Shown: in pieces, positions 1 to 64,000 of the stretch
Numbering within the stretch: the first letter of the stretch is position 1
Layout: the number at the start of each line of letters is the position of its first letter
NCBI GenBank assembly: GCA_017405945.1
Contig: JAFQZL010000055.1
Coordinates: 62,001-126,000, forward strand
DNA from: Acidaminococcaceae bacterium
GTDB taxonomy: Bacteria; Bacillota; Negativicutes; Acidaminococcales; Acidaminococcaceae
Length of the DNA stretch: 64,000 nucleotides
Direction: 5' to 3'
Made by a program: the position numbers and the translations under genes
Notes under the pieces: model-generated
Seen by the model: only the letters and a program-made list of their open reading frames with translations
Database searches by the model: none
Told to the model about the DNA's origin: nothing

Positions 1-2
1 GG

Positions 3-734
3 ATCGAACCTGATATGTATGAAATATTGGTTAATGAAATTGAAAAAAATAAAGCAGATATAGTTAATTGTGGTGTATATGACGAGTATCCAACAAGAAC
101 CGTCATAACATCTGCCACGGATAGAATATTTGATAACAGCAAAGATTTAATCAAAGCACTGATTACTGCTGATATTGGCAACGGAATTTGGCATAAACTT
201 TTTAGAAAAAGTTGCTTTACGAATATTGCGTTCCCGGAAGGCCACGTATATGAAGATATTGTTATGACGTACAGACTGTTTTCCAATGCAGCAAAAGTTG
301 TTTGTATTTCCAAACCGCTCTATCATTACCGAAAAAGAAGAACCGGCGCTATAACAACAAATCATTCCATGGAGAATCTGAGAGACTATTGGCTTGCTCA
401 CAGATTACGATACGGTTTTCTTTTAGCTGACAAACAATTACCGAGTGATAAAGAACTGGTAGATATTCAACTCAATTACTGTGCAGCCGCTATAGCACGA
501 ACATGGAGATGGTATTACGCTCTGTCAGAAAAGGAAAAGAAAACATTGCATCCATTTGTAAAAGAAATGCAATATTTTTCCAAGCAACATCTTCCAATCT
601 TTGGTATGAAGCACTGGTCAATCCATCTTCGGTTATCTATTTTTTTGACAAGGTTTGATAATACTATTGTTTATGCTTTGCTTAATAAAATTTGTGTATT
701 ATTATATAAAATGAATTATTTATTTAAAAAATGA
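3..734 (+). CDS. Glycosyltransferase family 2, C-terminal part (5' end outside window)
   Basis: The frame is open from the first bases of the window, so the gene starts upstream; the first ATG at 15 is internal. Only the C-terminal part of a GT-A (GT2) enzyme is visible. It includes the CGVYDEY strand, the acceptor-side segment NGIWHKLFRKSCF, the EDI motif in FPEGHVYEDIVM, and a KPLYHYRKR segment, all usual in bacterial GT2 sugar transferases of capsule or O-antigen loci. The nucleotide-sugar binding half with the DxD motif is not in the window. It faces an inverted GT2 gene just downstream. Donor and acceptor sugars cannot be read from the sequence. Confidence 0.85.
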   Translation: MEPDMYEILVNEIEKNKADIVNCGVYDEYPTRTVITSATDRIFDNSKDLIKALITADIGNGIWHKLFRKSCFTNIAFPEGHVYEDIVMTYRLFSNAAKVVCISKPLYHYRKRRTGAITTNHSMENLRDYWLAHRLRYGFLLADKQLPSDKELVDIQLNYCAAAIARTWRWYYALSEKEKKTLHPFVKEMQYFSKQHLPIFGMKHWSIHLRLSIFLTRFDNTIVYALLNKICVLLYKMNYLFKK

Positions 735-785
735 ACCCTCCAATAGCTTTTAGGATCCGTGTCCGTGCAGGACATCAGTGAGGGA

Positions 786-1745
786 TTAAGCCTGATTACT
801 ACGTGTACCGTAAACATCACATATAAAATCGAATAATGGTGGACAATGTTTAAAAAGAAAAAACAGAATCTTCTGCTTCCATGTAAATTCTTCAGGAATG
901 GTTTTTGTATTCAGGAGTGTTTGTGAGGCAAACAAATAGTTGGAATCGGATAAATCTTTCTCTTTCATAATACAATAAGTTAATGATTTTCTTTTAAATT
1001 CCAAATCGATTTTTTCAGGCGGATATATATCCCAGGATGAAAGATTCTGTAATAGTTGGCAATGCATTTCAAACCAGTCGCTCAAAACTTTTGCAGTTTT
1101 GAGAGTCGTTGTGCTTCCAGGCCGATAACTGTAATAGTATAAAACTTTGTTCAGACTGTAAATGTAATTGGCATTATAAATAACTATATTTATAAAAATA
1201 TCCTCATAGTCATATCCTTCCGGAAATTTGTCTTTATCAAATAATGATTTTTGAAATAGCTTATCACAGGAAGAGCTTCCATATTTTACCTGATGATCTA
1301 TGAGTTCTTCGCGGGTTTTATGACCAGTGGACAATGCATTGATAGTTTTAAATTGCAAACCGAGATTATTATGATTCACAACTCTTTGCATGCCGAACTT
1401 TACAATATCGGCGTTATTATTTATGGCGCACTCATAGGCGTCTTTACAAAAGTCTTCATGAACCCAGTCGTCACTATCAACGAACATCAGGTATTCGCTG
1501 GTTGCTTTGCGAATACCCAGGTTTCTGGCTACGGAAGTCCCCGCGTGCTTTTGGTGGAGTACTTTAAACCGATTGTCTTTTGCAGTATATTCGGCACAAA
1601 TTTCATCGCATTTATCCGGCGAACCGTCGTCAATTAAAAGAATTTCTATATTTGTTAAGCTTTGGCGCTGCAAGCTATCAAGGCAGCGTGGCAGATATTT
1701 TTCAGTTTGATAAATAGGGACAATGATACTGACCAGGGGTTTCAT
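786..1745 (-). CDS. Glycosyltransferase family 2
   Basis: A 319-residue GT2 enzyme that transfers a sugar from a nucleotide donor to a lipid-linked glycan at the cytoplasmic membrane face. The N-terminus VSIIVPIYQTEKYL, the IDDGSPD strand (about residues 38-44), SVARNLG (71-77) and the DSDD metal site (90-93) are intact, as is the later YEDI motif. An in-frame GTG lies 18 bases upstream, but AAGGAG sits 8 bases before the ATG at 1745, so that ATG was chosen. It reads opposite to the transferase genes on both sides, which suggests an inversion or separate insertion at the end of this polysaccharide locus. Confidence 0.9.
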   Translation of the reverse strand: MKPLVSIIVPIYQTEKYLPRCLDSLQRQSLTNIEILLIDDGSPDKCDEICAEYTAKDNRFKVLHQKHAGTSVARNLGIRKATSEYLMFVDSDDWVHEDFCKDAYECAINNNADIVKFGMQRVVNHNNLGLQFKTINALSTGHKTREELIDHQVKYGSSSCDKLFQKSLFDKDKFPEGYDYEDIFINIVIYNANYIYSLNKVLYYYSYRPGSTTTLKTAKVLSDWFEMHCQLLQNLSSWDIYPPEKIDLEFKRKSLTYCIMKEKDLSDSNYLFASQTLLNTKTIPEEFTWKQKILFFLFKHCPPLFDFICDVYGTRSNQA

Positions 1746-2063
1746 GATGTTTTCTCCTTGCACTCTTTAACGGCAGTATTTGTTCAGCAGCCAAAGTTAG
1801 GCATCTTGATAGCGGGAAGAAGAGGTTTGCATAAAAAACTCCGATAATAATGTTGCAATAGCATTATTACCAATACTATCATTTTATGGTAAAAATTGGA
1901 AGAGATATGTAATGTGTGGTTCAAACTTACTGTAGATACCCAAAAGGCGTACTGACAGTGGTTCCCATTTAAAAAATTGTTGGATAGACATAAGTGAATT
2001 TCAAAGGGAAAGTTGATGGAGGGCGCTAAAAACGGATAAAAGCTGTTAAGCTTTATATTCAGT
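1746..2063. other. Intergenic gap between divergent GT2 and flippase genes
   Basis: About 320 bases with no supported gene. It must hold the promoters of the leftward GT2 gene and the rightward flippase gene. No consensus -35/-10 pair stood out, and no clear Shine-Dalgarno precedes the flippase ATG at 2064; a GGAGGG at about 2018 is too far upstream to serve it. Confidence 0.5.
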
Positions 2064-3653
2064 ATGATAAAAGCTATGAGTTTGGGTAATAATGCTAATC
2101 GTCAATTTAACAGAACCCGTAACGTAGAGCGGAATGTGGTCTACGGATTGATAAACCGCTTTTTTGCGTTGTTGCTGCCATTTGTTGTGCGCACAGTTCT
2201 AATCTACCGGTTTGGCGCTGTCTATTTGGGCATGAACAGCCTGTTTGCTTCCATCCTGCAGGTATTGAATCTGGCGGAACTGGGATTTGGTTCTGCGGTG
2301 GTGTTCAGTTTGTACCTTCCTCTTGCGCGGGAAGATACCAATACAGTGTGTGCCTATTTGGGCACGTATCGCAGAATATACCGCGCCATTGGTATTGTGA
2401 TTTTTTTGGCAGGGTTGGCGGTAATGCCGGTTTTGCCGCGCCTGTTACAAGACAGTGTTGTTCCGGATGATATGAATGTGTTCATCTGGTATTTTATTTT
2501 TTTGCTGGACTCGGCAATCAGTTATCTGTTATATGGTTATAAGACTTCTATTCCGTCCGCCCTGCAGCGAAACGATGTGCTCAGTAAAATTGATACGGTG
2601 GTGCTGATTGGGAAAGCGGGGATACAGATACTTTTTTTAGTATGTACGGATTATTTTTATTATTATTTGCTGACATCCCTGTGTTTTACTATTGCTCGGA
2701 ATTTGTTGATTGCCCGTGTCACGGAAAAACTGTATCCTCAGTATGTATGTCGGGGCAGCATCAGCCGGGCGCAGTTTGCGGAATTGAAAAAATTGGTATA
2801 CGGCTTGATGCTGAGTAAAATACGGGATACGAGCCGGCACGCTATCGACAGTATTTGTATCACAGCATTTATCGGGCTTACTATGACGGCTATCTATGCC
2901 AATTATTTCCTGATTTACACGGCGACGGTTTCCGTGTTTGGCATTTTGACAAACGCCATGACGGCTTCCGTGGGAAACAGCATTGCTACGGAAAGCTCGG
3001 AAAAAACATGGCAGGACATGCGTCGGTTCAATTTTTTGTATATGATGATGGCTGGTTGGGCTGCCATTTGCATGCTGTGCTTGTACCAGCCGTTTGTCAG
3101 TCTGTGGGTGGGGCAGGACCTAATGCTTGGCATGCCGGAAGTGGCGGCACTTTGCTTTTATTTTTATTTGGGACTGGCTGGAGAAGTTCGATGGATCTAT
3201 TTTCAGGGTGCCGGCTTGTGGTGGAAAGCCCGATACTTTGTTATTGCTGAAATTTCGGCTAATATTGTACTGAATATCTTGCTGGCAAAATACTGGGGTG
3301 TGTTGGGAATCATTCTGGCAACGATTTTTTCTTTGTTCATTATTGATTTTATTAATGGCGCTCGGATTTTGTTTAACGAGTATTTTAAGAACGGAAAACT
3401 GTGGTTATTTTTTGCGGATCACGCAAGATATTTGCTTGTGACGGTAGTGTTGTCGGGATTCTGTTTCTATGTGTGTAATCAACTAAGCGCAATAGTTGTG
3501 GGCAGGTTTACAGGTGACGGCGTGATTGTGATTGCATTACGCTTGTTTATCTGTACGGCTGTTCCCATACTGGGATATGGTTTGGTATATCATCGCACGG
3601 AGCAATATGCGGAGGCAAAGAACTGGTTGCTGCAGAGGATTGACGTCTTATGA
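2064..3653 (+). CDS. wzx: Wzx-type polysaccharide flippase (MATE/MOP superfamily)
   Basis: A 529-residue multi-spanning membrane protein. The N-terminal pattern, with basic residues, NVVYGLINRFFALLLPFVVR and then a long hydrophobic series of about 12-14 segments, matches polysaccharide-biosynthesis flippases that turn undecaprenyl-linked repeat units across the inner membrane. The segment FGAVYLGMNSLFASILQVLN near residue 50 is characteristic. The length is near the usual 450-530. An alternative start is the ATG 12 bases downstream. It sits between GT2 and GT4 genes and near a Wzz-like gene, which fits a Wzx/Wzy-type pathway whose polymerase lies outside the window. The repeat unit is unknown. 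Confidence 0.85.
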   Translation: MIKAMSLGNNANRQFNRTRNVERNVVYGLINRFFALLLPFVVRTVLIYRFGAVYLGMNSLFASILQVLNLAELGFGSAVVFSLYLPLAREDTNTVCAYLGTYRRIYRAIGIVIFLAGLAVMPVLPRLLQDSVVPDDMNVFIWYFIFLLDSAISYLLYGYKTSIPSALQRNDVLSKIDTVVLIGKAGIQILFLVCTDYFYYYLLTSLCFTIARNLLIARVTEKLYPQYVCRGSISRAQFAELKKLVYGLMLSKIRDTSRHAIDSICITAFIGLTMTAIYANYFLIYTATVSVFGILTNAMTASVGNSIATESSEKTWQDMRRFNFLYMMMAGWAAICMLCLYQPFVSLWVGQDLMLGMPEVAALCFYFYLGLAGEVRWIYFQGAGLWWKARYFVIAEISANIVLNILLAKYWGVLGIILATIFSLFIIDFINGARILFNEYFKNGKLWLFFADHARYLLVTVVLSGFCFYVCNQLSAIVVGRFTGDGVIVIALRLFICTAVPILGYGLVYHRTEQYAEAKNWLLQRIDVL

Positions 3654-3827
3654 TAAGAAAAGATGCTTTTGATATGATTATGAATGGTGTGGGAAATGAA
3701 TCTTGGTGAGGTTTTTCTTCAAGGCGGGAGCATTTATGCTTCTGTCTAATTCTAAAATTGTGATAGTCTTATTTCATAAAGGCTAATAATATAATTTTAG
3801 TAAATTGTTGTTTCTGGAGACGTTAAT

Positions 3828-4940
3828 ATGAAAATATTAGTAGTAGTCGGCGGAGAAGTTAATTCTTTGCCACCAATACGAAATTTAATAGAAATCTTAG
3901 TGCGCAACAATCACGCAGTAACATTAATGGGCGAAGATAAAACCGGCTTAGTTTTAGATGTTAATCCTAATTACCGATTCATTAAAATACCCGATTATAG
4001 TGATGAACCACCGGGGATTCGATATTTTAGAAGAGCTAGTTTTATGCGAGAGCAAGTCATTGAAGAAATGTTATACCATGATATTTTATGGACAGCCTCT
4101 GATTCCACGGTAAGATATTTGGGAGATGTGGTTTTAAAGTACCGGCATGTAATGCAGTTAATGGAATTAATAAGAGATATACCCAGATGGCCCCGACAGA
4201 AGATTTTTGGTTTAAATATAAAAAGGTATGCACAAAAGGCTTTTAAGATAGTTGTCCCTGAGTATAACAGGGCACATATACAGAAAGTTTGGTGGACACT
4301 GCCTGACTTACCAACGATATTACCTAATAAGATGTCTATGCCAGATTTTGACAAGATGGAGGTGCCGGTTGATATTTTAAAAATTGTAGCATCGGTAAAA
4401 CAAGAAAAACGCAGAATTCTTATATATCAGGGTGGGTTTGTGCCTGACAGGGATCTTGATAAGTTTGTAGAGGCTGTTTCGAAGTTAAAGAAAAAATACG
4501 TTCTCTATTTAATGGGACAGGAAACAGATTATAAAAAATGCTTATGCACGGCAGGCGGAGACGCTGTTGTTAATATACCTTATATAAAGCCGCCATTTCA
4601 TTTGTTGATAACAAAACATGCATATATTGGTATTCTGCCATATAAAGCTGCTGTTGTTGCCCATTTTGATAAGATTAACGCTTTATTTTGCGCTCCAAAC
4701 AAGTTGTTTGAGTATGCAGCATATGGCAAACCTATGATTGGCACAGACGTGCCGGGTTTGGTTTTGCCTTTTTACGGGCATGGCATTGGGTATGTGTGCC
4801 GTCCATATACTGTTTCTAAAATAATTGAAAACATAGCATTAATAGAAAAAAAATATACCGAAATGAGTTCACGTTGCATACAGTACTACAATTCCATTAA
4901 TATGGATCAAATTGTAAACGACATTATTAACGGGAAATAA
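3828..4940 (+). CDS. GT-B fold glycosyltransferase (GT4-like)
   Basis: A 370-residue protein starting MKILVVVGG after a GGAGA ribosome binding site. The two-lobed GT-B layout shows as an N-terminal alternating strand/helix half, a linker near residue 180, and a C-terminal half with RRILIYQGGFVPDRDLDKF and the donor-site segment APNKLFEYAAYGKPMIGTDV near residue 290. In the GT4 family this segment binds the nucleotide sugar. The gene is clearly AT-richer than the flippase upstream and the genes past 6 kb, so it may have been acquired separately. Sugar specificity is not predictable. Confidence 0.8.
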   Translation: MKILVVVGGEVNSLPPIRNLIEILVRNNHAVTLMGEDKTGLVLDVNPNYRFIKIPDYSDEPPGIRYFRRASFMREQVIEEMLYHDILWTASDSTVRYLGDVVLKYRHVMQLMELIRDIPRWPRQKIFGLNIKRYAQKAFKIVVPEYNRAHIQKVWWTLPDLPTILPNKMSMPDFDKMEVPVDILKIVASVKQEKRRILIYQGGFVPDRDLDKFVEAVSKLKKKYVLYLMGQETDYKKCLCTAGGDAVVNIPYIKPPFHLLITKHAYIGILPYKAAVVAHFDKINALFCAPNKLFEYAAYGKPMIGTDVPGLVLPFYGHGIGYVCRPYTVSKIIENIALIEKKYTEMSSRCIQYYNSINMDQIVNDIINGK

Positions 4941-4973
4941 GTATTTTGCGCTTACCAAATAAAATAGACAGCA

Positions 4974-5010
4974 AAAAAGCCCAAATCCGTTGTTCCGGAT
5001 CAGGGCTTGC
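4974..5010 (-). terminator. Intrinsic terminator of the Wzz-like gene
   Basis: Read on the minus strand, an AAGCCC...GGGCTT stem with an inner ATCCGG/CCGGAT arm is followed by a run of six T. It lies just after the stop of the leftward Wzz-like gene. The plus-strand side lacks a T run, so it mainly serves the minus strand. Confidence 0.75.
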
Positions 5011-5060
5011 TTACATGGCTTTGTTCGTAAAAATACGTTTGTTCTAATAGCGAAGAGATG

Positions 5061-5816
5061 TTATGACTGTTTTTTGGATACTCTCCAGCAATAGCGGCCG
5101 GTAAGGTAGGCGAGACTTAGGAATAGTCCCAAAAAGCCGCTGATGGGGATATATTTTATGCGGGAGATTTCTTCTGCCTCATCTACACGGCTGGGTACTA
5201 ATTTCGCCTTGATAAGGGACAGCATTTTATCTTTCTCCTTCAGTTCTAGACGTTCTTTTAAAAGTTCCAGATATTGGGCAGCCCCTTGGGAAGTAACCGA
5301 GCCGTCCTGTAAGGAACTGTTGATTTTTCGCATTTCGTTGCGGACGGTATTGAAATATTCTTCACCAAATCTGATTTCGTGCAGTTTCATGAGATGGTCA
5401 TTTATTTTGTTTAACGCATCCGTTGTATAGGCATGGCATTCTGTTTTGATCAGTTCGGGGTCGGTTCCTTGAAATTCAAATTTTAAAAGATTGGTAGAAA
5501 CATTTCGGTCTTTCACAAATTCTGCCTTGAAAAGAGCATATTTTTTAGGGTCCTTCCACATCTTGCCGTGCCCTTTAATGCTGACCGCGTCTTCGTTAAA
5601 AATGTTTACGAAGCTGATTTTATCCCTGTCGCTTAGGGACCTGCAGTCCAATAATTGCGAGTAGGAATATTTCGGTGCGGTAAGCGCAAATACATAGAGC
5701 GCTGTGGCTGCGGCAAACAAAAGGGTGACGCCGATAATCTTGGCAATATTGTTTTTAAACTCCTGCAGCAGTTCCAGCAGGTCTATCTCAATTTCCTGGT
5801 TCTCGGTTTCGTTCAT
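5061..5816 (-). CDS. Wzz-like chain-length determinant / polysaccharide co-polymerase
   Basis: A 251-residue protein with the Wzz layout. A short cytoplasmic N-terminus (IEIDLLELLQEFKNN, about residues 9-23) leads into one transmembrane segment (about 25-45). A long, largely helical extracytoplasmic domain follows, then a second membrane segment near residues 222-243 ending in a basic tail. Such proteins set polymer length with Wzy. The start at 5816 is preceded by AGGAG at 9 bases; the frame extends 28 codons further upstream but without a ribosome site. No tyrosine-kinase domain is attached. A TATAAT box on the minus strand at 5904-5909 may be its -10. It converges with the GT4 gene. Confidence 0.8.
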   Translation of the reverse strand: MNETENQEIEIDLLELLQEFKNNIAKIIGVTLLFAAATALYVFALTAPKYSYSQLLDCRSLSDRDKISFVNIFNEDAVSIKGHGKMWKDPKKYALFKAEFVKDRNVSTNLLKFEFQGTDPELIKTECHAYTTDALNKINDHLMKLHEIRFGEEYFNTVRNEMRKINSSLQDGSVTSQGAAQYLELLKERLELKEKDKMLSLIKAKLVPSRVDEAEEISRIKYIPISGFLGLFLSLAYLTGRYCWRVSKKQS

Positions 5817-6042
5817 AGTTTTACGCTCCTTTTGGTGGTAATCAAATCGGGCCTTGCATTTTCTGCAGTATGTCTGCAAGAGGATGTTGTAATTTAGCAA
5901 TTTATTATAACACAGGTTTTATTGTTTGGCTATATTTTTTCCAAGCTAAATGGTTCATATCCCCTCACGTGCTTATTTTTTATCGTTTTTCGTCTGGGTG
6001 TAAACTGGTTGTGTTCGTTTTATTTTAATATTTTTGGTTACA

Positions 6043-6951
6043 TCACTGCTGTGCTTTCCCAACTTCCAGTAGCCTTTCCATCTTCTCCTTCCGTTCTTTA
6101 GTCAGCTGTTTATTCCGGCTGGTGTTGCGCAGGGTGAGGCAGTAGCAGCGTTCCTTCAGCCGGTCCACCGCTTTCTGGCGGGTGGCGTTCAGGCCCTGTT
6201 CCAGCGTGTCCTGGGCCATGGGCGTGATGACGATCATGGGAATAAATTTCCGGTAGCAGGTCTTGACGATCTCTTCCATGTTGATGTCGAAGAAGTTGCT
6301 GTTGGTTTCCCCGCCGAAATCATCAAAGACAAGTAAATCGTGACGGCAGATGTCGTCCAGGTATTGCTGCCTGTTCTCCCGGTTAAGGGAGAGCAGGTTT
6401 TTTACAATTTCCATGAAGCTGGTTACCAGGCAGCGGTAGCCATTGTCGCACAGCGCATTGACAATCTGGACGGCTGCGTAGGTTTTGCCGGTGCCTTTGG
6501 CTCCGAACAGAAAGAGACCATTGCCTTCTTTGCGTAGTTCCGCAAAGTGTTCCACATACTGTTTGAAGTAGCGGGTGGCCTGAGGGCTGCCGCCGTCGTC
6601 ATGGGCGAAGGTCCACTGGTGCATGTACGGATAGGGCAGGGCGTGGTAGCGGCAGAGTTCCGCCTTTAGCTGCCGCTCCCGTTCTTCCCGCTCTGCCGCG
6701 ATCCGCGCCAGGCATTCCTGCTGGCACCTGCAGGTAAGGGGGAAGGCCCGCATCTCTCCCCGCCACATGTGCAGGATCTGCCGGGGCGTGTGGCAGTAAC
6801 CGCAGTACATGACCCCGTCTTTTTCGTAGTCCCCTTCGTGATAGCCCCCTTCGAAGGTATCTTCCGTGATGAGGCTGTAGCCGTATTTCGCCCAGTCGTA
6901 GCCGGTAGTGCCGGACAGGATATCCCTGACGGGCGTCAGGTCGTTGTCCAT
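6043..6951 (-). CDS. DnaC/IstB-like AAA+ ATPase (helicase loader)
   Basis: A 302-residue ATPase of the DnaC type, which loads the replicative helicase onto DNA. A cysteine cluster (C50, C53, C74, C76, C80) could bind zinc and precedes the AAA+ core. Walker A is GAKGTGKT (150-157) and Walker B is LLVFDD (206-211). The start chosen is the ATG at 6951, one base after the stop of the upstream replication gene, which indicates translational coupling. A frame extension to 7002 has no properly spaced ribosome site. The pair with the upstream gene matches the replication modules of phages and integrative elements. Confidence 0.85.
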   Translation of the reverse strand: MDNDLTPVRDILSGTTGYDWAKYGYSLITEDTFEGGYHEGDYEKDGVMYCGYCHTPRQILHMWRGEMRAFPLTCRCQQECLARIAAEREERERQLKAELCRYHALPYPYMHQWTFAHDDGGSPQATRYFKQYVEHFAELRKEGNGLFLFGAKGTGKTYAAVQIVNALCDNGYRCLVTSFMEIVKNLLSLNRENRQQYLDDICRHDLLVFDDFGGETNSNFFDINMEEIVKTCYRKFIPMIVITPMAQDTLEQGLNATRQKAVDRLKERCYCLTLRNTSRNKQLTKERKEKMERLLEVGKAQQ

Positions 6952-6952
6952 G

Positions 6953-7882
6953 TCAGTCCACCACCGTTCCGTAGAATCCGTTGCTGAAGGGGGCCGCCTC
7001 ATCCCCCGGCTGGAACAGCAGGCTGTCGCCCCGGGGCTTTTTGTCCTGGTACTTCCCCTGCAGGATATTTTCCAGATGCTCCGGGTTCAGCATCCACCCC
7101 AGGGTGATGGACCAGCCCCGGTTGTTCCGGGAGTTGCCCAGAAGGAACCGGCTGTCGGCCACGTTGCTGACGGCTTTGCGGAGGGCTTCTTCCCCGTACT
7201 GTTCCAGCAGGGCCTCCAGGCGTTTCAGCATGGCGGGGTAGAGGCCCTGGAACTTGTTGTCCAGAGGCAGGGCGTTCCAGGCTTTCAGGATGTTCTGCGC
7301 CGGTTCCGGCAGTTCGGCCAGGGGGATCAGGCGGGTACCCTTTTGCCGGGTCTGTCCTGTCTGTTTCGCTGTTTGGTCATCCTTATCCGGGGTTGTGACC
7401 GGTTTTTTTGTTTCCGGTTCCGTCTGCCGCCGCGCGTCAGATATCGCGGCAGCGATATCCCCCTTTTTATTTTTCTCTTTACTCTTTTCTTTTGCTTCTT
7501 TTCTTTTCTCTTTCTCTGTTTCTTTTTCCGTTGCCGTTTCACTGGCGTCAACGGAGTGTTGCGCTTTGGAACGGCGGCCGGTACCGGCGCGGAGCTGCAG
7601 CCGGAGGGTGCCCTCTTCCGTCCGGGTCAGCAGCCGCAGCTGCTCCAGGATCAGGACGGCGGCTTCCACCGCTTCCGCCGGACAGTGGAAACAGTCCGCC
7701 AGTTCCGCGGTTGTCATGGTGAGGCCCGGCGTCAGCCGCACACAGCCTTCCGGGTCCCGGGCGGCCAGGGCCAGCATGCGGAACCAGGCGGCCAGAATGG
7801 CGTTTCTGTCTTCCCCCGCCAGGAATTCAATGGCGGCGAGGGTGTTCGGATCAAAGGCTTTTGCTAAGAGATGTTTGGTCAT
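6953..7882 (-). CDS. Replisome-organizer-like replication protein
   Basis: A 309-residue protein with a good GGAGG site before its ATG. The N-terminal 100 residues look like a winged-helix-like DNA-binding region (TTAELADCFHCPAEAVEAAV). A lysine/glutamate low-complexity linker follows (about residues 115-142). The C-terminus contains WSITLGWMLNPEHLENILQG, close to the conserved ending of DnaD-like and phage replisome organizers. Such proteins bind the origin and recruit the helicase loader, here encoded immediately downstream with a one-base gap. The family assignment rests on layout and the C-terminal motif, not on an alignment. Confidence 0.65.
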   Translation of the reverse strand: MTKHLLAKAFDPNTLAAIEFLAGEDRNAILAAWFRMLALAARDPEGCVRLTPGLTMTTAELADCFHCPAEAVEAAVLILEQLRLLTRTEEGTLRLQLRAGTGRRSKAQHSVDASETATEKETEKEKRKEAKEKSKEKNKKGDIAAAISDARRQTEPETKKPVTTPDKDDQTAKQTGQTRQKGTRLIPLAELPEPAQNILKAWNALPLDNKFQGLYPAMLKRLEALLEQYGEEALRKAVSNVADSRFLLGNSRNNRGWSITLGWMLNPEHLENILQGKYQDKKPRGDSLLFQPGDEAAPFSNGFYGTVVD

Positions 7883-7952
7883 GGTTATCCTCCGTCAAAG
7901 TCTTCCCTGCGCAGGGTGTTTTGACCGGTTCCCCGCGCAGGGTTTCATGGTG

Positions 7953-8639
7953 TCAGATCAGTTTCTCTTTCAGCCCGGCAAGCACCGGGGTTGCCATCTG
8001 CTGTGACAGGGTCGTGCGCAGATGCCGCAGCCCGTTCTTATGCAGCCGGCAGATATTCTGGGGGGTACACTGCATTTCCTCTGCAAGTTCGGCAGCTGAC
8101 CTCTCTTCGAAGTACAGCCCGTACAGGACTTTTTGTTCTGACGGGCGCAGGGCGTTCATGGCCTCTTCCACCGCCCGGTTCAGTTCCAGCTGCAGAAGTT
8201 TGTTTTCCGGTTCTTCGGACCTGTCCGCGATGTACGGTTCCGCTTCCGTTTCTTCTCCGGCCCGGCTCTCCGTTTCACAGGATGAAGAGAGCGGCTGCCG
8301 GTATTTTGCCCGGACCGATTCCCTGTGTACCTGGTTGAGCAGCGCGTTGCGCGCGACCCGTTTCAGCAGCCGTGGGATTTCTTCATCCGGCGGCCATTTG
8401 GAATAGCCCATAAGGAATTCCGTCATGGTCAGGGAAAGGACTCCCTGTACCTCGTCGCGCCCCAGGTTTTTCACAAAATACGGGATGTTGTAAAAAGGTC
8501 TGAGGACCTCTTTCGCCCGTTTGCAGAAAGTCCGGGCCGCGTTTTCATCACCCTGCCGGGCCTGCTGCATCAGCCGGGTCCAGGGTATGGCGTGAAGCGC
8601 TGTCCGACGGTTGCCTGCTGCCTGTTTGCCTTTGTTCAA
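7953..8639 (-). CDS. Sigma-70 family RNA polymerase sigma factor
   Basis: A 228-residue factor with a region-2-like N-terminal half (about residues 20-105) and a clear region 4 near residues 160-212. Region 4 includes LRPSEQKVLYGLYFEERS and the helix-turn-helix AELAEEMQCTPQNICRLHKN. A long acidic linker of about 45 residues joins them. Translation appears to begin at TTG (8637-8639), 12 bases after AGGAG; the nearby ATG is out of frame and soon stops. It is unlike the housekeeping factor and resembles small phage-like or ECF-like factors. The replication pair lies downstream on the same strand, and the YvrJ/DUF1659 group lies on the other strand. Target promoters are unknown. Confidence 0.85.
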   Translation of the reverse strand: MNKGKQAAGNRRTALHAIPWTRLMQQARQGDENAARTFCKRAKEVLRPFYNIPYFVKNLGRDEVQGVLSLTMTEFLMGYSKWPPDEEIPRLLKRVARNALLNQVHRESVRAKYRQPLSSSCETESRAGEETEAEPYIADRSEEPENKLLQLELNRAVEEAMNALRPSEQKVLYGLYFEERSAAELAEEMQCTPQNICRLHKNGLRHLRTTLSQQMATPVLAGLKEKLI

Positions 8640-9225
8640 ATTGACATCACACTCCTGTGTTTTTCCCGAAGGCTCCGCTGTCCGCTTTGCGCCTGGTCCT
8701 GCGTGTTGGCGGCCGGCGTGTCTTCCCGGGGAAAGATCTGTTGCGGGAATCCGCGAAGGAGATTATACAGTAACGGGACTTGCGTTACAAGACGGCGTGT
8801 GCGTGGCAAAACGCCCGGGAAACCGGTCCTTTTTGCCGGAAATTTGCGGAAAATGCCTGTTTCTTTGCTGTTTTGCGCGGCATTTGGAAACTTGCGTAAC
8901 GTTGCGGAGGTAAACGCTCAGGTTGATTATTCTCAAAACGTATATTTTTTTTTTGAAAACGTTAAGTATTTCTTTTAAAATCAATGATTTACTGCTTGAT
9001 AGATTTTGAGATTGTGGTAGAATAAAAAAGCCGCCGGAAACAAACCCTGCATCCTGCGAAACGGATGCAGGCGGATGGCCGGCGGGAAAGCGCTGTAAAT
9101 TCTTCCGGAATTTCTGTATTGCAAGCTTTGAGCATGGCTGCTTCCCTGTGGTTCTGCCCGGCAGGGCGGGGGTGGGAAGCGGCGGCTCGCAAAACTAAAA
9201 AACTTAATGAGGGGAAATAAAACAT
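8640..9225. other. Divergent control region between sigma factor and XRE regulator
   Basis: About 590 bases without a supported gene. It contains a T-rich tract near 8940-8965 with two copies of AAAACGT about 24 bases apart (possible operator half-sites) and a strong hairpin at 9030-9086 annotated separately. GAGGGG before the ATG at 9226 is the ribosome site of the XRE gene. Open frames here on either strand show no domain or ribosome site. Confidence 0.5.
9030..9086 (-). terminator. Nested hairpin with T run on the minus strand
   Basis: An inner stem CCTGCATCC/GGATGCAGG lies inside an outer CCGCCGG/CCGGCGG stem. On the minus strand it is followed by a run of six T, as in an intrinsic terminator. 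No minus-strand gene is visible directly upstream of it, so either an untranslated transcript ends here or the hairpin has another role. Confidence 0.5.
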
Positions 9226-9642
9226 ATGATAGAAGGTTTTATTTTTTATTCTCCGGAGCTTATCAGACAGGTTCGGAAAAAAGCTAAAATGACCCAGGCA
9301 AAGTTTGGAAAATATGTAGACAGGGTTTCGGCGGGCACGGTATCCCGATGGGAACACGGAAGAATGGTGCCGACCCCGAGGCATTTCGCCAAAATTGCCG
9401 AACTGGATGCCATGTATGCAAAGATCGAGTCCGCTGACGGGGGGGCGGCAGTTGATGAAAGGCAGGAGACTGCCACCGGAAAGACCCATGCGGCGGCAGG
9501 GGAGGAAGGTATCTGCCATTGTCCCACCTGCCGGCAGATTAATAAAATGATTCAGGCGCTGGAACACAGGAAACAGCTTCTTGTGGACTATAGAAACAGC
9601 GTACACAGCGGGTTGCCCGGACCGGTTCCCTGGCGGGAATGA
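9226..9642 (+). CDS. XRE-family helix-turn-helix regulator with cysteine motif
   Basis: A 138-residue protein. Residues 11-60 form an XRE-type helix-turn-helix (ELIRQVRKKAKMTQAKFGKY, then SAGTVSRWEHGRMVPTPR), the DNA-binding fold of phage repressors and antitoxins. After a loose linker, a C97-H-C99-P-T-C102 motif, possibly zinc-binding, precedes a predicted helix (INKMIQALEHRKQLL). It sits divergently from the sigma factor, with a long shared upstream region, so it may control the sigma factor and the amidase group. Its binding site is not identifiable by eye. Confidence 0.8.
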   Translation: MIEGFIFYSPELIRQVRKKAKMTQAKFGKYVDRVSAGTVSRWEHGRMVPTPRHFAKIAELDAMYAKIESADGGAAVDERQETATGKTHAAAGEEGICHCPTCRQINKMIQALEHRKQLLVDYRNSVHSGLPGPVPWRE

Positions 9643-10028
9643 CGTTTGTGAAACACTGTTCGCTGCGTTTGCGTGAAGCGGGCGCAGGTTGCGGGAAACA
9701 GTGGCTCTTGTAAATAACCTTATATATTCAATATGGAAACTGCCGGAAAAGAATTACAGCTGGCGCCGGGGTTGTTCTGTTACGGAACGGCCCTGGCGCT
9801 CTTTTTATTATGTTTCGGAACGGTTCTGGCATTCGTATTATTTCCTTTCACGGAGACTGCCGGTTCAGGACGCGGAGAAAAAATTTTTAAGAAAATAAAA
9901 AAAGTGCATTTAAAAATCGGGGGTCAACTTGTTTGTATATAGTGTGGGGGTAATTTCGGAAGCGCTTCCCGGGAATCACTTCCCCGTGAACCTGATCAGG
10001 TAAATCCAAAAGAAGGAGAGTGAGGAAC
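9643..10028. other. Intergenic region upstream of amidase operon
   Basis: About 385 bases. It holds an imperfect direct repeat near 9780-9840 (two units containing CGGAACGG...CTGGC) and a perfect GGAAGCGCTTCC palindrome at about 9958-9969. The palindrome could be an operator upstream of the amidase gene. Short overlapping frames (69 codons, one with a hydrophobic stretch) lack ribosome sites and are not supported as genes. Confidence 0.4.
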
Positions 10029-10673
10029 GTGCTGGTACAAAACCCTGAAGTCATTTTGGAAGGCGGGCTGCGGCAGATGGCCCGCGAGGCCGGAAGCGGC
10101 ATCAGGAACATTTACCTGCACTGGACCGCCGGCCGCTACGGGCAGGTGTACGACGATTACCATCTGTGTATCGGCCGGGACGGCACGGTGTACGTGAACT
10201 GCAGGCATCTGACGGATATCAGGTACCATACCTGGATGCGGAACCACAGTGCCGTCGGCATTGCCCTGTGCTGCGGCGAGGACGCACGCTGCTGGCTGCC
10301 TGCGGGCCGCGACGGGTATGGGACGGAAGAAGCCTGTGAGTTTACGGACGGACCGCAGCAGGACTGTGCCCTGATTGATTACGGTCCGCAGCCGCCTACG
10401 GATATCCAGATCGAAGTCATGGCCGATGTGGTGGCGATCCTCTGTGAAGAACTGCATCTTCCCATTACCCCGGAAACGGTCATGACCCACTGCGAAGCCG
10501 CCTTTGAAGACGGCTACGGCCCCGGCGACGGGGATCCGGACATGCGCTGGGATCTCTGGTTCCTGCCGGACACCGACTGTTACGGCAGGTTGCAGCCCGG
10601 CGGCGGGGTGCTGCGGGGAAAGGCCGTGTTCTACCGGGACCTGCGGAAGCAGGGCCTCGTGGACAGACAGTAA
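10029..10673 (+). CDS. N-acetylmuramoyl-L-alanine amidase (Amidase_2 type)
   Basis: A 214-residue peptidoglycan hydrolase that cuts the bond between MurNAc and the L-Ala of the stem peptide. It shows the Amidase_2 signature: HWTAG with zinc ligand H31, YHTWM with H67, and THCEAAF with H154 followed by W174-D175. No signal peptide or cell-wall binding domain is present, which fits an endolysin-like or conserved-locus enzyme. The frame is open to a GTG at 10020, but that leaves only one base after AGGAG. The in-frame GTG at 10029 gives a 10-base spacing and is preferred. It begins a rightward operon with three small genes. Confidence 0.85.
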   Translation: MLVQNPEVILEGGLRQMAREAGSGIRNIYLHWTAGRYGQVYDDYHLCIGRDGTVYVNCRHLTDIRYHTWMRNHSAVGIALCCGEDARCWLPAGRDGYGTEEACEFTDGPQQDCALIDYGPQPPTDIQIEVMADVVAILCEELHLPITPETVMTHCEAAFEDGYGPGDGDPDMRWDLWFLPDTDCYGRLQPGGGVLRGKAVFYRDLRKQGLVDRQ

Positions 10674-10690
10674 AGAAAGGAGGTGATACG

Positions 10691-10915
10691 ATGGCAGCAA
10701 CCATGAATGTACTGAAACGTACCTTATCTGTTTCCATTTCCCGTGGCGAAGACGCGGACGGGAACCAGGTAAGCAAGAGCTACACCTATTCCAATGTGAA
10801 GCCGGACGCGGAACCGGACAAACTTATGGCAGTAGGCAAAGCCCTGGGCGGTCTGTTCGATAACGACATGACCGGACTGGCTGTGGCGGAACGTTCTTCC
10901 CTGACGGAAGAGTAA
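10691..10915 (+). CDS. DUF1659 family small protein
   Basis: A 74-residue protein directly after the amidase gene, with a near-perfect AAAGGAGG site. It fits DUF1659 in size, in the pattern of a sulfur-poor basic/polar strand protein (KRTLSVSISRGEDADGNQV) and in gene context. In Bacillota these proteins are commonly encoded beside DUF2922 and YvrJ proteins. Their biochemical role is not established. No signal peptide or membrane segment is visible. Confidence 0.75.
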   Translation: MAATMNVLKRTLSVSISRGEDADGNQVSKSYTYSNVKPDAEPDKLMAVGKALGGLFDNDMTGLAVAERSSLTEE

Positions 10916-10941
10916 GGTAAGGAAAAAGGAGGAAAAAATTT

Positions 10942-11163
10942 ATGAGCGCAGATACGGATCTGGAACTGGTATTCCGGAACGCGGCAGGCAAAAAGGTCAG
11001 CCTCAACATTGAGGAGCCCAAAGCCGGCGTAACAAAAGCGGAGATTGACGCCGCCATGCAGGCGGTGGTGGAAAACAACATCTTCAACACCAGCGGCGGC
11101 GATATCGTGGAAGCGGTGGAAGGCTGCCTGCGTACCGTTACCCGTGACGTTGTCGCGGACTGA
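10942..11163 (+). CDS. DUF2922 family small protein
   Basis: A 73-residue protein following AAAAGGAGGAAAA at good spacing. It contains DLELVFRNAAGKKVSLNIEE and GVTKAEIDAAMQAVVENNIF, in line with DUF2922 proteins, which are usually encoded next to DUF1659. Function is unknown in the family. Co-transcription with the amidase and DUF1659 genes is likely given the 16- to 27-base gaps and shared strand. Confidence 0.75.
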   Translation: MSADTDLELVFRNAAGKKVSLNIEEPKAGVTKAEIDAAMQAVVENNIFNTSGGDIVEAVEGCLRTVTRDVVAD

Positions 11164-11196
11164 TTCTTCAGCCGGTAAAGGAAAGTGTGGCTGAAG

Positions 11197-11370
11197 ATGG
11201 ATGTTTCCGAAGTATTCGGCTTTATTAAGGATTTCGGTTTCCCCATGGTGCTGAGCTGGTTTTTGCTGGTACGCATGGAAAACAAGCTGGCGGGCCTCAC
11301 GGAAGTCATCGGGGAACTGAGCTGCAACATCGCCGCCCTGCGGGGGGAGACGCCGAAAAAGGCGGGGTAA
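11197..11370 (+). CDS. YvrJ family small membrane protein
   Basis: A 57-residue protein with one hydrophobic segment (FGFPMVLSWFLLVRMENKL) followed by a helical tail, as in YvrJ-family proteins. In Bacillus subtilis, yvrJ lies in the operon of the two-part sigma factor SigO/RsoA, so its presence beside a sigma factor gene here is notable. A GTG 12 bases upstream is an alternative start; neither start has an ideal ribosome site. It is the last gene of the amidase operon, before a strong terminator. Confidence 0.7.
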   Translation: MDVSEVFGFIKDFGFPMVLSWFLLVRMENKLAGLTEVIGELSCNIAALRGETPKKAG

Positions 11371-11461
11371 GCCTGCCTGCGGCGCCACGCGGTCGCGGTA
11401 TCAGAACAGCGTCGGCAAAAGCCGGAGCCTGAAGGTTTTATAATTAGTAAGTATCTTATGT

Positions 11462-11530
11462 AAACACTGTTCCGCGATTCTGCCGCGGTTGTTATTTGCG
11501 GCAGACAGCGGGGCAGTGTTTTCTTCATTT
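11462..11530 (+). terminator. Strong intrinsic terminator of amidase/YvrJ operon
   Basis: A long stem (AAACACTG with CAGTGTTT, then CCGC with GCGG, then CTGCCGC with GCGGCAG) is followed by a T-rich tail (TCTTCATTTTTT). Confidence 0.85.
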
Positions 11531-11632
11531 TTTGTTCCGGATGCGGTATAATAAAATGAAATATAAAAATCAGCAGGATTAGTAATTTAAAACTAAGTTC
11601 ATGGAAAGCATTGTCATAGGTAACAAACCATC

Positions 11633-12016
11633 ATGAAACGGGATCAGCTTTTTGAGATACTGCGCTTTGCCATCGTGGGGGGCGCGTCCTTCCTCGTAGA
11701 CTACGCGCTGCTTTATATCTGCACGGAATGGCTGGGGATCCATTACCTGTATTCCGCGGCCATTTCCTTTTCCGTGTCGGTGATCGTCAACTACTGGCTG
11801 TGTGTAATCTTCGTGTTTACAGGCGCGGGGAAGCAGACCGGCAGGCAGGCGGCGCTGTTCATCGGTTCCAGCATCGTGGGGCTGGGGATCAACCAGGCCT
11901 GCATGTGGCTGTTCGTGGAAAAGTTCGGGCTGCATTACATGCTGGCGAAAATCGGCGCCACGTTTATTGTTATGTTCTGGAATTACGTGATGAAACGGAA
12001 AGCGGTGCGGGGATAA
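11633..12016 (+). CDS. GtrA-like membrane protein
   Basis: A 127-residue protein with four predicted membrane segments and the GtrA pattern FAIVGGASFLVDYALLY at the N-terminus and FWNYVMKRK near the C-terminus. GtrA-family proteins act with glycosyltransferases in moving or using undecaprenyl-linked sugars at the inner membrane. No partner transferase gene is adjacent; the next genes are metabolic. The ribosome site is weak. Confidence 0.8.
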   Translation: MKRDQLFEILRFAIVGGASFLVDYALLYICTEWLGIHYLYSAAISFSVSVIVNYWLCVIFVFTGAGKQTGRQAALFIGSSIVGLGINQACMWLFVEKFGLHYMLAKIGATFIVMFWNYVMKRKAVRG

Positions 12017-12099
12017 ATTTTTATAAATCAGGAAAACAAACTTGTATATAAACGCAACCGCTGCCCGCAAATATTTTGCATAAATCAGTTGCCCGAATG

Positions 12100-12128
12100 T
12101 TGCTAATTTGCCTCAAATATAGTATGAT
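12100..12128 (+). promoter_or_regulatory. Sigma-70-type promoter of malic enzyme gene
   Basis: TTGCTA (12100-12105) and TATGAT (12123-12128) are separated by 17 bases, about 90 bases upstream of the malic enzyme ATG. Confidence 0.6.
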
Positions 12129-12217
12129 AGTAATGTAACATAATATGAGATTAGTATATACTGTTTCGTATTATAAAGTATAGGACGAAGAGAGTTTTAT
12201 TTTAGGAGGGATGACAC

Positions 12218-13459
12218 ATGACATTACGTGACGAGGCTTTACAGATGCGGCTTGACGTTCATGGTATTCTGGAGACGAAACTCAAATACCCCCTGAATGA
12301 CGGCCACGACCTGGCGGTTGCTTACACCCCGGGCGTAGCGGAACCCTGTAAGGAAATCAAAGTAAAACCGGACATGGCTTATGAATATACTGCCCGCGGC
12401 AATCTGGTAGGCATCTGCACCGACGGCACCCGCGTACTGGGCCTGGGCGATATCGGCGCGGCTGCCGCGTATCCGGTCATGGAAGGCAAGGCGGTCCTGT
12501 TCAAACGCTTCGGCGGCGTGGACGCGATTCCCGTCTGCATCGACGACAAGGATCCCGATAAATTTATCGCCATCGTAAAAGCGCTGGAACCCAGCTTCGC
12601 GGCGATCAACCTGGAAGACATTTCTTCCCCCAAGTGCTATGACATTGAAGACAAACTGAAAGAAATCATGAACATCCCCGTATTCCACGATGATCAGCAC
12701 GGCACGGCTATTGCGGCGGTCAGCGCGGTACTGGGCGCGCTGCGTTTTGTAAAGAAAGACTTTAAGACCGCCAAGATCATCATGAACGGCTGCGGCGCTG
12801 CCGGTTCTTCCATCGGCCGTCTGCTGGCGGAAATGGGCGCGGAAAACGTAATCATGTGCGGCCGCAAGGATACCCTGTACGAAGGCTGCGACTGGGGCCG
12901 TCCGCTGGACCGTGTGCAGCAGCTGCTGTGCAAGATCACCAATAAGAAGAAAGAAAGCGGCACATTGAAGGAAGTTGCGGTAGGCGCGGACGTGCTGATC
13001 GGCGCATCCGGTCCCGGCGTATTTACGGCGGACATCATCAAATCCATGGCGCCGGATTCCATCGTGTTCGGTCTGGCCAATCCGGTTCCGGAAGCCATGT
13101 ATCCCGATGCCAAGGCAGCGGGCGCGCGGGTTGCCGGCACGGGCCGCAGCGACGCTCCCAACCAGGTTAACAACGTAAACGTATTCCCGGGCGTATTCCG
13201 CGGCGCCATCGACGTACGGGCTACGGAAATCAATGAGGAAATGAAGATTGCGGCTACCTATGCCATCGCCAACCTGATTGATGAGAAGGATCTGCGGGAA
13301 GATTATGTGGTTCCCAATGCCTTTGACAAACGGGTAGGTCCGGCTGTTGCCGCGGCGGTTGCCAAAGCGGCCATCGAGACCGGCGTAGCCCGGAAGATCG
13401 TGGATCCGGAAGACGTACGCAAACATACGGAAGAACTGCTGGCAGGTTACTGGAAATAA
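12218..13459 (+). CDS. Malic enzyme (malate dehydrogenase, decarboxylating)
   Basis: A 413-residue enzyme converting malate to pyruvate and CO2 with reduction of NAD(P). It is the short bacterial form, similar in length to B. subtilis YtsJ (about 410). The N-terminal malic domain shows GNLVGICTDGTRVLGLGDIG, the lysine-bearing AVLFKRFGGVDAIP and the metal-binding FHDDQHGTA near residue 160. The NAD(P)-binding domain begins with IIMNGCGAAGSSIG. A good AGGAGG site precedes the ATG and a 17-base-spaced promoter lies upstream. Cofactor preference cannot be settled by eye. In fermentative Negativicutes it would link C4-dicarboxylates to pyruvate. Confidence 0.93.
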   Translation: MTLRDEALQMRLDVHGILETKLKYPLNDGHDLAVAYTPGVAEPCKEIKVKPDMAYEYTARGNLVGICTDGTRVLGLGDIGAAAAYPVMEGKAVLFKRFGGVDAIPVCIDDKDPDKFIAIVKALEPSFAAINLEDISSPKCYDIEDKLKEIMNIPVFHDDQHGTAIAAVSAVLGALRFVKKDFKTAKIIMNGCGAAGSSIGRLLAEMGAENVIMCGRKDTLYEGCDWGRPLDRVQQLLCKITNKKKESGTLKEVAVGADVLIGASGPGVFTADIIKSMAPDSIVFGLANPVPEAMYPDAKAAGARVAGTGRSDAPNQVNNVNVFPGVFRGAIDVRATEINEEMKIAATYAIANLIDEKDLREDYVVPNAFDKRVGPAVAAAVAKAAIETGVARKIVDPEDVRKHTEELLAGYWK

Positions 13460-13492
13460 ACATATACGGAAAGAATCAGAGTAAATAACAAG

Positions 13493-13523
13493 ACCCGTCA
13501 GGCGTTTTGCCTGGCGGGTTACG
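13493..13523 (+). terminator. Hairpin between malic enzyme and phosphohexomutase
   Basis: A stem ACCCGTCAGGC/GCCTGGCGGGT with a short T-rich loop follows the malic enzyme stop codon. The T tail is weak (ACGTTT), so termination may be partial. Confidence 0.6.
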
Positions 13524-13542
13524 TTTAGGGTCGAGGTGCTAC

Positions 13543-15240
13543 ATGGACAGTGCATTAAAAGCAAAGTATAAAATCTGGCTGGAAAAGGCGGTGGCGGATC
13601 CGGATCTGAAACCGGAACTGGAGGCCATGGCCGGTGACGAAGCAAAAATTGAGGATGCGTTTTACAAGGATCTGGAGTTTGGCACGGCGGGTCTCCGGGG
13701 TATCATCGGTGCCGGCACCAACCGCATGAACGTGTATATTGTGGCCCGGGCGTCCCAGGGCCTGAGTAATTATGTAATTAACCACTTCCCGGCGGAAAAA
13801 CGCAGCATCGCCATCAGCTACGACAGCCGCATCAAGAGCGATGTGTTCGCGAAAATCGCGGCGGAAGTGTTCGCGGCTAACGGGATCAAGGCATACATCT
13901 TCCCCCAGCTGATGCCGGTGCCCTGCGTGTCCTATGCCACAAGGACGCTGCATTGCGCGGCGGGCATCATGGTGACCGCTTCCCACAATCCCTCCAAATA
14001 TAACGGATACAAAGTGTACGGGGCTGACGGCTGCCAGATGACCACGGCGGCGGCCAATGAAGTGCTGGGCGAGATTGAAAAGCTGGATCTGTTCGCGGAC
14101 AGCAAGCGGATCGCCTTTGATGAGGGCCTGAAAGCCGGCAGCATTGCCTGGATCCCGGACGAGGTGTACACCGCCTTTGTGGAAGAAGTGAAGAAACAGT
14201 CTGTGGTGGGCGACGCGGAAATCAACAAGGACGTGGCCATCGTGTACTCGCCTCTGAACGGGGCGGGCCTGAAACCGGTGCTGCGGACCTTGAAGGAAAC
14301 CGGTTACACCAATATTACGGTGGTAAAAGAACAGGAACAGCCGGACGGCAACTTCCCCACCTGTCCCTATCCCAACCCGGAAATCCATGAAGCCATGGCC
14401 CTGGGCATGGAGTACGCGGCAAAATATAACGCGGACCTGCTGCTGGCCACGGATCCGGACTCAGACCGGGTGGGCATCGCGGTGAAAGATAAAGAAGGCA
14501 GTTACCAGCTGCTTTCCGGCAACCAGACAGGCATGCTGCTGACGGATTACGTCTGCGCCCGCCGCACGGAGAACGGGACCATGCCGCAGGATCCGGTGGT
14601 AATCAAGACCATTGTGACCACGGACATGGTGGAGCAGATTGCTTCCCATTACGGCGTGCGCACGGTGAACGTTCTCACCGGCTTCAAGTACATCGGCGAA
14701 CAAATCGGGCTGCTGGAGAAACAGGGGAAGGCCGATTCCTATATTTTTGGTTTTGAAGAAAGCTACGGTTACCTGAGCGGTTCCTATGTCCGGGACAAGG
14801 ACGCGGTGGACGCCGCCTTCCTGATCTGCGAAATGTTCTGCTATTACAAGACCAGAGGCATCAGCCTGCTGGACAAGCTGGACGAACTGTACAAACGCCA
14901 CGGTTACTGCCTGAACACGCTGTACTCCTATCAGTTTGAAGGCGCGGCGGGTTTTGTGAAGATGAAAGAGATCATGAAGGATTTCCAGACGGCAGGCATT
15001 AAGGAATTTGGCGGTCGGAAAGTGGAAACCCTGCTGGACTACAACACCGGCATCGACGGACTGCCGAAAGAAAACGTGCTGAAGTTCTTACTGGAAGGCC
15101 ACGGATCGGTAGTGGTGCGTCCTTCCGGCACCGAGCCGAAGCTGAAAACCTATGTGACCGTAAGCGCGCCGGACAAGGCAGCGGCGGAAATCATAGAAAA
15201 GAAGATCGTGGAAGATCTGAAGAAACGGATTAACGGATAA
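13543..15240 (+). CDS. pgcA: Phospho-sugar mutase (phosphoglucomutase/phosphomannomutase)
   Basis: A 565-residue alpha-D-phosphohexomutase that interconverts hexose 1- and 6-phosphates and supplies the nucleotide-sugar pathways encoded to the right. It has the active-site serine in TASHNP (S147), the metal loop DPDSDR near residue 305, and the phosphate-binding RPSGTEPK near residue 526. Length and layout match the PgcA group. GAGGTG precedes the ATG at 13543; a longer frame to 13507 would start inside the preceding hairpin. Its last 81 bases have a diverged second copy at 25469-25549, marking this gene end as a recombination boundary. Glucose versus mannose preference is undetermined. Confidence 0.9.
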   Translation: MDSALKAKYKIWLEKAVADPDLKPELEAMAGDEAKIEDAFYKDLEFGTAGLRGIIGAGTNRMNVYIVARASQGLSNYVINHFPAEKRSIAISYDSRIKSDVFAKIAAEVFAANGIKAYIFPQLMPVPCVSYATRTLHCAAGIMVTASHNPSKYNGYKVYGADGCQMTTAAANEVLGEIEKLDLFADSKRIAFDEGLKAGSIAWIPDEVYTAFVEEVKKQSVVGDAEINKDVAIVYSPLNGAGLKPVLRTLKETGYTNITVVKEQEQPDGNFPTCPYPNPEIHEAMALGMEYAAKYNADLLLATDPDSDRVGIAVKDKEGSYQLLSGNQTGMLLTDYVCARRTENGTMPQDPVVIKTIVTTDMVEQIASHYGVRTVNVLTGFKYIGEQIGLLEKQGKADSYIFGFEESYGYLSGSYVRDKDAVDAAFLICEMFCYYKTRGISLLDKLDELYKRHGYCLNTLYSYQFEGAAGFVKMKEIMKDFQTAGIKEFGGRKVETLLDYNTGIDGLPKENVLKFLLEGHGSVVVRPSGTEPKLKTYVTVSAPDKAAAEIIEKKIVEDLKKRING

Positions 15241-15268
15241 AAACAATAACAGTATTGTAAAGCGATGA

Positions 15269-15303
15269 AAAATGCTCCGGCAATCTGCCGGAGCATTTAA
15301 TTT
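15269..15303 (+). terminator. Intrinsic terminator of phosphohexomutase gene
   Basis: A perfect stem AAATGCTCCGGCA/TGCCGGAGCATTT with a three-base loop follows the stop codon. A related, partly decayed hairpin follows the phosphohexomutase remnant near 25590. Confidence 0.85.
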
Positions 15304-15412
15304 ATGCGTTTTTCCATCAGCAATGCACTACTCTATCTGCATATTTTTCTGATAACACAGGAGGATTTTTGCATATATCATATATAATGTATTATCTTTG
15401 TTTAATTATATA

Positions 15413-15421
15413 TGGTATAAT
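15413..15421 (+). promoter_or_regulatory. Extended -10 promoter candidate for the left glycan cluster
   Basis: TGGTATAAT (extended -10) lies about 85 bases upstream of the first cluster gene in a strongly AT-rich gap. No good -35 hexamer is found at 17-18 bases, as is usual for extended -10 promoters. Confidence 0.5.
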
Positions 15422-15504
15422 ATTTTGCAAAGGTATTAGGATTATTATAAGATTTGGAATAACAAATAGATTTTCATGTAGATTTTAAGGGTTACAGGTG
15501 TTTG

Positions 15505-16692
15505 ATGATGCAGAAAGAGGAAGAGTTTTTCTTACAGGTATTAGCAGACTATTTAAATGGCAGATTAACCAGGGTGCCGGAGGATTTAGATTGGTCTGTC
15601 ATAGAATCAATCGGCGAGGCACACGAGATGACAGGTGTTATATACCATCAATGCAAAAACAACATTGTGCAATTTAATTTGCCAGATACAGAAAAAAACA
15701 AATGGAAGCGGGTCTACATAAGTAACTTTATTTTATATTCGAAACGGCTGGCATTGCTGAAACAAGTAGATGCAGCATTCCAAAAAGAGAACATTCCGTA
15801 TTTAATTTTCAAAGGTACTGAAATAGCAAAGTATTATCCCGTACCAGCCCAAAGAACTATGGGCGATTCTGATTTTTTGGTACATGAACAGGATAAACAA
15901 AGAGCCTGTGAAGCGTTAACCAGATTAGGTTTTGAAATGGACTTAACCAGGTCTAATTATAATGAGTGGCATATCATTAAAAACGATATGACTATAGAAT
16001 TACATCACAAATTGATTTATGATTATAATGTTGAATTAGAAGCCATTCAGAACTGGGGAAATAAAGTTTGGGATTATGTAACTGTGTACAATAATCAAGC
16101 GCGGCGTGAACTTGATTTGACATATCACCTTGTATATACAATACTTCATTTAAGAAAACATTTATTACAAGAAATTGTAGGTTTTCGTCAGTTTATGGAT
16201 GTAGCAGAACTTGCTTTACAGGCTGACATCAATTGGAAACAGGCGGAATTGTGGTTTGACGAATTAAATCTGGGGAATTTTTCTCAGGTATGTTTTGCAT
16301 TTTGCAGAAAGTGGTTTGATATACAGATACCAAATCGTAAATGCGAACTTGAAGATGATTTTTACACTCTGTTTACAGAAAAAATGTTAGCTGGCGGTGT
16401 GTTTGGCTTAATAATAGATAAAAAAGCAACAGAGAATGTTGTTTTCAATGAAATGCGCTTTGCTAAATCTTCAAGTGTATATGGCATATTAAAGTATGCT
16501 TTTTTACCATATGAAAAAATGCGCCCGTTACCTTATTGCAAATTTTTGGATGGAAGGCCGTATTTATTGCCAGTTGCTTGGTGTTGGAGATTCATATACA
16601 GGTTTGGAAAGGTAGTTCCGCTGTTAAAAGGTGCTTATGATAGTGACACAATAAAGAAAAAAGAAGATATGCTCACAAAGTGGGGTTTATAG
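15505..16692 (+). CDS. Uncharacterised nucleotidyltransferase (NTP_transf_5-like)
   Basis: A 395-residue protein resembling the uncharacterised nucleotidyltransferase family found beside HPr-kinase-like and PqqD genes. The nucleotidyltransferase core is visible: IFKGTEIAKYYP (K103-G104 loop), RTMGDSDFLV with paired aspartates D121 and D123, and a third acidic position in IELHHK (E165, H167). In characterised lasso-peptide loci, relatives modify a phosphorylated peptide using a nucleotide or nucleotide-sugar. Here it opens a glycosyltransferase operon. The first of two adjacent ATGs (15505) is taken as start. The gene is AT-rich. A second, degenerate copy lies at 20866. Confidence 0.75.
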   Translation: MMQKEEEFFLQVLADYLNGRLTRVPEDLDWSVIESIGEAHEMTGVIYHQCKNNIVQFNLPDTEKNKWKRVYISNFILYSKRLALLKQVDAAFQKENIPYLIFKGTEIAKYYPVPAQRTMGDSDFLVHEQDKQRACEALTRLGFEMDLTRSNYNEWHIIKNDMTIELHHKLIYDYNVELEAIQNWGNKVWDYVTVYNNQARRELDLTYHLVYTILHLRKHLLQEIVGFRQFMDVAELALQADINWKQAELWFDELNLGNFSQVCFAFCRKWFDIQIPNRKCELEDDFYTLFTEKMLAGGVFGLIIDKKATENVVFNEMRFAKSSSVYGILKYAFLPYEKMRPLPYCKFLDGRPYLLPVAWCWRFIYRFGKVVPLLKGAYDSDTIKKKEDMLTKWGL

Positions 16693-16721
16693 TTTATTTG
16701 GTATGCGTAGGAGAAAAGCTA

Positions 16722-17654
16722 ATGGGTTCAATGGGAAAGCCGTCTGCTTTAAAAACAAAAGAAATAATTGTTTCTATGACATCGTATCCGCCCAGGATTC
16801 ATAGCGCTGTCCTTGCTCTCAAAACGATTTTTAAGCAGACAAAGTTACCGGATAAGGTTATATTATGGCTTGCGGAGTCTGAGTTTCCGAATAAGCTGGC
16901 TGACTTGCCTATAAATCTTCGGCGGCTGATAACGGAGAAAAATCTTCAAGTACGTTGGTGTGAAGAGGATTTGAAGTCGCATAAAAAATATTTCTGGGCA
17001 TTTAAAGAATATCCGGATGCGCTGATCATAACTGTTGACGACGATGTAATATATCCGCCAAGGCTTATTGAAAGTTTATATCAATCCTATCTGGTTTATC
17101 CGCACGCTGTATCTGCTTCACGGACCTGTTTTATCCCAATATCACAAGATGGAGAAATTCCACCTTATAAATCATGGCCTGTAGGAATAGATGCCTTTAT
17201 TTCAATACCATCTTTGCAACTTTGTGCAACTGGTGTTGGGGGTGTTTTATATCCTACAAGTCTCTTTTCGGATGTTCAAAATTTGTTGGACATAGAAGTT
17301 ATTAAACGTACTTGCCTGTATGAAGATGACTTATGGCTGAAAACAATGGAACTCGTTGCCGGTGTACCTGTTGTCGTGGCAGAAGGAATTGATTGCTTAC
17401 TTTCTACGCCAAATTCACAGGAGATTGGACTTTATCATGAAAATCTGAAGGGCAGGAGTGACAGGCAATTTCTACAGATACAGGAGGAAATCAATAGACG
17501 TTATGGGGATAATTTTTTCTTGAAGAAACTTATGGATCCAACTATCGGCGTAAATTTAGTGGGCGTTAAAGTATTAGCTGATTTGATAAAATATTATCAA
17601 AATAAAGAAAGAAAATTAAAAAGAGAATATTTAACAAAGACTTTTAATAATTGA
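16722..17654 (+). CDS. GT-A-like glycosyltransferase of the DDD type
   Basis: A 310-residue protein with IIVSMTSYPPRIHSAVLALK at the N-terminus and a triple-aspartate metal site ITVDDDVIYPP (D106-D108), typical of a group of Bacillota capsule transferases. AGGAG lies 8 bases before the ATG at 16722; the frame extends into the previous gene but without a ribosome site. It shares most of its sequence pattern (LPDKVILWL, RWCE, YPPRLIESLYQSYL) with the first 280 residues of the gene at 58663, at the opposite end of the cluster. Sugar and linkage are unknown. It is probably co-transcribed with the flanking genes. Confidence 0.75.
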   Translation: MGSMGKPSALKTKEIIVSMTSYPPRIHSAVLALKTIFKQTKLPDKVILWLAESEFPNKLADLPINLRRLITEKNLQVRWCEEDLKSHKKYFWAFKEYPDALIITVDDDVIYPPRLIESLYQSYLVYPHAVSASRTCFIPISQDGEIPPYKSWPVGIDAFISIPSLQLCATGVGGVLYPTSLFSDVQNLLDIEVIKRTCLYEDDLWLKTMELVAGVPVVVAEGIDCLLSTPNSQEIGLYHENLKGRSDRQFLQIQEEINRRYGDNFFLKKLMDPTIGVNLVGVKVLADLIKYYQNKERKLKREYLTKTFNN

Positions 17655-17696
17655 GATTAATTATTAAATTTGTTTTTTAGATTGGAGGTAAAAGGT

Positions 17697-18737
17697 TTGG
17701 ATTATACCAAAAAGAAAAATCTCTCTGATTATTTTGTAGCATTAGATGAGAGGTTAGGTGAAATCTTGCCGGCAAGAGTCAGCTTGCTTGCGGATATAGC
17801 CGGTTATACAGTGCGTTTGATTTTTCCGGGTATAGAATACACCCGTTATGTTATCTCGGATATGTTTGTAAGTCCCGATAGCGGTAGATCGGTTGATGCA
17901 ACGTTTATTTGGTGGGAGGATAGAATTTTCCCTTACCGGTTGCATAGCTTTGCTCATAGTAAGGGTTTTGAGCAGTTGAGTCCTAACTTTTGCAAGATGG
18001 AGGATGATTATGGGTATGTCGAAATAATAGGTGATACTCTCAGAGCAGCAGATTATCAAAAAGACATATATTATTTATTGACATATCCGATTTTGCAGGA
18101 GCCAAAATGGCCGGTTATTAGTCATCCTTTTGTCAAAGCAGTTTATATTTGGGCACAAAGACGAAATTTATTGATATTACATTCGGCAGCAGTTGGCATA
18201 GATGGGCATGGAGTTCTGATTGTAGGACATGGGGGAACGGGTAAAAGCACGCTAACCTGTACCTGCCTGGCAGACGGGTTTGATTTTGTTTCGGACGATT
18301 ATTGTTTATTAAACGCTACTGGACCCCGTAAAGTGTATCCTGTTTATACGGACGTTTTTCTGAATCCGGATTCCCTTGCAAAGTTGCCCATGTTTAAACC
18401 CTTTGAGATTTTGCCTATGCAAGTAGAAAAACCGTCTTTTGTAGTAGGAGAAGCCAGAATTAAACCGTCATTATCTGTTGAGGCAATCATTTTACCTCAG
18501 ATAACAGACCGGACAGAACCCGAAATTAAACCGGATAAAACCAGTAAAGCCTTGGGGCAGGTTGTTTTTTCCACTGTAAAACAAATTGGCCGTTTTCATG
18601 AAACGGAATTTGTCCGGAAACTATCTCAGCGTTTGTTAGGAATGCCGGTGTACCGGTTTAGCTTAACAGAAGACTTACAGAAAAACAGTCAATATTTAAA
18701 AAAATGGATAAAGGAGGATTTATCATGTACAAATTAA
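17697..18737 (+). CDS. HPr-kinase-like P-loop protein (HprK-related kinase)
   Basis: A 346-residue protein whose C-terminal half has the HprK-related core. It runs HSAAVGIDGHGVLIVG, the Walker A GHGGTGKST (177-185), then the acidic SDDYCLL motif (199-205) used for metal binding. The N-terminal 150 residues are family-specific. True HPr kinases act on the phosphocarrier HPr, but relatives beside PqqD genes phosphorylate RiPP peptides such as paeninodin. A GGAGG site 8 bases before TTG at 17697 sets the start. Its end overlaps the PqqD-like gene by 13 bases, so the two are translationally coupled. The substrate here is unknown. Confidence 0.8.
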   Translation: MDYTKKKNLSDYFVALDERLGEILPARVSLLADIAGYTVRLIFPGIEYTRYVISDMFVSPDSGRSVDATFIWWEDRIFPYRLHSFAHSKGFEQLSPNFCKMEDDYGYVEIIGDTLRAADYQKDIYYLLTYPILQEPKWPVISHPFVKAVYIWAQRRNLLILHSAAVGIDGHGVLIVGHGGTGKSTLTCTCLADGFDFVSDDYCLLNATGPRKVYPVYTDVFLNPDSLAKLPMFKPFEILPMQVEKPSFVVGEARIKPSLSVEAIILPQITDRTEPEIKPDKTSKALGQVVFSTVKQIGRFHETEFVRKLSQRLLGMPVYRFSLTEDLQKNSQYLKKWIKEDLSCTN

Positions 18738-19141
18738 ACGAGGAAAAAATGTTCTATGACTATGCTGATGGACAGGCTGTGGTGATTAATTATCAGACCG
18801 GTATGTATTACGGAATGAACTTGCTGGGTTCTGCCATTTTGGACCGTATCATAGCCGGTAAGGATGTTGAGGAGATTATAAAAGCTGTAAAAAAGCTGCC
18901 TCAATGCCCGTCTGATATAGCAGAGCGTGTTCATAGTTTTGTTAAAGAATTGAAGGAAAAAGAAATTATTATTGATGGACCTGCTGTTTCTGGCGGTGCA
19001 GAACCGTTGCCAAATGAAGTAACTGAAGATGGTTTTGAGTTAAAATTGGACATGTTTGCGGAGATGGCGGATCTTCTTCTGGCTGATCCGGTGCATGATG
19101 TTGATATGCAAGCAGGGTGGCCTAAACTGAAAGACAGGTAA
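18725..19141 (+). CDS. PqqD-like peptide-binding protein with C-terminal extension
   Basis: A 138-residue protein. The first 85-90 residues match the PqqD fold pattern (ADGQAVVINYQTGMYYGMN, then LGSAILDRI). PqqD proteins are RiPP recognition elements that hold a leader peptide for modifying enzymes. Roughly 45 extra residues follow, acidic and ending DPVHDVDMQAGWPKLKDR, which is unusual for a bare PqqD. AAAGGAGG precedes the ATG at 18725. It overlaps the kinase-like gene, so the two likely work together. Whether the tail is a fused substrate, a partner-binding tail or a spacer is not known. Confidence 0.75.
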   Translation: MYKLNEEKMFYDYADGQAVVINYQTGMYYGMNLLGSAILDRIIAGKDVEEIIKAVKKLPQCPSDIAERVHSFVKELKEKEIIIDGPAVSGGAEPLPNEVTEDGFELKLDMFAEMADLLLADPVHDVDMQAGWPKLKDR

Positions 19142-19170
19142 TTGTTTTTATTGTTTATAGGGTAGATATT

Positions 19171-19869
19171 ATGGAACCTTTGATTTCTGTAGTCGTAGTA
19201 ACTTATAATCGAGCCCGGTATCTTAAAGAAGCTTTAGACAGTATACTAAGACAGACATTCAAAAATTATGAAATCATTCTGGTAGATGACGGCTCGGTGG
19301 ATAACACGAAAGAAATAGTTGAGCAATACGAAGGAATTCGTTATATTTATCAGGAACATGGCGGTATTTCCAAAGCGCGAAATACAGCCGTTAAAGCTGC
19401 TAAGGGAAAGTGGATTGCTACCCTTGATTCCGATGACCTGTGGAAGAAAGAAAAATTGCAGAAGCAGGTGGACTATTTAGAGGCACATCCTGAATGTCGT
19501 ATTGTGTATACGGCGTTTTGTAACTTTGCCGATGTTTCAGAAGATATACTTAATGAGCGGCAAGCAAAACTATTGCAGTCAGCGGGCAGGTCTTATCTGC
19601 CGAGTGCGTTAATAGATGCCAGGCTGTTTGATGAAATTGGTCTGTATGATGAAACGATTGAATGGGGCGAAGACATTGAATGGATATTTCGCAGTAGATT
19701 TTTTAAGATTGACATCGGGCATTGCATAGATGAAGTCCTTTATTTACGCAGAGTCCATGGTTCGAATATCTCTATTACCACAAAAGAAATCAGTAATTTA
19801 GGATTTTGGAAAATGGCAAGTGATGCTTACAGAAAAATAAAAAGGGACGGAAAACAATTAAAAAGATAA
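19171..19869 (+). CDS. Glycosyltransferase family 2
   Basis: A 232-residue, compact GT2 enzyme, essentially the catalytic GT-A domain with no extension. It has ISVVVVTYNRARYLKEALDS, a VDDGSVDNT strand, ISKARNTA, and the DSDD metal site (86-89). The predicted catalytic-base region EWGEDIEW follows. It lies 29 bases after the PqqD-like gene on the same strand and likely shares its transcript. Specificity is unknown. Confidence 0.85.
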   Translation: MEPLISVVVVTYNRARYLKEALDSILRQTFKNYEIILVDDGSVDNTKEIVEQYEGIRYIYQEHGGISKARNTAVKAAKGKWIATLDSDDLWKKEKLQKQVDYLEAHPECRIVYTAFCNFADVSEDILNERQAKLLQSAGRSYLPSALIDARLFDEIGLYDETIEWGEDIEWIFRSRFFKIDIGHCIDEVLYLRRVHGSNISITTKEISNLGFWKMASDAYRKIKRDGKQLKR

Positions 19870-19932
19870 GTGTGTCATCATACTTTTCATTTAGTAAAAA
19901 ATTAGATGTATAGAGAAAGAGAATGCGATAGT

Positions 19933-20838
19933 ATGAGCCCAAAAATATCGGTTTTGATTCCTGTACATAATACGGAATTATTTCTTGCTAATTGTCTTAA
20001 AAGCGTTATTTCGCAGACATTAAATGAAATAGAAATTATATGCGTAGAAGACGCATCTGAGGATCATAGTGGACTCGTTTTAAAAAGATATGCTGAAAAA
20101 GACTCGCGGATCAGAATTATCTGGCATAATAAAAATGAAGGTACACATAAAGCCAGAAAGGATGCGGTGTTGGTTGCAAGGGGGAAGTACATCATGTTTT
20201 TAGATAGTGATGATGAACTGTTCCCCAATGCATGCGAGGTAGCATATAATGCCATTGAAAGCAATAATACAGATGCAATTCAGTTTGGTGTTCAAAGTAT
20301 TGACTCCAAAGGAAATTATATAGCTACAAAAAGCTGGTTTATAACAGAATATACTGACAGAATTGACAATAATTGGCTGCATTTATATGATAGAAAACAA
20401 ATTAAATCATGGGAGACGTGGAATAAGATTTATAAAGCAGATCTTTGTAAAAACGCATTTAAACAAATGGATGATGACTATTTGATAATTGCAGAAGATG
20501 TATATTTTTTTTGTGTGTATGGATATTTAGCAAAATCTATTTCCATGATTGAAGATGTGCTTTACAAATACCGTCAGGGTTTTGGAATATGGAGTGGAAT
20601 TCAGGGAAAAATCAGTTTAGAAAAGTATAAGATACTTTTATCACAAAAGAAAGCGTTAGATGCCATTCAACGCTATTATAAAACTAAACCCGATGCAAAA
20701 AAGTTCGAGCCAATCATTCAGCGACGTGTAAAAACACATTTTTTACGATTGTCTCTCTTATGGCTGCATTATGGTTTACAGGATACGGATAAAGCGGAAG
20801 GCTTGCAGCTATTTGCTGAAACATGGGGAAATAAATAA
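19933..20838 (+). CDS. Glycosyltransferase family 2
   Basis: A 301-residue GT2 enzyme with ISVLIPVHNTELFLANCLKS, the variant strand ICVEDASED (E in place of the usual D), and DSDD (91-94) in FLDSDDELFPNACEVAYNAI. The same unusual CVED plus DSDDELFP pattern occurs in the GT2 genes at 51212 and 52631, so the three form a paralogous group. The ATG at 19933 was chosen to give the usual N-terminus; the frame runs nine codons further upstream. Ribosome site is weak. Confidence 0.85.
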   Translation: MSPKISVLIPVHNTELFLANCLKSVISQTLNEIEIICVEDASEDHSGLVLKRYAEKDSRIRIIWHNKNEGTHKARKDAVLVARGKYIMFLDSDDELFPNACEVAYNAIESNNTDAIQFGVQSIDSKGNYIATKSWFITEYTDRIDNNWLHLYDRKQIKSWETWNKIYKADLCKNAFKQMDDDYLIIAEDVYFFCVYGYLAKSISMIEDVLYKYRQGFGIWSGIQGKISLEKYKILLSQKKALDAIQRYYKTKPDAKKFEPIIQRRVKTHFLRLSLLWLHYGLQDTDKAEGLQLFAETWGNK

Positions 20839-20865
20839 TCCTGTAGGGGGACAATAAAGGTTATT

Positions 20866-22020
20866 ATGCAAGTTACATATGATAAGCTCCGGTCAACTGT
20901 ATTAGCGAATCTGGGTATAGACCATACGGTTACAGGCGATTTGCTTCAGTTGTATTTTGCCGAGAGTTTGGCACCGGAGTCACTGGCCTGCTTTTTTTCC
21001 CAATATGATATTGAACTGTTAGAGTTTCAGAATGTATGGCTGTTAAGTAAATTGGCAACTCGTTTACATTATGCCGGTGTTCCTAAAGAAGAATTCCCAC
21101 GTGTCAAAGGTATCGTGAAACGGTTTATGGTGGAAAATGGCCGGCATTTTTGTGTATTGCCCGGCGTATTAGAGGCTTTTAATAGATCAGACGTTGCGGT
21201 GATGCTCCTGAACGGAACTGCCATAAAGGTGTTCTACGAGCCGGCAGAAACACGGTATTACAGTACTATAGACTTTCTGGTGCAAGCAGGAGAGATATAT
21301 AGTGCAGGTCATATTTTAGAAAAACTGGGATTCCGGTTACAGGGTACGTTCTGGGGGCAACATGTTTACCGGAAGAACGATGTGAGCGTTGCGATTCACA
21401 GTGAGTATTTGAAAGCAAATATGTTGACTGGGGACCTGGCAGATATCTGGCAACATTCGTCATCAATAACCTTGCAGGGGAAAAAAGCCTTTGTACCCTG
21501 TACGGAAATGATGTTACTAATTCTTTTGGTACAGGGGCTGGAAGCGTGCTGTTCGTGTATCAGTAATTGTCTGGCAAATAGTTTTGTGAATGAATTTATA
21601 GATAGTAAATTCTTTTTGTCTGATGCTTCTTTGAACTGGGAAAAGTTTATTGATATGGCAAAAAAGAGTCAACTTACATTACATGTGCGTTTGATGCTGG
21701 ATGTTTTAAACCAACTGTATCCGGGAGTGGTTGCGGGCAAAGTGTTGGAGGCCTTACCGTATACTGACAAAGATATTGCTAATGTGCAGAAATTGATAAC
21801 GTATAACTTTGCCAGAAAGAAAGCGACGGAAGCCAGGGATAGGCGCGACCGAATGGAGTATTATTGTAACGGTGTGGCGGCGTTGTGGAACTTAAATTGT
21901 TTCTATGGTAATCGTAGTTCGTTGTTTTCCAACGTCACGGATTTTCCGCAGCTTATTGCCATGTGGAACAACCACAGGGGAATCAAAGGATTGTTATCCA
22001 AAGTGGGAGGATTTAAATAA
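20866..22020 (+). CDS. NTP_transf_5-like protein with degenerate active site
   Basis: A 384-residue protein related in layout to the nucleotidyltransferase at 15505: an N-terminal helical region, then LNGTAIKVFYEP and RYYSTIDFLV. Compared with the first copy, the first catalytic aspartate is replaced (D121 matches T134; D136 is kept) and the later acidic residue is lost (E165 matches A176, while H178 remains). It may therefore have lost transferase activity and serve as a binding or regulatory partner. It sits between two GT2 genes, with a four-base gap to the next. Confidence 0.65.
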   Translation: MQVTYDKLRSTVLANLGIDHTVTGDLLQLYFAESLAPESLACFFSQYDIELLEFQNVWLLSKLATRLHYAGVPKEEFPRVKGIVKRFMVENGRHFCVLPGVLEAFNRSDVAVMLLNGTAIKVFYEPAETRYYSTIDFLVQAGEIYSAGHILEKLGFRLQGTFWGQHVYRKNDVSVAIHSEYLKANMLTGDLADIWQHSSSITLQGKKAFVPCTEMMLLILLVQGLEACCSCISNCLANSFVNEFIDSKFFLSDASLNWEKFIDMAKKSQLTLHVRLMLDVLNQLYPGVVAGKVLEALPYTDKDIANVQKLITYNFARKKATEARDRRDRMEYYCNGVAALWNLNCFYGNRSSLFSNVTDFPQLIAMWNNHRGIKGLLSKVGGFK

Positions 22021-22023
22021 ATA

Positions 22024-22713
22024 ATGAAGTTGTCTGTCATTATCCCTTGCTATAATGCGGGTTCCTATTTATCCCAGGCTGTTTTTTCTATACGAAAACA
22101 GCAGGCGGGTTTTCCTTTGACGGTGGAGATTATTGTAATTGACGATGGTTCTACGGATGGCTGTGTGGAGCAGCTGCAAGGTTCGGATCTCATAATCTTG
22201 CATCAGGATCATCAGGGGGCGTCAGCCGCCCGGAACTATGGCATGAAGGAAGCGAGAGGAGAGTATCTGTTGTTTTTGGATGCGGATGATGTACTGGTTC
22301 CCGATGCGGTTGAATCGCTGTATCATGGACTTGTACAGCAGGAAGGGTCTGCGGTTGCGTTAGGTATGGCAGAAGAGTTTATTTCAGAAGAATTGGATGC
22401 CAAAACAGCAGCCGGGCTGGCAAAAAAGGAAATTCCTTTTAGCGCGTTTCTCTCCGGATGTTGTTTTGGAAAAAAGGAAGCATTGCTGCAGATTGGCTTT
22501 TTTGATACAAGCCTTAAGGGCGGGGAAACGGTTGACTGGCTGGCCCGTTTGCGCAATTCCGATTTACAAACTGTGCAGCTTGATGTGGTAACGGTACGCA
22601 GACGTATTCACTTAACCAATACCGGCAGAGTCTGTGAGCAAGAAGAAATGCAGGCTTATGCTACTATAATAAGAAGGCGTTTATTAGCACAGAGGATGAG
22701 CAGGAAAAAATGA
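22024..22713 (+). CDS. Glycosyltransferase family 2
   Basis: A 229-residue GT2 enzyme, catalytic domain only: LSVIIPCYNAGSYLSQAVFS, VIDDGSTDG, GASAARNYG and the DADD metal site (86-89). Its stop overlaps the start of the ABC exporter by four bases (ATGA), indicating translational coupling; a transferase coupled to an exporter may act on the exported lipid-linked product. Sugar unknown. Confidence 0.85.
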   Translation: MKLSVIIPCYNAGSYLSQAVFSIRKQQAGFPLTVEIIVIDDGSTDGCVEQLQGSDLIILHQDHQGASAARNYGMKEARGEYLLFLDADDVLVPDAVESLYHGLVQQEGSAVALGMAEEFISEELDAKTAAGLAKKEIPFSAFLSGCCFGKKEALLQIGFFDTSLKGGETVDWLARLRNSDLQTVQLDVVTVRRRIHLTNTGRVCEQEEMQAYATIIRRRLLAQRMSRKK

Positions 22714-24470
22714 GCTTTTTAAGCAAGTTTAAATATTTTTTAGGTACGGATCAAAAATTAAAAGTAGTTGGGTTTCTGGTATGTATTGTTCTGGCTGCGG
22801 CTTTGGAACTGCTGAGTCTGTCCCTGATGATTCCGCTTGTCATGGCGTTGTTGGACGCTTCCTTTCTGCAAAAACTGCCGTTTTTGCGGAAATATGAACA
22901 TATACTGAACCAGTGGGACCGGCAGGAACTGATTATTGTCTTTTTGCTGGCTTTTTTCTTGGTTATATTGATAAAGAATCTTTTTGTTTTTGTAACCAAA
23001 ATCTACCGCAGGTCCTTTATTGTTACCAGTAATTATCGCAGTTCTTCGAAATTGTACAATACCTACCTTCATTGTGATTATGAAGATGTGTTGATGCGGA
23101 ATTCTAATGATATCATCCGTAATATTGTATATGTCAGCGACCATTCCTATATTCTTCTGGAAGCGTTACTGGAATTGCTGGGAGAATTGTTCATCGTTGT
23201 TTTCATGCTGGGGTTTTTACTGTTCATCAATTGGCGTGTAACGCTGATTTTATTCTTTTTCCTGAGCGGGCTCCTGATAATTTATTATAAATTCAGCAAT
23301 AAAAAATTGCAGGAAATCGGGCGGGAATCCAATAGTGTGTATCTGTATGCCATGGAGCGGGTGCGGGAATCTATTCTGGCGTTTAAGGAAATCCAGCTGA
23401 TGAACCGGGAATCCGTTTTTTTCAAACGGTACTTGGATAATCATCTGTATAATGTAAAACTGGAAAAAAAGAAAGCATATTATTCTGTGGCCCCTGCCCA
23501 TGTGACAGAAGTCTGCGTGTTTGCTGCCCTTTGTCTGTATATCGGCATCGCCGTATCCATGGATAAGGATCCGGCAAGGCTGGTGGCAGAGTTGTCTGTG
23601 GTATCCCTGGCTGCCTGGCGCATGATTCCTTCTGTAAACCGGATCAATGCAAATGCCAACCGGATCAGTTTATATATGCCATCGTTTAACCAGATTACCG
23701 GTGAGTTTATTCACTATTTAAAATCGGACAATGCAGATGCAAGTTTTGCCAATGTGGAGAAGCTGCCTTTCCAGCATTCTGTTACATTACAGGATATTTG
23801 TTACCGCTATCCGCATACGGAAACGGATATTCTGCAGCATGTGAATTTGCAAGTGAAAAAAGGAGATAAGATTGGTATCATCGGTGTTTCCGGCGGGGGT
23901 AAGACGACATTGGTAGATACTCTGTTAGGCTACCTGAAACCCTATCATGGGAAGGTGCTGGTTGACGGAACCGATATTGCTACCAACCGCAAAGGCTGGA
24001 TGCTGAATATTGGTTACATACCTCAAATGATTTTTTTGCTGGACGGGACCATCCGCAACAATATTTTGCTGGGTTATGAAGAGGGCGACGAGAGTAAGAT
24101 CTGGGAAGCGCTGCGTCTGGCCCAGCTGGATGATTTTGTGAAAGGTTTGCCTAAGGGGTTGGATACGGAGATTGGGGAACGTGGAATTAAACTTTCCGGT
24201 GGGCAGCGACAGCGGATTGGTATTGCCCGGGCTCTTTACAATGATTCCCAACTTCTTGTCTTTGACGAAGCCACCTCTGCCCTGGATAAAGAAACGGAAG
24301 CAGAGCTGATGAAAGCGATTAATACGCTGGATAAAGATAAAACGATTATTATTATTTCACATAATATAAATACACTGCAGAATTGCCACAGGATTTACAG
24401 TGTGAAGGATAAGGGGCTGGTGGAAAAGTCTTATAATCAGGGTGGAAATTATGGCCGGACAAATGAATAA
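22710..24470 (+). CDS. ABC exporter, fused membrane and ATPase domains (PglK/McjD/MsbA-like)
   Basis: A 586-residue half-transporter. Residues 1-310 are the six-helix membrane domain; residues about 350-580 are the ATPase, with Walker A GVSGGGKTT (near 392), signature LSGGQRQ (near 495) and Walker B LLVFDEATSALD (near 514). It would work as a homodimer. Relatives flip lipid-linked oligosaccharides (PglK), lipid A (MsbA) or export lasso peptides (McjD). Given both glycosyltransferases and a PqqD/kinase pair in the same operon, either role is possible. Two fragments of a similar gene survive in the scar at 27749-27860. Confidence 0.88.
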   Translation: MSFLSKFKYFLGTDQKLKVVGFLVCIVLAAALELLSLSLMIPLVMALLDASFLQKLPFLRKYEHILNQWDRQELIIVFLLAFFLVILIKNLFVFVTKIYRRSFIVTSNYRSSSKLYNTYLHCDYEDVLMRNSNDIIRNIVYVSDHSYILLEALLELLGELFIVVFMLGFLLFINWRVTLILFFFLSGLLIIYYKFSNKKLQEIGRESNSVYLYAMERVRESILAFKEIQLMNRESVFFKRYLDNHLYNVKLEKKKAYYSVAPAHVTEVCVFAALCLYIGIAVSMDKDPARLVAELSVVSLAAWRMIPSVNRINANANRISLYMPSFNQITGEFIHYLKSDNADASFANVEKLPFQHSVTLQDICYRYPHTETDILQHVNLQVKKGDKIGIIGVSGGGKTTLVDTLLGYLKPYHGKVLVDGTDIATNRKGWMLNIGYIPQMIFLLDGTIRNNILLGYEEGDESKIWEALRLAQLDDFVKGLPKGLDTEIGERGIKLSGGQRQRIGIARALYNDSQLLVFDEATSALDKETEAELMKAINTLDKDKTIIIISHNINTLQNCHRIYSVKDKGLVEKSYNQGGNYGRTNE

Positions 24471-25443
24471 AACACCGACAGTATCTGTTATTGTTCCCGT
24501 ATATCATGTTGAAAAAGTACTCAGACGATGTTTGGACAGTCTTCTCAGGCAGACATTTTCCGATTATGAAATCATACTGGTCAATGATGGCGGAAATGAA
24601 ACGGAAACTGCAATCTGCGAAGAATATGCTGCAAAGCATCCGCTCATTCAATATCATTATCAGGAGAATCAGGGTGCAAGTGTTGCAAGAAACACAGGTT
24701 TGTCCATGGCACGTGGCAGCTGGATCATGTTTGTTGACAGTGACGACTGGGTAGATGAAAATTTTGTTTTAAAGGCCTTCGCTGCTGTAAATAATAATAA
24801 AGCGCAAATGGCTGTTTTTGATTTGGTTTATACAATTGGCGACAGTCGAAATGGGAAAAAACACTGTTCGCTTCTGGAAAAAGGAGTGTATCCTGCGGTA
24901 ACTATTCTTAAGGGTTGTATTGATGGAAGTATAGCATGTTATGTTTGGAATAAGATTTATAAAAGAGAACTATGGGAGGGTATTCTGTTCCCGGCGGGCG
25001 AGATTTGGGAAGATGTTGCCGTGCTTCACGAGGTCATTGACCGAGCAGATAAAATAGCTATATTGCATGATGTGCTTTGTTATATTTCTAAGAGAGAAGG
25101 CAGTGCTACAGACGTTGCGTTTCGGACGGGTGATTGTCATAAGTGGTCGTATATTCAAAGAAAAAAACGTTATCAGTATATTAAAAATTATCATGCGGAA
25201 TTGCTTGATGTTGTGAATAACGATATAGCATCAGCTGCTGTGCGATATGCCGGCTTTCTTGCCAAGAATGAAGATAAACTGCATAATATATATGATATTT
25301 CAAAATGGCTGAGGACTCAAAAAATACAGTTAAATAATGGGCGAATGAAAAGAAGAATTTCTTTTTTTATTCTTTTGCACTTCCCCAAAGAGTTTTTTTA
25401 TTCTGTAAAAATCCTCTTGACCTTAGGCTTGGTTCACAGGTGA
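24451..25443 (+). CDS. Glycosyltransferase family 2
   Basis: A 330-residue GT2 enzyme with VSVIVPVYHVEKVLRRCLDS, GASVARNTG and DSDD (96-99). GGTGG lies just before the ATG at 24451, which is inside the last codons of the ABC exporter gene, so the two are coupled. It is the last intact gene of the left cluster; the phosphohexomutase remnant begins 26 bases after its stop. Confidence 0.87.
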   Translation: MAGQMNKTPTVSVIVPVYHVEKVLRRCLDSLLRQTFSDYEIILVNDGGNETETAICEEYAAKHPLIQYHYQENQGASVARNTGLSMARGSWIMFVDSDDWVDENFVLKAFAAVNNNKAQMAVFDLVYTIGDSRNGKKHCSLLEKGVYPAVTILKGCIDGSIACYVWNKIYKRELWEGILFPAGEIWEDVAVLHEVIDRADKIAILHDVLCYISKREGSATDVAFRTGDCHKWSYIQRKKRYQYIKNYHAELLDVVNNDIASAAVRYAGFLAKNEDKLHNIYDISKWLRTQKIQLNNGRMKRRISFFILLHFPKEFFYSVKILLTLGLVHR

Positions 25444-25468
25444 GTACGGATAATGAAGAAAGCTGCCC

Positions 25469-25549
25469 GTAAGCGCGCCGGATAAGGCGGCGGCGGAAGT
25501 CATAGAAAAGAAGATTGTGGAAGATTTGAAGAAACGGATAAATGGATAA
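25469..25549 (+). pseudogene. Second copy of phosphohexomutase 3' end (81 bases)
   Basis: These bases align without gaps to 15160-15240, the last 26 codons and stop of the intact gene. Seven of 81 bases differ: six synonymous (third positions plus one CTG/TTG) and one Ile-to-Val. A partly similar hairpin follows near 25590. The fragment has no start. The synonymous bias implies it diverged while part of a working gene in another lineage. Confidence 0.92.
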
Positions 25550-25628
25550 TAGTTATAACAATATAATTAGTTGTAAGACCTCCGGTATGCTGCCGGATGA
25601 TGTTTTGCCACGCAGTATTTCGTGAATG

Positions 25629-25665
25629 AATTCCCTGCATTTTTTGAAAATGCAGGGAATTTTTT
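25629..25665 (+). terminator. Intrinsic terminator after phosphohexomutase remnant
   Basis: AATTCCCTGCATTTT pairs with AAAATGCAGGGAATT, followed by TTTT. It insulates the ATPase gene from left-cluster transcription. Confidence 0.85.
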
Positions 25666-25683
25666 GCACTTTAATGCAAAAAC

Positions 25684-25712
25684 TTTATTTTTTTTAAAAT
25701 TTATGCTATAGT
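25684..25712 (+). promoter_or_regulatory. Promoter candidate of DUF4143 ATPase gene
   Basis: TGCTATAGT (extended -10, ending 25712) with a weak TTTATT 17 bases upstream lies just before the ATPase ATG and after a terminator. Confidence 0.4.
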
Positions 25713-25733
25713 GAATGCGGGGGGATAAATGCA

Positions 25734-27056
25734 ATGATCAGTACAAATACGCTTATAAACCGGAAAAACTACTTAGATAAACTAATCGGTTTTCGCGATA
25801 CGGAACCGGTAAAAATCATTACAGGGATACGCCGTTGCGGAAAATCCAGCCTGTTGAAGCTGATGGTGCAGTATTTTCATAAAACCGGCGTTGCTGCAGA
25901 ACAGATTATAGAAATAAATTTTGAGTACTACGCGTTTAAAGATATGAACGCGGATGCATTGTACCGTTATGTGAAAGAACGTGTCATACCGGGAAAACGG
26001 ATGTATATTTTCCTGGATGAACTGCAGAGGGTCCCGGCATGGGAAGATGCCGTAAATGCGTTTCGCGCGGAACTGGATTGTGATATTTATGTTACCGGCT
26101 CCAATGCGTATCTCCTGTCCTCGGAATATTCTACCTATCTTTCCGGCCGGTGTGTGGAAATTAAGATGCTGCCTCTGTCTTTCCGGGAATTTTTGCTGTT
26201 TAACGGATTTCAGATTAAAGAAAGAGCCGGTGTGGCCGGCATAATAAAAAAACGGATCTGTACTGCGGATGGCGAACCGTATGAGTTGCGGGAAGTGTTT
26301 GACCTGTATATGCGGTATGGCGGTATGCCCGGTATGGCGGAAACCGGTCTTGTGCAGGAAAAAGCGATGGCTCTTTTGGACAGCATTTATTCCACGGTTG
26401 TTGTAAGGGACATTCTGGAACGGGAAAAGCGGCGGGGGCAGAAGCAGATTACAGATGCAGTACTGCTGCGCAAAATTATCTTGTTTCTGGCGGATAATAT
26501 CGGTAATAATGTTTCGGTTACGACTATGGGAAATATCCTGGTAAACGAAGGGCTGTTACAGATGCAGGGCCGCAAGGGGCGGCCCAGTGCGCATACGGTT
26601 CAGGCTTATGTGAATGCGCTTCTGGAGAGTTACTTTTTTTATGAGATAAAACGCTTTGATGTTAAAGGAAAGCAGTATTTGCGTACTCTGGGCAAATATT
26701 ATGTGGCAGATACAGGGCTGCGTAACTATCTTCTGGGATTTCGCAACAGGGACAGCGAGCATGTGCTGGAAAATATCGTTTATTTTGAATTGCTGCGCAG
26801 AGGGTATGATGTGGCCATCGGCAAGGTAGACGCGGAAGAGGTGGATTTTATTGCTGCCAAAGCAGATTCCAGAAAATATATTCAGGTGACGGAGTCCATG
26901 CTGGGCCCGGATGTGAAAGAACGGGAACTGGGACCGTTGCGAAATATACGGGATAATTACGAAAAGATGGTTTTGTCTTTGGAGCCGGGGCTGGACGCAT
27001 CGTATGACGGGATTAAGTCGCTGCATCTTCTGGACTGGCTGCTTGAGGGGGGATAA
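25734..27056 (+). CDS. AAA_14 / DUF4143 ATPase
   Basis: A 440-residue protein of the widespread AAA_14-DUF4143 group. Walker A is GIRRCGKSS (31-39) and Walker B is MYIFLDELQ with D95-E96. The sensor-like VTGSNAYLLSSE and STYLSGRCVEIKMLPLSF follow, and the C-terminal DUF4143 half ends with a nuclease-like ENIVYFELLRRGYDV...VDFIA pattern. The cellular role of this family is unsettled. It has its own promoter candidate and terminators on both sides, and lies exactly between remnants of the phosphohexomutase and RpiR genes, so it behaves as a separate cargo gene. Its stop codon touches the RpiR remnant. Confidence 0.88.
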   Translation: MISTNTLINRKNYLDKLIGFRDTEPVKIITGIRRCGKSSLLKLMVQYFHKTGVAAEQIIEINFEYYAFKDMNADALYRYVKERVIPGKRMYIFLDELQRVPAWEDAVNAFRAELDCDIYVTGSNAYLLSSEYSTYLSGRCVEIKMLPLSFREFLLFNGFQIKERAGVAGIIKKRICTADGEPYELREVFDLYMRYGGMPGMAETGLVQEKAMALLDSIYSTVVVRDILEREKRRGQKQITDAVLLRKIILFLADNIGNNVSVTTMGNILVNEGLLQMQGRKGRPSAHTVQAYVNALLESYFFYEIKRFDVKGKQYLRTLGKYYVADTGLRNYLLGFRNRDSEHVLENIVYFELLRRGYDVAIGKVDAEEVDFIAAKADSRKYIQVTESMLGPDVKERELGPLRNIRDNYEKMVLSLEPGLDASYDGIKSLHLLDWLLEGG

Positions 27057-27111
27057 TTATATTGATAATATGAAGCAGGTACGCAAAGCGATTGCAAGTC
27101 AGAAGATGTAA
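27056..27111 (+). pseudogene. Second copy of RpiR-family regulator 3' end (56 bases)
   Basis: Aligns without gaps to 61208-61263, the end of the intact regulator gene. Seven bases differ: three synonymous changes, Thr to Ser (two bases), Leu to Met, and TGA to TAA. The fragment begins at the last base of the ATPase stop codon, so the junction is exact. As with the phosphohexomutase copy, the changes look like those of a working allele from a relative. Confidence 0.9.
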
Positions 27112-27118
27112 TGAAAAG

Positions 27119-27147
27119 AAAACGGTGCCGTAAAGCACCGTTTTTTG
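27119..27147 (+). terminator. Intrinsic terminator after RpiR remnant
   Basis: AAAACGGTGC pairs with GCACCGTTTT across a six-base loop, followed by T residues. No such hairpin follows the intact regulator at 61264, consistent with a different origin for this block. Confidence 0.85.
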
Positions 27148-27149
27148 TT

Positions 27150-27308
27150 ATGGTCAATAGTTTAGCACATACCAAATGGGTGTGTAAATATCACATTGTG
27201 TTTACGCCGAAGTACAGAAGAAAAATTATCTATAACCAGTTGCGTGTGGATATTAGGACGATCCTAAAGGATTTATGTAAATGGAAAGGCGTAGAAATCA
27301 CAGAAGGG
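27150..27308 (+). mobile_element. Truncated IS200/IS605-type transposase (tnpA fragment)
   Basis: The first 53 residues match the N-terminus of IS200-type Y1 transposases: LAHTKWVCKYHIVFTPKYRR, then RVDIRTILKDLCKWKGVEI. The sequence breaks off before the HUH metal motif and the catalytic tyrosine, and runs in frame into a glycosyltransferase fragment. The element is dead. It records a past insertion or a recombination point at the cluster junction. Confidence 0.88.
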
Positions 27309-27446
27309 AACCAGAGTTTATCAAATATTGAAATTATTCTGGTAGATGATGCCTCGCCCGACAGGTGCGGAATAATTTGCGAAGAATATGCTGCTAAAGA
27401 TGCCCGGTTCATTTTTGAAAAAAGTGAGTTGTTGACCAAACACTAA
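27309..27446 (+). pseudogene. GT2 fragment fused to transposase remnant
   Basis: Reads NQSLSNIEIILVDDASPDRC followed by an EEYAAKDARF segment, equal to about residues 27-60 of a GT2 enzyme such as the one at 786-1745, then runs into unrelated sequence and a stop. Both the N-terminal strand and the DxD site are missing. Confidence 0.85.
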
Positions 27447-27480
27447 TTATACGGAAACAATAAAACGGGAATAAAATTAT

Positions 27481-27510
27481 TGACAAAAATGACAAAAATG
27501 ACAAAAATAG
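27481..27510 (+). repeat. Short tandem repeat of (TGACAAAAA)-type units
   Basis: Three consecutive nine- to ten-base units containing GACAAAAAT. Together with a downstream TTGTCAA they can form a weak hairpin. Possibly slippage, or part of the control region of the right cluster; a TATAAT box lies at about 27570. Confidence 0.6.
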
Positions 27511-27624
27511 ACTTAAAATTGTCAATGCCAAATGAATGGTTATAGTGCCAATCCACTGAAAATTATAGTATAATAACTACATTAAGATAATATATTAATA
27601 GACAATAAGCTTATAAGTGGGAAA

Positions 27625-27860
27625 ATGTTAAAAAACAAAGAAACAGCTGTACCGGTATTTTCTGTTGTTGTGCCGGTCTACAATGCGGAACGATATCTGT
27701 ATAAAGCATTACAGAGCATTCTGGACCAGGACTTTCCGGACTTCGAACGGATTCCCCTCGTGATGGCAGTGTTGGACGCTTCCCTTCAGCAGAAGCCGCC
27801 TCTGTGTTGGTTAAAGAAACGGAAGCAGAGCTGATGAAAGCGATTGAAATGGGAAGATAA
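27625..27860 (+). pseudogene. Composite remnant: GT2 N-terminus joined to two ABC exporter fragments
   Basis: Residues from 27625 to about 27747 are a GT2 N-terminus (FSVVVPVYNAERYLYKALQS). At about 27749 the frame switches to sequence matching residues near 41-55 of the exporter at 22710 (IPLVMAVLDAS). From about 27801, in another frame, it matches the exporter segment after Walker B (KETEAELMKAI). An internal deletion therefore removed most of an exporter gene and left its two ends side by side. It ends about 15 bases before the first right-cluster gene. Confidence 0.85.
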
Positions 27861-27874
27861 GGGAAAGCGCATTG

Positions 27875-29032
27875 ATGAAAAAGATACTGCAGATTTCAAA
27901 TTATTTATATCCCAATATTGGCGGAATTGAGCAGGTTACCCGTGATATTGCCCATGTTCTTTCCGCAAATGGGAACTATGCGCAGAAAATCATATGCTTC
28001 AATGAAACGGCAAGAGACGGCGATTACGTCTGCCATCGAAACGAAACCGTACATGACAGCGTAGATGGAATTGAAGTCATACGCTGCGGCTGTATTACCA
28101 AAAAGTTTTCCCAGTCGATTTCGCTAACGTTTCCGGGGGAACTAAAAAGGCTGATGGAAGAGTTTGACCCGGACGTGGTGGTTTTCCATTATCCCAACCC
28201 TTTTCAGGCCCAGTTCCTTCAGAAATATTTTAAAAAGAAATTCAAGTTTGTCCTGTACTGGCATTTGGATATTGTTAAGCAGAAACGGTTGGGCAGGTTA
28301 TTTTACGGGCAGAGCATCCGGCTTCTGGAACGGGCTGACATCGTTCTTGCGGCGAGCCCTTTATATATTGACGGAAGTCCGTTTTTAAGCAGGTATAGGA
28401 ATAAATGCCGGGTACTATCGTATTGCATCAGCGGGAGCCGCATGGCGGTAACCGGTGAAATGGAGCGCAAAGCCGGACAAATCAGATCGGATAATAAAAA
28501 TAAAATAATCTGTTTCGGTATAGGAAGGCATGTTTCCTATAAAGGGTTTAACTATTTAGTGGACGCGTCCAAATACCTGGATGACCGCTTTGTGATTTTT
28601 ATTGGCGGCAGTGGGGAATTGACAGAAGAACTTCAGGCGCAGGCAGCCGGCGATAAGAAAATTGTTTTTTTAGGCAGGATTAGTGATGCGGATCTTATCG
28701 CATTCTATATTGCCATGGATATTCTCTGCTTCCCGTCCATTGCCAAAAATGAAGGTTTTGGCATTGCGTTGGCTGAGGGCATGTTTTTCGGGAAGCCGGC
28801 GGTAACTTTTCATATTCCCGGTTCCGGCGTCAATTATGTAAACCTGCAAGACGTAACCGGCCTGGAAGTGCCTAACGGAGATTGTAAAGCCTATGCGGAT
28901 GCCATAAAGCGGCTGGCGGATCATGCGGACTTGCGGAACAAAATGGGATTGGCGGCTAAGCGCAGAGTTGAAAAACTGTTTATGATGAAGTCGTTTAAAG
29001 AGAATATTCTTGCCATGATTCAGGATTTATAA
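27875..29032 (+). CDS. Glycosyltransferase family 4
   Basis: A 385-residue GT-B enzyme. The N-terminal acceptor lobe has NYLYPNIGGIEQVTRDIAHV, and the C-terminal donor lobe has CFGIGRHVSYKGFNYLVDA and NEGFGIALAEGMFFGKPAV (near residue 290) with the EX7E-like glutamates of GT4. The next genes make GDP-mannose, so a mannosyltransferase is a reasonable guess. The ATG at 27875 follows an in-frame TTG. It begins the right-hand operon immediately after the composite remnant. Confidence 0.87.
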   Translation: MKKILQISNYLYPNIGGIEQVTRDIAHVLSANGNYAQKIICFNETARDGDYVCHRNETVHDSVDGIEVIRCGCITKKFSQSISLTFPGELKRLMEEFDPDVVVFHYPNPFQAQFLQKYFKKKFKFVLYWHLDIVKQKRLGRLFYGQSIRLLERADIVLAASPLYIDGSPFLSRYRNKCRVLSYCISGSRMAVTGEMERKAGQIRSDNKNKIICFGIGRHVSYKGFNYLVDASKYLDDRFVIFIGGSGELTEELQAQAAGDKKIVFLGRISDADLIAFYIAMDILCFPSIAKNEGFGIALAEGMFFGKPAVTFHIPGSGVNYVNLQDVTGLEVPNGDCKAYADAIKRLADHADLRNKMGLAAKRRVEKLFMMKSFKENILAMIQDL

Positions 29033-29049
29033 TACAGGGAGGGCTTACC

Positions 29050-30354
29050 TTGCATATTATTTTACTGTCCGGCGGCAGCGGAAAACGGCTGTGGCCCATT
29101 TCGAATGATGTAAGAAGCAAGCAGTTCATTAAGCTTTTTAAAAAAGACAACGGTGACTATGAGTCCATGGTGCAGCGGGTGTACAGGCAGATCCGTACAG
29201 TAAGTCCCCGGACCGGTATTACAATTGCTACCGGCAGTTCCCAGGTGAGCAGTATACGGAACCAACTGGGAGAAAATGTTTCTGTGTGCGTGGAACCAGA
29301 AAGACGTGACACCTGCCCTGCGATTTTACTGGCAGCGGCCTACTTACAGGATGAACTGCATGTTGACAGGGAGGAAACGGTGGTAGTATGCCCTGTGGAT
29401 CCCTATGTAGACAACAGTTATTATGAAGCGGTTTCCGCGCTGGATACCTGTGTACAGGAAGGAACGGCCAAACTGACTCTGATGGGGATTGAGCCCACGG
29501 TTCCCAGCAGTAAATACGGATACATTATTCCGGAATCGGCTGATAAAGTTGCGAATGTAAAAGCGTTTAAGGAAAAGCCCGGCGTGGAGACGGCAAAGGA
29601 GTACATCAGGACTGGCGCCCTGTGGAATGCCGGCGTATTTGCCTTTAAGCTGGGGTACGTAATCGATATGGCTCATAAAATGGCTGATTTTACGGACTAT
29701 AAAGATTTGTTCACCAAATATGAAACCCTGGAAAAAATCAGCTTTGACTATGCCGTGGTAGAAAAGGAACCATCCATCCAGGTGATGCGGTATGCGGGCG
29801 AATGGAAGGATGTCGGTACATGGAACATGATGTCCGAGGTCATGAGCGAACACACGAAAGGCAACGTCACGCTGGATGAAACCTGCGTGAATACCCATGT
29901 TATCAACGAACTGGAGATTCCTGTGCTTTGCATGGGGTGTAAAAATATGGTGGTGGCGGCTTCCGGAGACGGTATTTTTGTAGCCGATAAAGAACGCAGC
30001 GGGTCCATGAAGAGTTATGTGGAAAAGATTAGTACGGATATCCATTATGCGGAAAAGAGCTGGGGTACCTACAGTGTAATTGATGCGCAGCAAGGCGCGG
30101 TTACCATAAAAGCAAATCTTTATGCAGGACGTAAGATGAGTTACCACCGGCATGAGTTCCGGGATGAAGTATGGACCGTACTGAGCGGTGAAGGCATTGT
30201 GACCGTAGACGGCATGGAGCAGACCGTGCGTCCCGGTGACGTGGTGACCATTGCGGCAGGCTGCAAGCATACGATTGAGGCCAAAACGGATATGCAGCTG
30301 ATTGAAATACAGGTAGGCAAAGTAATCGATGTAGCGGACAAGGCGGTATTCTGA
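29050..30354 (+). CDS. manC: Mannose-1-phosphate guanylyltransferase with C-terminal cupin
   Basis: A 434-residue enzyme making GDP-mannose from mannose 1-phosphate and GTP. The pyrophosphorylase signature LLSGGSGKRLWPIS is at residues 5-18, with SKQF and SKYGYI motifs following. The C-terminal cupin (about 335-430; YHRHEFRDEVWTVLSGEG) resembles the type II phosphomannose isomerase domain, though a separate isomerase gene follows. Translation starts at TTG (29050) after GGGAGGG. Its stop shares a base with the start of manA, so the two are coupled. Confidence 0.93.
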   Translation: MHIILLSGGSGKRLWPISNDVRSKQFIKLFKKDNGDYESMVQRVYRQIRTVSPRTGITIATGSSQVSSIRNQLGENVSVCVEPERRDTCPAILLAAAYLQDELHVDREETVVVCPVDPYVDNSYYEAVSALDTCVQEGTAKLTLMGIEPTVPSSKYGYIIPESADKVANVKAFKEKPGVETAKEYIRTGALWNAGVFAFKLGYVIDMAHKMADFTDYKDLFTKYETLEKISFDYAVVEKEPSIQVMRYAGEWKDVGTWNMMSEVMSEHTKGNVTLDETCVNTHVINELEIPVLCMGCKNMVVAASGDGIFVADKERSGSMKSYVEKISTDIHYAEKSWGTYSVIDAQQGAVTIKANLYAGRKMSYHRHEFRDEVWTVLSGEGIVTVDGMEQTVRPGDVVTIAAGCKHTIEAKTDMQLIEIQVGKVIDVADKAVF

Positions 30355-31319
30355 TGGAGCCCATGTTGCTGAAGCCTGTGGGGAAAGATAACCTCTGGGG
30401 CGGAACCCGGCTGAAAACTGAATTTTATAAAGACATACCCATTACCCCGCTGGCGGAAACCTGGGAGTGCAGCGCCCATCCGGAAGGTCCCAGTACTATT
30501 GTGAACGGCGGGTTTGCAGGGCGTACGTTAACCGAAGTGCTGAAGCTGCATCCGGAATTTTTGGGAACCAAAGTCGATAAACGGTACGGTCTTCCGATTC
30601 TGGTAAAGTTTATTGACGCAAAGCAAAGTTTGTCCATACAGGTCCATCCGGAAGACGCCTATGCCAGAAAGCATGAACAGGATTTCGGAAAAACCGAGAT
30701 GTGGTATGTACTGGATGCAGGTCCGAATGCGTTTCTGATCCAGGGCTTTGCCCATGACGTAACTGAAACCATGCTTCGAAAATCCGTGGCGGACGGGGAT
30801 CTGGACAAACATCTGAACAAGGTGAGAATCCATAAAGGAGACGTGTTCTTTAACCCGGCGGGGACCATCCACGGCATCGGGGCGGGCTGCCTGCTTGTGG
30901 AAATCCAGGAGAGTTCCAATGTAACGTACCGGGTTTATGATTATGACCGGATCGATAAGAACGGTCATAAACGGGAGCTGCATGTTGATAAGGCCCTGCA
31001 GATTATGGATATGAAAGTCAGGCCGCATTACGAACAGAGAGCAAGGCTGGTACGTTACTATCCGGGGTGCAGCCGGGAAATCCTCTGCCGCTGCCGGTAT
31101 TTTGAAACGGAGCGCTTACGGGTGACCCGGGGGGCGGCGTTTACGGTGCAGCCTACTTCTTTTCAGATATTGCTGTGCGTAAACGGAGAGGGCGGTCTGG
31201 CCACCGATGAATCTCAGTGGTCGTTACGTTTTAAAAAAGGAGACTGCATTTTTATTCCTGCCGGCCTGGGACGGTGCTTTGTGACAGGGGAGTGCGAACT
31301 GTTGAAGGTTCGGGTGTGA
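30354..31319 (+). CDS. manA: Mannose-6-phosphate isomerase, class I
   Basis: A 321-residue cupin-type isomerase turning fructose 6-phosphate into mannose 6-phosphate. Zinc ligands appear in SIQVHPED (Q96, H98), E115 and the later AGTIHGIG histidine. The N-terminal KDNLWGGTRL is typical of the short Bacillota form. It overlaps manC by one base. With manC and the phosphohexomutase it provides GDP-mannose for the dehydratase gene downstream. Confidence 0.93.
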   Translation: MEPMLLKPVGKDNLWGGTRLKTEFYKDIPITPLAETWECSAHPEGPSTIVNGGFAGRTLTEVLKLHPEFLGTKVDKRYGLPILVKFIDAKQSLSIQVHPEDAYARKHEQDFGKTEMWYVLDAGPNAFLIQGFAHDVTETMLRKSVADGDLDKHLNKVRIHKGDVFFNPAGTIHGIGAGCLLVEIQESSNVTYRVYDYDRIDKNGHKRELHVDKALQIMDMKVRPHYEQRARLVRYYPGCSREILCRCRYFETERLRVTRGAAFTVQPTSFQILLCVNGEGGLATDESQWSLRFKKGDCIFIPAGLGRCFVTGECELLKVRV

Positions 31320-31395
31320 TTAGGGAAAGAACGGGAAATTGCATTCCCTGTTGGTAAGGAAACCGTTATACTGGCATTTTATGGGGGCTGAAAAA

Positions 31396-32475
31396 TTGCG
31401 GATTGCGTTGGATGACCGGGCCGTAAAGTTGTCCGGCATAGGCATCTATACCAAAAATCTATATGACTTTTATACAAGCCTGGGCCACTCCGTTTTTTTA
31501 TATGACGACAAGTTGGTTGTTTCCAGATCTGCGTTTGTTTTTAAATACATAAATTTTATGAAAAGGCTCATAAAAGAAAACAGCGATTTGGGCAATTGGC
31601 TGCAGGGAAATGGAATCGAATTGTACCACGTACCTAAGAATACAGGGGTGCCGTTGTTTTCGCCTGTTCCTGTTGTAGTTACAATACACGACGTAATTCC
31701 CCATGTGTTTCCGCAACAGTATCTTAAGAATATTCTGGAACGGATTTACTATGAAACGGCTATACGGATATCCATAAAAAGATCCCGGAAAATAATTACG
31801 ATTTCCGAGTTTTCCAAACAGGCGCTGATTCAGCACTACGGAGTAAAACCGGAAAAAATAGCGGTCACGTTGTTAGCCTATAACAGGGCATTCCGGAAAA
31901 TTGAGGAGGCTGCAGTATTGAAACCGGTTCGGGAAAAATATAATCTGAATGGCCGATATCTGCTTGCCATAGGCGGCAGTGAATACCGGAAAAACATGCA
32001 GCGGCTGATCCGTGTGTACCAGAGACATTTTTCCGATGAATATAAGTTGGTTGTGATTGGCGGTAAGTGGCGGGATGTGGATTTGTCCGGCAGATACGCG
32101 TCAGATATAAACATTCGCTTCCTGACCAATATTCCGGAAGAGGATTTAATAGCCATTTATAATATGGCAACGGTATTTGTTTTCCCCTCCTTTTATGAAG
32201 GATTTGGCATTCCGGTGCTGGAAGGAATGGCCTGCGGGGTTCCGGTCGTTACGTCGAAGGTGTCTTCCATGCCGGAGGTTGGCGGGGATGCGGCAGTCTA
32301 CTTTGATCCGTACGATGAAACCGATATGGCGGCAAAAATAGAAAGCGTGCTGACAGATGAGCGGTTGCGGAAGGAAATGATTGCCAAAGGACTGCAAAAG
32401 GTGAAAGAATATTCCTGGGAAAAGTGTGCGGAAGAAACCTTGCAGATTTACAGGGAAGTGCTTGGAAATGAATAA
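31396..32475 (+). CDS. Glycosyltransferase family 4
   Basis: A 359-residue GT4 enzyme. The N-terminus RIALDDRAVKLSGIGIYTKN is the usual glycine-rich start of mannosyl/rhamnosyl transferases. The donor lobe has GGSEYRKNMQRLI and PSFYEGFGIPVLEGMACGVP. A TTG at 31396, eight bases after GGGGG, gives the conventional N-terminus; the in-frame ATG at 31381 is an alternative. Lying between GDP-mannose and GDP-rhamnose genes, it probably uses one of these donors. Confidence 0.87.
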   Translation: MRIALDDRAVKLSGIGIYTKNLYDFYTSLGHSVFLYDDKLVVSRSAFVFKYINFMKRLIKENSDLGNWLQGNGIELYHVPKNTGVPLFSPVPVVVTIHDVIPHVFPQQYLKNILERIYYETAIRISIKRSRKIITISEFSKQALIQHYGVKPEKIAVTLLAYNRAFRKIEEAAVLKPVREKYNLNGRYLLAIGGSEYRKNMQRLIRVYQRHFSDEYKLVVIGGKWRDVDLSGRYASDINIRFLTNIPEEDLIAIYNMATVFVFPSFYEGFGIPVLEGMACGVPVVTSKVSSMPEVGGDAAVYFDPYDETDMAAKIESVLTDERLRKEMIAKGLQKVKEYSWEKCAEETLQIYREVLGNE

Positions 32476-32563
32476 AAAACCATTGCTCATGGCATCATAT
32501 AATATTGCAGTTCTTAAACAAAACACAGGTTTTAGATAATGCCTCTTAAAGGAGAGATAAAAG

Positions 32564-33601
32564 ATGAAAAAAGTTGCATTGGTTACCGGCATCACCGGAC
32601 AGGACGGTTCCTATTTAGCGGAACTGTTATTGGAAAAAGGCTATGAGGTACACGGTATCGTACGCAGGGCTTCCGTGGATACCAATGAACGCATCCGACA
32701 CATTTTAGATAAAATAACGCTTTATGACGGGGATTTATCCGATTCTGCCAGTATTATCCGGGTTGTAAAGGAAACGCAGCCGGATGAGATTTACAACCTG
32801 GCGGCCCAGAGCCACGTAGGTACCAGTTTCACAGCTGCCGAGTATACCGGCGATGTGGATGCCCTTGGCGTGCTGCGCATCCTGGAAGCGGTCCGGATGC
32901 TGGGACTGGCAAAGAAAACCCGTATCTACCAGGCCTCCACTTCCGAATTGTACGGCAAAGTAGAAGAGTGCCCGCAAAATGAAAATACCCACTTCCATCC
33001 CTACAGTCCCTATGCGGTGGCCAAACAATACGGCTATTGGATAACCAGAGAATATCGCGAGGCCTACGGCATGTTTGCCTGCAACGGTATTTTATTTAAT
33101 CATGAGTCGGAACGGCGCGGCGAAAATTTTGTAACCCGTAAAATTACCCTGGCTGCCGGACGCATTGCCTGCGGGCTCCAGGATCATCTGGAACTGGGCA
33201 ATCTGGATTCCCTCCGGGACTGGGGCTATGCCAAAGATTATGTGGAGTGCATGTGGCTGATACTGCAGCAGGACGAACCGGACGACTTTGTTATTGCCAC
33301 CGGTGTACAGCATACGGTTCGTGAGTTTACCGAACTGGCCTTTGCCAACGACGGCATCGAGCTGGAATGGAAAGGCGAAGGCCTGGATGAAAAGGGCTAT
33401 GACAAAAAAACCGGCAAGATGCTGGTATGCGTCAACCCCCAATGGTTCCGCCCTACGGATGTGGTAAACCTGTGCGGGGACCCCACCAAAGCCCGCACCA
33501 AACTGGGATGGAATCCCCAGAAAACAAGTTACGGGGAACTGTGCCGCATTATGGCGGAGCATGACCTGCAAAAAGCGAGGAAAGAGGCCGGAATGGCATG
33601 A
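32564..33601 (+). CDS. gmd: GDP-mannose 4,6-dehydratase
   Basis: A 345-residue short-chain dehydrogenase/reductase that converts GDP-D-mannose to GDP-4-keto-6-deoxy-D-mannose. It has the NADP-binding [11 protein letters not shown] (8-18), the STSELYG active-site segment (125-131), and Y150-x3-K154, followed by [17 protein letters not shown], a Gmd hallmark. GGAGAG precedes the ATG. Its product is the branch point for the rmd gene directly downstream (overlap of four bases) and the fcl gene at 50191. Confidence 0.95.
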
Positions 33602-34512
33602 AAAAGGTATTGATTTTTGGGATGGGAGGTTTTGCAGGCGCCTATCTGGCGCAGGAATTGCAAACCCATGGCTATGAGGTGCACGGCAGCGACCTGCATG
33701 CGAAGTTAATAGGAAACGTTTCTGTGATTGCGGCTGATTTGCTGGATGCGGAAGCAGTGGAAAAGATTGTATGCGGAGTCAAACCGGATGCCATTATCAA
33801 TCTGGCAGCTGTCAGCAGTGTGGGGCAGTCCTGGGGCATGCCCCAGACCACCATACAGGTCAATGTGGTTGGTTCCCTGAATATTCTGGAAGCGGCGCGG
33901 AAGCTGGATAAAAAACCGAAAGTGATGTTTATCGGTTCCAGTGAGGAATATGTTGGAAGCGACGAGCCTATGAATGAGAATACACCGCTTGATGCCAACA
34001 ATCCCTATGGGATTTCCAAGATTGTCCAGGAGCGCTTTGCAAAACTGTACAGGGAGCAGTACGGATTAAAGATATATTGCGTACGCCCTTTCAACCATAC
34101 CGGTGTGGGGCAGCGGGACAGTTTTGTATTGCCCAGTTTCTGCAAACAGGTGGCGGAGATTGAAAGATCCGGCAGGCCGGGTGTTATTAAAGTTGGTAAT
34201 TTAGCGGTCAGGCGGGACTTCAGCCATGTAAAGGATATCGTGCGTGCTTACCGGATGATTCTGGAAAGCGATGACGATACGCAAATTTATAATGTTGGCA
34301 GCGGCAAAGCCTACGGGCTGGATGAACTGCTGAACTATATCATAGCGTTGAGCCGTCAGCAGATAACCGTTGCAATGGAGCCGTCCCGTGTACGGCCGAC
34401 AGATACACCGGTTATCTGCTGCGATTACAGCAAAATAGAGAAGGAATTAGGATGGAAACCGGAATATACAGTGTTTGACGCATTAGAAGAATTATATGAA
34501 AGTTACTTGTAA
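33598..34512 (+). CDS. rmd: GDP-6-deoxy-D-lyxo-4-hexulose reductase (GDP-D-rhamnose forming)
   Basis: A 304-residue reductase with the Rossmann loop GMGGFAG (8-14), the Y137-x3-K141 pair and the Rmd-type signature [20 protein letters not shown]. This group reduces the Gmd product to GDP-D-rhamnose. The four-base overlap with gmd (ATGA) shows coupling. It is distinct from the fcl gene further on, which makes GDP-L-fucose from the same intermediate. GDP-6-deoxy-talose formation is a less likely alternative. Confidence 0.87.
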
Positions 34513-34600
34513 TATTCTTTGCCAGACAGTATGGCGCCGGCTCTGCGGGCTGACGGCACACATATGCAATGCCTGAATTCTTTACAGTTGGTGAGAAACA

Positions 34601-35374
34601 ATGAACAGTTTAAAAGAACTTTATGCTTACCGGGAAATGATCTTCAGCCTTGTCCGTAAAGACTTGCGAACCCGGTATAAAGGGTCCGTGCTGGGTTTTT
34701 TGTGGACCTTTGTAAATCCGCTGCTGCAGTTAATTGTTAACAGTGTGGTGTTTTCTGTGATCATGCGCGTGCAGATGGATAAATACTACATTTACATGTT
34801 TGTCGGGCTGCTGCCCTGGATTTTTTTCTGCAATTGTCTGCAGGCCGGCACTACGTCGGTTGTATCCGGACAGGACCTCATCAAAAAAATTTATTTTCCC
34901 CGTCTGGTATTGCCTATTGCTACGGTCAGCGCCGCGTTTATGAATATGCTGTTCAGCATGGTCGTAATGTTTGGGGCTTTGTATGTGAGCGGAAAAGGCA
35001 TTACGGATCAGATTATTTATCTTCCTTTATTATTGTTGCTGTTATATTCTTTAGGGTTGGGCCTGACCTTTGTTTTTTCCGCCTGTAACGTTTATTTACG
35101 GGATCTGGAACATATTCTGGGCATTATTACCATGTCCATGTTTTACGTGACCCCTATCCTTTATCCCATCAGCATGGTACCGGAACGGCTTTTAAAAGTG
35201 TTGTATGTAAACCCAATGACGCCCATGGTGCTGGCGTTTCAGGATGTTTTGTATTATCAGCGGGCGCCCCATCTGGATACCCTGGTTATTGTAATCGCTT
35301 ATGCGGCGATTGCGCTTGTGGCCGGATATTTCATTTTTCAGAGATTACAGCGGAATTTTGTAGAGGAATTATAA
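34601..35374 (+). CDS. wzm: Polysaccharide ABC exporter, membrane subunit (Wzm/TagG-like)
   Basis: A 257-residue protein with six predicted membrane segments and the ABC-2 type N-terminal amphipathic stretch FSLVRKDLRTRYKGSVLGFL. In Wzm/Wzt systems it forms the channel moving a completed lipid-linked O-antigen-like polymer across the inner membrane. It stands one base from the wzt gene. A D-rhamnan or mannan-type polymer would fit the sugar genes around it. Confidence 0.92.
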   Translation: MNSLKELYAYREMIFSLVRKDLRTRYKGSVLGFLWTFVNPLLQLIVNSVVFSVIMRVQMDKYYIYMFVGLLPWIFFCNCLQAGTTSVVSGQDLIKKIYFPRLVLPIATVSAAFMNMLFSMVVMFGALYVSGKGITDQIIYLPLLLLLLYSLGLGLTFVFSACNVYLRDLEHILGIITMSMFYVTPILYPISMVPERLLKVLYVNPMTPMVLAFQDVLYYQRAPHLDTLVIVIAYAAIALVAGYFIFQRLQRNFVEEL

Positions 35375-35375
35375 T

Positions 35376-36611
35376 ATGAAGCCGAATTTATCCCAGGAAG
35401 AGTACATAATTGAAATTAATCATGTAAGCAAAGACTTTACAATTTATTATGACAAAAGCTACACACTGAAAGAACGCCTGCTGTTCTGGCAGCGTAACCG
35501 CAGTGAAGTGCGTCATGTTCTGAAAGACATAAGCATTAAAGTAAAAAAAGGCGAATGCCTGGGACTGATTGGGCAGAACGGCGCCGGTAAATCTACCATG
35601 CTGAAATTATTATCCAAAATTATGTATCCCAACAGCGGTGAAATTGTAACCCGCGGACGGGTAGCCTGCCTGATCGAACTGGGAGCCGGTTTCCATCCGG
35701 ACATGAGCGGCAGGGAAAACGTATATACAAACGCTTCCATTTTTGGTTTGACCAAAAAGGAAATAGATAAGCGTATAAATGACATCATCGAGTTTTCTGA
35801 ACTGGAAGAATTTATTGACAACCCGGTCCGGACCTATTCCAGCGGCATGTACATGCGACTGGCTTTTTCCGTAGCCATTAACGTGGATGCCGACATTTTA
35901 TTAATTGACGAAATCCTGGCGGTCGGCGACGCGGCGTTTCAGGCAAAGTGTTTTAATAAGATGAAAGAAATTAAAGCCAGCGGGGTAACCATCGTACTGG
36001 TATCCCACAGTCTGGGGCAGATTGAACAGATCTGCGACAGAAGCATCTGGTTTAAAGACGGCGCGATTGAGCGGGAAGGAAGCCCCTTTGATGTTCATCC
36101 GTATTACATGGAGTATATGGGTAATAAAATTTCGGGGACGCATGAAAACAAACAAAACGATGCGGATCATGCAGATAAAGAATCAAGATGGGGAAGCCGC
36201 GAAGTTGAAATCACTAAAGTTGAATTGTCAGACGCGGCAGGTGAGCCGAAAGGTGTATTTAAAACCGGGGCCCCCATGACGATTTCGATACATTATACGA
36301 ATCCGGGACATATTACGGAAGCCGTATTTGGATTCAGTATTTTCAGAGTGGATGAAATCCGGTGCTATGGGGCAAATACCCATATAGACAGATTTGGTAA
36401 CGGTAAAATTCCCTTGCGGCCGCAAGGTGTTGTAACTTGTATTATAGATCATAATAATCTGGTTGCCGGCGAGTACTGGCTGGATACCGAGATAAACAGG
36501 GAAGATGATTTTCATTATGATTTTTGGAAAAAATGTTTAAAGTTCAGAATGTATTCGGACATCGGTGATGCGGGGATTGCAAGATTAGACCATAAATGGG
36601 AGATTTTATGA
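35376..36611 (+). CDS. wzt: Polysaccharide ABC exporter, ATPase subunit with Wzt C-terminal domain
   Basis: A 411-residue ATPase. Walker A is GQNGAGKST (66-74), the signature region YSSGMYMRLAFS is near 153, and Walker B DILLIDEILAVGD is near 173-185. Residues about 265-408 form a beta-rich C-terminal domain like Wzt_C, which recognises a modified non-reducing end of the polymer before export. That implies chain-end capping by an enzyme in or near this cluster. It overlaps the next gene by four bases. Confidence 0.92.
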   Translation: MKPNLSQEEYIIEINHVSKDFTIYYDKSYTLKERLLFWQRNRSEVRHVLKDISIKVKKGECLGLIGQNGAGKSTMLKLLSKIMYPNSGEIVTRGRVACLIELGAGFHPDMSGRENVYTNASIFGLTKKEIDKRINDIIEFSELEEFIDNPVRTYSSGMYMRLAFSVAINVDADILLIDEILAVGDAAFQAKCFNKMKEIKASGVTIVLVSHSLGQIEQICDRSIWFKDGAIEREGSPFDVHPYYMEYMGNKISGTHENKQNDADHADKESRWGSREVEITKVELSDAAGEPKGVFKTGAPMTISIHYTNPGHITEAVFGFSIFRVDEIRCYGANTHIDRFGNGKIPLRPQGVVTCIIDHNNLVAGEYWLDTEINREDDFHYDFWKKCLKFRMYSDIGDAGIARLDHKWEIL

Positions 36612-39178
36612 AAATCATACAACTTTTGCCAACATTAGCGTATGGCGATGCCGTGGGAAATGATGCCCTTGCTTTGCACGGTTGTTTATCACAAAAAGGA
36701 TATACGACCCTGATCTATGCGGAAAATATTGACCCACGCGTAAATAAAGAGTTTGTAAAACACTATACGGAACTACCGGCGCTGTCTGAAGACGATATAT
36801 TGTTATATCATTTTTCCACCGGTTGTGAAGCGCTGGCGCAAGTATTACGTAAATGTATCTGCCGTAAAGTTATGATTTATCATAATATCACACCTCGAGA
36901 GTACTTTTCGGAATACAATACGGATTTAGCCAAACTGGTAGATGAAGGTCGGAAAGAACTTCGTAGTCTGAAGGACGTTTTTGAATGCTGTCTGGCAGAT
37001 TCCGAATATAATAAGCAGGACCTGATTCGTGAAGGGTATACCTGTCCGATAGGAGTTCTTCCTATACTGATTCCGTTTAAGGATTATGAAAAGTTGCCGG
37101 ATAAAGGGATTTTGGAAAAATATGAGAACGACGGCATAACCAACATTCTTTTTACAGGGCGCATAGCTCCTAATAAAAAGCAGGAAGACGTGATTGCCGC
37201 TTTCGCATATTATCATAAATTTATGAATCCAAAATCCAGACTGTTTATTGTCGGCAGTGAATCCGGCATGGAAATTTATGCTGACCGGTTAAGGCAGTAT
37301 GTTAAGTTATTGGGGGTTCAGGAAAACGTAGTTTTTACCGGTCATATCCCGTTTTCACAGATTCTTGCGTATTACAGTCTGGCAGATGTGTTTCTGTGCA
37401 TGAGCGGTCACGAAGGCTTTTGTGTTCCTTTGATTGAGGCAATGATTTTTAATATACCTGTTCTTGCTTACCGGGCTGCCGCTGTTCCGGAAACTCTTGG
37501 ACATGCCGGTATTATTCTTGACGACAGAAAACCGGTGTATGTTGCGGAAATGATACAAAATGTTGTGGGAAACAAACCTTTGTATAAAGCGCTGGCTGTT
37601 TTAATGCAAAAAAGACTGGACGATTTTTCCTATGAAAAGACAACGGAGAAATTTGAAGAGTATCTTAATGCGATTACAGAAAAACGCTCTGTAGTGAAAA
37701 TAGTACCTGTTTCTAATACTGAAACGACGGAATATAAATTACTTCAAAAAACGATTGCTGAATGGAAAGATAACGACCATCAGAAGAAGCGGAGAAAGGT
37801 TCATTTGCCGGATTTTGACCAGGTGCCGGTTGTTCCGCGGGAAGTTGCTGTTGCAAATTCAGGGCAGACTAATGCAGGTTTGAAAAAGAGAGTTAAAAAA
37901 GTTTTAAAAACTGCATATCTGGGTATTGCTTCTGTTTCTCCTGCACTGGCAAATACAATCCGGGAACAGATGTATGGTACGTGGCATCTGATTAAAGGGG
38001 AAAAATCAAAAGATGAAGGAAACCAGTCTTCACTTTTACGGGAAAACTCCGGCTTGTTAATTGATGTGACACAAACAACAAAGCATGATGCCGGTACCGG
38101 AATTCAGCGTGTGGTCAATAATATTTTTCGTGAGATTTATAAACACAAAGAAGAAAGAAATGTAATTGCGGTTCGCACACATTTTAACAGACTGATTACA
38201 AGTTTTGAATATGTCAGCCGTATTGAGCCTTTGAAAGAAATAAAAGAATACGAAGTTCCTTTTTTAAGAAAGGATAAAATCTTATTATTAGATTCTTCGT
38301 GGGAATACAGCGAGGACTTCTCTCAATTTTTAGAAATTGCGAATAAAAAAGGGGCTAAGGCATATGCGGTAGTCTATGATATGTTTCCCGTACAATATCC
38401 TGAGTTGTTTGACACGCCGGCTTTTGTTGCGATTTTTTGTATGTGGCATAATATGATATTGCAAAAAGCAGATTCCATTCTTTGCATTTCGCGTACAACG
38501 GCAGATGTGGTGGCAAAGTATTTTCAGGAAAAAAAGTTTAAACGGAACCGGCCGTTGAATCTTTACTATTTCCATATGGGGGCAGACGTTCCCGGCGGAA
38601 CGCAGGAAGCACGTGATAAGATTCAAAATTTCGTCAACCATGGTAAAACGTTTTTGATGGTAGGAACACTGGAACCCCGAAAAGGCCATATGATTGCGTT
38701 GCAGGCATTCAGTAAGATTTTAAAAGAGGGGCGACAGGACTGCAGGCTTTTAATTATCGGGCATAACGGTTGGAAAAATGATGAGATTCTAAACCAGATT
38801 GCTTTGCCTGCGTATAAGGATAAAGTACTTTGGATTCAGGATGCTGCGGACGAAGAACTACGATGGGCTTATGCCCATTCCAATGCATTAATAGCGGCCT
38901 CCAGAGATGAAGGCTTTGGGCTGCCGCTGGTAGAAGCAGCTCATTTTGGCTTACCGATTATCTGCAGTGATATTCCAATTTTTCGGGAAGTGACACAGGG
39001 CAATGCGGATTATTTCAAAGCAATGGATGCAGATGATCTGGCGAGATGTATTTCCAAATGGATGGAAACGGAAAATCATCCGGATTCGGGTAAGATTCAC
39101 ATTTACACCTGGCAGGAAGCTGCGCAGGAGATTTTGGATATTATGGATGGGAATGAGGACCCGTATAAGGTACTGTAA
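36608..39178 (+). CDS. Two-module GT4 glycosyltransferase
   Basis: An 856-residue protein with two GT-B modules in tandem. Module 1 (about 1-365) has FTGRIAPNKKQEDVIAAF and GHEGFCVPLIEAMIFNIPV. A linker of about 90 basic and polar residues follows. Module 2 (about 470-850) starts GLLIDVTQTTKHDAGTGIQR and has GTLEPRKGHMIALQAF and DEGFGLPLVEAAHFGLPI. Each could add a different sugar or alternate linkages of a repeat. GGGAG precedes the ATG, which overlaps the wzt stop. Module 2 closely resembles the single-module gene at 57157. Confidence 0.9.
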   Translation: MKIIQLLPTLAYGDAVGNDALALHGCLSQKGYTTLIYAENIDPRVNKEFVKHYTELPALSEDDILLYHFSTGCEALAQVLRKCICRKVMIYHNITPREYFSEYNTDLAKLVDEGRKELRSLKDVFECCLADSEYNKQDLIREGYTCPIGVLPILIPFKDYEKLPDKGILEKYENDGITNILFTGRIAPNKKQEDVIAAFAYYHKFMNPKSRLFIVGSESGMEIYADRLRQYVKLLGVQENVVFTGHIPFSQILAYYSLADVFLCMSGHEGFCVPLIEAMIFNIPVLAYRAAAVPETLGHAGIILDDRKPVYVAEMIQNVVGNKPLYKALAVLMQKRLDDFSYEKTTEKFEEYLNAITEKRSVVKIVPVSNTETTEYKLLQKTIAEWKDNDHQKKRRKVHLPDFDQVPVVPREVAVANSGQTNAGLKKRVKKVLKTAYLGIASVSPALANTIREQMYGTWHLIKGEKSKDEGNQSSLLRENSGLLIDVTQTTKHDAGTGIQRVVNNIFREIYKHKEERNVIAVRTHFNRLITSFEYVSRIEPLKEIKEYEVPFLRKDKILLLDSSWEYSEDFSQFLEIANKKGAKAYAVVYDMFPVQYPELFDTPAFVAIFCMWHNMILQKADSILCISRTTADVVAKYFQEKKFKRNRPLNLYYFHMGADVPGGTQEARDKIQNFVNHGKTFLMVGTLEPRKGHMIALQAFSKILKEGRQDCRLLIIGHNGWKNDEILNQIALPAYKDKVLWIQDAADEELRWAYAHSNALIAASRDEGFGLPLVEAAHFGLPIICSDIPIFREVTQGNADYFKAMDADDLARCISKWMETENHPDSGKIHIYTWQEAAQEILDIMDGNEDPYKVL

Positions 39179-39199
39179 TTATTAGCAGGGATTGAATAA

Positions 39200-41182
39200 A
39201 TGAAAAAAGCTGAAATTGCGATAATAGCCGTTTTATTGTACGCCTTTATTTGTATACATTTAACTCTAAAATGGAATCCTGTGGCAGTAGGTGAATGCGA
39301 TGACTACATATTACCGGTGGTGGCAATCGAAAACCACTTTTCGGAATTTATTTATAGTAAGGATTTGGAAAGAGCCAAAAGAGATTTTCCGGAATTAGCT
39401 GAATATCTGCAAAAAACATATGATAATACAGACGGAAAAGGTATCGGGAATACACAGTCGCCTTTTAAAAATAAAGATGGTGCCCATAAGTCCTGGTACT
39501 TCCCTACGTATTCATTTTTATGTATTCCTGTTAAAAAAGTACTGTCGTTTTTGAATTTTCCACTGATATATTCATTCTCCTTAACAAATATACTTCTGTA
39601 TATTTGTTCATTATTAGTTGCTTTCTTTGTAGTTCCATTTAATACAGTATCACGAAGTATATTGTTATTGTTATTAATGGTAAATCCGGTTCTTTTCTAT
39701 TTTCCTTGGATGTCTGCTGAAGTTTGTATAGCCTCGTTTGTAATTATATCAATGGCTTTCTGGGTAGGAAATTATAATAAACTGGCAGCTTTTACGCTTT
39801 CTATTGCGGGTACATTAAATCCTGCGGTTATGTTTTCCGGTTTTATTATGATAGTAAAATATCTTAAAAATGAATTCGTTAATTGGCCCGGATTAACGGA
39901 TGAAAAAAAATGCTATAAAGTAAAAGAGTCTTTAAAGTATTTCTCATGCTATATATTATCTGTTATTCCGTTTATATACAATTATCTGTATTTTAATACG
40001 ATTAACTTAACTGTTTCTAATGATCTACGGTCAACTGATTGGAAAATGGATTTTTGGGAACGCTTTATTGCTTATTTGACTGATTGGAACCTTGGGATTC
40101 TTCCGTATATGTTCTTGCCTTTTGTTTTGGCTTCTCTTTTTCTTGTTTATAGCATTTTTAAGAAAAAATATGGTTATATTTCGTTTATTTTGGCCTTTTT
40201 AGGAACAGTTGCAATCTTTTCGGTTGCTCCTAATATATCATGTGGTATGAGCGGAATTGCAAGGTACAATGTATGGGCGTTGCCAATATTAATTTTTGCA
40301 TTAGTTGTGTTTTTAGATGAAGAAGTCAATACGTCTGTAAAATATGTAAAGTTCATTTGCTTTTTTGTTACTGGAGTTTCTGTTTTGTATACTGGCATGG
40401 TATTGGCGTTTTATCGGGCATGGGAACCGGGGTTTGTACCGGATAACAGATTCACGCCGTTAGCAAAAATAGTTTTGAATAATTTGCCGGAAATCTACAA
40501 CCCTTGTATATGGATTTTTCATAATAGGACAATAATACAATCAAATTTGGAGAGCAATATGTATGGGGAGTATCTTGATAGCGTAGACGCATATTCTAAT
40601 GAAAAAGGTCTGATAAAAAAAATTTTAGTACCAACTCATCGTATTGGGGAAGCAAGACGTATGTTTTGGACAAAGGATGAGTTAAGTAATAACTTTTTGC
40701 AACAGTGTTTCAATGAAAATAGTAATAAAAAATATATTTACATATCTGTTCCGCCTGAATACAACATTTATGAAACACATGAATCTATGTTAAACCGCAG
40801 TACCTTTACGCTGGCAAGGCTTTCCGTTATGGGTCAGGCTGAAAAAACAGATAACCGGATAGTATTATATAAAAATTCTTTGCAGTTTGGACCATATATA
40901 GGGTTAGCTCGTGGCAGGTATTATGTTCGTGTATTTGGGCAGAGTGTTAATGGACTTGAACCTGATGTTACTTTTAACAATGGGCAAGGACACTGTAATA
41001 TTTCTAATGTAAAGCGCCAGGATAATGTATTGGAATATTATGCTTATATTGAAAATACATCTGAAGATTACTACTTTGAAGGTGTGGAATTCTGTCATAA
41101 GAACCCTTCAGATTCGATGATTGTTATTACGGACATTAGGGTGCAATATGCAGGAAATATTAGTGCCGGGATATTCGATTAA
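39200..41182 (+). CDS. Large multi-spanning membrane protein, GT-C-like
   Basis: A 660-residue protein with about 9-11 predicted membrane segments in the first 410 residues and a soluble extracytoplasmic C-terminal domain of about 220 residues. An acidic pair near the start of the first external loop (GECDDYILP) fits the GT-C layout, in which a lipid-linked sugar is used on the periplasmic side. No family name could be assigned with certainty. The gene is visibly AT-richer than its neighbours. Its mate may be the DPM1-like gene that follows. Confidence 0.55.
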   Translation: MKKAEIAIIAVLLYAFICIHLTLKWNPVAVGECDDYILPVVAIENHFSEFIYSKDLERAKRDFPELAEYLQKTYDNTDGKGIGNTQSPFKNKDGAHKSWYFPTYSFLCIPVKKVLSFLNFPLIYSFSLTNILLYICSLLVAFFVVPFNTVSRSILLLLLMVNPVLFYFPWMSAEVCIASFVIISMAFWVGNYNKLAAFTLSIAGTLNPAVMFSGFIMIVKYLKNEFVNWPGLTDEKKCYKVKESLKYFSCYILSVIPFIYNYLYFNTINLTVSNDLRSTDWKMDFWERFIAYLTDWNLGILPYMFLPFVLASLFLVYSIFKKKYGYISFILAFLGTVAIFSVAPNISCGMSGIARYNVWALPILIFALVVFLDEEVNTSVKYVKFICFFVTGVSVLYTGMVLAFYRAWEPGFVPDNRFTPLAKIVLNNLPEIYNPCIWIFHNRTIIQSNLESNMYGEYLDSVDAYSNEKGLIKKILVPTHRIGEARRMFWTKDELSNNFLQQCFNENSNKKYIYISVPPEYNIYETHESMLNRSTFTLARLSVMGQAEKTDNRIVLYKNSLQFGPYIGLARGRYYVRVFGQSVNGLEPDVTFNNGQGHCNISNVKRQDNVLEYYAYIENTSEDYYFEGVEFCHKNPSDSMIVITDIRVQYAGNISAGIFD

Positions 41183-41327
41183 AAGAGAAGACAACAGTGA
41201 TTAGCTGTGTATTGCAGAAGTATCGGACTTTAACAGAGGTTTCCTAGGGGAAAAGAGTATTACCTTATGAAAGCGGTAAGTTAGGAAAAACCTTGTAATT
41301 TGTGATAGTTTAAGGAGTTAATGTATT

Positions 41328-42014
41328 GTGTCAGAAAAAGTTTTATCCGTTGTAATACCCTGTTATAACGAAGAAAACAACATTGAAGAAATAGTCAGAC
41401 GCGTACTGGCTTCGCCAATTAAAAATAAAGAAATTATCATAGTTGATGACTGTTCTACAGACGGTACGCCTGATATTTTAGCTGCTAAAATTAAACCGTT
41501 GGTCAGTAAAATACTCCGCCACAAAGTCAATGGCGGCAAGGGGGCGGCACTTAAAACGGGGATTCAGGCAGCTACAGGTGATGTGGTTATCATTCAGGAT
41601 GCAGACCAGGAATATGATCCCATGGAGTATGAAAAGGTCGTTACCCCTATTTTTGAAGACAGGGCCGACGTTGTGTACGGTTCGCGCTTTAAAGACGGTA
41701 CGCGTAAGGGATACCTGTCCAACAGGCTGGCTAACTGGTTTTTAACTAAGCTGTCCAATCTGTTTACAGGACTTGACTGTACGGATATGGAAACCTGTTA
41801 TAAGGCATTTAAACGGGAGATTATACAGTCCATCGATATCCGGGAGAAACGCTTCGGCTTTGAACCGGAGATTACTGCTAAAATTGCGGCCAGGAAAGTC
41901 AGATTTATGGAGGTGCCCATTTCGTATAACCCGAGGACTAATGAAGAAGGCAAGAAGATAGGCTGCCGGGACGGCTTCAGAGCGATGTACTGTATTTGGA
42001 GGTATAGGTCATGA
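41328..42014 (+). CDS. DPM1/GtrB-like polyprenyl-phosphate glycosyltransferase (GT2)
   Basis: A 228-residue GT2 enzyme of the dolichol-phosphate-mannose-synthase type: LSVVIPCYNEENNIEEIV, VDDCSTDGT, NGGKGAALKTG and the QDADQEYDP metal site, then VYGSRF. Such enzymes load a sugar onto undecaprenyl phosphate for use by GT-C enzymes outside the membrane, several of which are encoded here. No membrane anchor is present. Start is GTG (41328) after AAGGAG. It overlaps ugd by four bases. Confidence 0.87.
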   Translation: MSEKVLSVVIPCYNEENNIEEIVRRVLASPIKNKEIIIVDDCSTDGTPDILAAKIKPLVSKILRHKVNGGKGAALKTGIQAATGDVVIIQDADQEYDPMEYEKVVTPIFEDRADVVYGSRFKDGTRKGYLSNRLANWFLTKLSNLFTGLDCTDMETCYKAFKREIIQSIDIREKRFGFEPEITAKIAARKVRFMEVPISYNPRTNEEGKKIGCRDGFRAMYCIWRYRS

Positions 42015-43339
42015 AGGTTTCTGTGATTGGCACCGGGTATGTGGGATTGGTTACCGGAACATGTCTGGCTGATTATGGCAACGACGTGTATTGTGTCGAT
42101 GTGGATGCAGGCAAGATAGAAAACTTAAAGAAAGGTATCATTTTAATTTACGAACCGGGCCTGGATGTTATGGTACAGAATAATTATGAAGCCGGGCGCT
42201 TAAAATTCACCACGGATATTCAGGAAGCGCTGATTAAATCCAATATCTGTTTTATTGCTGTGGGTACGCCGATGGGCGAAGACGGCAATGCCGACCTGCA
42301 ATATGTGTTGGCGGTTGCCGAAAGCATTGGTAAATATATGATGCATCATATGTATGTGGTAGATAAGTCTACGGTTCCTGTGGGAACGGCGGAGAAGGTG
42401 CGCCGGACTATACAGAAACAACTGGATTTGCGCAAAACAGACCTGACTTTTGATGTCATTTCCAATCCGGAATTCTTAAAAGAAGGCGCAGCGGTTACAG
42501 ATTGTTCCCGCCCTGACCGTATTATAATTGGCGCGGATAATTGTAAGGCGGCGGGGGTTTTGAAAGAACTGTTTTTGCCGTTCGTGCGTAACACTGAAAA
42601 TTTGATTTTTATGGATATTCCCAGCGCGGAGATGACAAAGTATGCGGCCAACGCCATGCTGGCCACAAAAATTTCTTTTATGAATGAGATTGCAAATATC
42701 TGCGAACTCGTGGGGGCTGATGTCAATAAGGTGAGAAGAGGTATCGGCAGCGATACCCGTATCGGCTACAGCTTTATTTATCCGGGCTGCGGTTACGGCG
42801 GCAGTTGTTTCCCGAAGGATGTGGAAGCATTAATTAAAACGAGTAAGAATTTTGGTTACGAACCCAGTATTTTGCCTGCCGTGGAAAAAGTAAATCAGAA
42901 TCAGAAACTTGTCATTCCGGCTAAGGTCATGAAGCGCTTTGGCGAAAATCTGGCGGGCAGGACGTTTTGTGTGTGGGGATTGGCTTTTAAGCCGGATACA
43001 GACGATATGCGCGAAGCTGCATCCGTCTCCATCATTAAGGAATTGATTAAACATGGAGCCAAAATACGGGCCTATGACCCCAAGGCTGTGGAACAGGCAC
43101 AAACCTGCTACTTGAAGGATGTTGACGCGATTGAGTACTGCAAGACCAAATACGATGCCCTGACCGGGTGTGACGCGCTGATTCTGGTTACGGAATGGAA
43201 GGAGTTCAGGGCGCCGGATTTCACAGAGATCAAGATGCGCCTGAACCATGCAATTATCTTTGACGGGCGGAATCAGTACGATAAACACAAATTGAAGGAT
43301 TTGGGTTTTGAGTATTATCAGATAGGCGTGGGCAGATAA
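42011..43339 (+). CDS. ugd: UDP-glucose 6-dehydrogenase
   Basis: A 442-residue enzyme oxidising UDP-glucose to UDP-glucuronate with two NAD. The NAD loop is [12 protein letters not shown] (5-16), and the catalytic cysteine C266 lies in [10 protein letters not shown]. The sequence [20 protein letters not shown] matches the family. It directly precedes the UDP-glucuronate decarboxylase gene, so UDP-xylose is the probable end product. Confidence 0.95.
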
Positions 43340-43367
43340 ATTACAGACAGCGGAGGAAGTGTGTATT

Positions 43368-44294
43368 ATGCAACGGGTACTGGTAACGGGCGGCGCCGGT
43401 TTTTTAGGATCCCATTTATGTGATAAACTGATTGCGACCGGTTACGAAGTATTGTGTGTTGATAACCTGTTTACGGGAAGTAAAGAGAATATCAGACATC
43501 TGTCGGGTCACCCGCATTTTGAATTTATGTACCATGATATTACGGAACCGCTGTTTGTGGAAGTTGATCAGATTTATAACCTGGCTTGTCCTGCAAGCCC
43601 TCCACATTATCAGTTCGACCCAATTAAGACCGCAAAAACCTGTTTTTTAGGCGCTCTGAATATGTTGGATCTGGCTAAACGCTGCAAGGCGCGAATTCTG
43701 CAGGCCAGCACATCGGAGGTATATGGCGATCCTGCAGTACACCCGCAGCCTGAGACGTACCATGGTAACGTGAATCCGATTGGTATCCGTTCCTGCTATG
43801 ATGAGGGCAAGCGGATTGCCGAGACTTTATTCTTTGATTATCACAGGCAGCATAATGTGGATATACGAGTCGTTCGCATTTTCAACACATACGGACCCCG
43901 TATGAATCCGGAAGACGGGCGTGTCGTGTCCAATTTTATCATGCAGGCTTTGCATAATGAAGATATTACAATATATGGTGATGGCAGACAGACACGCAGC
44001 TTTTGTTATGTAGACGACCTGATAGACGGCATGTACAGAATGATGAATGTGGAGGGCTTTACCGGACCGGTGAATCTGGGAAACCCGGGTGAGTTTACGA
44101 TGCTAGAACTGGCAGAGATAGTTATCGCCAGAACAAACTCCAAATCCAAAATAACGTTTAAATCATTGCCTGCTGACGACCCGACGCAAAGAAAACCGGT
44201 CATTACGCTTGCGAAAGAAAAACTTGGCTGGGAGCCGGCTGTAGCATTGGATGATGGGTTGGAAAAAACGATTACGTATTTTAGAGGGCTGTAA
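43368..44294 (+). CDS. uxs: UDP-glucuronate decarboxylase (UDP-xylose synthase)
   Basis: A 308-residue short-chain dehydrogenase/reductase with the NAD loop [11 protein letters not shown] (7-17), [10 protein letters not shown] and the Y144-x3-K148 pair in SCYDEGKR, all hallmarks of UXS enzymes, which make UDP-xylose from UDP-glucuronate. GGAGGA precedes the ATG at 43368; an upstream in-frame GTG is not favoured. The pair with ugd implies a xylose residue in the glycan. Confidence 0.93.
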
Positions 44295-44311
44295 AATTAG
44301 TCAGTTATATT

Positions 44312-45823
44312 ATGGATGATAAGGGAAAAAACAAGGTTTTAATTTTATATATCATTCTGATAATCCTTTGCGTTTTGTACAGAGGATACATTGTAATTCA
44401 TTACGGATTGCGATTTGTGGATGATGACCAGGCATTAATGTGGAATGGAGCGGCGGCGTTTGCACATTTTATATTTCCTGAGCCCTGCTTTTGGGGGCAG
44501 TCTTATGGAAGTATGTTTGAGTCAATGGTCGCGGCGCCATTATTATGGGCAGGAGTTCCGGTTCATTGGGCAATGCCAATAGCAGCGACGATGGTCGGCT
44601 TTGTTCCGTATCTGCTTATCTCATTATTGTTGTACAGAAAAGATAGACAACCGTATGCGTTTTTAGTTCTTTTCCTGTTTTTATTAATGGGATGGAAATG
44701 GGATATTTTGACGTCCATTCCCAGAAGCTTTATAAGTGGTATGCCCTTTGCAACGTTGGGTGCAGTCTTATTAAATGATTGCAGGTCAAATATGGGAGCC
44801 TTTGGCGGTGTGCTGCTTATTTGCCTGGGGATTATACAAACTACAACGGCTCTGCTTGTAGCGGGAATGGGAGTATTGTTTTATTTATGGAATATCCGTA
44901 AGAATCGCTGCAGATTGCCTGCCATTTTTCTGGGGGGCGGGATTGGAATTCTTGTATTTTTCTTCACTAAGAATTTCTATGTAATAAATACGGATTTTTC
45001 TCTACACCCTGCCCCGGTAGTTAATCTGTCTTTATCCGTATTAGTCACAAACCTTAAAAACCTGAGCAAGATTTGTTCAGATTTTATTTTTATGGAAACC
45101 GGTACAGTAGTCGTTGTCGTGTTCTTTGTTATCATATTAGCCGTTGCTCTTAACAGACGCTGGTTTACTTTAATCATGCTCATTGCGGATGTTTTGGGAA
45201 TGGCAGGGTTATTCAGCCTTTCCAAGACATTGGATTATAGCGAAAATTCAGTACTCTTTGGGCAAACCAGGATGTTCCTTTGCTGGAGTTATTCGTGGCT
45301 TCTCATAGTTTACTTTGATGCGGAACAATATGGCTGTGAATGGGTGAAAAAAAACCATAAACGTGGAATAGCAGCAATGGTTGGAATGGGGCTGATCGTG
45401 TGCATCTTAGTGGGAAAGGGGATAGCAATCAACTCAAATATCGAAAATCCGGAAAGCGGTTTAAATGCCTCGGATATTTGTGGTCTGTATAGGACAGCAC
45501 AGATTATCCGGGCTGTAAAAGATATTGATGCCTATGCTGAGCAGCAGGGAGCCGATGTTATAGTTACGAGAAATGACTGCAGGGGATTATCTTATGCTAT
45601 CGATGCAATCCATTTCAGAAAATACACCGTTTACAATATCACCTATGACAGGAGAACATGGAATTATCATTATCTCAGGCATATTCAGCCCCATAGATGT
45701 GTTTTTGTTGACTACTACGGTGACTCGTGTAAGATGGATACGGTTGATATTTCGGATGAATCCGTGGTGCAATATATTGCGGCAAAGTATAATCTTTATC
45801 GGAATCCCTATCTTAAGCAGTAA
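44312..45823 (+). CDS. GT-C-like membrane glycosyltransferase
   Basis: A 503-residue protein with about ten membrane segments. After the first segment comes FVDDDQALMWNGAAAF (D37-D39) and then FWGQSYGSMFESM, the acidic first loop and aromatic pattern of GT39/ArnT-like GT-C enzymes. The short C-terminal domain holds several aromatic and histidine residues. It likely transfers a polyprenyl-phosphate sugar to the glycan on the outer side of the inner membrane, possibly using the product of the DPM1-like gene at 41328. Confidence 0.65.
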   Translation: MDDKGKNKVLILYIILIILCVLYRGYIVIHYGLRFVDDDQALMWNGAAAFAHFIFPEPCFWGQSYGSMFESMVAAPLLWAGVPVHWAMPIAATMVGFVPYLLISLLLYRKDRQPYAFLVLFLFLLMGWKWDILTSIPRSFISGMPFATLGAVLLNDCRSNMGAFGGVLLICLGIIQTTTALLVAGMGVLFYLWNIRKNRCRLPAIFLGGGIGILVFFFTKNFYVINTDFSLHPAPVVNLSLSVLVTNLKNLSKICSDFIFMETGTVVVVVFFVIILAVALNRRWFTLIMLIADVLGMAGLFSLSKTLDYSENSVLFGQTRMFLCWSYSWLLIVYFDAEQYGCEWVKKNHKRGIAAMVGMGLIVCILVGKGIAINSNIENPESGLNASDICGLYRTAQIIRAVKDIDAYAEQQGADVIVTRNDCRGLSYAIDAIHFRKYTVYNITYDRRTWNYHYLRHIQPHRCVFVDYYGDSCKMDTVDISDESVVQYIAAKYNLYRNPYLKQ

Positions 45824-45867
45824 AGAGGGATGTAAATAAAGTTTTACAATATGCTGTTGGAGTACCG

Positions 45868-47964
45868 ATGCGTAACCAAAAGATGTTTGAAACCGAAAAC
45901 TTAAAAAATCTATTCATTGTTTGCCTTATTTTAGTAGGCGAATTTGTGTTTTTCAGAAATGTTATCGGCCATGACTTTTTGATAGGTTATAGTGGTGATG
46001 GTAAACTTACCATGCTTCTTACAGAGCACTGGTATAATTTCTTTTGCGGCAGAGAGGCCTTTGCTGAATTAGCCTTTTTTTATCCGGATGAAGCTGTGCT
46101 TGGCTATACAGATATGTTGCTTGGATTTGGGCTGATTCACAGCATATTGAGATTTTTGGGTCTCAACATGTTTGTTGCCTATAAATATACGCTTATTATT
46201 GTACATTTATTTGGTTCATTGTGTATGTTTTATCTGCTGCATTCGGTGATGAAGTGCAACCGGTATTGGAGTTTGTTTGGCGTAACGGTATTTTCTTATT
46301 CTAACGCATTTGCTGTTAATATTGCACATACTCAATTGACTGCGTTAAGTTTATTGCCGTTATTGACCATATTTATTATTAAGGCATTGTCGTCTAATGT
46401 CGATGAAAAAAAAGGAAGCATTTTCATTGTATCAGCTTTGTCTATACTCGCTTTTATTGCATATACCGCATGGTATATTGCGTTTTTTACCGTCCTGTTT
46501 GGTTTAATTCTATTTATGACGGGCTATGTTATTTTAGACGAAACTGGATTAAGTTTTAAAGAGAATTTCTTTTCCTGGTTTACGGCGCATAAGAAAAGTG
46601 TTATAGCTTTCTTTTTATATTCGGTTGCAATTTTTGTGCCGTTTTTAATTGTTTACCTGCCTGCTTTACGTAATACCAGCGGTTATGGATATCAGGAAGT
46701 AAGTGTGTATTTGCCTGAATTGATAGATGTTATCAATGTTGGCCAAGGTAATTTGCTTTTTGATAAATTTCCTTCGTTAACCGTGTTTCATCGTCAAGTT
46801 GTAACTATGGAAACCGTGCAAGGTTTTTCGCTGGTAATTTTGGCAATTTACTTATACATATTTTTTCAACGTAACCGGTATAGGGAATATTTGAAAACAA
46901 AAGAAGAAACCGTAAGGTTTTTGGTGATTAATGCGTGTATTATATCTATAGTTGTTGTTATCGTATTGTCGGTAAAACTTGGTTCTGACGGTTCGTCATT
47001 ATGGTATTTCCTGTATAACTCTATGCCCGGGGCTAAGGCCATACGCGCTGTGGCCCGTTTTTGGTTCTATTTAAGTTTTCCTGTAGCTTTTGTGGTTGCG
47101 GTGCGCGGAGACTATATTTTTGCAAAGAAAACAATACGATTCAGACACCTTGCAGGGGTGATCCTTTTTATTGCATTGTTCATTTCCAATATGCGTGCCG
47201 ATGGTGTTATTTATGATGGAAGGTGGCGTACGGATTTGGAAGTTGATTTCCTAACTAATGTAACGAAACCGCCGTCTGCCTGTAAGGCATTTTATATTTA
47301 CGATTCCGGCAATAAAAAAATTCAGGCTCACTCATATCAATTGGCGGCTTATGGAATTGCGAATCATTTTGGCATAAAAACGGTGAATGGGTATTCGGGA
47401 AATAGTCCTCAGGGTTGGGATTTATGGGATGTCGAGAGCAAGGAATATGAATCTAACGTGTATTCCTGGATAAAACAGAATGATTTAAAAGATTTATACG
47501 GATACGACAGGCATACGAATACATGGGCAAAATTCACCGTTGAAAACAGGAAGGAAATTACCGATGTGTTCTGTACTGAGAAGGGTAAGTTTTCATTTTC
47601 ATATGGTTTGCTGGGAGGCCAGGGTAAAGACGTTCTCTGGACAAAAAAACATTTTGGGGTTGTAATCAGGAACAAACAGATTGGGAAAAGGGGTTTGCGC
47701 CTTTCCTTAACAACGGTTTTAGATTCATACAAGGCACAGTTAAAAGACCTGCCGTTATATATAAAACTATATGTTAACGGAGAATATATTGCGGATCTTG
47801 ATGTAATCAACGGCAATAAAGAGTATGAATTTAAGGTTCCAAACCATAAAAACGATGTGTATGAAGTTGAATTGAAAACGAATGCCTGGTTTTGCCCGGC
47901 AAAGTTAGGTATGAGTACAGATCCCAGAGAGTTGTCTCTGGCAGTGTACTATGTTGGAGATTAG
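45868..47964 (+). CDS. Large GT-C/YfhO-like membrane protein, copy 1
   Basis: A 698-residue protein with about 11-12 membrane segments (to about residue 440) and a C-terminal soluble beta-rich domain. The first external loop has IGHDFLIGYSGDGKLTMLL and LTEHWYNFFCG, then FFYPDEAVLGYTDML, a pattern of GT-C/YfhO-like proteins that modify cell-surface polymers. A close paralogue follows at once. Some DNA stretches are nearly identical between the copies, mainly in the core and the last 250 bases, while others have drifted. Confidence 0.65.
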   Translation: MRNQKMFETENLKNLFIVCLILVGEFVFFRNVIGHDFLIGYSGDGKLTMLLTEHWYNFFCGREAFAELAFFYPDEAVLGYTDMLLGFGLIHSILRFLGLNMFVAYKYTLIIVHLFGSLCMFYLLHSVMKCNRYWSLFGVTVFSYSNAFAVNIAHTQLTALSLLPLLTIFIIKALSSNVDEKKGSIFIVSALSILAFIAYTAWYIAFFTVLFGLILFMTGYVILDETGLSFKENFFSWFTAHKKSVIAFFLYSVAIFVPFLIVYLPALRNTSGYGYQEVSVYLPELIDVINVGQGNLLFDKFPSLTVFHRQVVTMETVQGFSLVILAIYLYIFFQRNRYREYLKTKEETVRFLVINACIISIVVVIVLSVKLGSDGSSLWYFLYNSMPGAKAIRAVARFWFYLSFPVAFVVAVRGDYIFAKKTIRFRHLAGVILFIALFISNMRADGVIYDGRWRTDLEVDFLTNVTKPPSACKAFYIYDSGNKKIQAHSYQLAAYGIANHFGIKTVNGYSGNSPQGWDLWDVESKEYESNVYSWIKQNDLKDLYGYDRHTNTWAKFTVENRKEITDVFCTEKGKFSFSYGLLGGQGKDVLWTKKHFGVVIRNKQIGKRGLRLSLTTVLDSYKAQLKDLPLYIKLYVNGEYIADLDVINGNKEYEFKVPNHKNDVYEVELKTNAWFCPAKLGMSTDPRELSLAVYYVGD

Positions 47965-47987
47965 TGCTGTTAAGTATAGGTGTGCCG

Positions 47988-50105
47988 ATGCATAATCAGA
48001 AGAAGTTCGATTTGGAAATCTTAAAAAATCTGTTTGTTGTGTGCGTTATCCTGTTTGGTGAATTTGTATTTTTCAGAAACATTATCGGTCATGATTTTTT
48101 GCTGGGCGATAATGGCGATGGCAGGCTTACCATGCTTCTTACGGAGCACTGGTATAATTTCTTTTGCGGCAGAGAGGCATTGACTGAATTAGCGTATTTT
48201 TATCCGGATACAGCTGCGCTTGGCTATACCGACATGTTCCTTGGATTTGGCTTTGTCCACAGCATATTGCGATTTACAGGGCTCAATATGTTTGTGGCTT
48301 TTAAATATACAATTATGTTTATCCATTTATTTGGCTCATTGTGTATGTTTTATCTGCTGCATTCGGTGATGAAGTGCAACCGGTATTGGAGCTTGTTTGG
48401 CGTAGTAGCGTTTTCGTATTCCAATGCATTTGCCGCACAACTAGTGCATACCCAGTTAGCCGCATTAAGTTTAGTGCCGTTATTGACCATTCTTATAATT
48501 AAGGCATTGACGTCTGACGGTGATGAAAAAAGACGAAGTGTTTTCATTATATCAGCTTTGTCTGTATTCGCTTTGATTGCATATACCGCATGGTATATTG
48601 CGTTTTTTACCTTCCTGTTTGGCTTGATTCTGCTTGTGACGGGCTATGTTATTTTAGGTCATAATGGATTATGTTTTAAAAAGGCGTTTCTTTCCTGGCT
48701 TGCGATTCATAAGAAAAACGTTATAGGCTACGTTTTATATTCGGTTGTTATCTTCTTGCCGTTTTTAATGGTATACCTGCCTGTGTTACGGAATACAGGT
48801 GGCTATGACTATCAGGGAATATGCAGGGGTTTGCCTGAATGGATAGATCTGGTCAATGTTGGCAATGATTTGATTAATTTTGACAACGGCAATCTGCTTT
48901 TTGCTAAGATTTTACCGTTACCTGTTTTTAACCGCAGGTCCGCAACAATTGAAACCGTACAAGGCTTTTCGCTGGTATTTTTGGCAACTTACTTATACAT
49001 ATTTTTTCAACGTAACCGGTATAGGGAATATTTGAAAACAAAAGAAGAAACCGTAAGATTTTTAGGGATCAACGCATGTATGGTGTCCATAATGGTTGCT
49101 ATCGTGTTATCGGTAAAACTGGCTTCTGACGGTTCGTCATTATGGTATTTCCTGTATAACTTTATGCCCGGGGCCAGAGCTATACGTTGTGTGGGCCGTT
49201 TTTGGTTCTATGTAAGCTTTCCTATGGCGTTTGTTGTGGCTGTGCGCGGAGAATATGTTTTTGCAAAGAAAAAAATCAGATTCAGACGCCTGGCAGGGGC
49301 AATCCTTTTTATTGCATTGTTCATTTCCAATACGCGTGTCGATGGTGTTAATTATGATAAAATGTGGCGTACGGATTTGGAAGTCGCGTTCTTACATAAT
49401 GTAACGGCACCGCCGTCTGCCTGTAAGGCATTTTATATTTGCGATTCCGGCCGGGAAGAGATTCCTCCCTGGTCTTATCAAACGGAAGCTTACGAAATTG
49501 CGAATCATTTTGGCATAAAAACAGTGAATGGGCATTCAGGCTGTAATCCCCGGGGTTGGGATTTGTGGAATATCAAGAGTAAAGAATATGATTTTAACGT
49601 GTATTCCTGGATAAAGCAGAATGATTTAAAAGACTTATACGGATATGACAGGCATACGAACACATGGGTAAAATTTCCTGCTGAAAACAGGCAAGATGTT
49701 ACTGACGTGTTCTGTACAGCGAAGGGGAAATTTTCATTAACATATGGTTTGCAAGGCGGCAGGGGACAGGATTTTCCCTGGACAAAAAAACACTTTGCGG
49801 TTGTAATCAGAAACAAACAGATTGAGAAAAGCGGATTGCGCCTTTCCGTAACTACTGTTTTAGATTCATACAAGGCGCAGTTAAAAGATCTGCCGTTATA
49901 CATAAAACTATATGTTAACGGAGAATATATTGCGGATCTTGATGTAATCAACGGCAATAAAGAGTATGTATTTAAGGTTCCGAATCATAAAAACGATGTT
50001 TATGAAGTTGAATTGAAAACGAATGCCTGGTTTTGCCCGGCACAGTTAGGCATGAATAAAGATCCCAGAGAGTTGTCTCTGGCAGTGTATTATATTGGAG
50101 ATTAG
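47988..50105 (+). CDS. Large GT-C/YfhO-like membrane protein, copy 2
   Basis: A 705-residue paralogue of the preceding protein, with the same order: an external GDNGDGRLTMLLTEHWYNFF motif, about 11-12 membrane segments and a soluble C-terminal domain. The true start is the ATG at 47988; the frame extends backwards into copy 1. Differences concentrate in the loop near residues 245-285, which here carries an extra dozen residues, and near the start of the soluble domain, so acceptor choice may differ. Confidence 0.65.
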   Translation: MHNQKKFDLEILKNLFVVCVILFGEFVFFRNIIGHDFLLGDNGDGRLTMLLTEHWYNFFCGREALTELAYFYPDTAALGYTDMFLGFGFVHSILRFTGLNMFVAFKYTIMFIHLFGSLCMFYLLHSVMKCNRYWSLFGVVAFSYSNAFAAQLVHTQLAALSLVPLLTILIIKALTSDGDEKRRSVFIISALSVFALIAYTAWYIAFFTFLFGLILLVTGYVILGHNGLCFKKAFLSWLAIHKKNVIGYVLYSVVIFLPFLMVYLPVLRNTGGYDYQGICRGLPEWIDLVNVGNDLINFDNGNLLFAKILPLPVFNRRSATIETVQGFSLVFLATYLYIFFQRNRYREYLKTKEETVRFLGINACMVSIMVAIVLSVKLASDGSSLWYFLYNFMPGARAIRCVGRFWFYVSFPMAFVVAVRGEYVFAKKKIRFRRLAGAILFIALFISNTRVDGVNYDKMWRTDLEVAFLHNVTAPPSACKAFYICDSGREEIPPWSYQTEAYEIANHFGIKTVNGHSGCNPRGWDLWNIKSKEYDFNVYSWIKQNDLKDLYGYDRHTNTWVKFPAENRQDVTDVFCTAKGKFSLTYGLQGGRGQDFPWTKKHFAVVIRNKQIEKSGLRLSVTTVLDSYKAQLKDLPLYIKLYVNGEYIADLDVINGNKEYVFKVPNHKNDVYEVELKTNAWFCPAQLGMNKDPRELSLAVYYIGD

Positions 50106-50190
50106 ATCTGTTATTTTGGGATTAGAAAAGCTATTCAAAAGCTTTTACGTCAAGCTATAATTATTTACGAAATGGTAGTGAGAAAATAAT

Positions 50191-51135
50191 ATGATGGAAA
50201 AGAATGCGAAAATTTACGTTGCAGGTCACAGTGGAATGGTTGGCAGCGCTATTCTGCGTGAACTGGCGCGGAATGGTTACAACAACATTTTAACCCGCAC
50301 CCACAAGGAACTGGATCTCTGCCGTCAGTCTGAGGTGGAAGCATTCTTTGCGGATAATAAGCCGGAATATGTTTTTCTTGCGGCTTCCAAAGTTGGGGGA
50401 ATTATCGCAAACAGTGAGGCGCTGGCTGACTTCATGTACGAGAATATGATTCTGGAAATGAACGTGATTCACGCCGCCTGGAAAAACGGATGCAAAAAAC
50501 TGGAATTTCTGGGGAGTTCCTGTATCTATCCCCGTATGGCGCCGCAACCTATGCAGGAATGTTGTTTGCTGACCGGGGAACTGGAAAAAACAAATGAAGG
50601 TTATGCGCTGGCGAAAATCAGCGGGTTAAAGTATTGTGAATTTCTGAACCGACAGTATGGTACGGATTTTATTTCGGTTATGCCTACGAACCTTTACGGA
50701 CCCAATGACAACTATCACCCCAGGTACAGTCATGTACTGCCGGCGTTTATCCGGAGGTTCCATGAAGCAAAGCTTCAGAATCTGGAATCTGTAACGTGCT
50801 GGGGCGATGGCAGCCCGCTCAGGGAATTTTTGTTTGTGGATGACCTTGCGGATTTGTGTGTTTACCTGATGAACCATTACAGCGGAAACGAAACTGTAAA
50901 TGCGGGAACGGGAAAGGAACTGACAATTAAGGAACTGGCAGAACTGGTAGCCAGGGTGATTGGCTATAAGGGAAAGATTTACTGGGATAGCAGCAAGCCG
51001 AACGGAACACCCAGAAAACTGTTGGACGTTTCCAAAGCGGCGCAATTGGGCTGGCATTATAAGACAGAACTGGAAGATGGAATCCGTATTACGTACGAAG
51101 ACTTTTTGCGCAAACCAATGCGTACAGACAGGTAG
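50191..51135 (+). CDS. fcl: GDP-L-fucose synthase
   Basis: A 314-residue epimerase/reductase forming GDP-L-fucose from the Gmd product. It has the nucleotide loop AGHSGMVGS (11-19), GSSCIYP with S109 and C111, and Y138-x3-K142, matching the E. coli enzyme's Ser107/Cys109/Tyr136/Lys140 layout. With rmd at 33598, two 6-deoxyhexoses (L-Fuc and D-Rha) branch from one precursor. The GT10-like domain in the gene at 53796 is the obvious user of GDP-fucose. Confidence 0.95.
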
Positions 51136-51211
51136 CAGGGAAACATGTTTGTAAGATGCTATCAGAACTTGTTTTGTAAGGAGCAGGTGTTTGTTTCACC
51201 GGGTACTATGA

Positions 51212-52528
51212 ATGGATAATTATATTATGCAACCGAAAGTAACTGTTGTTATTCCGATTTACGATACAGAAAAGTATCTGGCAGATTGCCTGAACAGCGT
51301 CATCAATCAGACGCTGGAAAACATAGAGATTATCTGTGTGGAAGACGGAAGTACAGATAACAGTAAAAAAATTTTAGCTGAATATGAAAAGGCAGATTCA
51401 CGCATACGGGTTATCTGGCATACAAATAATATGGGCGTGGGTTTGGCCAGGAAACATGGTGTGCTTGCTGCGCGTGGCCAATACATTATGTGTCTTGACA
51501 GTGACGATGAGTTGTTCCCGCATGCCTGCGAGACGGCATACACTGCTATTGAGAAGTATAAAACCGATGTGCTGGAGTTTGGCGTAAAGGCTGTTGACAC
51601 TGCAGGCAAGGAAAAGATAATTGATTGGTTAGAAACTGAGCCAATGGAACGTACAGAAGCAGATAATTTGGTTTATCTGTGGTTACAAGGGAAACTTAAA
51701 AATTGGATGGTATGGAAAAAGATTTACCGTTCCGATCTTTGTAAACAAGTATTTAGGGAAATGGAGGATTTGCACATTTCAATGGCGGAAGACGCGTATC
51801 TGTTTTGCGTATTAGGTTATTACGCAAGATCTGTTTCCGTGATAAGTGAACAACTATATTTGTACCGGTGGGGAGTAGGAGTATCTACTACACTTCATAC
51901 CATTCAATTTGTTAGTCTGGAAATTTTTAAAAAAATGCTTGAAGAAAAAGATTCTCTGGATGCAATCACCCGTTTTATTAACAACAAACCGGATAAAGAA
52001 GGGTACAAGTCTTTTATACAAATACTTCATGATGATTGGCTGCATCTGGCGGTTACTCTTTGGCAGGGCAAGTTGACAGAAGAAGACCAGGACGAAGGTT
52101 TTCTGTTGCTTATCCGAAAGTGGGGTTTGGAAGAAACGGCAAAAGGTCTGCGTTGGCTGATAAATACGCAACAGAACAATGCACAGAAAGAAAAAGGGCG
52201 GTTGGAAACCGAGTTGGAACAAACGAAAAATAATCTAGCTATTTCAATTACCCAACAGAATGAAGTACAGAAAGAAAAAGAGCGGTTGGAAAGTGAACTG
52301 GACCAAACGAAAAATGATTTAGCATTTTCAATTACGCAACAGAACGAAGCACAGAAAGAAAAAGAGCGGATGGAAACCGAGTTGGACCGAACGAAAAATG
52401 ATTTAGAAGTTGTCAAACAGAGAGCTCTTGAAGCAGAACTAAAAATAAAGGCTGTCGAGACTGGTTTATCATTCCGGCTGGGCCGGGCTGTTACGTATAT
52501 CCCAAGAAAGTTATTGGGCAGGCCGTAA
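51212..52528 (+). CDS. Glycosyltransferase family 2 with repeat coiled coil
   Basis: A 438-residue protein. Residues 1-310 form a GT2 catalytic region with ICVEDGSTDNS and DSDD (96-99). From about residue 318 there are three 28-residue near-identical units (QQN-QKEK-LE-EL-QTKND pattern) forming a coiled coil, then a basic tail SFRLGRAVTYIPRKLLGRP shared with the next gene. The coil may give dimers or tether partner transferases. An ATG five codons downstream (MQPKV) is an alternative start, since the paralogue starts at that point. Confidence 0.87.
   Translation: MDNYIMQPKVTVVIPIYDTEKYLADCLNSVINQTLENIEIICVEDGSTDNSKKILAEYEKADSRIRVIWHTNNMGVGLARKHGVLAARGQYIMCLDSDDELFPHACETAYTAIEKYKTDVLEFGVKAVDTAGKEKIIDWLETEPMERTEADNLVYLWLQGKLKNWMVWKKIYRSDLCKQVFREMEDLHISMAEDAYLFCVLGYYARSVSVISEQLYLYRWGVGVSTTLHTIQFVSLEIFKKMLEEKDSLDAITRFINNKPDKEGYKSFIQILHDDWLHLAVTLWQGKLTEEDQDEGFLLLIRKWGLEETAKGLRWLINTQQNNAQKEKGRLETELEQTKNNLAISITQQNEVQKEKERLESELDQTKNDLAFSITQQNEAQKEKERMETELDRTKNDLEVVKQRALEAELKIKAVETGLSFRLGRAVTYIPRKLLGRP
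52166..52410 (+). repeat. 84-base tandem repeat inside GT2 coding sequence
   Basis: Two full 84-base units begin at 52166 and 52250; a third, nearly full, begins at 52334. Each encodes a 28-residue coiled-coil unit. Unit length is a multiple of three, so gains and losses keep the frame. Confidence 0.93.
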
Positions 52529-52630
52529 GTAATGGTTTAGGGGTATAGGACAACATCATTTCAACGAAACAGGCAGATTTTTATTTATGGTACGGTTTAT
52601 CGCCGGTATTATTTTGACAGGAGAGTTTTT

Positions 52631-53755
52631 GTGCAACCTAAAGTTTCAATTATTATTCCGGTATACAACGTAGAAAAATATTTGACGCTATGTCTGAACA
52701 GCGTCACTAACCAGACGTTGACAGACATAGAGATTATCTGTGTGGAAGACGGAAGCACGGATAACAGTAAAAAAATTTTAGCTGAATTTGAAAAAACCGA
52801 TTCACGCATACGGGTTATCTGGCATTCAAACAATATGGGTACGGGTATGGCCAGAAAACATGGTGTACTTGCTGCGCATGGTCAATACATTATGTTTCTT
52901 GATAGCGATGATGAGTTGTTCCCGCAAGCCTGTGAGGTGGCATATGCTGCCATAGTAAAGAATAAAACGGATGTTGTCCAATTTGGCGTAAAAGTGGTAA
53001 ATAAAGAAGGCAAAACGATACGATTTGAACACTTATGCACAGATGAGTGTGACCGTTTAGAAGATTATAACCTGCTATGCTTACATCAAAAAGGAAAACT
53101 TAAAAGCTGGGAGATAACGAATAAAATTTATTATGCCGGCCTTTGCAGAAAGGCTTGCGGGGAAATGACGGCTGAACACCTTATCATGGCTGAAGATGTT
53201 TACCTTTTTTGTATATTGGGTTATTATGCCCGTTCCATTTTCCGCATACAGGATGAATTGTATGTGTATCATTGGGGAAATGGATTGTGGAGTGGCATAA
53301 AGAAAGGAATGAGTTTGGAACACTATATAAAGTTGTTGTGCGAGAAAGACGCGCTGGATGCAATAACTCTTTTCTTTAATACCAAGCCAGATAAAGGTAA
53401 TTATCAGATCCTTATGCAATATATCTATGATAATTTTTTACATCAGACGATTACCTGGTGGTGTCATAACCTGGCAGAAGAACACAAGAAGCAGGGCTTT
53501 ACGCTGTTTGTCCGAAAATGGGGTGAAAAGGCGACTGCAGAAGCGATGATCTGGCTGGTTGAAGATTTACAGGCCAGGCATGAGAAATGTATGTACTTGC
53601 AGAATTCCGTCGAAGATCTCAGAAACGAGTTGTCTGCGACAAAGCGAAATGCGGAAGAGGCAAAATTAAATTTGAAAGCTATTCAGGCGGGCTGGTCGTT
53701 TCGCATAGGCAGGGCCATAACGTATATTCCACGAAAACTGTTAGGCAGGCCATAA
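52631..53755 (+). CDS. Glycosyltransferase family 2
   Basis: A 374-residue paralogue of the preceding gene, starting at GTG after AGGAG. VSIIIPVYNVEKYL, ICVEDGSTDNS and DSDD (91-94) are present. The C-terminus has a shorter coil (about residues 325-352) with no repeat expansion, then SFRIGRAITYIPRKLLGRP. Long DNA stretches in the first 300 bases are nearly identical to the preceding gene, which points to recent duplication or gene conversion. Confidence 0.88.
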   Translation: MQPKVSIIIPVYNVEKYLTLCLNSVTNQTLTDIEIICVEDGSTDNSKKILAEFEKTDSRIRVIWHSNNMGTGMARKHGVLAAHGQYIMFLDSDDELFPQACEVAYAAIVKNKTDVVQFGVKVVNKEGKTIRFEHLCTDECDRLEDYNLLCLHQKGKLKSWEITNKIYYAGLCRKACGEMTAEHLIMAEDVYLFCILGYYARSIFRIQDELYVYHWGNGLWSGIKKGMSLEHYIKLLCEKDALDAITLFFNTKPDKGNYQILMQYIYDNFLHQTITWWCHNLAEEHKKQGFTLFVRKWGEKATAEAMIWLVEDLQARHEKCMYLQNSVEDLRNELSATKRNAEEAKLNLKAIQAGWSFRIGRAITYIPRKLLGRP

Positions 53756-53795
53756 AGGGTTAGCTTTTAATGGACGATGTGGTCAGGGGGCATTC

Positions 53796-56700
53796 ATGGA
53801 AAACCATATTACAGTGAGCGTAATTATTCCGGTATATAATACGGAACCGTATCTGGAAGAATGTCTGGAGAGCGCTTGTAACCAGACGTTAAAATCTTTA
53901 GAAATTATTTGTGTGGATGACGGTTCGACGGATCAATCTTTAAGCATTTTAAAGAAGTTTGCTGGCCAGGACTCCCGTATCCGTGTTATCAGCCAGGCAA
54001 ACCGGGGTGCGTCGCATGCGCGAAATATGGGGATTCAGCAGGCTCAGGGGAAATATATTTACTTTTTGGACAGCGATGATTACCTTGTGCCGGAAGCATT
54101 GGAAACACTGGTTAATACGATGGAAGCCAGAGAGCTGGAAATTCTTCTTTTCAACGCGAATGTGTTCGGCGAAGGAGGCGTTGAAGAGAATCGCTTACAA
54201 AACGAAAAAAGCTATTTCAGGAGAGTTCATGAATATCCGACAGTGTGCAAAGGCGAGGATCTTTTCAGAAGGCTGATGGAGAATCAAGAATATACTGCGT
54301 CTGCGCCTGTACTATTAACAAAAAGTACTTTTTTAAAAGATAATTCACTATTGTTTTACGAAGATATCATCCATGAAGATGAATTGTTTGTTTTCGAGTG
54401 CCTGTTGCTTGCCTTTAAAGCCGGTTACGTAAATGAAACTCTTTACTTTAGAAGAGTAAGACAGGACTCTGTTATGGACTTGCGACAGTCTGAAAAAGTG
54501 GCTTTCAGCGTTTTCAGTATTTTTGCCTGCGTGAAACAAATGCTGCAGTTTTGTCATTCTGCAGAGTTGAAGGAAGAAAACGAAGAGGCGGTTTTTTCGA
54601 ATCTTGAGAGGATGGTAGGCGATTGCCAGAACCGGTATGAAAGGCTGGATGAGACTGCCAGAACAAAACTTTTAGAGATGGTTGGAAAGGATAAATTTCT
54701 TTTTAAGTCATTGATTGAAGCGCCCTATGAAGACCGTGCAAGTATCCTGCGTCTGCAGGCGGCAGTTAAGCAACGTGATGAAACACTGCGGTTGCTTGAA
54801 GCAGAAAGCAGGGAAAAAGAGGCTTTGCAAAAAGAATTGATGGCAATAAAAACATCAAGAGGCTTCAGGTTCCTGTCGAAGTATTATCAAGCGAGAATTT
54901 TAATAAGAAACGGGCTTGACATGCTGCTGCATGGGAATAGGAAAACTGAAAAAAGCGAAAGTATTTCCTCTGCAACTGATATTGCGACAGATCTTGAAGC
55001 GGATGTGGAGAGTGATCCCCGGAATTTGTTAAACCGGTACTATCAAATGACCGGAGAAACCATTGAGTTGCAGAACCTTGCAGGGACAGAAAATAGCGTA
55101 CTGATTGTAGAGTTTAATGATTATCACGGAGAGTGTATTCCCGGACTATATAGATATCTTGCGGATATGCATTATGATGTAGACTTCCTGATTCATGAGG
55201 GAGCTTACAAAGAAAAAGCACTGGATATGATACTCTGTAACCGTGTTTATCATTGTGATGTAGAGCTCATGGCGCTGCTGCTCCAGCACCTGTTAATTGA
55301 ACGGTACAAGCTTGTTATCTTTAATTCAAACGCCTTTACCTGGAATGGGAAATGGCATACCGTATTACAGGAATTTCCTTTTCTAAATCAGTACCTTGAT
55401 AAAATCTATGTTCTTGAGCATCAGATGGAGTACTTGGACAGAACCTTGCTGGAAATGGGCCATGTATTTGTGTTAACGGATAAACTGCCTGTTGACAAGC
55501 GGCTGATTCCGGTAAATTGCCATTGGTTTGGGAATACAGGTCTGCCGGTCAAAAACAAAGTGACCCGTTTTATATCGGTTGGCGCTATCGATCCCGTACG
55601 AAAGAACTTTAAAAAACTGTTAGATGCGGTTAAATCTTTAAACAATCAGGGAATAACGAATTTTCGCATAACTGTGATAGGCCTTGGAAATTTGGCTAAC
55701 ATCGATCCCGAAATCCGTCATTTCTTTTCCATGTGGGGAAGAGTTGCATACAGTACCTTATATGCTGAAATGAGAAGGTCGGATTTTGTCCTGACATTGC
55801 TTGACCCTGAAAATCCCGATCATGACCGCTATATAACGCGTGGCACAAGCGGCAGCTTTCAACTGATTTACGGATTTTCCAAGCCCTGCCTGATTGCCGG
55901 GAAGTTTGCGGACGTATACGGATTTTCTTCAGGGAATGCGGTGGTTTACATGGGAAATGATGATCTTGGCACGGCGATGCAGAAGGCTATTGCAATGACA
56001 GAAGTTGAATATGACAGAATGAGAAGCAACTTGATCACCATGTCCCGTGCCATATATAACCAGTCGTTTGCCAATTTAAAAAGAACCCTTGGTAACTCAA
56101 TCAATACAGGGAACAATACATGTCTGCTCAAGAAAGACCCGCCTGAGAGAGAAATCGCATTGGAGAATGGGATTCCCTCGTCAAAACGGATTACAACAAG
56201 GGATGGCAGGGTCACTTTAATCAATTATTGGACCGCTGACCCTGTTGCCTGCGAAAGAGACTGGTTATACCGGTTTGTAAAGAATAATACTAACGTAAAA
56301 CATCTGAATGTATTTTCGATTTTTGGGAAGAAAGAATATGTAGAAAAATATGGTTCAAAAAAAGATGTATTTTATTCCGGAGAGAATCTGGACGTTAAAC
56401 ACGGAATGTATGATGAGTATTGTGATTACTGCCTGGACTATGTGGGTTTGTCTTTGGGCTTTGCGCACCGCAGCGAAGCAAACTATTTACGGCTGCCTCT
56501 GTGGATGCTGTGGATTTTTGATCCGGTTATAGATAAGGACAGGATTGCGGAACGCGTCGATTGTATTAACCGAAGCAGTAATACAGGAAAATATGAATGC
56601 TCTGTTATTGCACGCCACGACAATTGGAATATGCGTACCCCTATTTATGAAGCGTTAAAAGATAAAATCAATATTTTGTGCGCCGGTCAGTGGAACAATA

Positions 56701-57098
56701 ATACAAATGTTTTGTGGGATGAATATAAGGATGATAAAATTAAATTTTTAAATACTTGTAAATTTACTATTTGTGCGGAAAACGAAGATACGCCCGGTTA
56801 TGTTACGGAAAAACTGTTTGAGGCGTTTTTGGGAGGATGTATTCCTATTTATGCGGGTGGCGCTTCCAATCCGGAACCGGGTATTGTCAATCCGGAGGCA
56901 GTGCTCTTATGGAAACGGGGCAATAAAGAGAATAATGATGCCATTATAAAAAAGGTTTGCGAGTTAAATGCAAATGAAGCGTTGTATGCAGAATTTCTTT
57001 CCCGGACAAAGTTGCTGCCCTATACGGTTGATTATGTTTATGACACATTTTTGCAATTAAAGGAAAGGTTGGAGGCGCTGGATACGGGTCGGATGTAA
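53796..57098 (+). CDS. Three-domain glycosyltransferase: GT2, GT-B and GT10 fucosyltransferase-like
   Basis: An 1100-residue protein. Residues 1-250 are a GT2 domain (VSVIIPVYNTEPYLEECLES, DSDD 92-95). Residues about 325-370 hold a short coil and the tail-like TSRGFRFLSKYYQARILIR. Residues about 430-770 look like a GT-B domain (VLIVEFNDYHGECIPGLYR; ISVGAIDPVRKNFKKLLDA). Residues about 800-1090 end in FTICAENEDTPGYVTEKLFE followed by AFLGGCIPIYAGG, the GT10 alpha-fucosyltransferase donor motif. With fcl three genes upstream, GDP-fucose is the likely donor for the last domain. It may build several linkages in one chain. A sequencing fusion is unlikely because the frame is open throughout. Confidence 0.82.
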   Translation: MENHITVSVIIPVYNTEPYLEECLESACNQTLKSLEIICVDDGSTDQSLSILKKFAGQDSRIRVISQANRGASHARNMGIQQAQGKYIYFLDSDDYLVPEALETLVNTMEARELEILLFNANVFGEGGVEENRLQNEKSYFRRVHEYPTVCKGEDLFRRLMENQEYTASAPVLLTKSTFLKDNSLLFYEDIIHEDELFVFECLLLAFKAGYVNETLYFRRVRQDSVMDLRQSEKVAFSVFSIFACVKQMLQFCHSAELKEENEEAVFSNLERMVGDCQNRYERLDETARTKLLEMVGKDKFLFKSLIEAPYEDRASILRLQAAVKQRDETLRLLEAESREKEALQKELMAIKTSRGFRFLSKYYQARILIRNGLDMLLHGNRKTEKSESISSATDIATDLEADVESDPRNLLNRYYQMTGETIELQNLAGTENSVLIVEFNDYHGECIPGLYRYLADMHYDVDFLIHEGAYKEKALDMILCNRVYHCDVELMALLLQHLLIERYKLVIFNSNAFTWNGKWHTVLQEFPFLNQYLDKIYVLEHQMEYLDRTLLEMGHVFVLTDKLPVDKRLIPVNCHWFGNTGLPVKNKVTRFISVGAIDPVRKNFKKLLDAVKSLNNQGITNFRITVIGLGNLANIDPEIRHFFSMWGRVAYSTLYAEMRRSDFVLTLLDPENPDHDRYITRGTSGSFQLIYGFSKPCLIAGKFADVYGFSSGNAVVYMGNDDLGTAMQKAIAMTEVEYDRMRSNLITMSRAIYNQSFANLKRTLGNSINTGNNTCLLKKDPPEREIALENGIPSSKRITTRDGRVTLINYWTADPVACERDWLYRFVKNNTNVKHLNVFSIFGKKEYVEKYGSKKDVFYSGENLDVKHGMYDEYCDYCLDYVGLSLGFAHRSEANYLRLPLWMLWIFDPVIDKDRIAERVDCINRSSNTGKYECSVIARHDNWNMRTPIYEALKDKINILCAGQWNNNTNVLWDEYKDDKIKFLNTCKFTICAENEDTPGYVTEKLFEAFLGGCIPIYAGGASNPEPGIVNPEAVLLWKRGNKENNDAIIKKVCELNANEALYAEFLSRTKLLPYTVDYVYDTFLQLKERLEALDTGRM

Positions 57099-57156
57099 GC
57101 CGTTAAAACCGTTGTATAAGCGGATAGATATATGTTTATAAAAAAGGAACGAGAGT

Positions 57157-58575
57157 ATGAGCTTCAAGGATTATTATCAACAGTTAAACTCACAGACAGG
57201 GATAAAAGCGTACGTTAAAAAGAAGCTGTTTAACAACTTGCTGAAAGAGCTTGTTGAACAGGAAAAAGAGCTTGAAAAACAAAAAGTGATTATAAAAGCG
57301 CAAGAAAAGACCATAGAAGAAAAGGAACAGGAACTGAAGAGGCAGGAACGTCTCATTCATGCTGTGACCCGTCATATAACGGATACGGTGCTTTTGCGGG
57401 AAAAACCGGGTTTGCTGATTGATGTTACCCATGTTACGGCTGTCGGAAATTGGAGGACAGGTTTGCTGCGGCCTGACGGAAAAATCTGGATGACGGGAAT
57501 TTCTCGGGTCGTCAACAACCTGTTTCATCAGATTTATAACCAGGCAGAGAACGTAGTTCCTGTTCAACATCAATCCGGTAAATTTATTACAGGTTATTCC
57601 TATCTCAGTCATATGGAAGGAATTGAAGAAAAAACAGACCAGACCGTGTCGCTTCAGCGGGGGGATAAAATTTTCCTGCTGGACGACCCGTGGACGGAGT
57701 TTGCTGCCTTTTCCCTTATGCTGGATATGGCTGCCGACAGGGGAGTTAAGAGCTATGGTATCGTACATGACCTGATTCCTGTGCAGTATCCGGAAGTTTG
57801 CGATAATGAAACTGTACTGCCGAAATATATTGGCTGGCATCATATGCTGCTGCAGAAAGCTGATGCTGTTGTATGCGTTTCCCGGACCACGGCCGACGCG
57901 CTGATCGGGTATTATGAGCAAATGCGGTTCGTGCGTTCGCGGCCGTTAGCTGTGTACTTCTTTCATGAGGGCGCGGATATTCCGGAAGGGGTGCAAAGTG
58001 TACGGGAAGAAATCCGGCGTTTTGTGGAGGGCGGCAGGTTTACGTTCCTTATGGTAGGAACCGTGGAACCCCGTAAAGGGCACGGGGTGGTATTGCAGGC
58101 ATTGCAGAAACTTCCGGATAATATACGTAAGGAATGCCGTATTTTGATCATAGGCAAAGATGGCTGGAAAAATGAAGATGTGCATAAGATGCTTGCCCTT
58201 CCGGAATTAAAGGAAACCACCCTTTGGGTAAGGGACGGTTCCGACGAAGAACTGCGGTGGGCTTATAATCATACCGGCGCCCTGATTGCGGCTTCCCTGC
58301 AGGAAGGGTTCGGCCTTCCCCTGGTTGAGGCTGCCCACTTTGGTTTGCCGTTAATTTGCAGCGATATTCCTGTTTTCAGGGAAGTGACCCGGGGAAACGC
58401 CGATTTCTTTAAGGTGATGGACGCTGAGGCTCTTGCGGAGTGCCTGATGAAGTGGATGCAGACGGACCGGCATCCGGATTCCCGTAAAATACCCGTTTAT
58501 TCCTGGCAGGAATCCGCACGGGAAGTTTTGGATATACTGGAAGGGAAGATTGAACCGTATAAGGTATTGCAATGA
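57157..58575 (+). CDS. Glycosyltransferase family 4 with N-terminal coiled coil
   Basis: A 472-residue protein. Residues about 25-72 are a charged coiled coil (EKEQELKRQERLI). The rest is a GT4 module starting GLLIDVTHVTAVGNWRTGL, with GTVEPRKGHGVVLQAL and QEGFGLPLVEAAHFGLPLIC. This module matches the second module of the gene at 36608 segment by segment, with an insertion of about a dozen residues after LIDVTHVT. It may pair through its coil with the coiled GT2 proteins nearby. Confidence 0.88.
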   Translation: MSFKDYYQQLNSQTGIKAYVKKKLFNNLLKELVEQEKELEKQKVIIKAQEKTIEEKEQELKRQERLIHAVTRHITDTVLLREKPGLLIDVTHVTAVGNWRTGLLRPDGKIWMTGISRVVNNLFHQIYNQAENVVPVQHQSGKFITGYSYLSHMEGIEEKTDQTVSLQRGDKIFLLDDPWTEFAAFSLMLDMAADRGVKSYGIVHDLIPVQYPEVCDNETVLPKYIGWHHMLLQKADAVVCVSRTTADALIGYYEQMRFVRSRPLAVYFFHEGADIPEGVQSVREEIRRFVEGGRFTFLMVGTVEPRKGHGVVLQALQKLPDNIRKECRILIIGKDGWKNEDVHKMLALPELKETTLWVRDGSDEELRWAYNHTGALIAASLQEGFGLPLVEAAHFGLPLICSDIPVFREVTRGNADFFKVMDAEALAECLMKWMQTDRHPDSRKIPVYSWQESAREVLDILEGKIEPYKVLQ

Positions 58576-58662
58576 TACTAATGCGGTTACATTGTCAATC
58601 ATCGCACAAACTCTTTTTATCAGCATTTTATTGAGAGTTTAATGTTTTGAAAGGCTTAATGT

Positions 58663-60204
58663 ATGTGTTTTGTTAATGCTAAACCGATTATAGTTTCCGT
58701 TACTTCGTATCCGGCCAGGATCAACGAGGTTGTATTGGCGATCCGGACCATGTACAGGCAGACGCGGCTGCCCGACAAGGTGATTTTGTGGCTGGGGGAA
58801 GAGAAATTTCCGAACAAGTTTGCTGATTTGCCAGAAGAACTGTTGCAGCTGGTATCGGATAAGAATCTAGAGATCCGCTGGTGTGAGGATATAGGGCCTC
58901 ATACGAAGTATTTTTATGCGTTTCGTGAATTTCCGGACGCATTGGTTGTTACGATTGATGACGATATCTTATATCCGCCGGACCGGATTGAAAACCTGTA
59001 TCAGAGTTATCTCCGCTTTCCGTATGCGGTTTCCGCAGGCCGGGCGGATTTCGTCCCGATTTCGGAACATGGGGATATGCCGCCGGTTACGTCATGGCCG
59101 GAAGAGGTGGATGCCTGGGTGCTGCAGCCTTCCATGCAGTTATATGCCATGGGGGTAAACTGCGTACTATATCCTACTGCTCTTTTTGCAAAAGTAACGG
59201 AACTTCTGGATAAAGAAACCATCAGGCGGGTCTGCCCTTACGCAGATGATTTATGGCTGAAGGCGATGGAGGCGGTGGCCGGTATCCCGGTTGTTGTGGC
59301 GGAACCCGATCAGCCGCTGCCTATATCTACAGAGAAATCACAGGAAACGGCACTGTATCACTATAATTGCGGGAAAGGCGGCAATAACGTACAGTGGCTG
59401 CAGATACAGCAGGAAATTGACAGCCGCTACGGCAAGGGTACCCTCTGCCGGAAGCTGCTGGATGTTTCTGTCGGCAAGGATTTGACCGGAAGCAAAGCGT
59501 TGTGCGATCTGGCCAGGTATTTTCAGAGTAAGATGCATAATCTTCAGAATCAGTATGCCAAATACCGTACGCTGCGTGTTGATATAAACAATAATGGCGG
59601 CAGAGACTGCAATCTGGTGGAACGGATCATTAGTCCCAAAGCGTTTTCTGTGTATAAGCCGCCCTGGCTACCCAGCGGGGTGATGTTTGAGGCCGTATCC
59701 GAAAGGGTGAAGGTAGTGATACAATGTGAAGGCGACGGGGAACTGGAAATCAGACTGTTGGGAAAGGATGTGCGCGATGCCTTCGATAAACGGTACCCGG
59801 TTTGGATTGATGTAAAAAGGCTGGCCATCAATGGGGAAACGGTTTTTCAGGATACGAAGACAGTCTGCCATGACAGGCCGTTTGCTTATACCAGAACCGT
59901 GACAGACAGGGAACTTCTCGAACTTGAACTGGAATGGTCGGAATGCCAGTCGTCGTTTATAATGGAAGAGAACCTGAGGCTGCAACAGGAAATTGATACT
60001 CTGAGGAATTCACGTACTTATCCTTTATGTTGTGGGGAAGATTCTATGTTACCGGAAACACCTCCTGGTACGGAAGGACAGTTAGAGCAGTTATTAAAGG
60101 ATAAAGAAGAATTGGAAAGAATCAAAAATTCTAACGGATTTAAATTTCTTGAAAAATACTATTGGATTAAAGGACGGATTTTGCGTTTAAAACAATATTT
60201 ATAA
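58663..60204 (+). CDS. DDD-type glycosyltransferase with extra domain and coiled tail
   Basis: A 513-residue protein. Residues 1-285 match the DDD-type transferase at 16722 (IIVSVTSYPARINEVVLAIR; D99-D101 in IDDDILYPP). Residues about 300-430 form a beta-rich region not present in that paralogue, possibly carbohydrate-binding. The C-terminus is a coil plus NSNGFKFLEKYYWIKGRIL, like the tails of other transferases in this cluster. It is the last gene before the regulator at the right edge. Start is the ATG at 58663 after AAAGG. Confidence 0.78.
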   Translation: MCFVNAKPIIVSVTSYPARINEVVLAIRTMYRQTRLPDKVILWLGEEKFPNKFADLPEELLQLVSDKNLEIRWCEDIGPHTKYFYAFREFPDALVVTIDDDILYPPDRIENLYQSYLRFPYAVSAGRADFVPISEHGDMPPVTSWPEEVDAWVLQPSMQLYAMGVNCVLYPTALFAKVTELLDKETIRRVCPYADDLWLKAMEAVAGIPVVVAEPDQPLPISTEKSQETALYHYNCGKGGNNVQWLQIQQEIDSRYGKGTLCRKLLDVSVGKDLTGSKALCDLARYFQSKMHNLQNQYAKYRTLRVDINNNGGRDCNLVERIISPKAFSVYKPPWLPSGVMFEAVSERVKVVIQCEGDGELEIRLLGKDVRDAFDKRYPVWIDVKRLAINGETVFQDTKTVCHDRPFAYTRTVTDRELLELELEWSECQSSFIMEENLRLQQEIDTLRNSRTYPLCCGEDSMLPETPPGTEGQLEQLLKDKEELERIKNSNGFKFLEKYYWIKGRILRLKQYL

Positions 60205-60334
60205 TTTTAACTTATATTTTCCCGGTTCTGGTTTATTTATTGCAGGAAACGCAGTTTTAGGAAACCGTGCCATAAAACCGAACGGAAATAATTATGGTTG
60301 TTTTGCGTGCGAATTAGATAATGTTTTCTAATTA

Positions 60335-60343
60335 TGATATAAT
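60335..60343 (+). promoter_or_regulatory. Extended -10 promoter candidate of RpiR-family gene
   Basis: TGATATAAT lies about 60 bases upstream of the regulator ATG. The -35 region is poor. Confidence 0.45.
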
Positions 60344-60405
60344 ATTGTCAAAGCTATTAATGGCGTCAGACAATTTTATATCATTTTTCTTTTGAGGGGG
60401 TTCTC

Positions 60406-61263
60406 ATGGATAATTTCAAACAGACTACCTGTCTTCCGTTACTGCGCAGCAGCTATAACGGACTGACCAAATCGGAACAGAAGCTGGCGGATTTTATATT
60501 GAAAAATCCGTCGGATGTGATGCACATGACCATGAGCGAGCTGGCGGACGCCACTTCCAGCGCGGACGCTACTGTGTTCCGCTTCTGCCATAAGCTGGGT
60601 TTCAGCGGATTCCAGGGCATGAAGCAGGCCCTGGCGGGGGATCTGTTTTCCCCGGCGGAATCCCTGTCCCAGGAAGTGAACGCGGACGATACCCCCCGGG
60701 ATATTACCCGGAAGGTCTTCCAGGATATGATAGACGCCCTGCAGGAAACACAGAAGATGCTGGATTACAAGGCGCTGGAGAAGGCTATCGATTTTGTGTC
60801 GAAAACAGAGCGTGTTGATGCGTACGGCTACGGAGGCAGCGGCAATATCGCCCAGGATATTGCCCACCGGTTTATGCGGTTCGGGCTGGATGTGCATGCC
60901 TACAGCGATCCCCATCTGCAGATTGCGTCGGCATCTCTCCTGAAACCGGAGGATGTGGTGATCGCCATATCCCACACGGGGGCCAGCATTGATCTGCTGA
61001 AGGTGCTGGAGATGGCCCGGTCACGGGGAAGCAAAATTATCCTGATCACCAGCTATCTGAAATCCCCGGCCACAAAGCTGGCGGATGTGGTACTGACGGG
61101 GCTGGCCCGGGAAACAAGTTACCGCAGCGAGGCCATGGCGTCCCGCCTGGTACACCTGGCGATTCTGGACTGCCTGTATACGGGTGTGATGCAGCGCCGC
61201 ATGGACGATTATATTGATAATATGAAGCAGGTGCGCAAGGCGATTGCCACGCAGAAGCTGTGA
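60406..61263 (+). CDS. RpiR/MurR-family transcriptional regulator
   Basis: A 285-residue regulator. Residues 1-77 form the HTH_6 DNA-binding domain (LTKSEQKLADFILKNPSDV; SADATVFRFCHKLGFSGFQ). Residues about 110-270 form a SIS sugar-phosphate-binding domain (YGYGGSGNIAQDIA; ISHTGASIDLLKVLE). Such proteins sense phosphosugars and control sugar or cell-wall precursor genes. GAGGGGG precedes the ATG. It is GC-richer than the cluster, so it belongs to the host backbone. Its last 56 bases have a diverged copy at 27056-27111. Confidence 0.92.
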   Translation: MDNFKQTTCLPLLRSSYNGLTKSEQKLADFILKNPSDVMHMTMSELADATSSADATVFRFCHKLGFSGFQGMKQALAGDLFSPAESLSQEVNADDTPRDITRKVFQDMIDALQETQKMLDYKALEKAIDFVSKTERVDAYGYGGSGNIAQDIAHRFMRFGLDVHAYSDPHLQIASASLLKPEDVVIAISHTGASIDLLKVLEMARSRGSKIILITSYLKSPATKLADVVLTGLARETSYRSEAMASRLVHLAILDCLYTGVMQRRMDDYIDNMKQVRKAIATQKL

Positions 61264-61321
61264 TGGTTATAATACTGTAACAAAGAAAGATAAGGGTAAT
61301 CCCACGGGCAGGGTAATAAAT

Positions 61322-63142
61322 ATGGCAAAATTAGTTTACAATTATGGTTTAGTATGTATTTATTCTGTTTTTTCTTTGTTTGCTGTACTATACAGTTACA
61401 GTGATTTGGCCGGTTATGTATCTTTTAGGGATTCTATTAACTCGTTTTTTGTGTTATTTATGTTAACGTTATTCTTTTTATTTTATAAATTTGCCTTAAG
61501 TAAGATTAGCAATTTTTCGGCTTTATCTGTTATTACAGGCATATTTGCGGGGGTAATAAATGTTTTAGGCCGGAATTTTATGTTATACAACAACTTAATC
61601 TTTTTTTACCGGGATAAGTATTTTGCTATAGTTTTTTCGTTGTTAGCCGCAATTGGGTATGGCTTAATTTATGCTTCCGTATTTGAAATTGGGTGGAAGT
61701 ATTTACCTTTAACAGGGCAACCTGCATTTTACCGCCAAAATTCAGCTAGTTTTATTCTTTTTGATAAACGTTCTTTTATTTATCCGTTTATTGTCATTTT
61801 TGTCCTTTGGATTCCTTATTTCGTAGTTTTTTATCCGGGCATTGTGCACTGGGATGCTGTGGACGCTTTACTTCAATACTATGGGTTACAAATATGGACT
61901 TCTCAGCACCCTGTGGTTAGTGTTCTTCTTATGGGCTACACTATGGATATAGGCAAGTTTTTAGGGAGTGATAACTTAGGTTGTGTCATTTACATAGTAT
62001 TACAATATATAATTTGTAGTCTGACATTAGCTTATAGCTTTGTGTTCTATAATAAATGGAAAACACCATATATTATTAGGTGGGTAACGTTGTTGCTGTT
62101 CTCACTTCTTCCGGTAGTTCCGATGTTTGTTTTAAATGAAGTTAAAGACACGTTCTATTATGTTGCCGTTCTATGGATGTTATTTATTTTTATAAAGTGT
62201 TTGGAACAGTGCGATAACAGAATGCTCATTAAACTTTCGACCGCTGTAATATTTCTATGTTGCTTACGAAAAGAAGGGATTGTAATATGTGTTTCCTGTT
62301 TATTAGCATTGTTGATTGTTCGAAATAAAATCTATGATAAATGGAAAAGAATCGCATTAGCTGTTTTTTTTGGTGTATGTGTTTCAGTAGCTGTAACCAA
62401 CCTCGCAAGTGTTCATTATAATGTTAAACCAGCTTCTATGCGTGAAGCCTTGTCACTACCGGTGCAACAAACGGCACGTTTCATTAGAGACCACGGAAAA
62501 GACATTACAAAAACGGAATGGGAAGTATTAAATACAGTGTTTAATAACAAGGCCGGGGAACTCGGAAATGTTTACAATCCTAACCGGTCTGACGAAGTCA
62601 AATATAATATGGTCTATACATTAAACAGTAAACTAATTAAACAATATTTAAGGGTTTGGCTAACCCATTTTATCAGGCATTCGGGGTGTTATTGTTCTGC
62701 AGCATTTAACCAGATGTATGGTTATTTTTACATTGAGAGGCCAGCGTTTAAAATTTATGAATACGATATTTATACTAATAATTTCAAGTATGGCCATATG
62801 ATGTACACAACGAAAGTAATGGTAACAGACAATCCAAATACGACACACGTTCGCGAAAAAGTGAAAGAGTGTTTTATAATATTGGAAAACGCTGCGTTTA
62901 CCGGTACACTATTTCATCCTGCAACTTATATATGGCTCTTATTTTTTGCGTTAACAATGCTGATTCATTTTAAACAACATAAGTATTTATTCTTTTTTGT
63001 CATACCGCTGGTTAATCTTGCGGTTTGCTGCGCATCCCCGATTAACGCGGATTTAAGATATAGTTTCCCGATTATACTATCAAGTTTCTTTCTAATCGCG
63101 TTTTCTGTACATATTACAGGAAAGAAACTGGCTGCTGTTTAG
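61322..63142 (+). CDS. DUF6020-like multi-spanning membrane protein
   Basis: A 606-residue membrane protein with about 12-13 predicted segments. The segment YFVVFYPGIVHWDAVDALLQ followed by TSQHPVVSVLLMGY fits DUF6020-type GT-C-like proteins of Bacillota. A hydrophilic external region (about residues 365-505) precedes the last membrane segments. The ATG at 61322 was chosen; the frame runs 26 codons further upstream, across the regulator stop. It is AT-rich and lies between GC-rich backbone genes, so it was probably acquired on its own. It may be an envelope glycan transferase. Confidence 0.7.
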   Translation: MAKLVYNYGLVCIYSVFSLFAVLYSYSDLAGYVSFRDSINSFFVLFMLTLFFLFYKFALSKISNFSALSVITGIFAGVINVLGRNFMLYNNLIFFYRDKYFAIVFSLLAAIGYGLIYASVFEIGWKYLPLTGQPAFYRQNSASFILFDKRSFIYPFIVIFVLWIPYFVVFYPGIVHWDAVDALLQYYGLQIWTSQHPVVSVLLMGYTMDIGKFLGSDNLGCVIYIVLQYIICSLTLAYSFVFYNKWKTPYIIRWVTLLLFSLLPVVPMFVLNEVKDTFYYVAVLWMLFIFIKCLEQCDNRMLIKLSTAVIFLCCLRKEGIVICVSCLLALLIVRNKIYDKWKRIALAVFFGVCVSVAVTNLASVHYNVKPASMREALSLPVQQTARFIRDHGKDITKTEWEVLNTVFNNKAGELGNVYNPNRSDEVKYNMVYTLNSKLIKQYLRVWLTHFIRHSGCYCSAAFNQMYGYFYIERPAFKIYEYDIYTNNFKYGHMMYTTKVMVTDNPNTTHVREKVKECFIILENAAFTGTLFHPATYIWLLFFALTMLIHFKQHKYLFFFVIPLVNLAVCCASPINADLRYSFPIILSSFFLIAFSVHITGKKLAAV

Positions 63143-63196
63143 TTTTCTGCTAGTGATTTTTGTGTGAGATTTTGCGGATTAAACCGTAACGAAAAA

Positions 63197-64000
63197 ATGA
63201 ACAGATTTACTGAAAACTGGACCCCGCTCTTATTGCAGTGGTACGACAAACACAAACGTGACTTGCCCTGGCGGACCGAATCGCCCCGTGACCCGTACAA
63301 GGTGTGGGTCTCGGAAATCATGCTGCAGCAGACACGGGTGGAGGCGGTAAAAGCTTATTATATAAACTGGATGGAACATTTCCCGGATATTCCGTCCCTG
63401 GCTGCTGCAGAGGAAGACGAAGTGGTGCGGCAGTGGCAGGGGCTGGGATACTACAGCCGCGCCCGGAATCTGCATACGGCAGTGCGGGAAGTTATGGAGA
63501 CCTATGGCGGCAAGATACCGGAAACAAGGGAAGAGATACGCAAACTGAAAGGCATTGGGGACTATACTGCCGGCGCTATCCTCAGTATGGCCTACGGAAA
63601 ACGGGAGACTGCGGTGGACGGGAACGTGCTCCGGGTGTTTGCCCGCATTTATAATATTGGAGAAAACATTCTTTCCGCCAAAGTGAAAAAGGAAATAACA
63701 GAGCTGGTGAAAGCCCGGCAGGATGCTGCACGCCCCGGCGACTTCAATGAGGCGCTGATGGATCTGGGGGCGACAGTCTGCATTCCGGGGCAGCCACGTT
63801 GTGACGTTTGCCCGCTTGCTGATGTTTGTCTGGCAAAAAAGGCAGGGAAGGAAACAGAGATCCCGCTGCGTGTTACGAAGAAAGAAGTGCCGGTGGAACC
63901 GGTCACGGTGTTTGTGGTGAGAGCCGGGGAGTTTTATCTCCTTCACAGACGCCCGTCTAAAGGCCTGCTGGCAGGGATGTGGGAGTTTCCCAACTGTGTG
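63197..64000 (+). CDS. mutY: A/G-specific adenine glycosylase MutY (3' end outside window)
   Basis: The first 268 codons of MutY, which removes adenine mispaired with 8-oxoguanine. E40 lies in VSEIMLQQTRVE, and the helix-hairpin-helix LKGIGDYTAGAI leads to the catalytic D141 in VDGNV. The four iron-sulfur cysteines are C195, C202, C205 and C211 (spacing 6-2-5). The start of the C-terminal NUDIX-like domain is visible in VTVFVVRAGEFYLLHRRP. The frame stays open to the window end. It belongs to the chromosomal backbone and has no link to the glycan cluster. Confidence 0.93.
   Translation, partial: MNRFTENWTPLLLQWYDKHKRDLPWRTESPRDPYKVWVSEIMLQQTRVEAVKAYYINWMEHFPDIPSLAAAEEDEVVRQWQGLGYYSRARNLHTAVREVMETYGGKIPETREEIRKLKGIGDYTAGAILSMAYGKRETAVDGNVLRVFARIYNIGENILSAKVKKEITELVKARQDAARPGDFNEALMDLGATVCIPGQPRCDVCPLADVCLAKKAGKETEIPLRVTKKEVPVEPVTVFVVRAGEFYLLHRRPSKGLLAGMWEFPNCV

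Follow-up and report, generated by a model that had tools for sequence, protein, structure and literature searches.

In RRE-guided pathways the peptide is normally encoded by a separate gene, and the cores of lasso peptides and of linear polyphosphorylated peptides vary. In PQQ and mycofactocin biosynthesis, the peptide that works with the PqqD-type RRE has a core that does not vary between species; this peptide is separate and is processed by a radical SAM enzyme. In borosins, the substrate peptide is fused to the C-terminus of a methyltransferase.

The system for linear polyphosphorylated peptides (LPP; Nat Commun 2026; PMC13381572) uses a separate precursor with a YxxPxVLxHQxIxFETxxS leader and a variable core that is phosphorylated on Ser3. 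The same paper reports that the RRE cleft binds [Y/W]xxPx[L/V/I/F/A], with the leader extending the sheet, that LppK phosphorylates a Ser, that an SpI-like leader peptidase is present, and that the final product of the kinase and NTP transferase could not be identified (PMC13381572). For the phosphorylated lasso peptides paeninodin and pseudomycoidin, PMC9266682 describes tailoring kinases that phosphorylate a Ser and share a His-Lys-Asp-Asp catalytic set, as well as PsmN, annotated as a nucleotidyltransferase, which is reported to be needed for the presence of hexoses on the phosphorylated lasso peptide.

Here we describe a gene cassette in a 64,000 nt stretch of DNA from an Acidaminococcaceae bacterium (the whole stretch is termed the window). 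Its features are as follows:

15502..16692, + strand: NTP_transf_5 protein with a DxD-like motif (GDSD) (PF14907, E 1.4e-36; alignment)
16680-17654: protein with sub-threshold GT2 similarity only
17670..18737, + strand: HprK-like kinase belonging to the subfamily linked to the tail (Hpr_kinase_C at E 8e-7, short of the gathering score)
18725..19141, + strand: 138-residue PqqD/RRE protein whose C-terminal tail is conserved
18725..18976, + strand: RRE fold, residues 1-84 (Pfam PF05402; AF2 model matching TbiB1, Z 11.6)
18977..19033, + strand: variable linker, residues 85-103 (15% mean identity, pN/pS 0.51)
19034..19060, + strand: leader-like segment, residues 104-112, FELKLDMFA (predicted strand 108-111, motif register, alignment)
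19061..19126, + strand: invariant core, residues 113-134, with D121-P122-x-H124 and G131-W132-P133
19171..19869, + strand: GT2 glycosyltransferase, cassette type B (PF00535; scores 380 bits with the type-B model, which it helped to seed)
20866..22020, + strand: second NTP_transf_5 protein, with STID, the first Asp of the DxD-like motif being absent (PF14907, E 2.6e-20; alignment)
22024..22713, + strand: GT2 glycosyltransferase, cassette type A (PF00535; scores 317 bits with the type-A model, which it helped to seed)
22710..24470, + strand: MsbA/PglK-like ABC exporter

The cassette is like the PQQ and mycofactocin systems in combining a PqqD-type RRE with an invariant core, but here the two are fused and are accompanied by a kinase and glycosyltransferases. 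As in borosins, a peptide lies at the C-terminus of a pathway protein; the partner in the window is a recognition domain rather than a methyltransferase. Likeness to LPP loci extends to a discrete RRE, an HprK-like kinase scoring below the Pfam gathering score, an NTP_transf_5-type NTP transferase and an MsbA-like exporter, and to the embedding of these genes in glycosyltransferase-rich capsular loci of Bacillota. Unlike LPP loci, the window cassette has a leader-like part and an invariant, Ser-free core fused to the RRE and tightly linked GT2 genes, and no counterpart of the SpI-like peptidase (PMC13381572) was recognised in it. With paeninodin and pseudomycoidin it shares the RRE fold (among solved structures, TbiB1 and FusB1-like chains match best), the His-Lys-Asp-Asp set and an NTP_transf_5 protein (PMC9266682), whereas no lasso cyclase, B2 peptidase, separate WxxP precursor or C-terminal Ser was found in the cassette. 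Because a separate precursor, a peptidase and a Ser were looked for and not found, the cassette is assigned to neither the LPP nor the lasso peptide class. In the portion of the open-licence literature that was searched, no description of an RRE-tail fusion was found.

The RRE protein and its conserved tail

The start of the PqqD/RRE gene overlaps the end of the upstream kinase gene by 13 bases (18725-18737), and a Shine-Dalgarno-like AAAGGAGG lies at 18710-18717, ahead of the ATG at 18725. Residues 18-82 match PF05402 (E 4e-9; 37.1 bits against a cut-off of 23.4), although the protein scores only 20.1 bits against the PQQ PqqD family (TIGR03859), below its cut-off of 46. An AlphaFold2 (AF2) model built from a seven-row alignment (mean pLDDT 78.7) has the RRE fold, a PqqD-like winged helix. 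Its best solved matches are lasso RREs with bound leader peptides, foremost 5v1u (TbiB1; Z 11.6, with an rmsd of 2.0 across 83 residues), followed by 6jx3 (Z 10.7). An earlier reading made from the letters alone (the sequence-only reading) had named a PqqD-like protein at 18725-19141 with a 13-base kinase overlap, all of which agrees with the ORF check and the PF05402 match. It had put the tail at roughly 45 residues past the fold, which is slightly short, as 54 residues follow residue 84. This stretch is acidic (12 D+E against 4 K+R) and ends in DPVHDVDMQAGWPKLKDR.

Scanning a collection of 84,980 species with the full protein gave nine loci, in every one of which the tail was matched through GWP; the proteins of four of these loci (L004-L007) are identical within the PqqD part. 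Queries with the tail added a plasmid gene from the cyanobacterium Crinalium, which is the only member found outside Bacillota, together with the distant Bacillota genome G580 and four more genomes of the class to which G102 belongs. Six residues (D121, P122, H124, G131, W132 and P133, forming D-P-x-H and G-W-P) are invariant in 15 of 15 proteins. Mean pairwise identity among ten representatives (45 pairs; Bacillota plus one cyanobacterium) is 32.0% in the fold, 14.9% in the linker, 46.3% in the whole tail and 59.1% in residues 113-134. The alignment behind the identity and invariance figures is biased to the extent that the tails of L012, L071 and L092-L095 came from tail queries. Since such queries favour conserved tails, a selection test served as a check that depends on them less: for five Paenibacillaceae genes, pN/pS is 0.187 in the fold, 0.514 in the linker and 0.024 in the tail (residues 104-139), each value being a sum over ten non-independent pairs. 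Searches with a kinase query offer a second, less biased check, although the kinases of L008, L009, L092, L093 and L094 seeded the query.

The tail is thus the most constrained part of the gene, under purifying selection stronger than that on the fold. The sequence-only reading had called it conserved-looking, and both the alignment of homologues and the pN/pS value bear this out, more strongly than had been stated. It had asked whether the tail, HDVD and GWP especially, is as conserved as the fold; the core exceeds the fold (59% against 32%) and GWP is invariant, but of HDVD only the His is. That the tail might be a random or decaying extension is called refuted and retains a vanishingly small probability: a single broken copy, in a metagenome-assembled genome (MAG), speaks for it, against the pN/pS of 0.024 and the six residues kept from Bacillota to a cyanobacterium. 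The copy in question is a second tail-PqqD gene in G101 (L083:8995-9492), interrupted by an in-frame stop immediately ahead of the tail and encoding Leu in place of the invariant His; it is either a decaying copy or an assembly error.

Distribution and composition of the cassette

When 291 genomes of one class were searched with the kinase query (A5), five genomes gave strong matches (383-452 bits) and the next match scored 62 bits; a tail search of the same sample matched the same five. Among 295 genomes of one family, the strong kinase matches (420-442 bits) were again in five genomes, followed by one at 85 bits, and these five carry tails with E < 1e-20; ten further weak tail matches in this sample were taken as chance. 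In the two samples together, therefore, strong kinase relatives and tails share the same 10 of 586 genomes. Because five of the ten strong kinases are seeds of A5, the independent content of this result is that no strong kinase without a tail was found. The sequence-only reading would have fallen had homologues with the same neighbours lacked the tail or carried a random one; in both samples the tail is kept wherever the kinase subfamily is kept.

Proteins of the NTP_transf_5 family are found in 22 of 299 genomes of the phylum, and among 21 such genomes checked (the window genome and 20 others, with G596 left out) only the window genome and G580 have tails. Fold-level matches on plasmids cover the PqqD part only in nine cases out of ten, Crinalium being the exception. 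A search of 100 genomes including the window's own gave just one other match, weak and confined to residues 14-58, indicating that the cassette is patchy. No strong free-standing tail was found in genome samples, plasmids or viral contigs (the last by DNA patterns only), phages gave no match and viral contigs no relative, and the tail profile matched none of the sequences of solved structures. Weak free-tail matches at L022, L024 and L034 were judged chance after inspection, and those at L023 and L025-L031 were treated as chance as a group. We conclude that the kinase-linked subfamily has a genuine tail, which is widespread in it and under strong constraint.

Four kinase residues corresponding to the His-Lys-Asp-Asp set (H171, K192, D209 and D210) are invariant in 11 of 11 aligned proteins. 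Minimal cassettes (L093-L095) consist of the tail-RRE, NTP_transf_5 and a single polypeptide that joins the kinase to two GT2 domains (open frames of 805-808 residues in all three); the MsbA/PglK-like exporter, present in the window and L009, is absent from them. Of 21 tail loci, 20 give 152-342 bits with the type-A GT2 model and the remaining one (L004), where the gene is cut by a contig end, gives 108 bits, against 0-107 bits in 11 loci without tails. Several of the tail loci overlap one another or are seeds of the model. The linkage of type-A GT2s to tail loci and the kinase-GT2 fusion tie the tail to a process that combines kinase and glycosyltransferase. More polysaccharide genes follow farther downstream in the window, including those for GDP-mannose dehydratase-like proteins, a Wzt-like ATPase and an ABC-2 permease.

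Several further features of these loci were recorded. The first NTP_transf_5 protein of the window has GDSD where the second (20866-22020) has STID and the copy in L008 has SQYG, so that the latter two are possibly catalytically altered paralogues. In both L093 (985-3225) and L095 (9494-11731), two related genes flank the minimal three-gene cassette, and one of the two has matches to BNR-repeat (sialidase-like) profiles. An unnamed PP-loop-like family recurs in MAG tail loci (L003:5190-6335 and 9090-10250; L008:6445-8388; L018:214-813 and 2050-3039), with the motifs GFSAGVDSLYT, GWTGGVDSMYT and GCTCGVDSMFT and, by eye, a C-terminal CxxCxxC-like stretch; its two L003 members have no Pfam match, and no member was found in the window.

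Leader-like segment and separate precursors

Within the tails of L012, L093, L094 and L095, the sequences FEKPML, YVKPLI, YIVPAI and YIAPLI conform to [YF]xxPx[LIA], and in all four the motif stands at one register, 18 residues ahead of the Asp of DP. Shuffle probabilities are 0.0008 to 0.0024 each, with L093 and L095 being close relatives. The L071 tail keeps the Pro but not the aromatic residue, and tails of the window type have an aromatic residue nearby (FELKL, YELTL, YSLEL) without the Pro of YxxP; FELKLDMFA of the window (residues 104-112) aligns opposite the motif of the other lineages. A strand at 108-111 is predicted in each of two AF2 models, in which residues 101-110 have a mean pLDDT of 88 and 81 and those from 114 on stay below 50. 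Comparing the profiles of tails and lasso leaders gave no significant match (E 0.089).

Separate leader peptides were recognised by eye in 11 of 13 tail-less NTP_transf_5/kinase/PqqD loci, from a crude gene caller, a short-ORF scan and a leader model; the other two (L101 and L102) are stretches under 4 kb. Small WxxP/YxxP leader peptides occur in L059-L062 and L067, LPP-like peptides in L064, and other YxxP peptides in L070, L073, L075 and L076. Loci L059-L062 and L067 often hold an ORF of about 640 residues, taken by eye as an AsnB-like cyclase. Because the leader model was built from the L059-L062, L067 and L069 peptides, its independent finds are only L110 and L111. The ribosome-binding-site filter of the short-ORF scan missed the L059 precursor, which gene calling and the leader model picked up. 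Three related 61-residue peptides with AYVKP or AYVQP (L073:5315-5497, L075:12156-12338 and L076:9338-9520) adjoin tail-less PqqD genes and likely constitute a further precursor family.

Among 15 tail loci, six have no YxxP small ORF; the other nine have one to three each, all of which look by eye like fragments of larger genes or out-of-frame ORFs, and none is convincing. In the window, no YxxP small ORF was found within 5 kb, nor any match to a two-sequence LPP-like model. PqqD is matched only once in the window genome, and likewise in G1018 and G1055. A lasso-type leader profile gave no match in nine of ten tail genomes, the window genome among them, and in the tenth (G103) the leader it found lies beside another PqqD. 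The profile is of limited sensitivity, having missed the second, lasso-like cluster of G855 (L102).

The presence of a putative RRE-binding motif in four tails, together with the mostly separate leaders of tail-less loci, makes the tail look like a leader plus invariant core fused to its own RRE. The sequence-only reading had proposed that a precursor is fused to its own recognition domain, and this proposal is strengthened by the motif, by the AF2 strand just ahead of the core and by the recognition of separate leaders only in tail-less loci. The limited sensitivity of the leader profile would also fit a tail that fills the RRE groove as a regulator, with the true precursor, of an unrecognised type, encoded elsewhere in the genome. 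This we regard as unlikely, since the constraint runs through DPxH...GWP, past any part that would bind the groove, and the 15 tail loci hold no convincing YxxP small ORF.

Acceptor chemistry and the role of the tail

The tails of the window, L093 and L095 have no Ser, Thr or Tyr from residue 104 on, and none of these residues is conserved across tails. Among the ten genes of window positions 15505-25440, a Pfam scan identified no SpI-like signal peptidase, no asparagine-synthetase-like cyclase and no B2 peptidase. The phosphorylation of Ser carried out by related kinases is impossible on the window tail, and this is where the fused-precursor proposal is weakened; phosphorylation on Ser or Thr was rejected both for the window and as a shared chemistry. 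The kinase does keep His-Lys-Asp-Asp, and NTP_transf_5 and MsbA-like proteins are present, which would fit an LPP- or paeninodin-like scheme of Ser phosphorylation followed by leader cleavage and release. Set against the missing hydroxyl residues and the missing SpI, B2 and cyclase, such a scheme is highly improbable. If the tail is the acceptor, the site would be the conserved Asp, His or Trp, or other chemistry would apply.

That the tail is the modified substrate appears to us plausible, at about even odds, and the same holds for the fuller proposal, our preferred one, that the RRE carries its own substrate-like peptide, whose leader-like part docks and whose core is presented to the kinase, NTP_transf_5 protein and GT2s, and modified. 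In such a mechanism, a flexible linker would be followed by a strand resembling a leader, namely FELKL in the window and [YF]xxPx[LIA] in other lineages, which may dock on the RRE groove of its own molecule or of a second copy. The invariant core LLLADPVHDVD...GWP would then be presented to the HprK-like kinase, the NTP_transf_5 protein and the cassette-specific GT2s and be modified at its invariant Asp, His or Trp, most likely with a group of the phospho-sugar type. As no leader peptidase was recognised in the cassette, the tail probably stays attached to the RRE.

Several observations argue against a substrate role. The tail core does not vary, unlike the cores of lasso peptides and LPP; no Ser, Thr or Tyr is conserved; window-type tails lack the Pro of YxxP, with the leader comparison at E 0.089; and only one member was found outside Bacillota. 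In the main rival explanation, the tail serves as a conserved short linear motif bringing the kinase, the NTP_transf_5 protein or a GT2 to the RRE, and the modification falls on another molecule, either a glycan intermediate or a different protein encoded in the polysaccharide locus. An invariant motif without a hydroxyl acceptor, the sharing of genomes by tail and kinase subfamily, the failure to recognise a peptidase and the position of the cassette in a polysaccharide locus are all consistent with docking of this kind. We consider it possible but less likely, because it leaves unexplained the putative RRE-binding motif in four tails and the predicted strand, and leaves the RRE of the window genome without a recognised peptide.

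Should the fused-substrate proposal be true, an RRE joined to an invariant leader-like peptide would have an unambiguous partner, and the tail would be a short candidate substrate for HprK-like kinases and NTP_transf_5 proteins. The invariance of the fused core would then point to a conserved molecule or a carrier as the product, and not to a toxin that varies. More speculatively, and with rather low confidence, the cassette might represent a new RiPP-like class in which leader and core are joined for good to their own RRE, and the unreleased, invariant Asp-Pro-x-His...Gly-Trp-Pro tail of this RRE carrier is phosphorylated on a non-hydroxyl residue and acts as primer or handle for a GT2-built glycan; this class would, equally tentatively, be patchily spread from Bacillota to Cyanobacteria.

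Elsewhere in the window, positions 45868-50105 hold two adjacent membrane-protein-like ORFs of 698 and 737 residues that are 77% identical over 705 aligned columns, a pair whose sequences indicate a recent tandem duplication.

What the first reader, a model, noticed from the sequence alone, without database searches (positions are those of the whole stretch)
25469..27111. Allelic end-copies of the phosphohexomutase and RpiR genes inside the cluster
The last 81 bases of the phosphohexomutase gene and the last 56 bases of the RpiR gene each recur, in that order, around an ATPase gene in the middle of the glycan region. The intact genes bound the whole region (15240 and 60406). Six of seven changes in the first copy are synonymous and one is Ile to Val. 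The second has three synonymous changes, two conservative substitutions and a stop-codon swap. This is what alleles from a related strain look like, not a decayed local duplication. It suggests that the pgm-rpiR interval repeatedly swaps cassettes by recombination in flanking genes, leaving allele ends behind.
Basis: partly seen in the sequence, partly recalled or inferred. Interest (0 to 1): 0.82.

Follow-up and report, generated by a model that had tools for sequence, protein, structure and literature searches.

The report
Fossil gene ends inside glycan cluster
In a rumen bacterium, a 45-kb surface-sugar gene cluster has been built around the remains of an older, short version of the same chromosomal spot (phosphohexomutase gene, ATPase gene, RpiR regulator gene), a version still whole in a sister species; it is a clear fossil of recombination, of a kind already known from other bacteria.

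Summary
The last 86 bp of pgm (15155-15240) recur at 25464-25549 (90.7%), and the last 56 bp of rpiR (61208-61263) at 27056-27111 (87.5%), both on the same strand around an intact AAA_14/DUF4143 ATPase gene. The host is a Succiniclasticum species. The predicted short version exists: genome G011 (RUG14664) carries pgm-ATPase-rpiR-mutY, colinear with the inner copy at 93% over 1.6 kb. The rpiR remnant is that arrangement minus 838 bp, deleted between two ATTA tetramers. The fragments are no closer to this genome's own intact genes than to other species' genes. They are therefore a separate allele, not a decayed local copy. The outer rpiR keeps the promoter of ATPase-less loci, so two versions of one locus are stacked in one chromosome. 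Remnants of an IS200 transposase, GT2 genes and the cassette-A ABC gene follow. Repeated cassette swapping is not shown: six other species have nothing between pgm and rpiR, and one has only the ATPase. The ATPase is a PDC-S01 defence candidate that changes position in this genus. Known kind of event; moderate interest.

The parts
12218..13459 (+). malic enzyme; allele of a different lineage from that expected (groups with G004)
   Evidence: Pfam; tree with own+G004 support 0.998, own-G001 83.5% although G001-G009 is 92.5%
13507..15240 (+). intact phosphohexomutase (pgm), outer allele, followed by its own terminator to about 15300
   Evidence: Pfam; orthologs; terminator homologous to G011 up to 15292
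15300..25463 (+). cassette A: two NTP_transf_5 proteins, HprK-like kinase, PqqD-like protein, GT2 glycosyltransferases, PglK/MsbA-type ABC exporter
   Evidence: no orthologous ABC exporter in 13 congeners (best 28-41%)
25464..25549 (+). pgm' : last 86 bp of a second pgm allele, truncated on its 5' side
25550..25733 (+). intergenic of the short locus (terminator, 55-bp promoter-like stretch TTTTTTGCA..TGCAAAAAC)
   Evidence: 87% to G011 343-525; alignment
25734..27056 (+). intact AAA_14/DUF4143 ATPase, PADLOC candidate PDC-S01
   Evidence: 93.4% nt to G011 C25
27056..27132 (+). rpiR' : last 56 bp of a second rpiR allele plus its terminator; joined to the ATPase end at ATTA by an 838-bp deletion relative to G011
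   Evidence: 25469-27059 = G011 262-1853, 27056-27132 = G011 2691-2768
27149..27310 (+). 5' part of an IS200-type tnpA (Y1_Tnp), truncated
   Evidence: Pfam; 85% to multicopy elements in G001, G011, G013
27311..27848 (+). remnants of two GT2 genes and of a diverged copy of the cassette-A ABC exporter
   Evidence: tblastn (GT2 27312-27440 and 27670-27753; ABC 27751-27801 and 27792-27848, 76-79% aa); DNA 90.7% at 27792-27845 vs 24267-24320
27872..60204 (+). cassette B: ABC-dependent O-antigen type cluster (GDP-mannose pyrophosphorylase/PMI, GDP-mannose dehydratases, Wzm/Wzt, UDP-Glc dehydrogenase, many glycosyltransferases)
60327..61263 (+). intact rpiR with the promoter region of ATPase-less loci
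   Evidence: 60328-61264 continuous with G012, 60327-61261 with G007; G011 lacks this promoter stretch
61244..63142 (+). third insert: DUF6020 membrane protein between rpiR and mutY (likely start ATG 61322)
   Evidence: Pfam; in G011, G012 and G007 mutY follows rpiR within about 130 bp
63164..64000 (+). mutY, start of the conserved right flank
   Evidence: own outside G011+G001, support 1.0

Best explanation
The segment 25464-27132 is the remains of an older, short version of this locus, pgm-(PDC-S01 ATPase)-rpiR-terminator, as still found whole in the sister species G011. Cassettes A (left) and B (right) now stand on either side of it. They are bounded on the outside by a second, ATPase-less set of alleles: pgm with its terminator, and the rpiR promoter with rpiR. 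Shown: two versions of one locus coexist in order and on one strand, and the inner rpiR was lost by a deletion between ATTA repeats. Inferred: incoming DNA carrying glycan genes next to pgm and to rpiR paired with the resident locus by homology in those genes on one side and was joined without homology on the other (86 bp before the inner pgm stop on the left; in the decayed IS200/GT2/ABC stretch on the right). It was thus added to the locus rather than substituted. The redundant inner rpiR and other pieces then decayed by small deletions. Which of the two versions was resident and which came in is not settled.
For: Colinear 93% match of 25469-27059 to G011 262-1853, and of 27056-27132 to G011 2691-2768, with a 4-base overlap ATTA at the deletion. 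Inner and outer copies both retain homology beyond their stop codons. The outer rpiR keeps the ATPase-less promoter. pgm', ATPase, rpiR', outer pgm and outer rpiR are all in the same order and strand, which an ectopic insertion would not predict. Substitutions in the fragments are mostly synonymous (6 of 7 in pgm', P about 0.002). Malic enzyme is allelically displaced, and pgm/rpiR/mutY are more divergent and more star-like among own, G011, G001 and G009 than the neighbouring abc1, abc2, sbp and gnd genes, as expected around a recombining locus. Remnants of an ABC gene allelic to cassette A lie right of the ATPase.
Against: Only one genome per species could be compared, so the immediate donor and recipient were not seen. 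pgm' and rpiR' are too short to place firmly in trees (supports 0.73-0.85). Outer pgm and rpiR also group with G011 (0.66-0.80), so no distant donor is needed for them. The one-sided joins are inferred from anatomy only. The genome is a 63-contig assembly, and an assembly join was not testable without reads.
Confidence: 0.6

Rival explanations
1. Integrative element: cassette A (or A plus B) is an island that inserted site-specifically into the 3' end of pgm, carrying a replacement gene end and displacing the native end.
For: Direct repeat of a gene 3' end with synonymous changes and an intact hybrid gene is the classic look of such islands.
Against: No integrase or recombinase among the cassette-A genes. 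Homology of the two copies runs on into the terminator instead of stopping at an att core. It does not explain the second fragment, where the 3' end lies upstream of the intact gene.
Confidence: 0.1
2. Ectopic import of the ATPase: the PDC-S01 gene moved into an existing pgm-A-B-rpiR cluster together with scraps of its previous flanks (pgm' and rpiR') from a G011-like donor.
For: PDC-S01 genes change position in this genus: G011's gnd-linked copy recurs at 90% nt over 1,415 bp in another context in G012, and gnd has an empty site in G001 and an ATPase remnant in the own genome. G011's gnd-linked copy is also flanked by a 62-bp scrap of gnd. PDC-S01 relatives occur on 233 plasmid records.
Against: Landing by chance between pgm and rpiR in the same orientation is unlikely (45 kb of 2.46 Mb, half for orientation). 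The inner ATPase is as divergent from G011 (93.4%) as other shared genes (93-97%), so no recent import is evident.
Confidence: 0.22
3. Assembly artefact: strain variants of a metagenomic assembly were joined.
For: 63 contigs and 2.6% estimated contamination; G011 and the window carry different versions of the locus.
Against: Several independent decay features (internal rpiR deletion at ATTA, truncated tnpA, truncated GT2 and ABC genes) lie around the segment and are hard to get from a k-mer join. Inner sequence differs from G011 by 7%.
Confidence: 0.06

Closest known systems
Remnants and junctions in Salmonella O-antigen gene clusters (e.g. group D2 formed by recombination of groups D1 and E, H-repeat remnant at the junction; wzy remnants; divergence raised in flanking genes), PMC3715488
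   Same: Glycan genes between conserved flanks, remnants of an earlier version and of an IS-like element at the junction, raised divergence in the flanking genes.
   Different: Other phylum and other flanking genes (pgm and rpiR); the fossil is a whole short locus containing a defence-candidate ATPase; no alternative glycan cluster at this site was seen in other species.
Homology-facilitated illegitimate recombination (PMC3240628)
   Same: Predicts one homologous and one non-homologous end, so adds DNA and leaves truncated gene ends.
   Different: Here inferred from anatomy only; competence of Succiniclasticum was not examined.
PDC-S01 candidate defence gene (ATPase fused to a PD-(D/E)XK domain; PMC12988326, PMC13356809)
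   Same: The ATPase at 25734-27056 matches PADLOC PDC-S01 with E 8e-148; it is the most frequent single locus in a rumen survey (PMC13356809).
   Different: No activity shown; the new point is only its changing position at gene ends in Succiniclasticum.

Membership tests
Recombining surface-polysaccharide locus with exchange in flanking genes | conserved flanking genes on both sides | tested here: met
   malic enzyme-pgm and rpiR-mutY conserved in order in G001, G007, G013 and G005, partly also in G009, G011 and G012
Recombining surface-polysaccharide locus with exchange in flanking genes | different clusters at the same site in different strains or species | tested here: not met
   six species empty, one with only the ATPase; strains of the same species not available
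Recombining surface-polysaccharide locus with exchange in flanking genes | raised divergence or foreign alleles in the flanks, falling off outward | tested here: met
   malic 83.5% and mutY 83-84% vs 94.5-97% in abc1, abc2, sbp and gnd against G001/G011
Recombining surface-polysaccharide locus with exchange in flanking genes | remnants of earlier versions at the junctions | tested here: met
   pgm', rpiR', tnpA, GT2 and ABC remnants
Site-specific integrative island at a gene 3' end | integrase gene in the insert | tested here: not met
   none in cassette A
Site-specific integrative island at a gene 3' end | direct repeat of the gene end, host gene restored | tested here: met
   pgm intact, 86-bp repeat
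Site-specific integrative island at a gene 3' end | homology limited to an att core | tested here: not met
   homology of both copies to G011 extends beyond the stop codon into the terminator
PDC-S01 (PADLOC) | profile match over full length | tested here: met
   E 7.9e-148, residues 6-438 of 440
PDC-S01 (PADLOC) | anti-phage activity | not testable with these tools
   needs experiment; literature calls it a candidate (PMC12988326)

The most novel reading that the evidence does not exclude
PDC-S01 ATPase genes are one-gene mobile units that settle at 3' ends of conserved genes, and their gain and loss leaves scraps of the neighbouring gene (pgm' and rpiR' here, gnd' in G011). On this reading a candidate defence gene, not the glycan cluster, opened this spot for later insertions.
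Probability: 0.08. Interest if true: 0.7.

Novelty: new member of a known kind. Interest (0 to 1): 0.4.

Why it matters
The fragment lets one read the history of a surface-glycan locus in a largely unstudied rumen genus: an older, short locus version is preserved between two newer cassettes and can be dated against sister species. It also shows that PDC-S01, reported as the most frequent single defence-candidate locus in a rumen survey (PMC13356809), is gained and lost at fixed gene-end sites (gnd, pgm-rpiR, rpiR-mutY), which makes its mobility testable.

Tried and rejected
Idea that all PDC-S01 genes are flanked by target duplications: 6 of 22 had direct repeats within 900 bp, against about 2 of 127 other genes. 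For L083 and L085, however, the repeats proved to be dispersed intergenic repeats found all over the genus, so only the G011 gnd case is a gene-end scrap; L064 was not resolved. A self-scan of about 0.95 Mb of this genus, chiefly the own genome and G001, found gene-end scraps near an intact gene only at this locus and at gnd in G011, so the feature is rare and not background. Search for orthologs of the cassette-A ABC exporter and cassette-B Wzt in 13 congeners: none of cassette A, only 41-50% for Wzt at other loci. ATPase or Wzt on IMG/VR contigs: none. A bootstrap tree by IQ-TREE timed out and was replaced by FastTree. DUF4143 literature: one irrelevant paper.

Full report
Host and setting. 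The window is contig 49 (62001-126000) of a 2.46-Mb genome. Relatives found by sequence are Succiniclasticum, including S. ruminis DSM 9236 (G001 = L049/L057) and the rumen genome RUG14664 (G011 = L050/L056). Around the finding the conserved order is malic enzyme, pgm, rpiR, mutY; pgm and rpiR orthologs in this form are essentially limited to the genus.

Self-comparison gives the pgm end (86 bp, 90.7%) and the rpiR end (58 bp, 87.9%) at the stated places and in the stated order. By contrast, a 62-bp scrap of gnd beside another ATPase in G011 has only one synonymous change of five, so that one is decaying.

What it is. In six species (G001, G005, G007, G009, G012, G013) pgm and rpiR stand next to each other with only a terminator and a promoter between. 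In G011 an ATPase gene lies between them. The window segment 25469-27059 is colinear with G011 262-1853 at 93%, and 27056-27132 with G011 2691-2768; the two matches overlap by ATTA. So the inner segment is the G011 arrangement from the pgm end through the ATPase, with 838 bp containing most of rpiR deleted between two ATTA tetramers, and the rpiR end plus terminator kept. The outer rpiR has the promoter region of ATPase-less species from 60327 on. Two versions of the same locus therefore coexist in one chromosome.

Alleles. Over the two ends (142 bp) the inner copy differs from the outer at 15 sites, from G011 at 13 and from G001 at 11; the outer differs from G011 at 9. The inner copy is thus not a duplicate of this genome's intact genes, but on so few sites its exact origin cannot be placed (tree supports 0.73-0.85). 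The inner ATPase is 93.4% identical to that of G011, like other shared genes (gnd 94.5%, pepT 93.1%), which fits common descent. The own genome also shares with G011 the scar of a second ATPase insertion after gnd: G011 has the gene, the own genome a 115-bp remnant of it, and G001 an empty site.

Recombination around the locus. The malic enzyme of the window groups with G004 (0.998) and is only 83.5% identical to G001, although G001 and G009 share 92.5%. mutY is 83-84% identical to G011 and G001, whereas the genes just beyond it are 96-97%. pgm is about equally distant (90-91%) among own, G011, G001 and G009, while gnd separates G009 clearly. This is what a recombining region looks like, but it also holds for species without any cassette.

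The cassettes. Cassette A codes for two NTP_transf_5 proteins, an HprK-like kinase, a PqqD-like protein, GT2 transferases and a PglK/MsbA-like exporter. Cassette B is an ABC-transporter (Wzm/Wzt) O-antigen type cluster with GDP-mannose-derived sugars. A third insert, a DUF6020 protein, lies between rpiR and mutY. Right of the inner segment are a truncated IS200 tnpA, GT2 pieces and two pieces of an ABC gene related to that of cassette A: evidence that a diverged version of cassette A once stood on that side too.

How it probably came about. Exchange by two crossovers in flanking genes replaces everything between and leaves no scraps. The anatomy needs addition: homologous pairing on one side and a non-homologous join on the other, known as homology-facilitated illegitimate recombination (PMC3240628), or an equivalent IS-assisted event as proposed for Salmonella group D2 (PMC3715488). 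Redundant genes then decayed by short deletions. Shown are the two coexisting locus versions, the deletion and the remnants; the joins and their order are inferred.

The ATPase. It matches PADLOC PDC-S01 (E 8e-148), an unvalidated single-gene defence candidate (PMC12988326) reported as the most frequent single locus in rumen genomes (PMC13356809). In this genus it occupies different gene ends: pgm-rpiR in G011, rpiR-mutY in G001 (a different subfamily, opposite strand), after mutY in G009, after gnd in G011, and a 90% identical copy of the last in another place in G012, with identity ending close to the gene. A general link between the ATPase and flanking duplications was tested and not upheld, because two of the best cases are dispersed repeats.

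Verdict. Observation confirmed; allele reading and short-version prediction supported; repeated cassette swapping not shown with one genome per species. A clear new example of a known kind of event.

Noticed in passing
L066 about 5789-8782 (G000:C49 about 131789-134782) and L056 9866-11567: After gnd: G011 has a PDC-S01 ATPase plus a 62-bp gnd scrap, the own genome has a 115-bp remnant of the same ATPase, G001 has an empty site; gain and loss of a defence candidate at one site.
   Followed up: partly
L084 2596-4008 vs L056 10016-11430: The same ATPase unit (90% nt over 1,415 bp, gene plus palindromic upstream region) in two unrelated contexts in G012 and G011.
   Followed up: partly
15502-24470: Cassette A combines NTP_transf_5, HprK-like and PqqD-like proteins with glycosyltransferases and an ABC exporter, a mix resembling peptide-modification clusters; no precursor was sought.
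   Followed up: no
45859-50113: Two adjacent proteins of about 700 aa without Pfam match are tandem copies (83% nt identity).
   Followed up: no
12218-13459: Malic enzyme allele belongs to another lineage (with G004), pointing to a recombination breakpoint between it and pgm.
   Followed up: partly
L063 (G004 C151): In G004 the malic enzyme is inverted and lies directly beside rpiR; no pgm was found in that genome.
   Followed up: no
G000:C49:137259-137439 and 154894-155051 and many other places: A dispersed intergenic repeat of about 160 bp found in most Succiniclasticum genomes.
   Followed up: no
6043-8639: Phage-replication-like genes (Phage_rep_org_N, IstB-like ATPase, sigma factor) left of the malic enzyme, beside a Wzz gene.
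   Followed up: no
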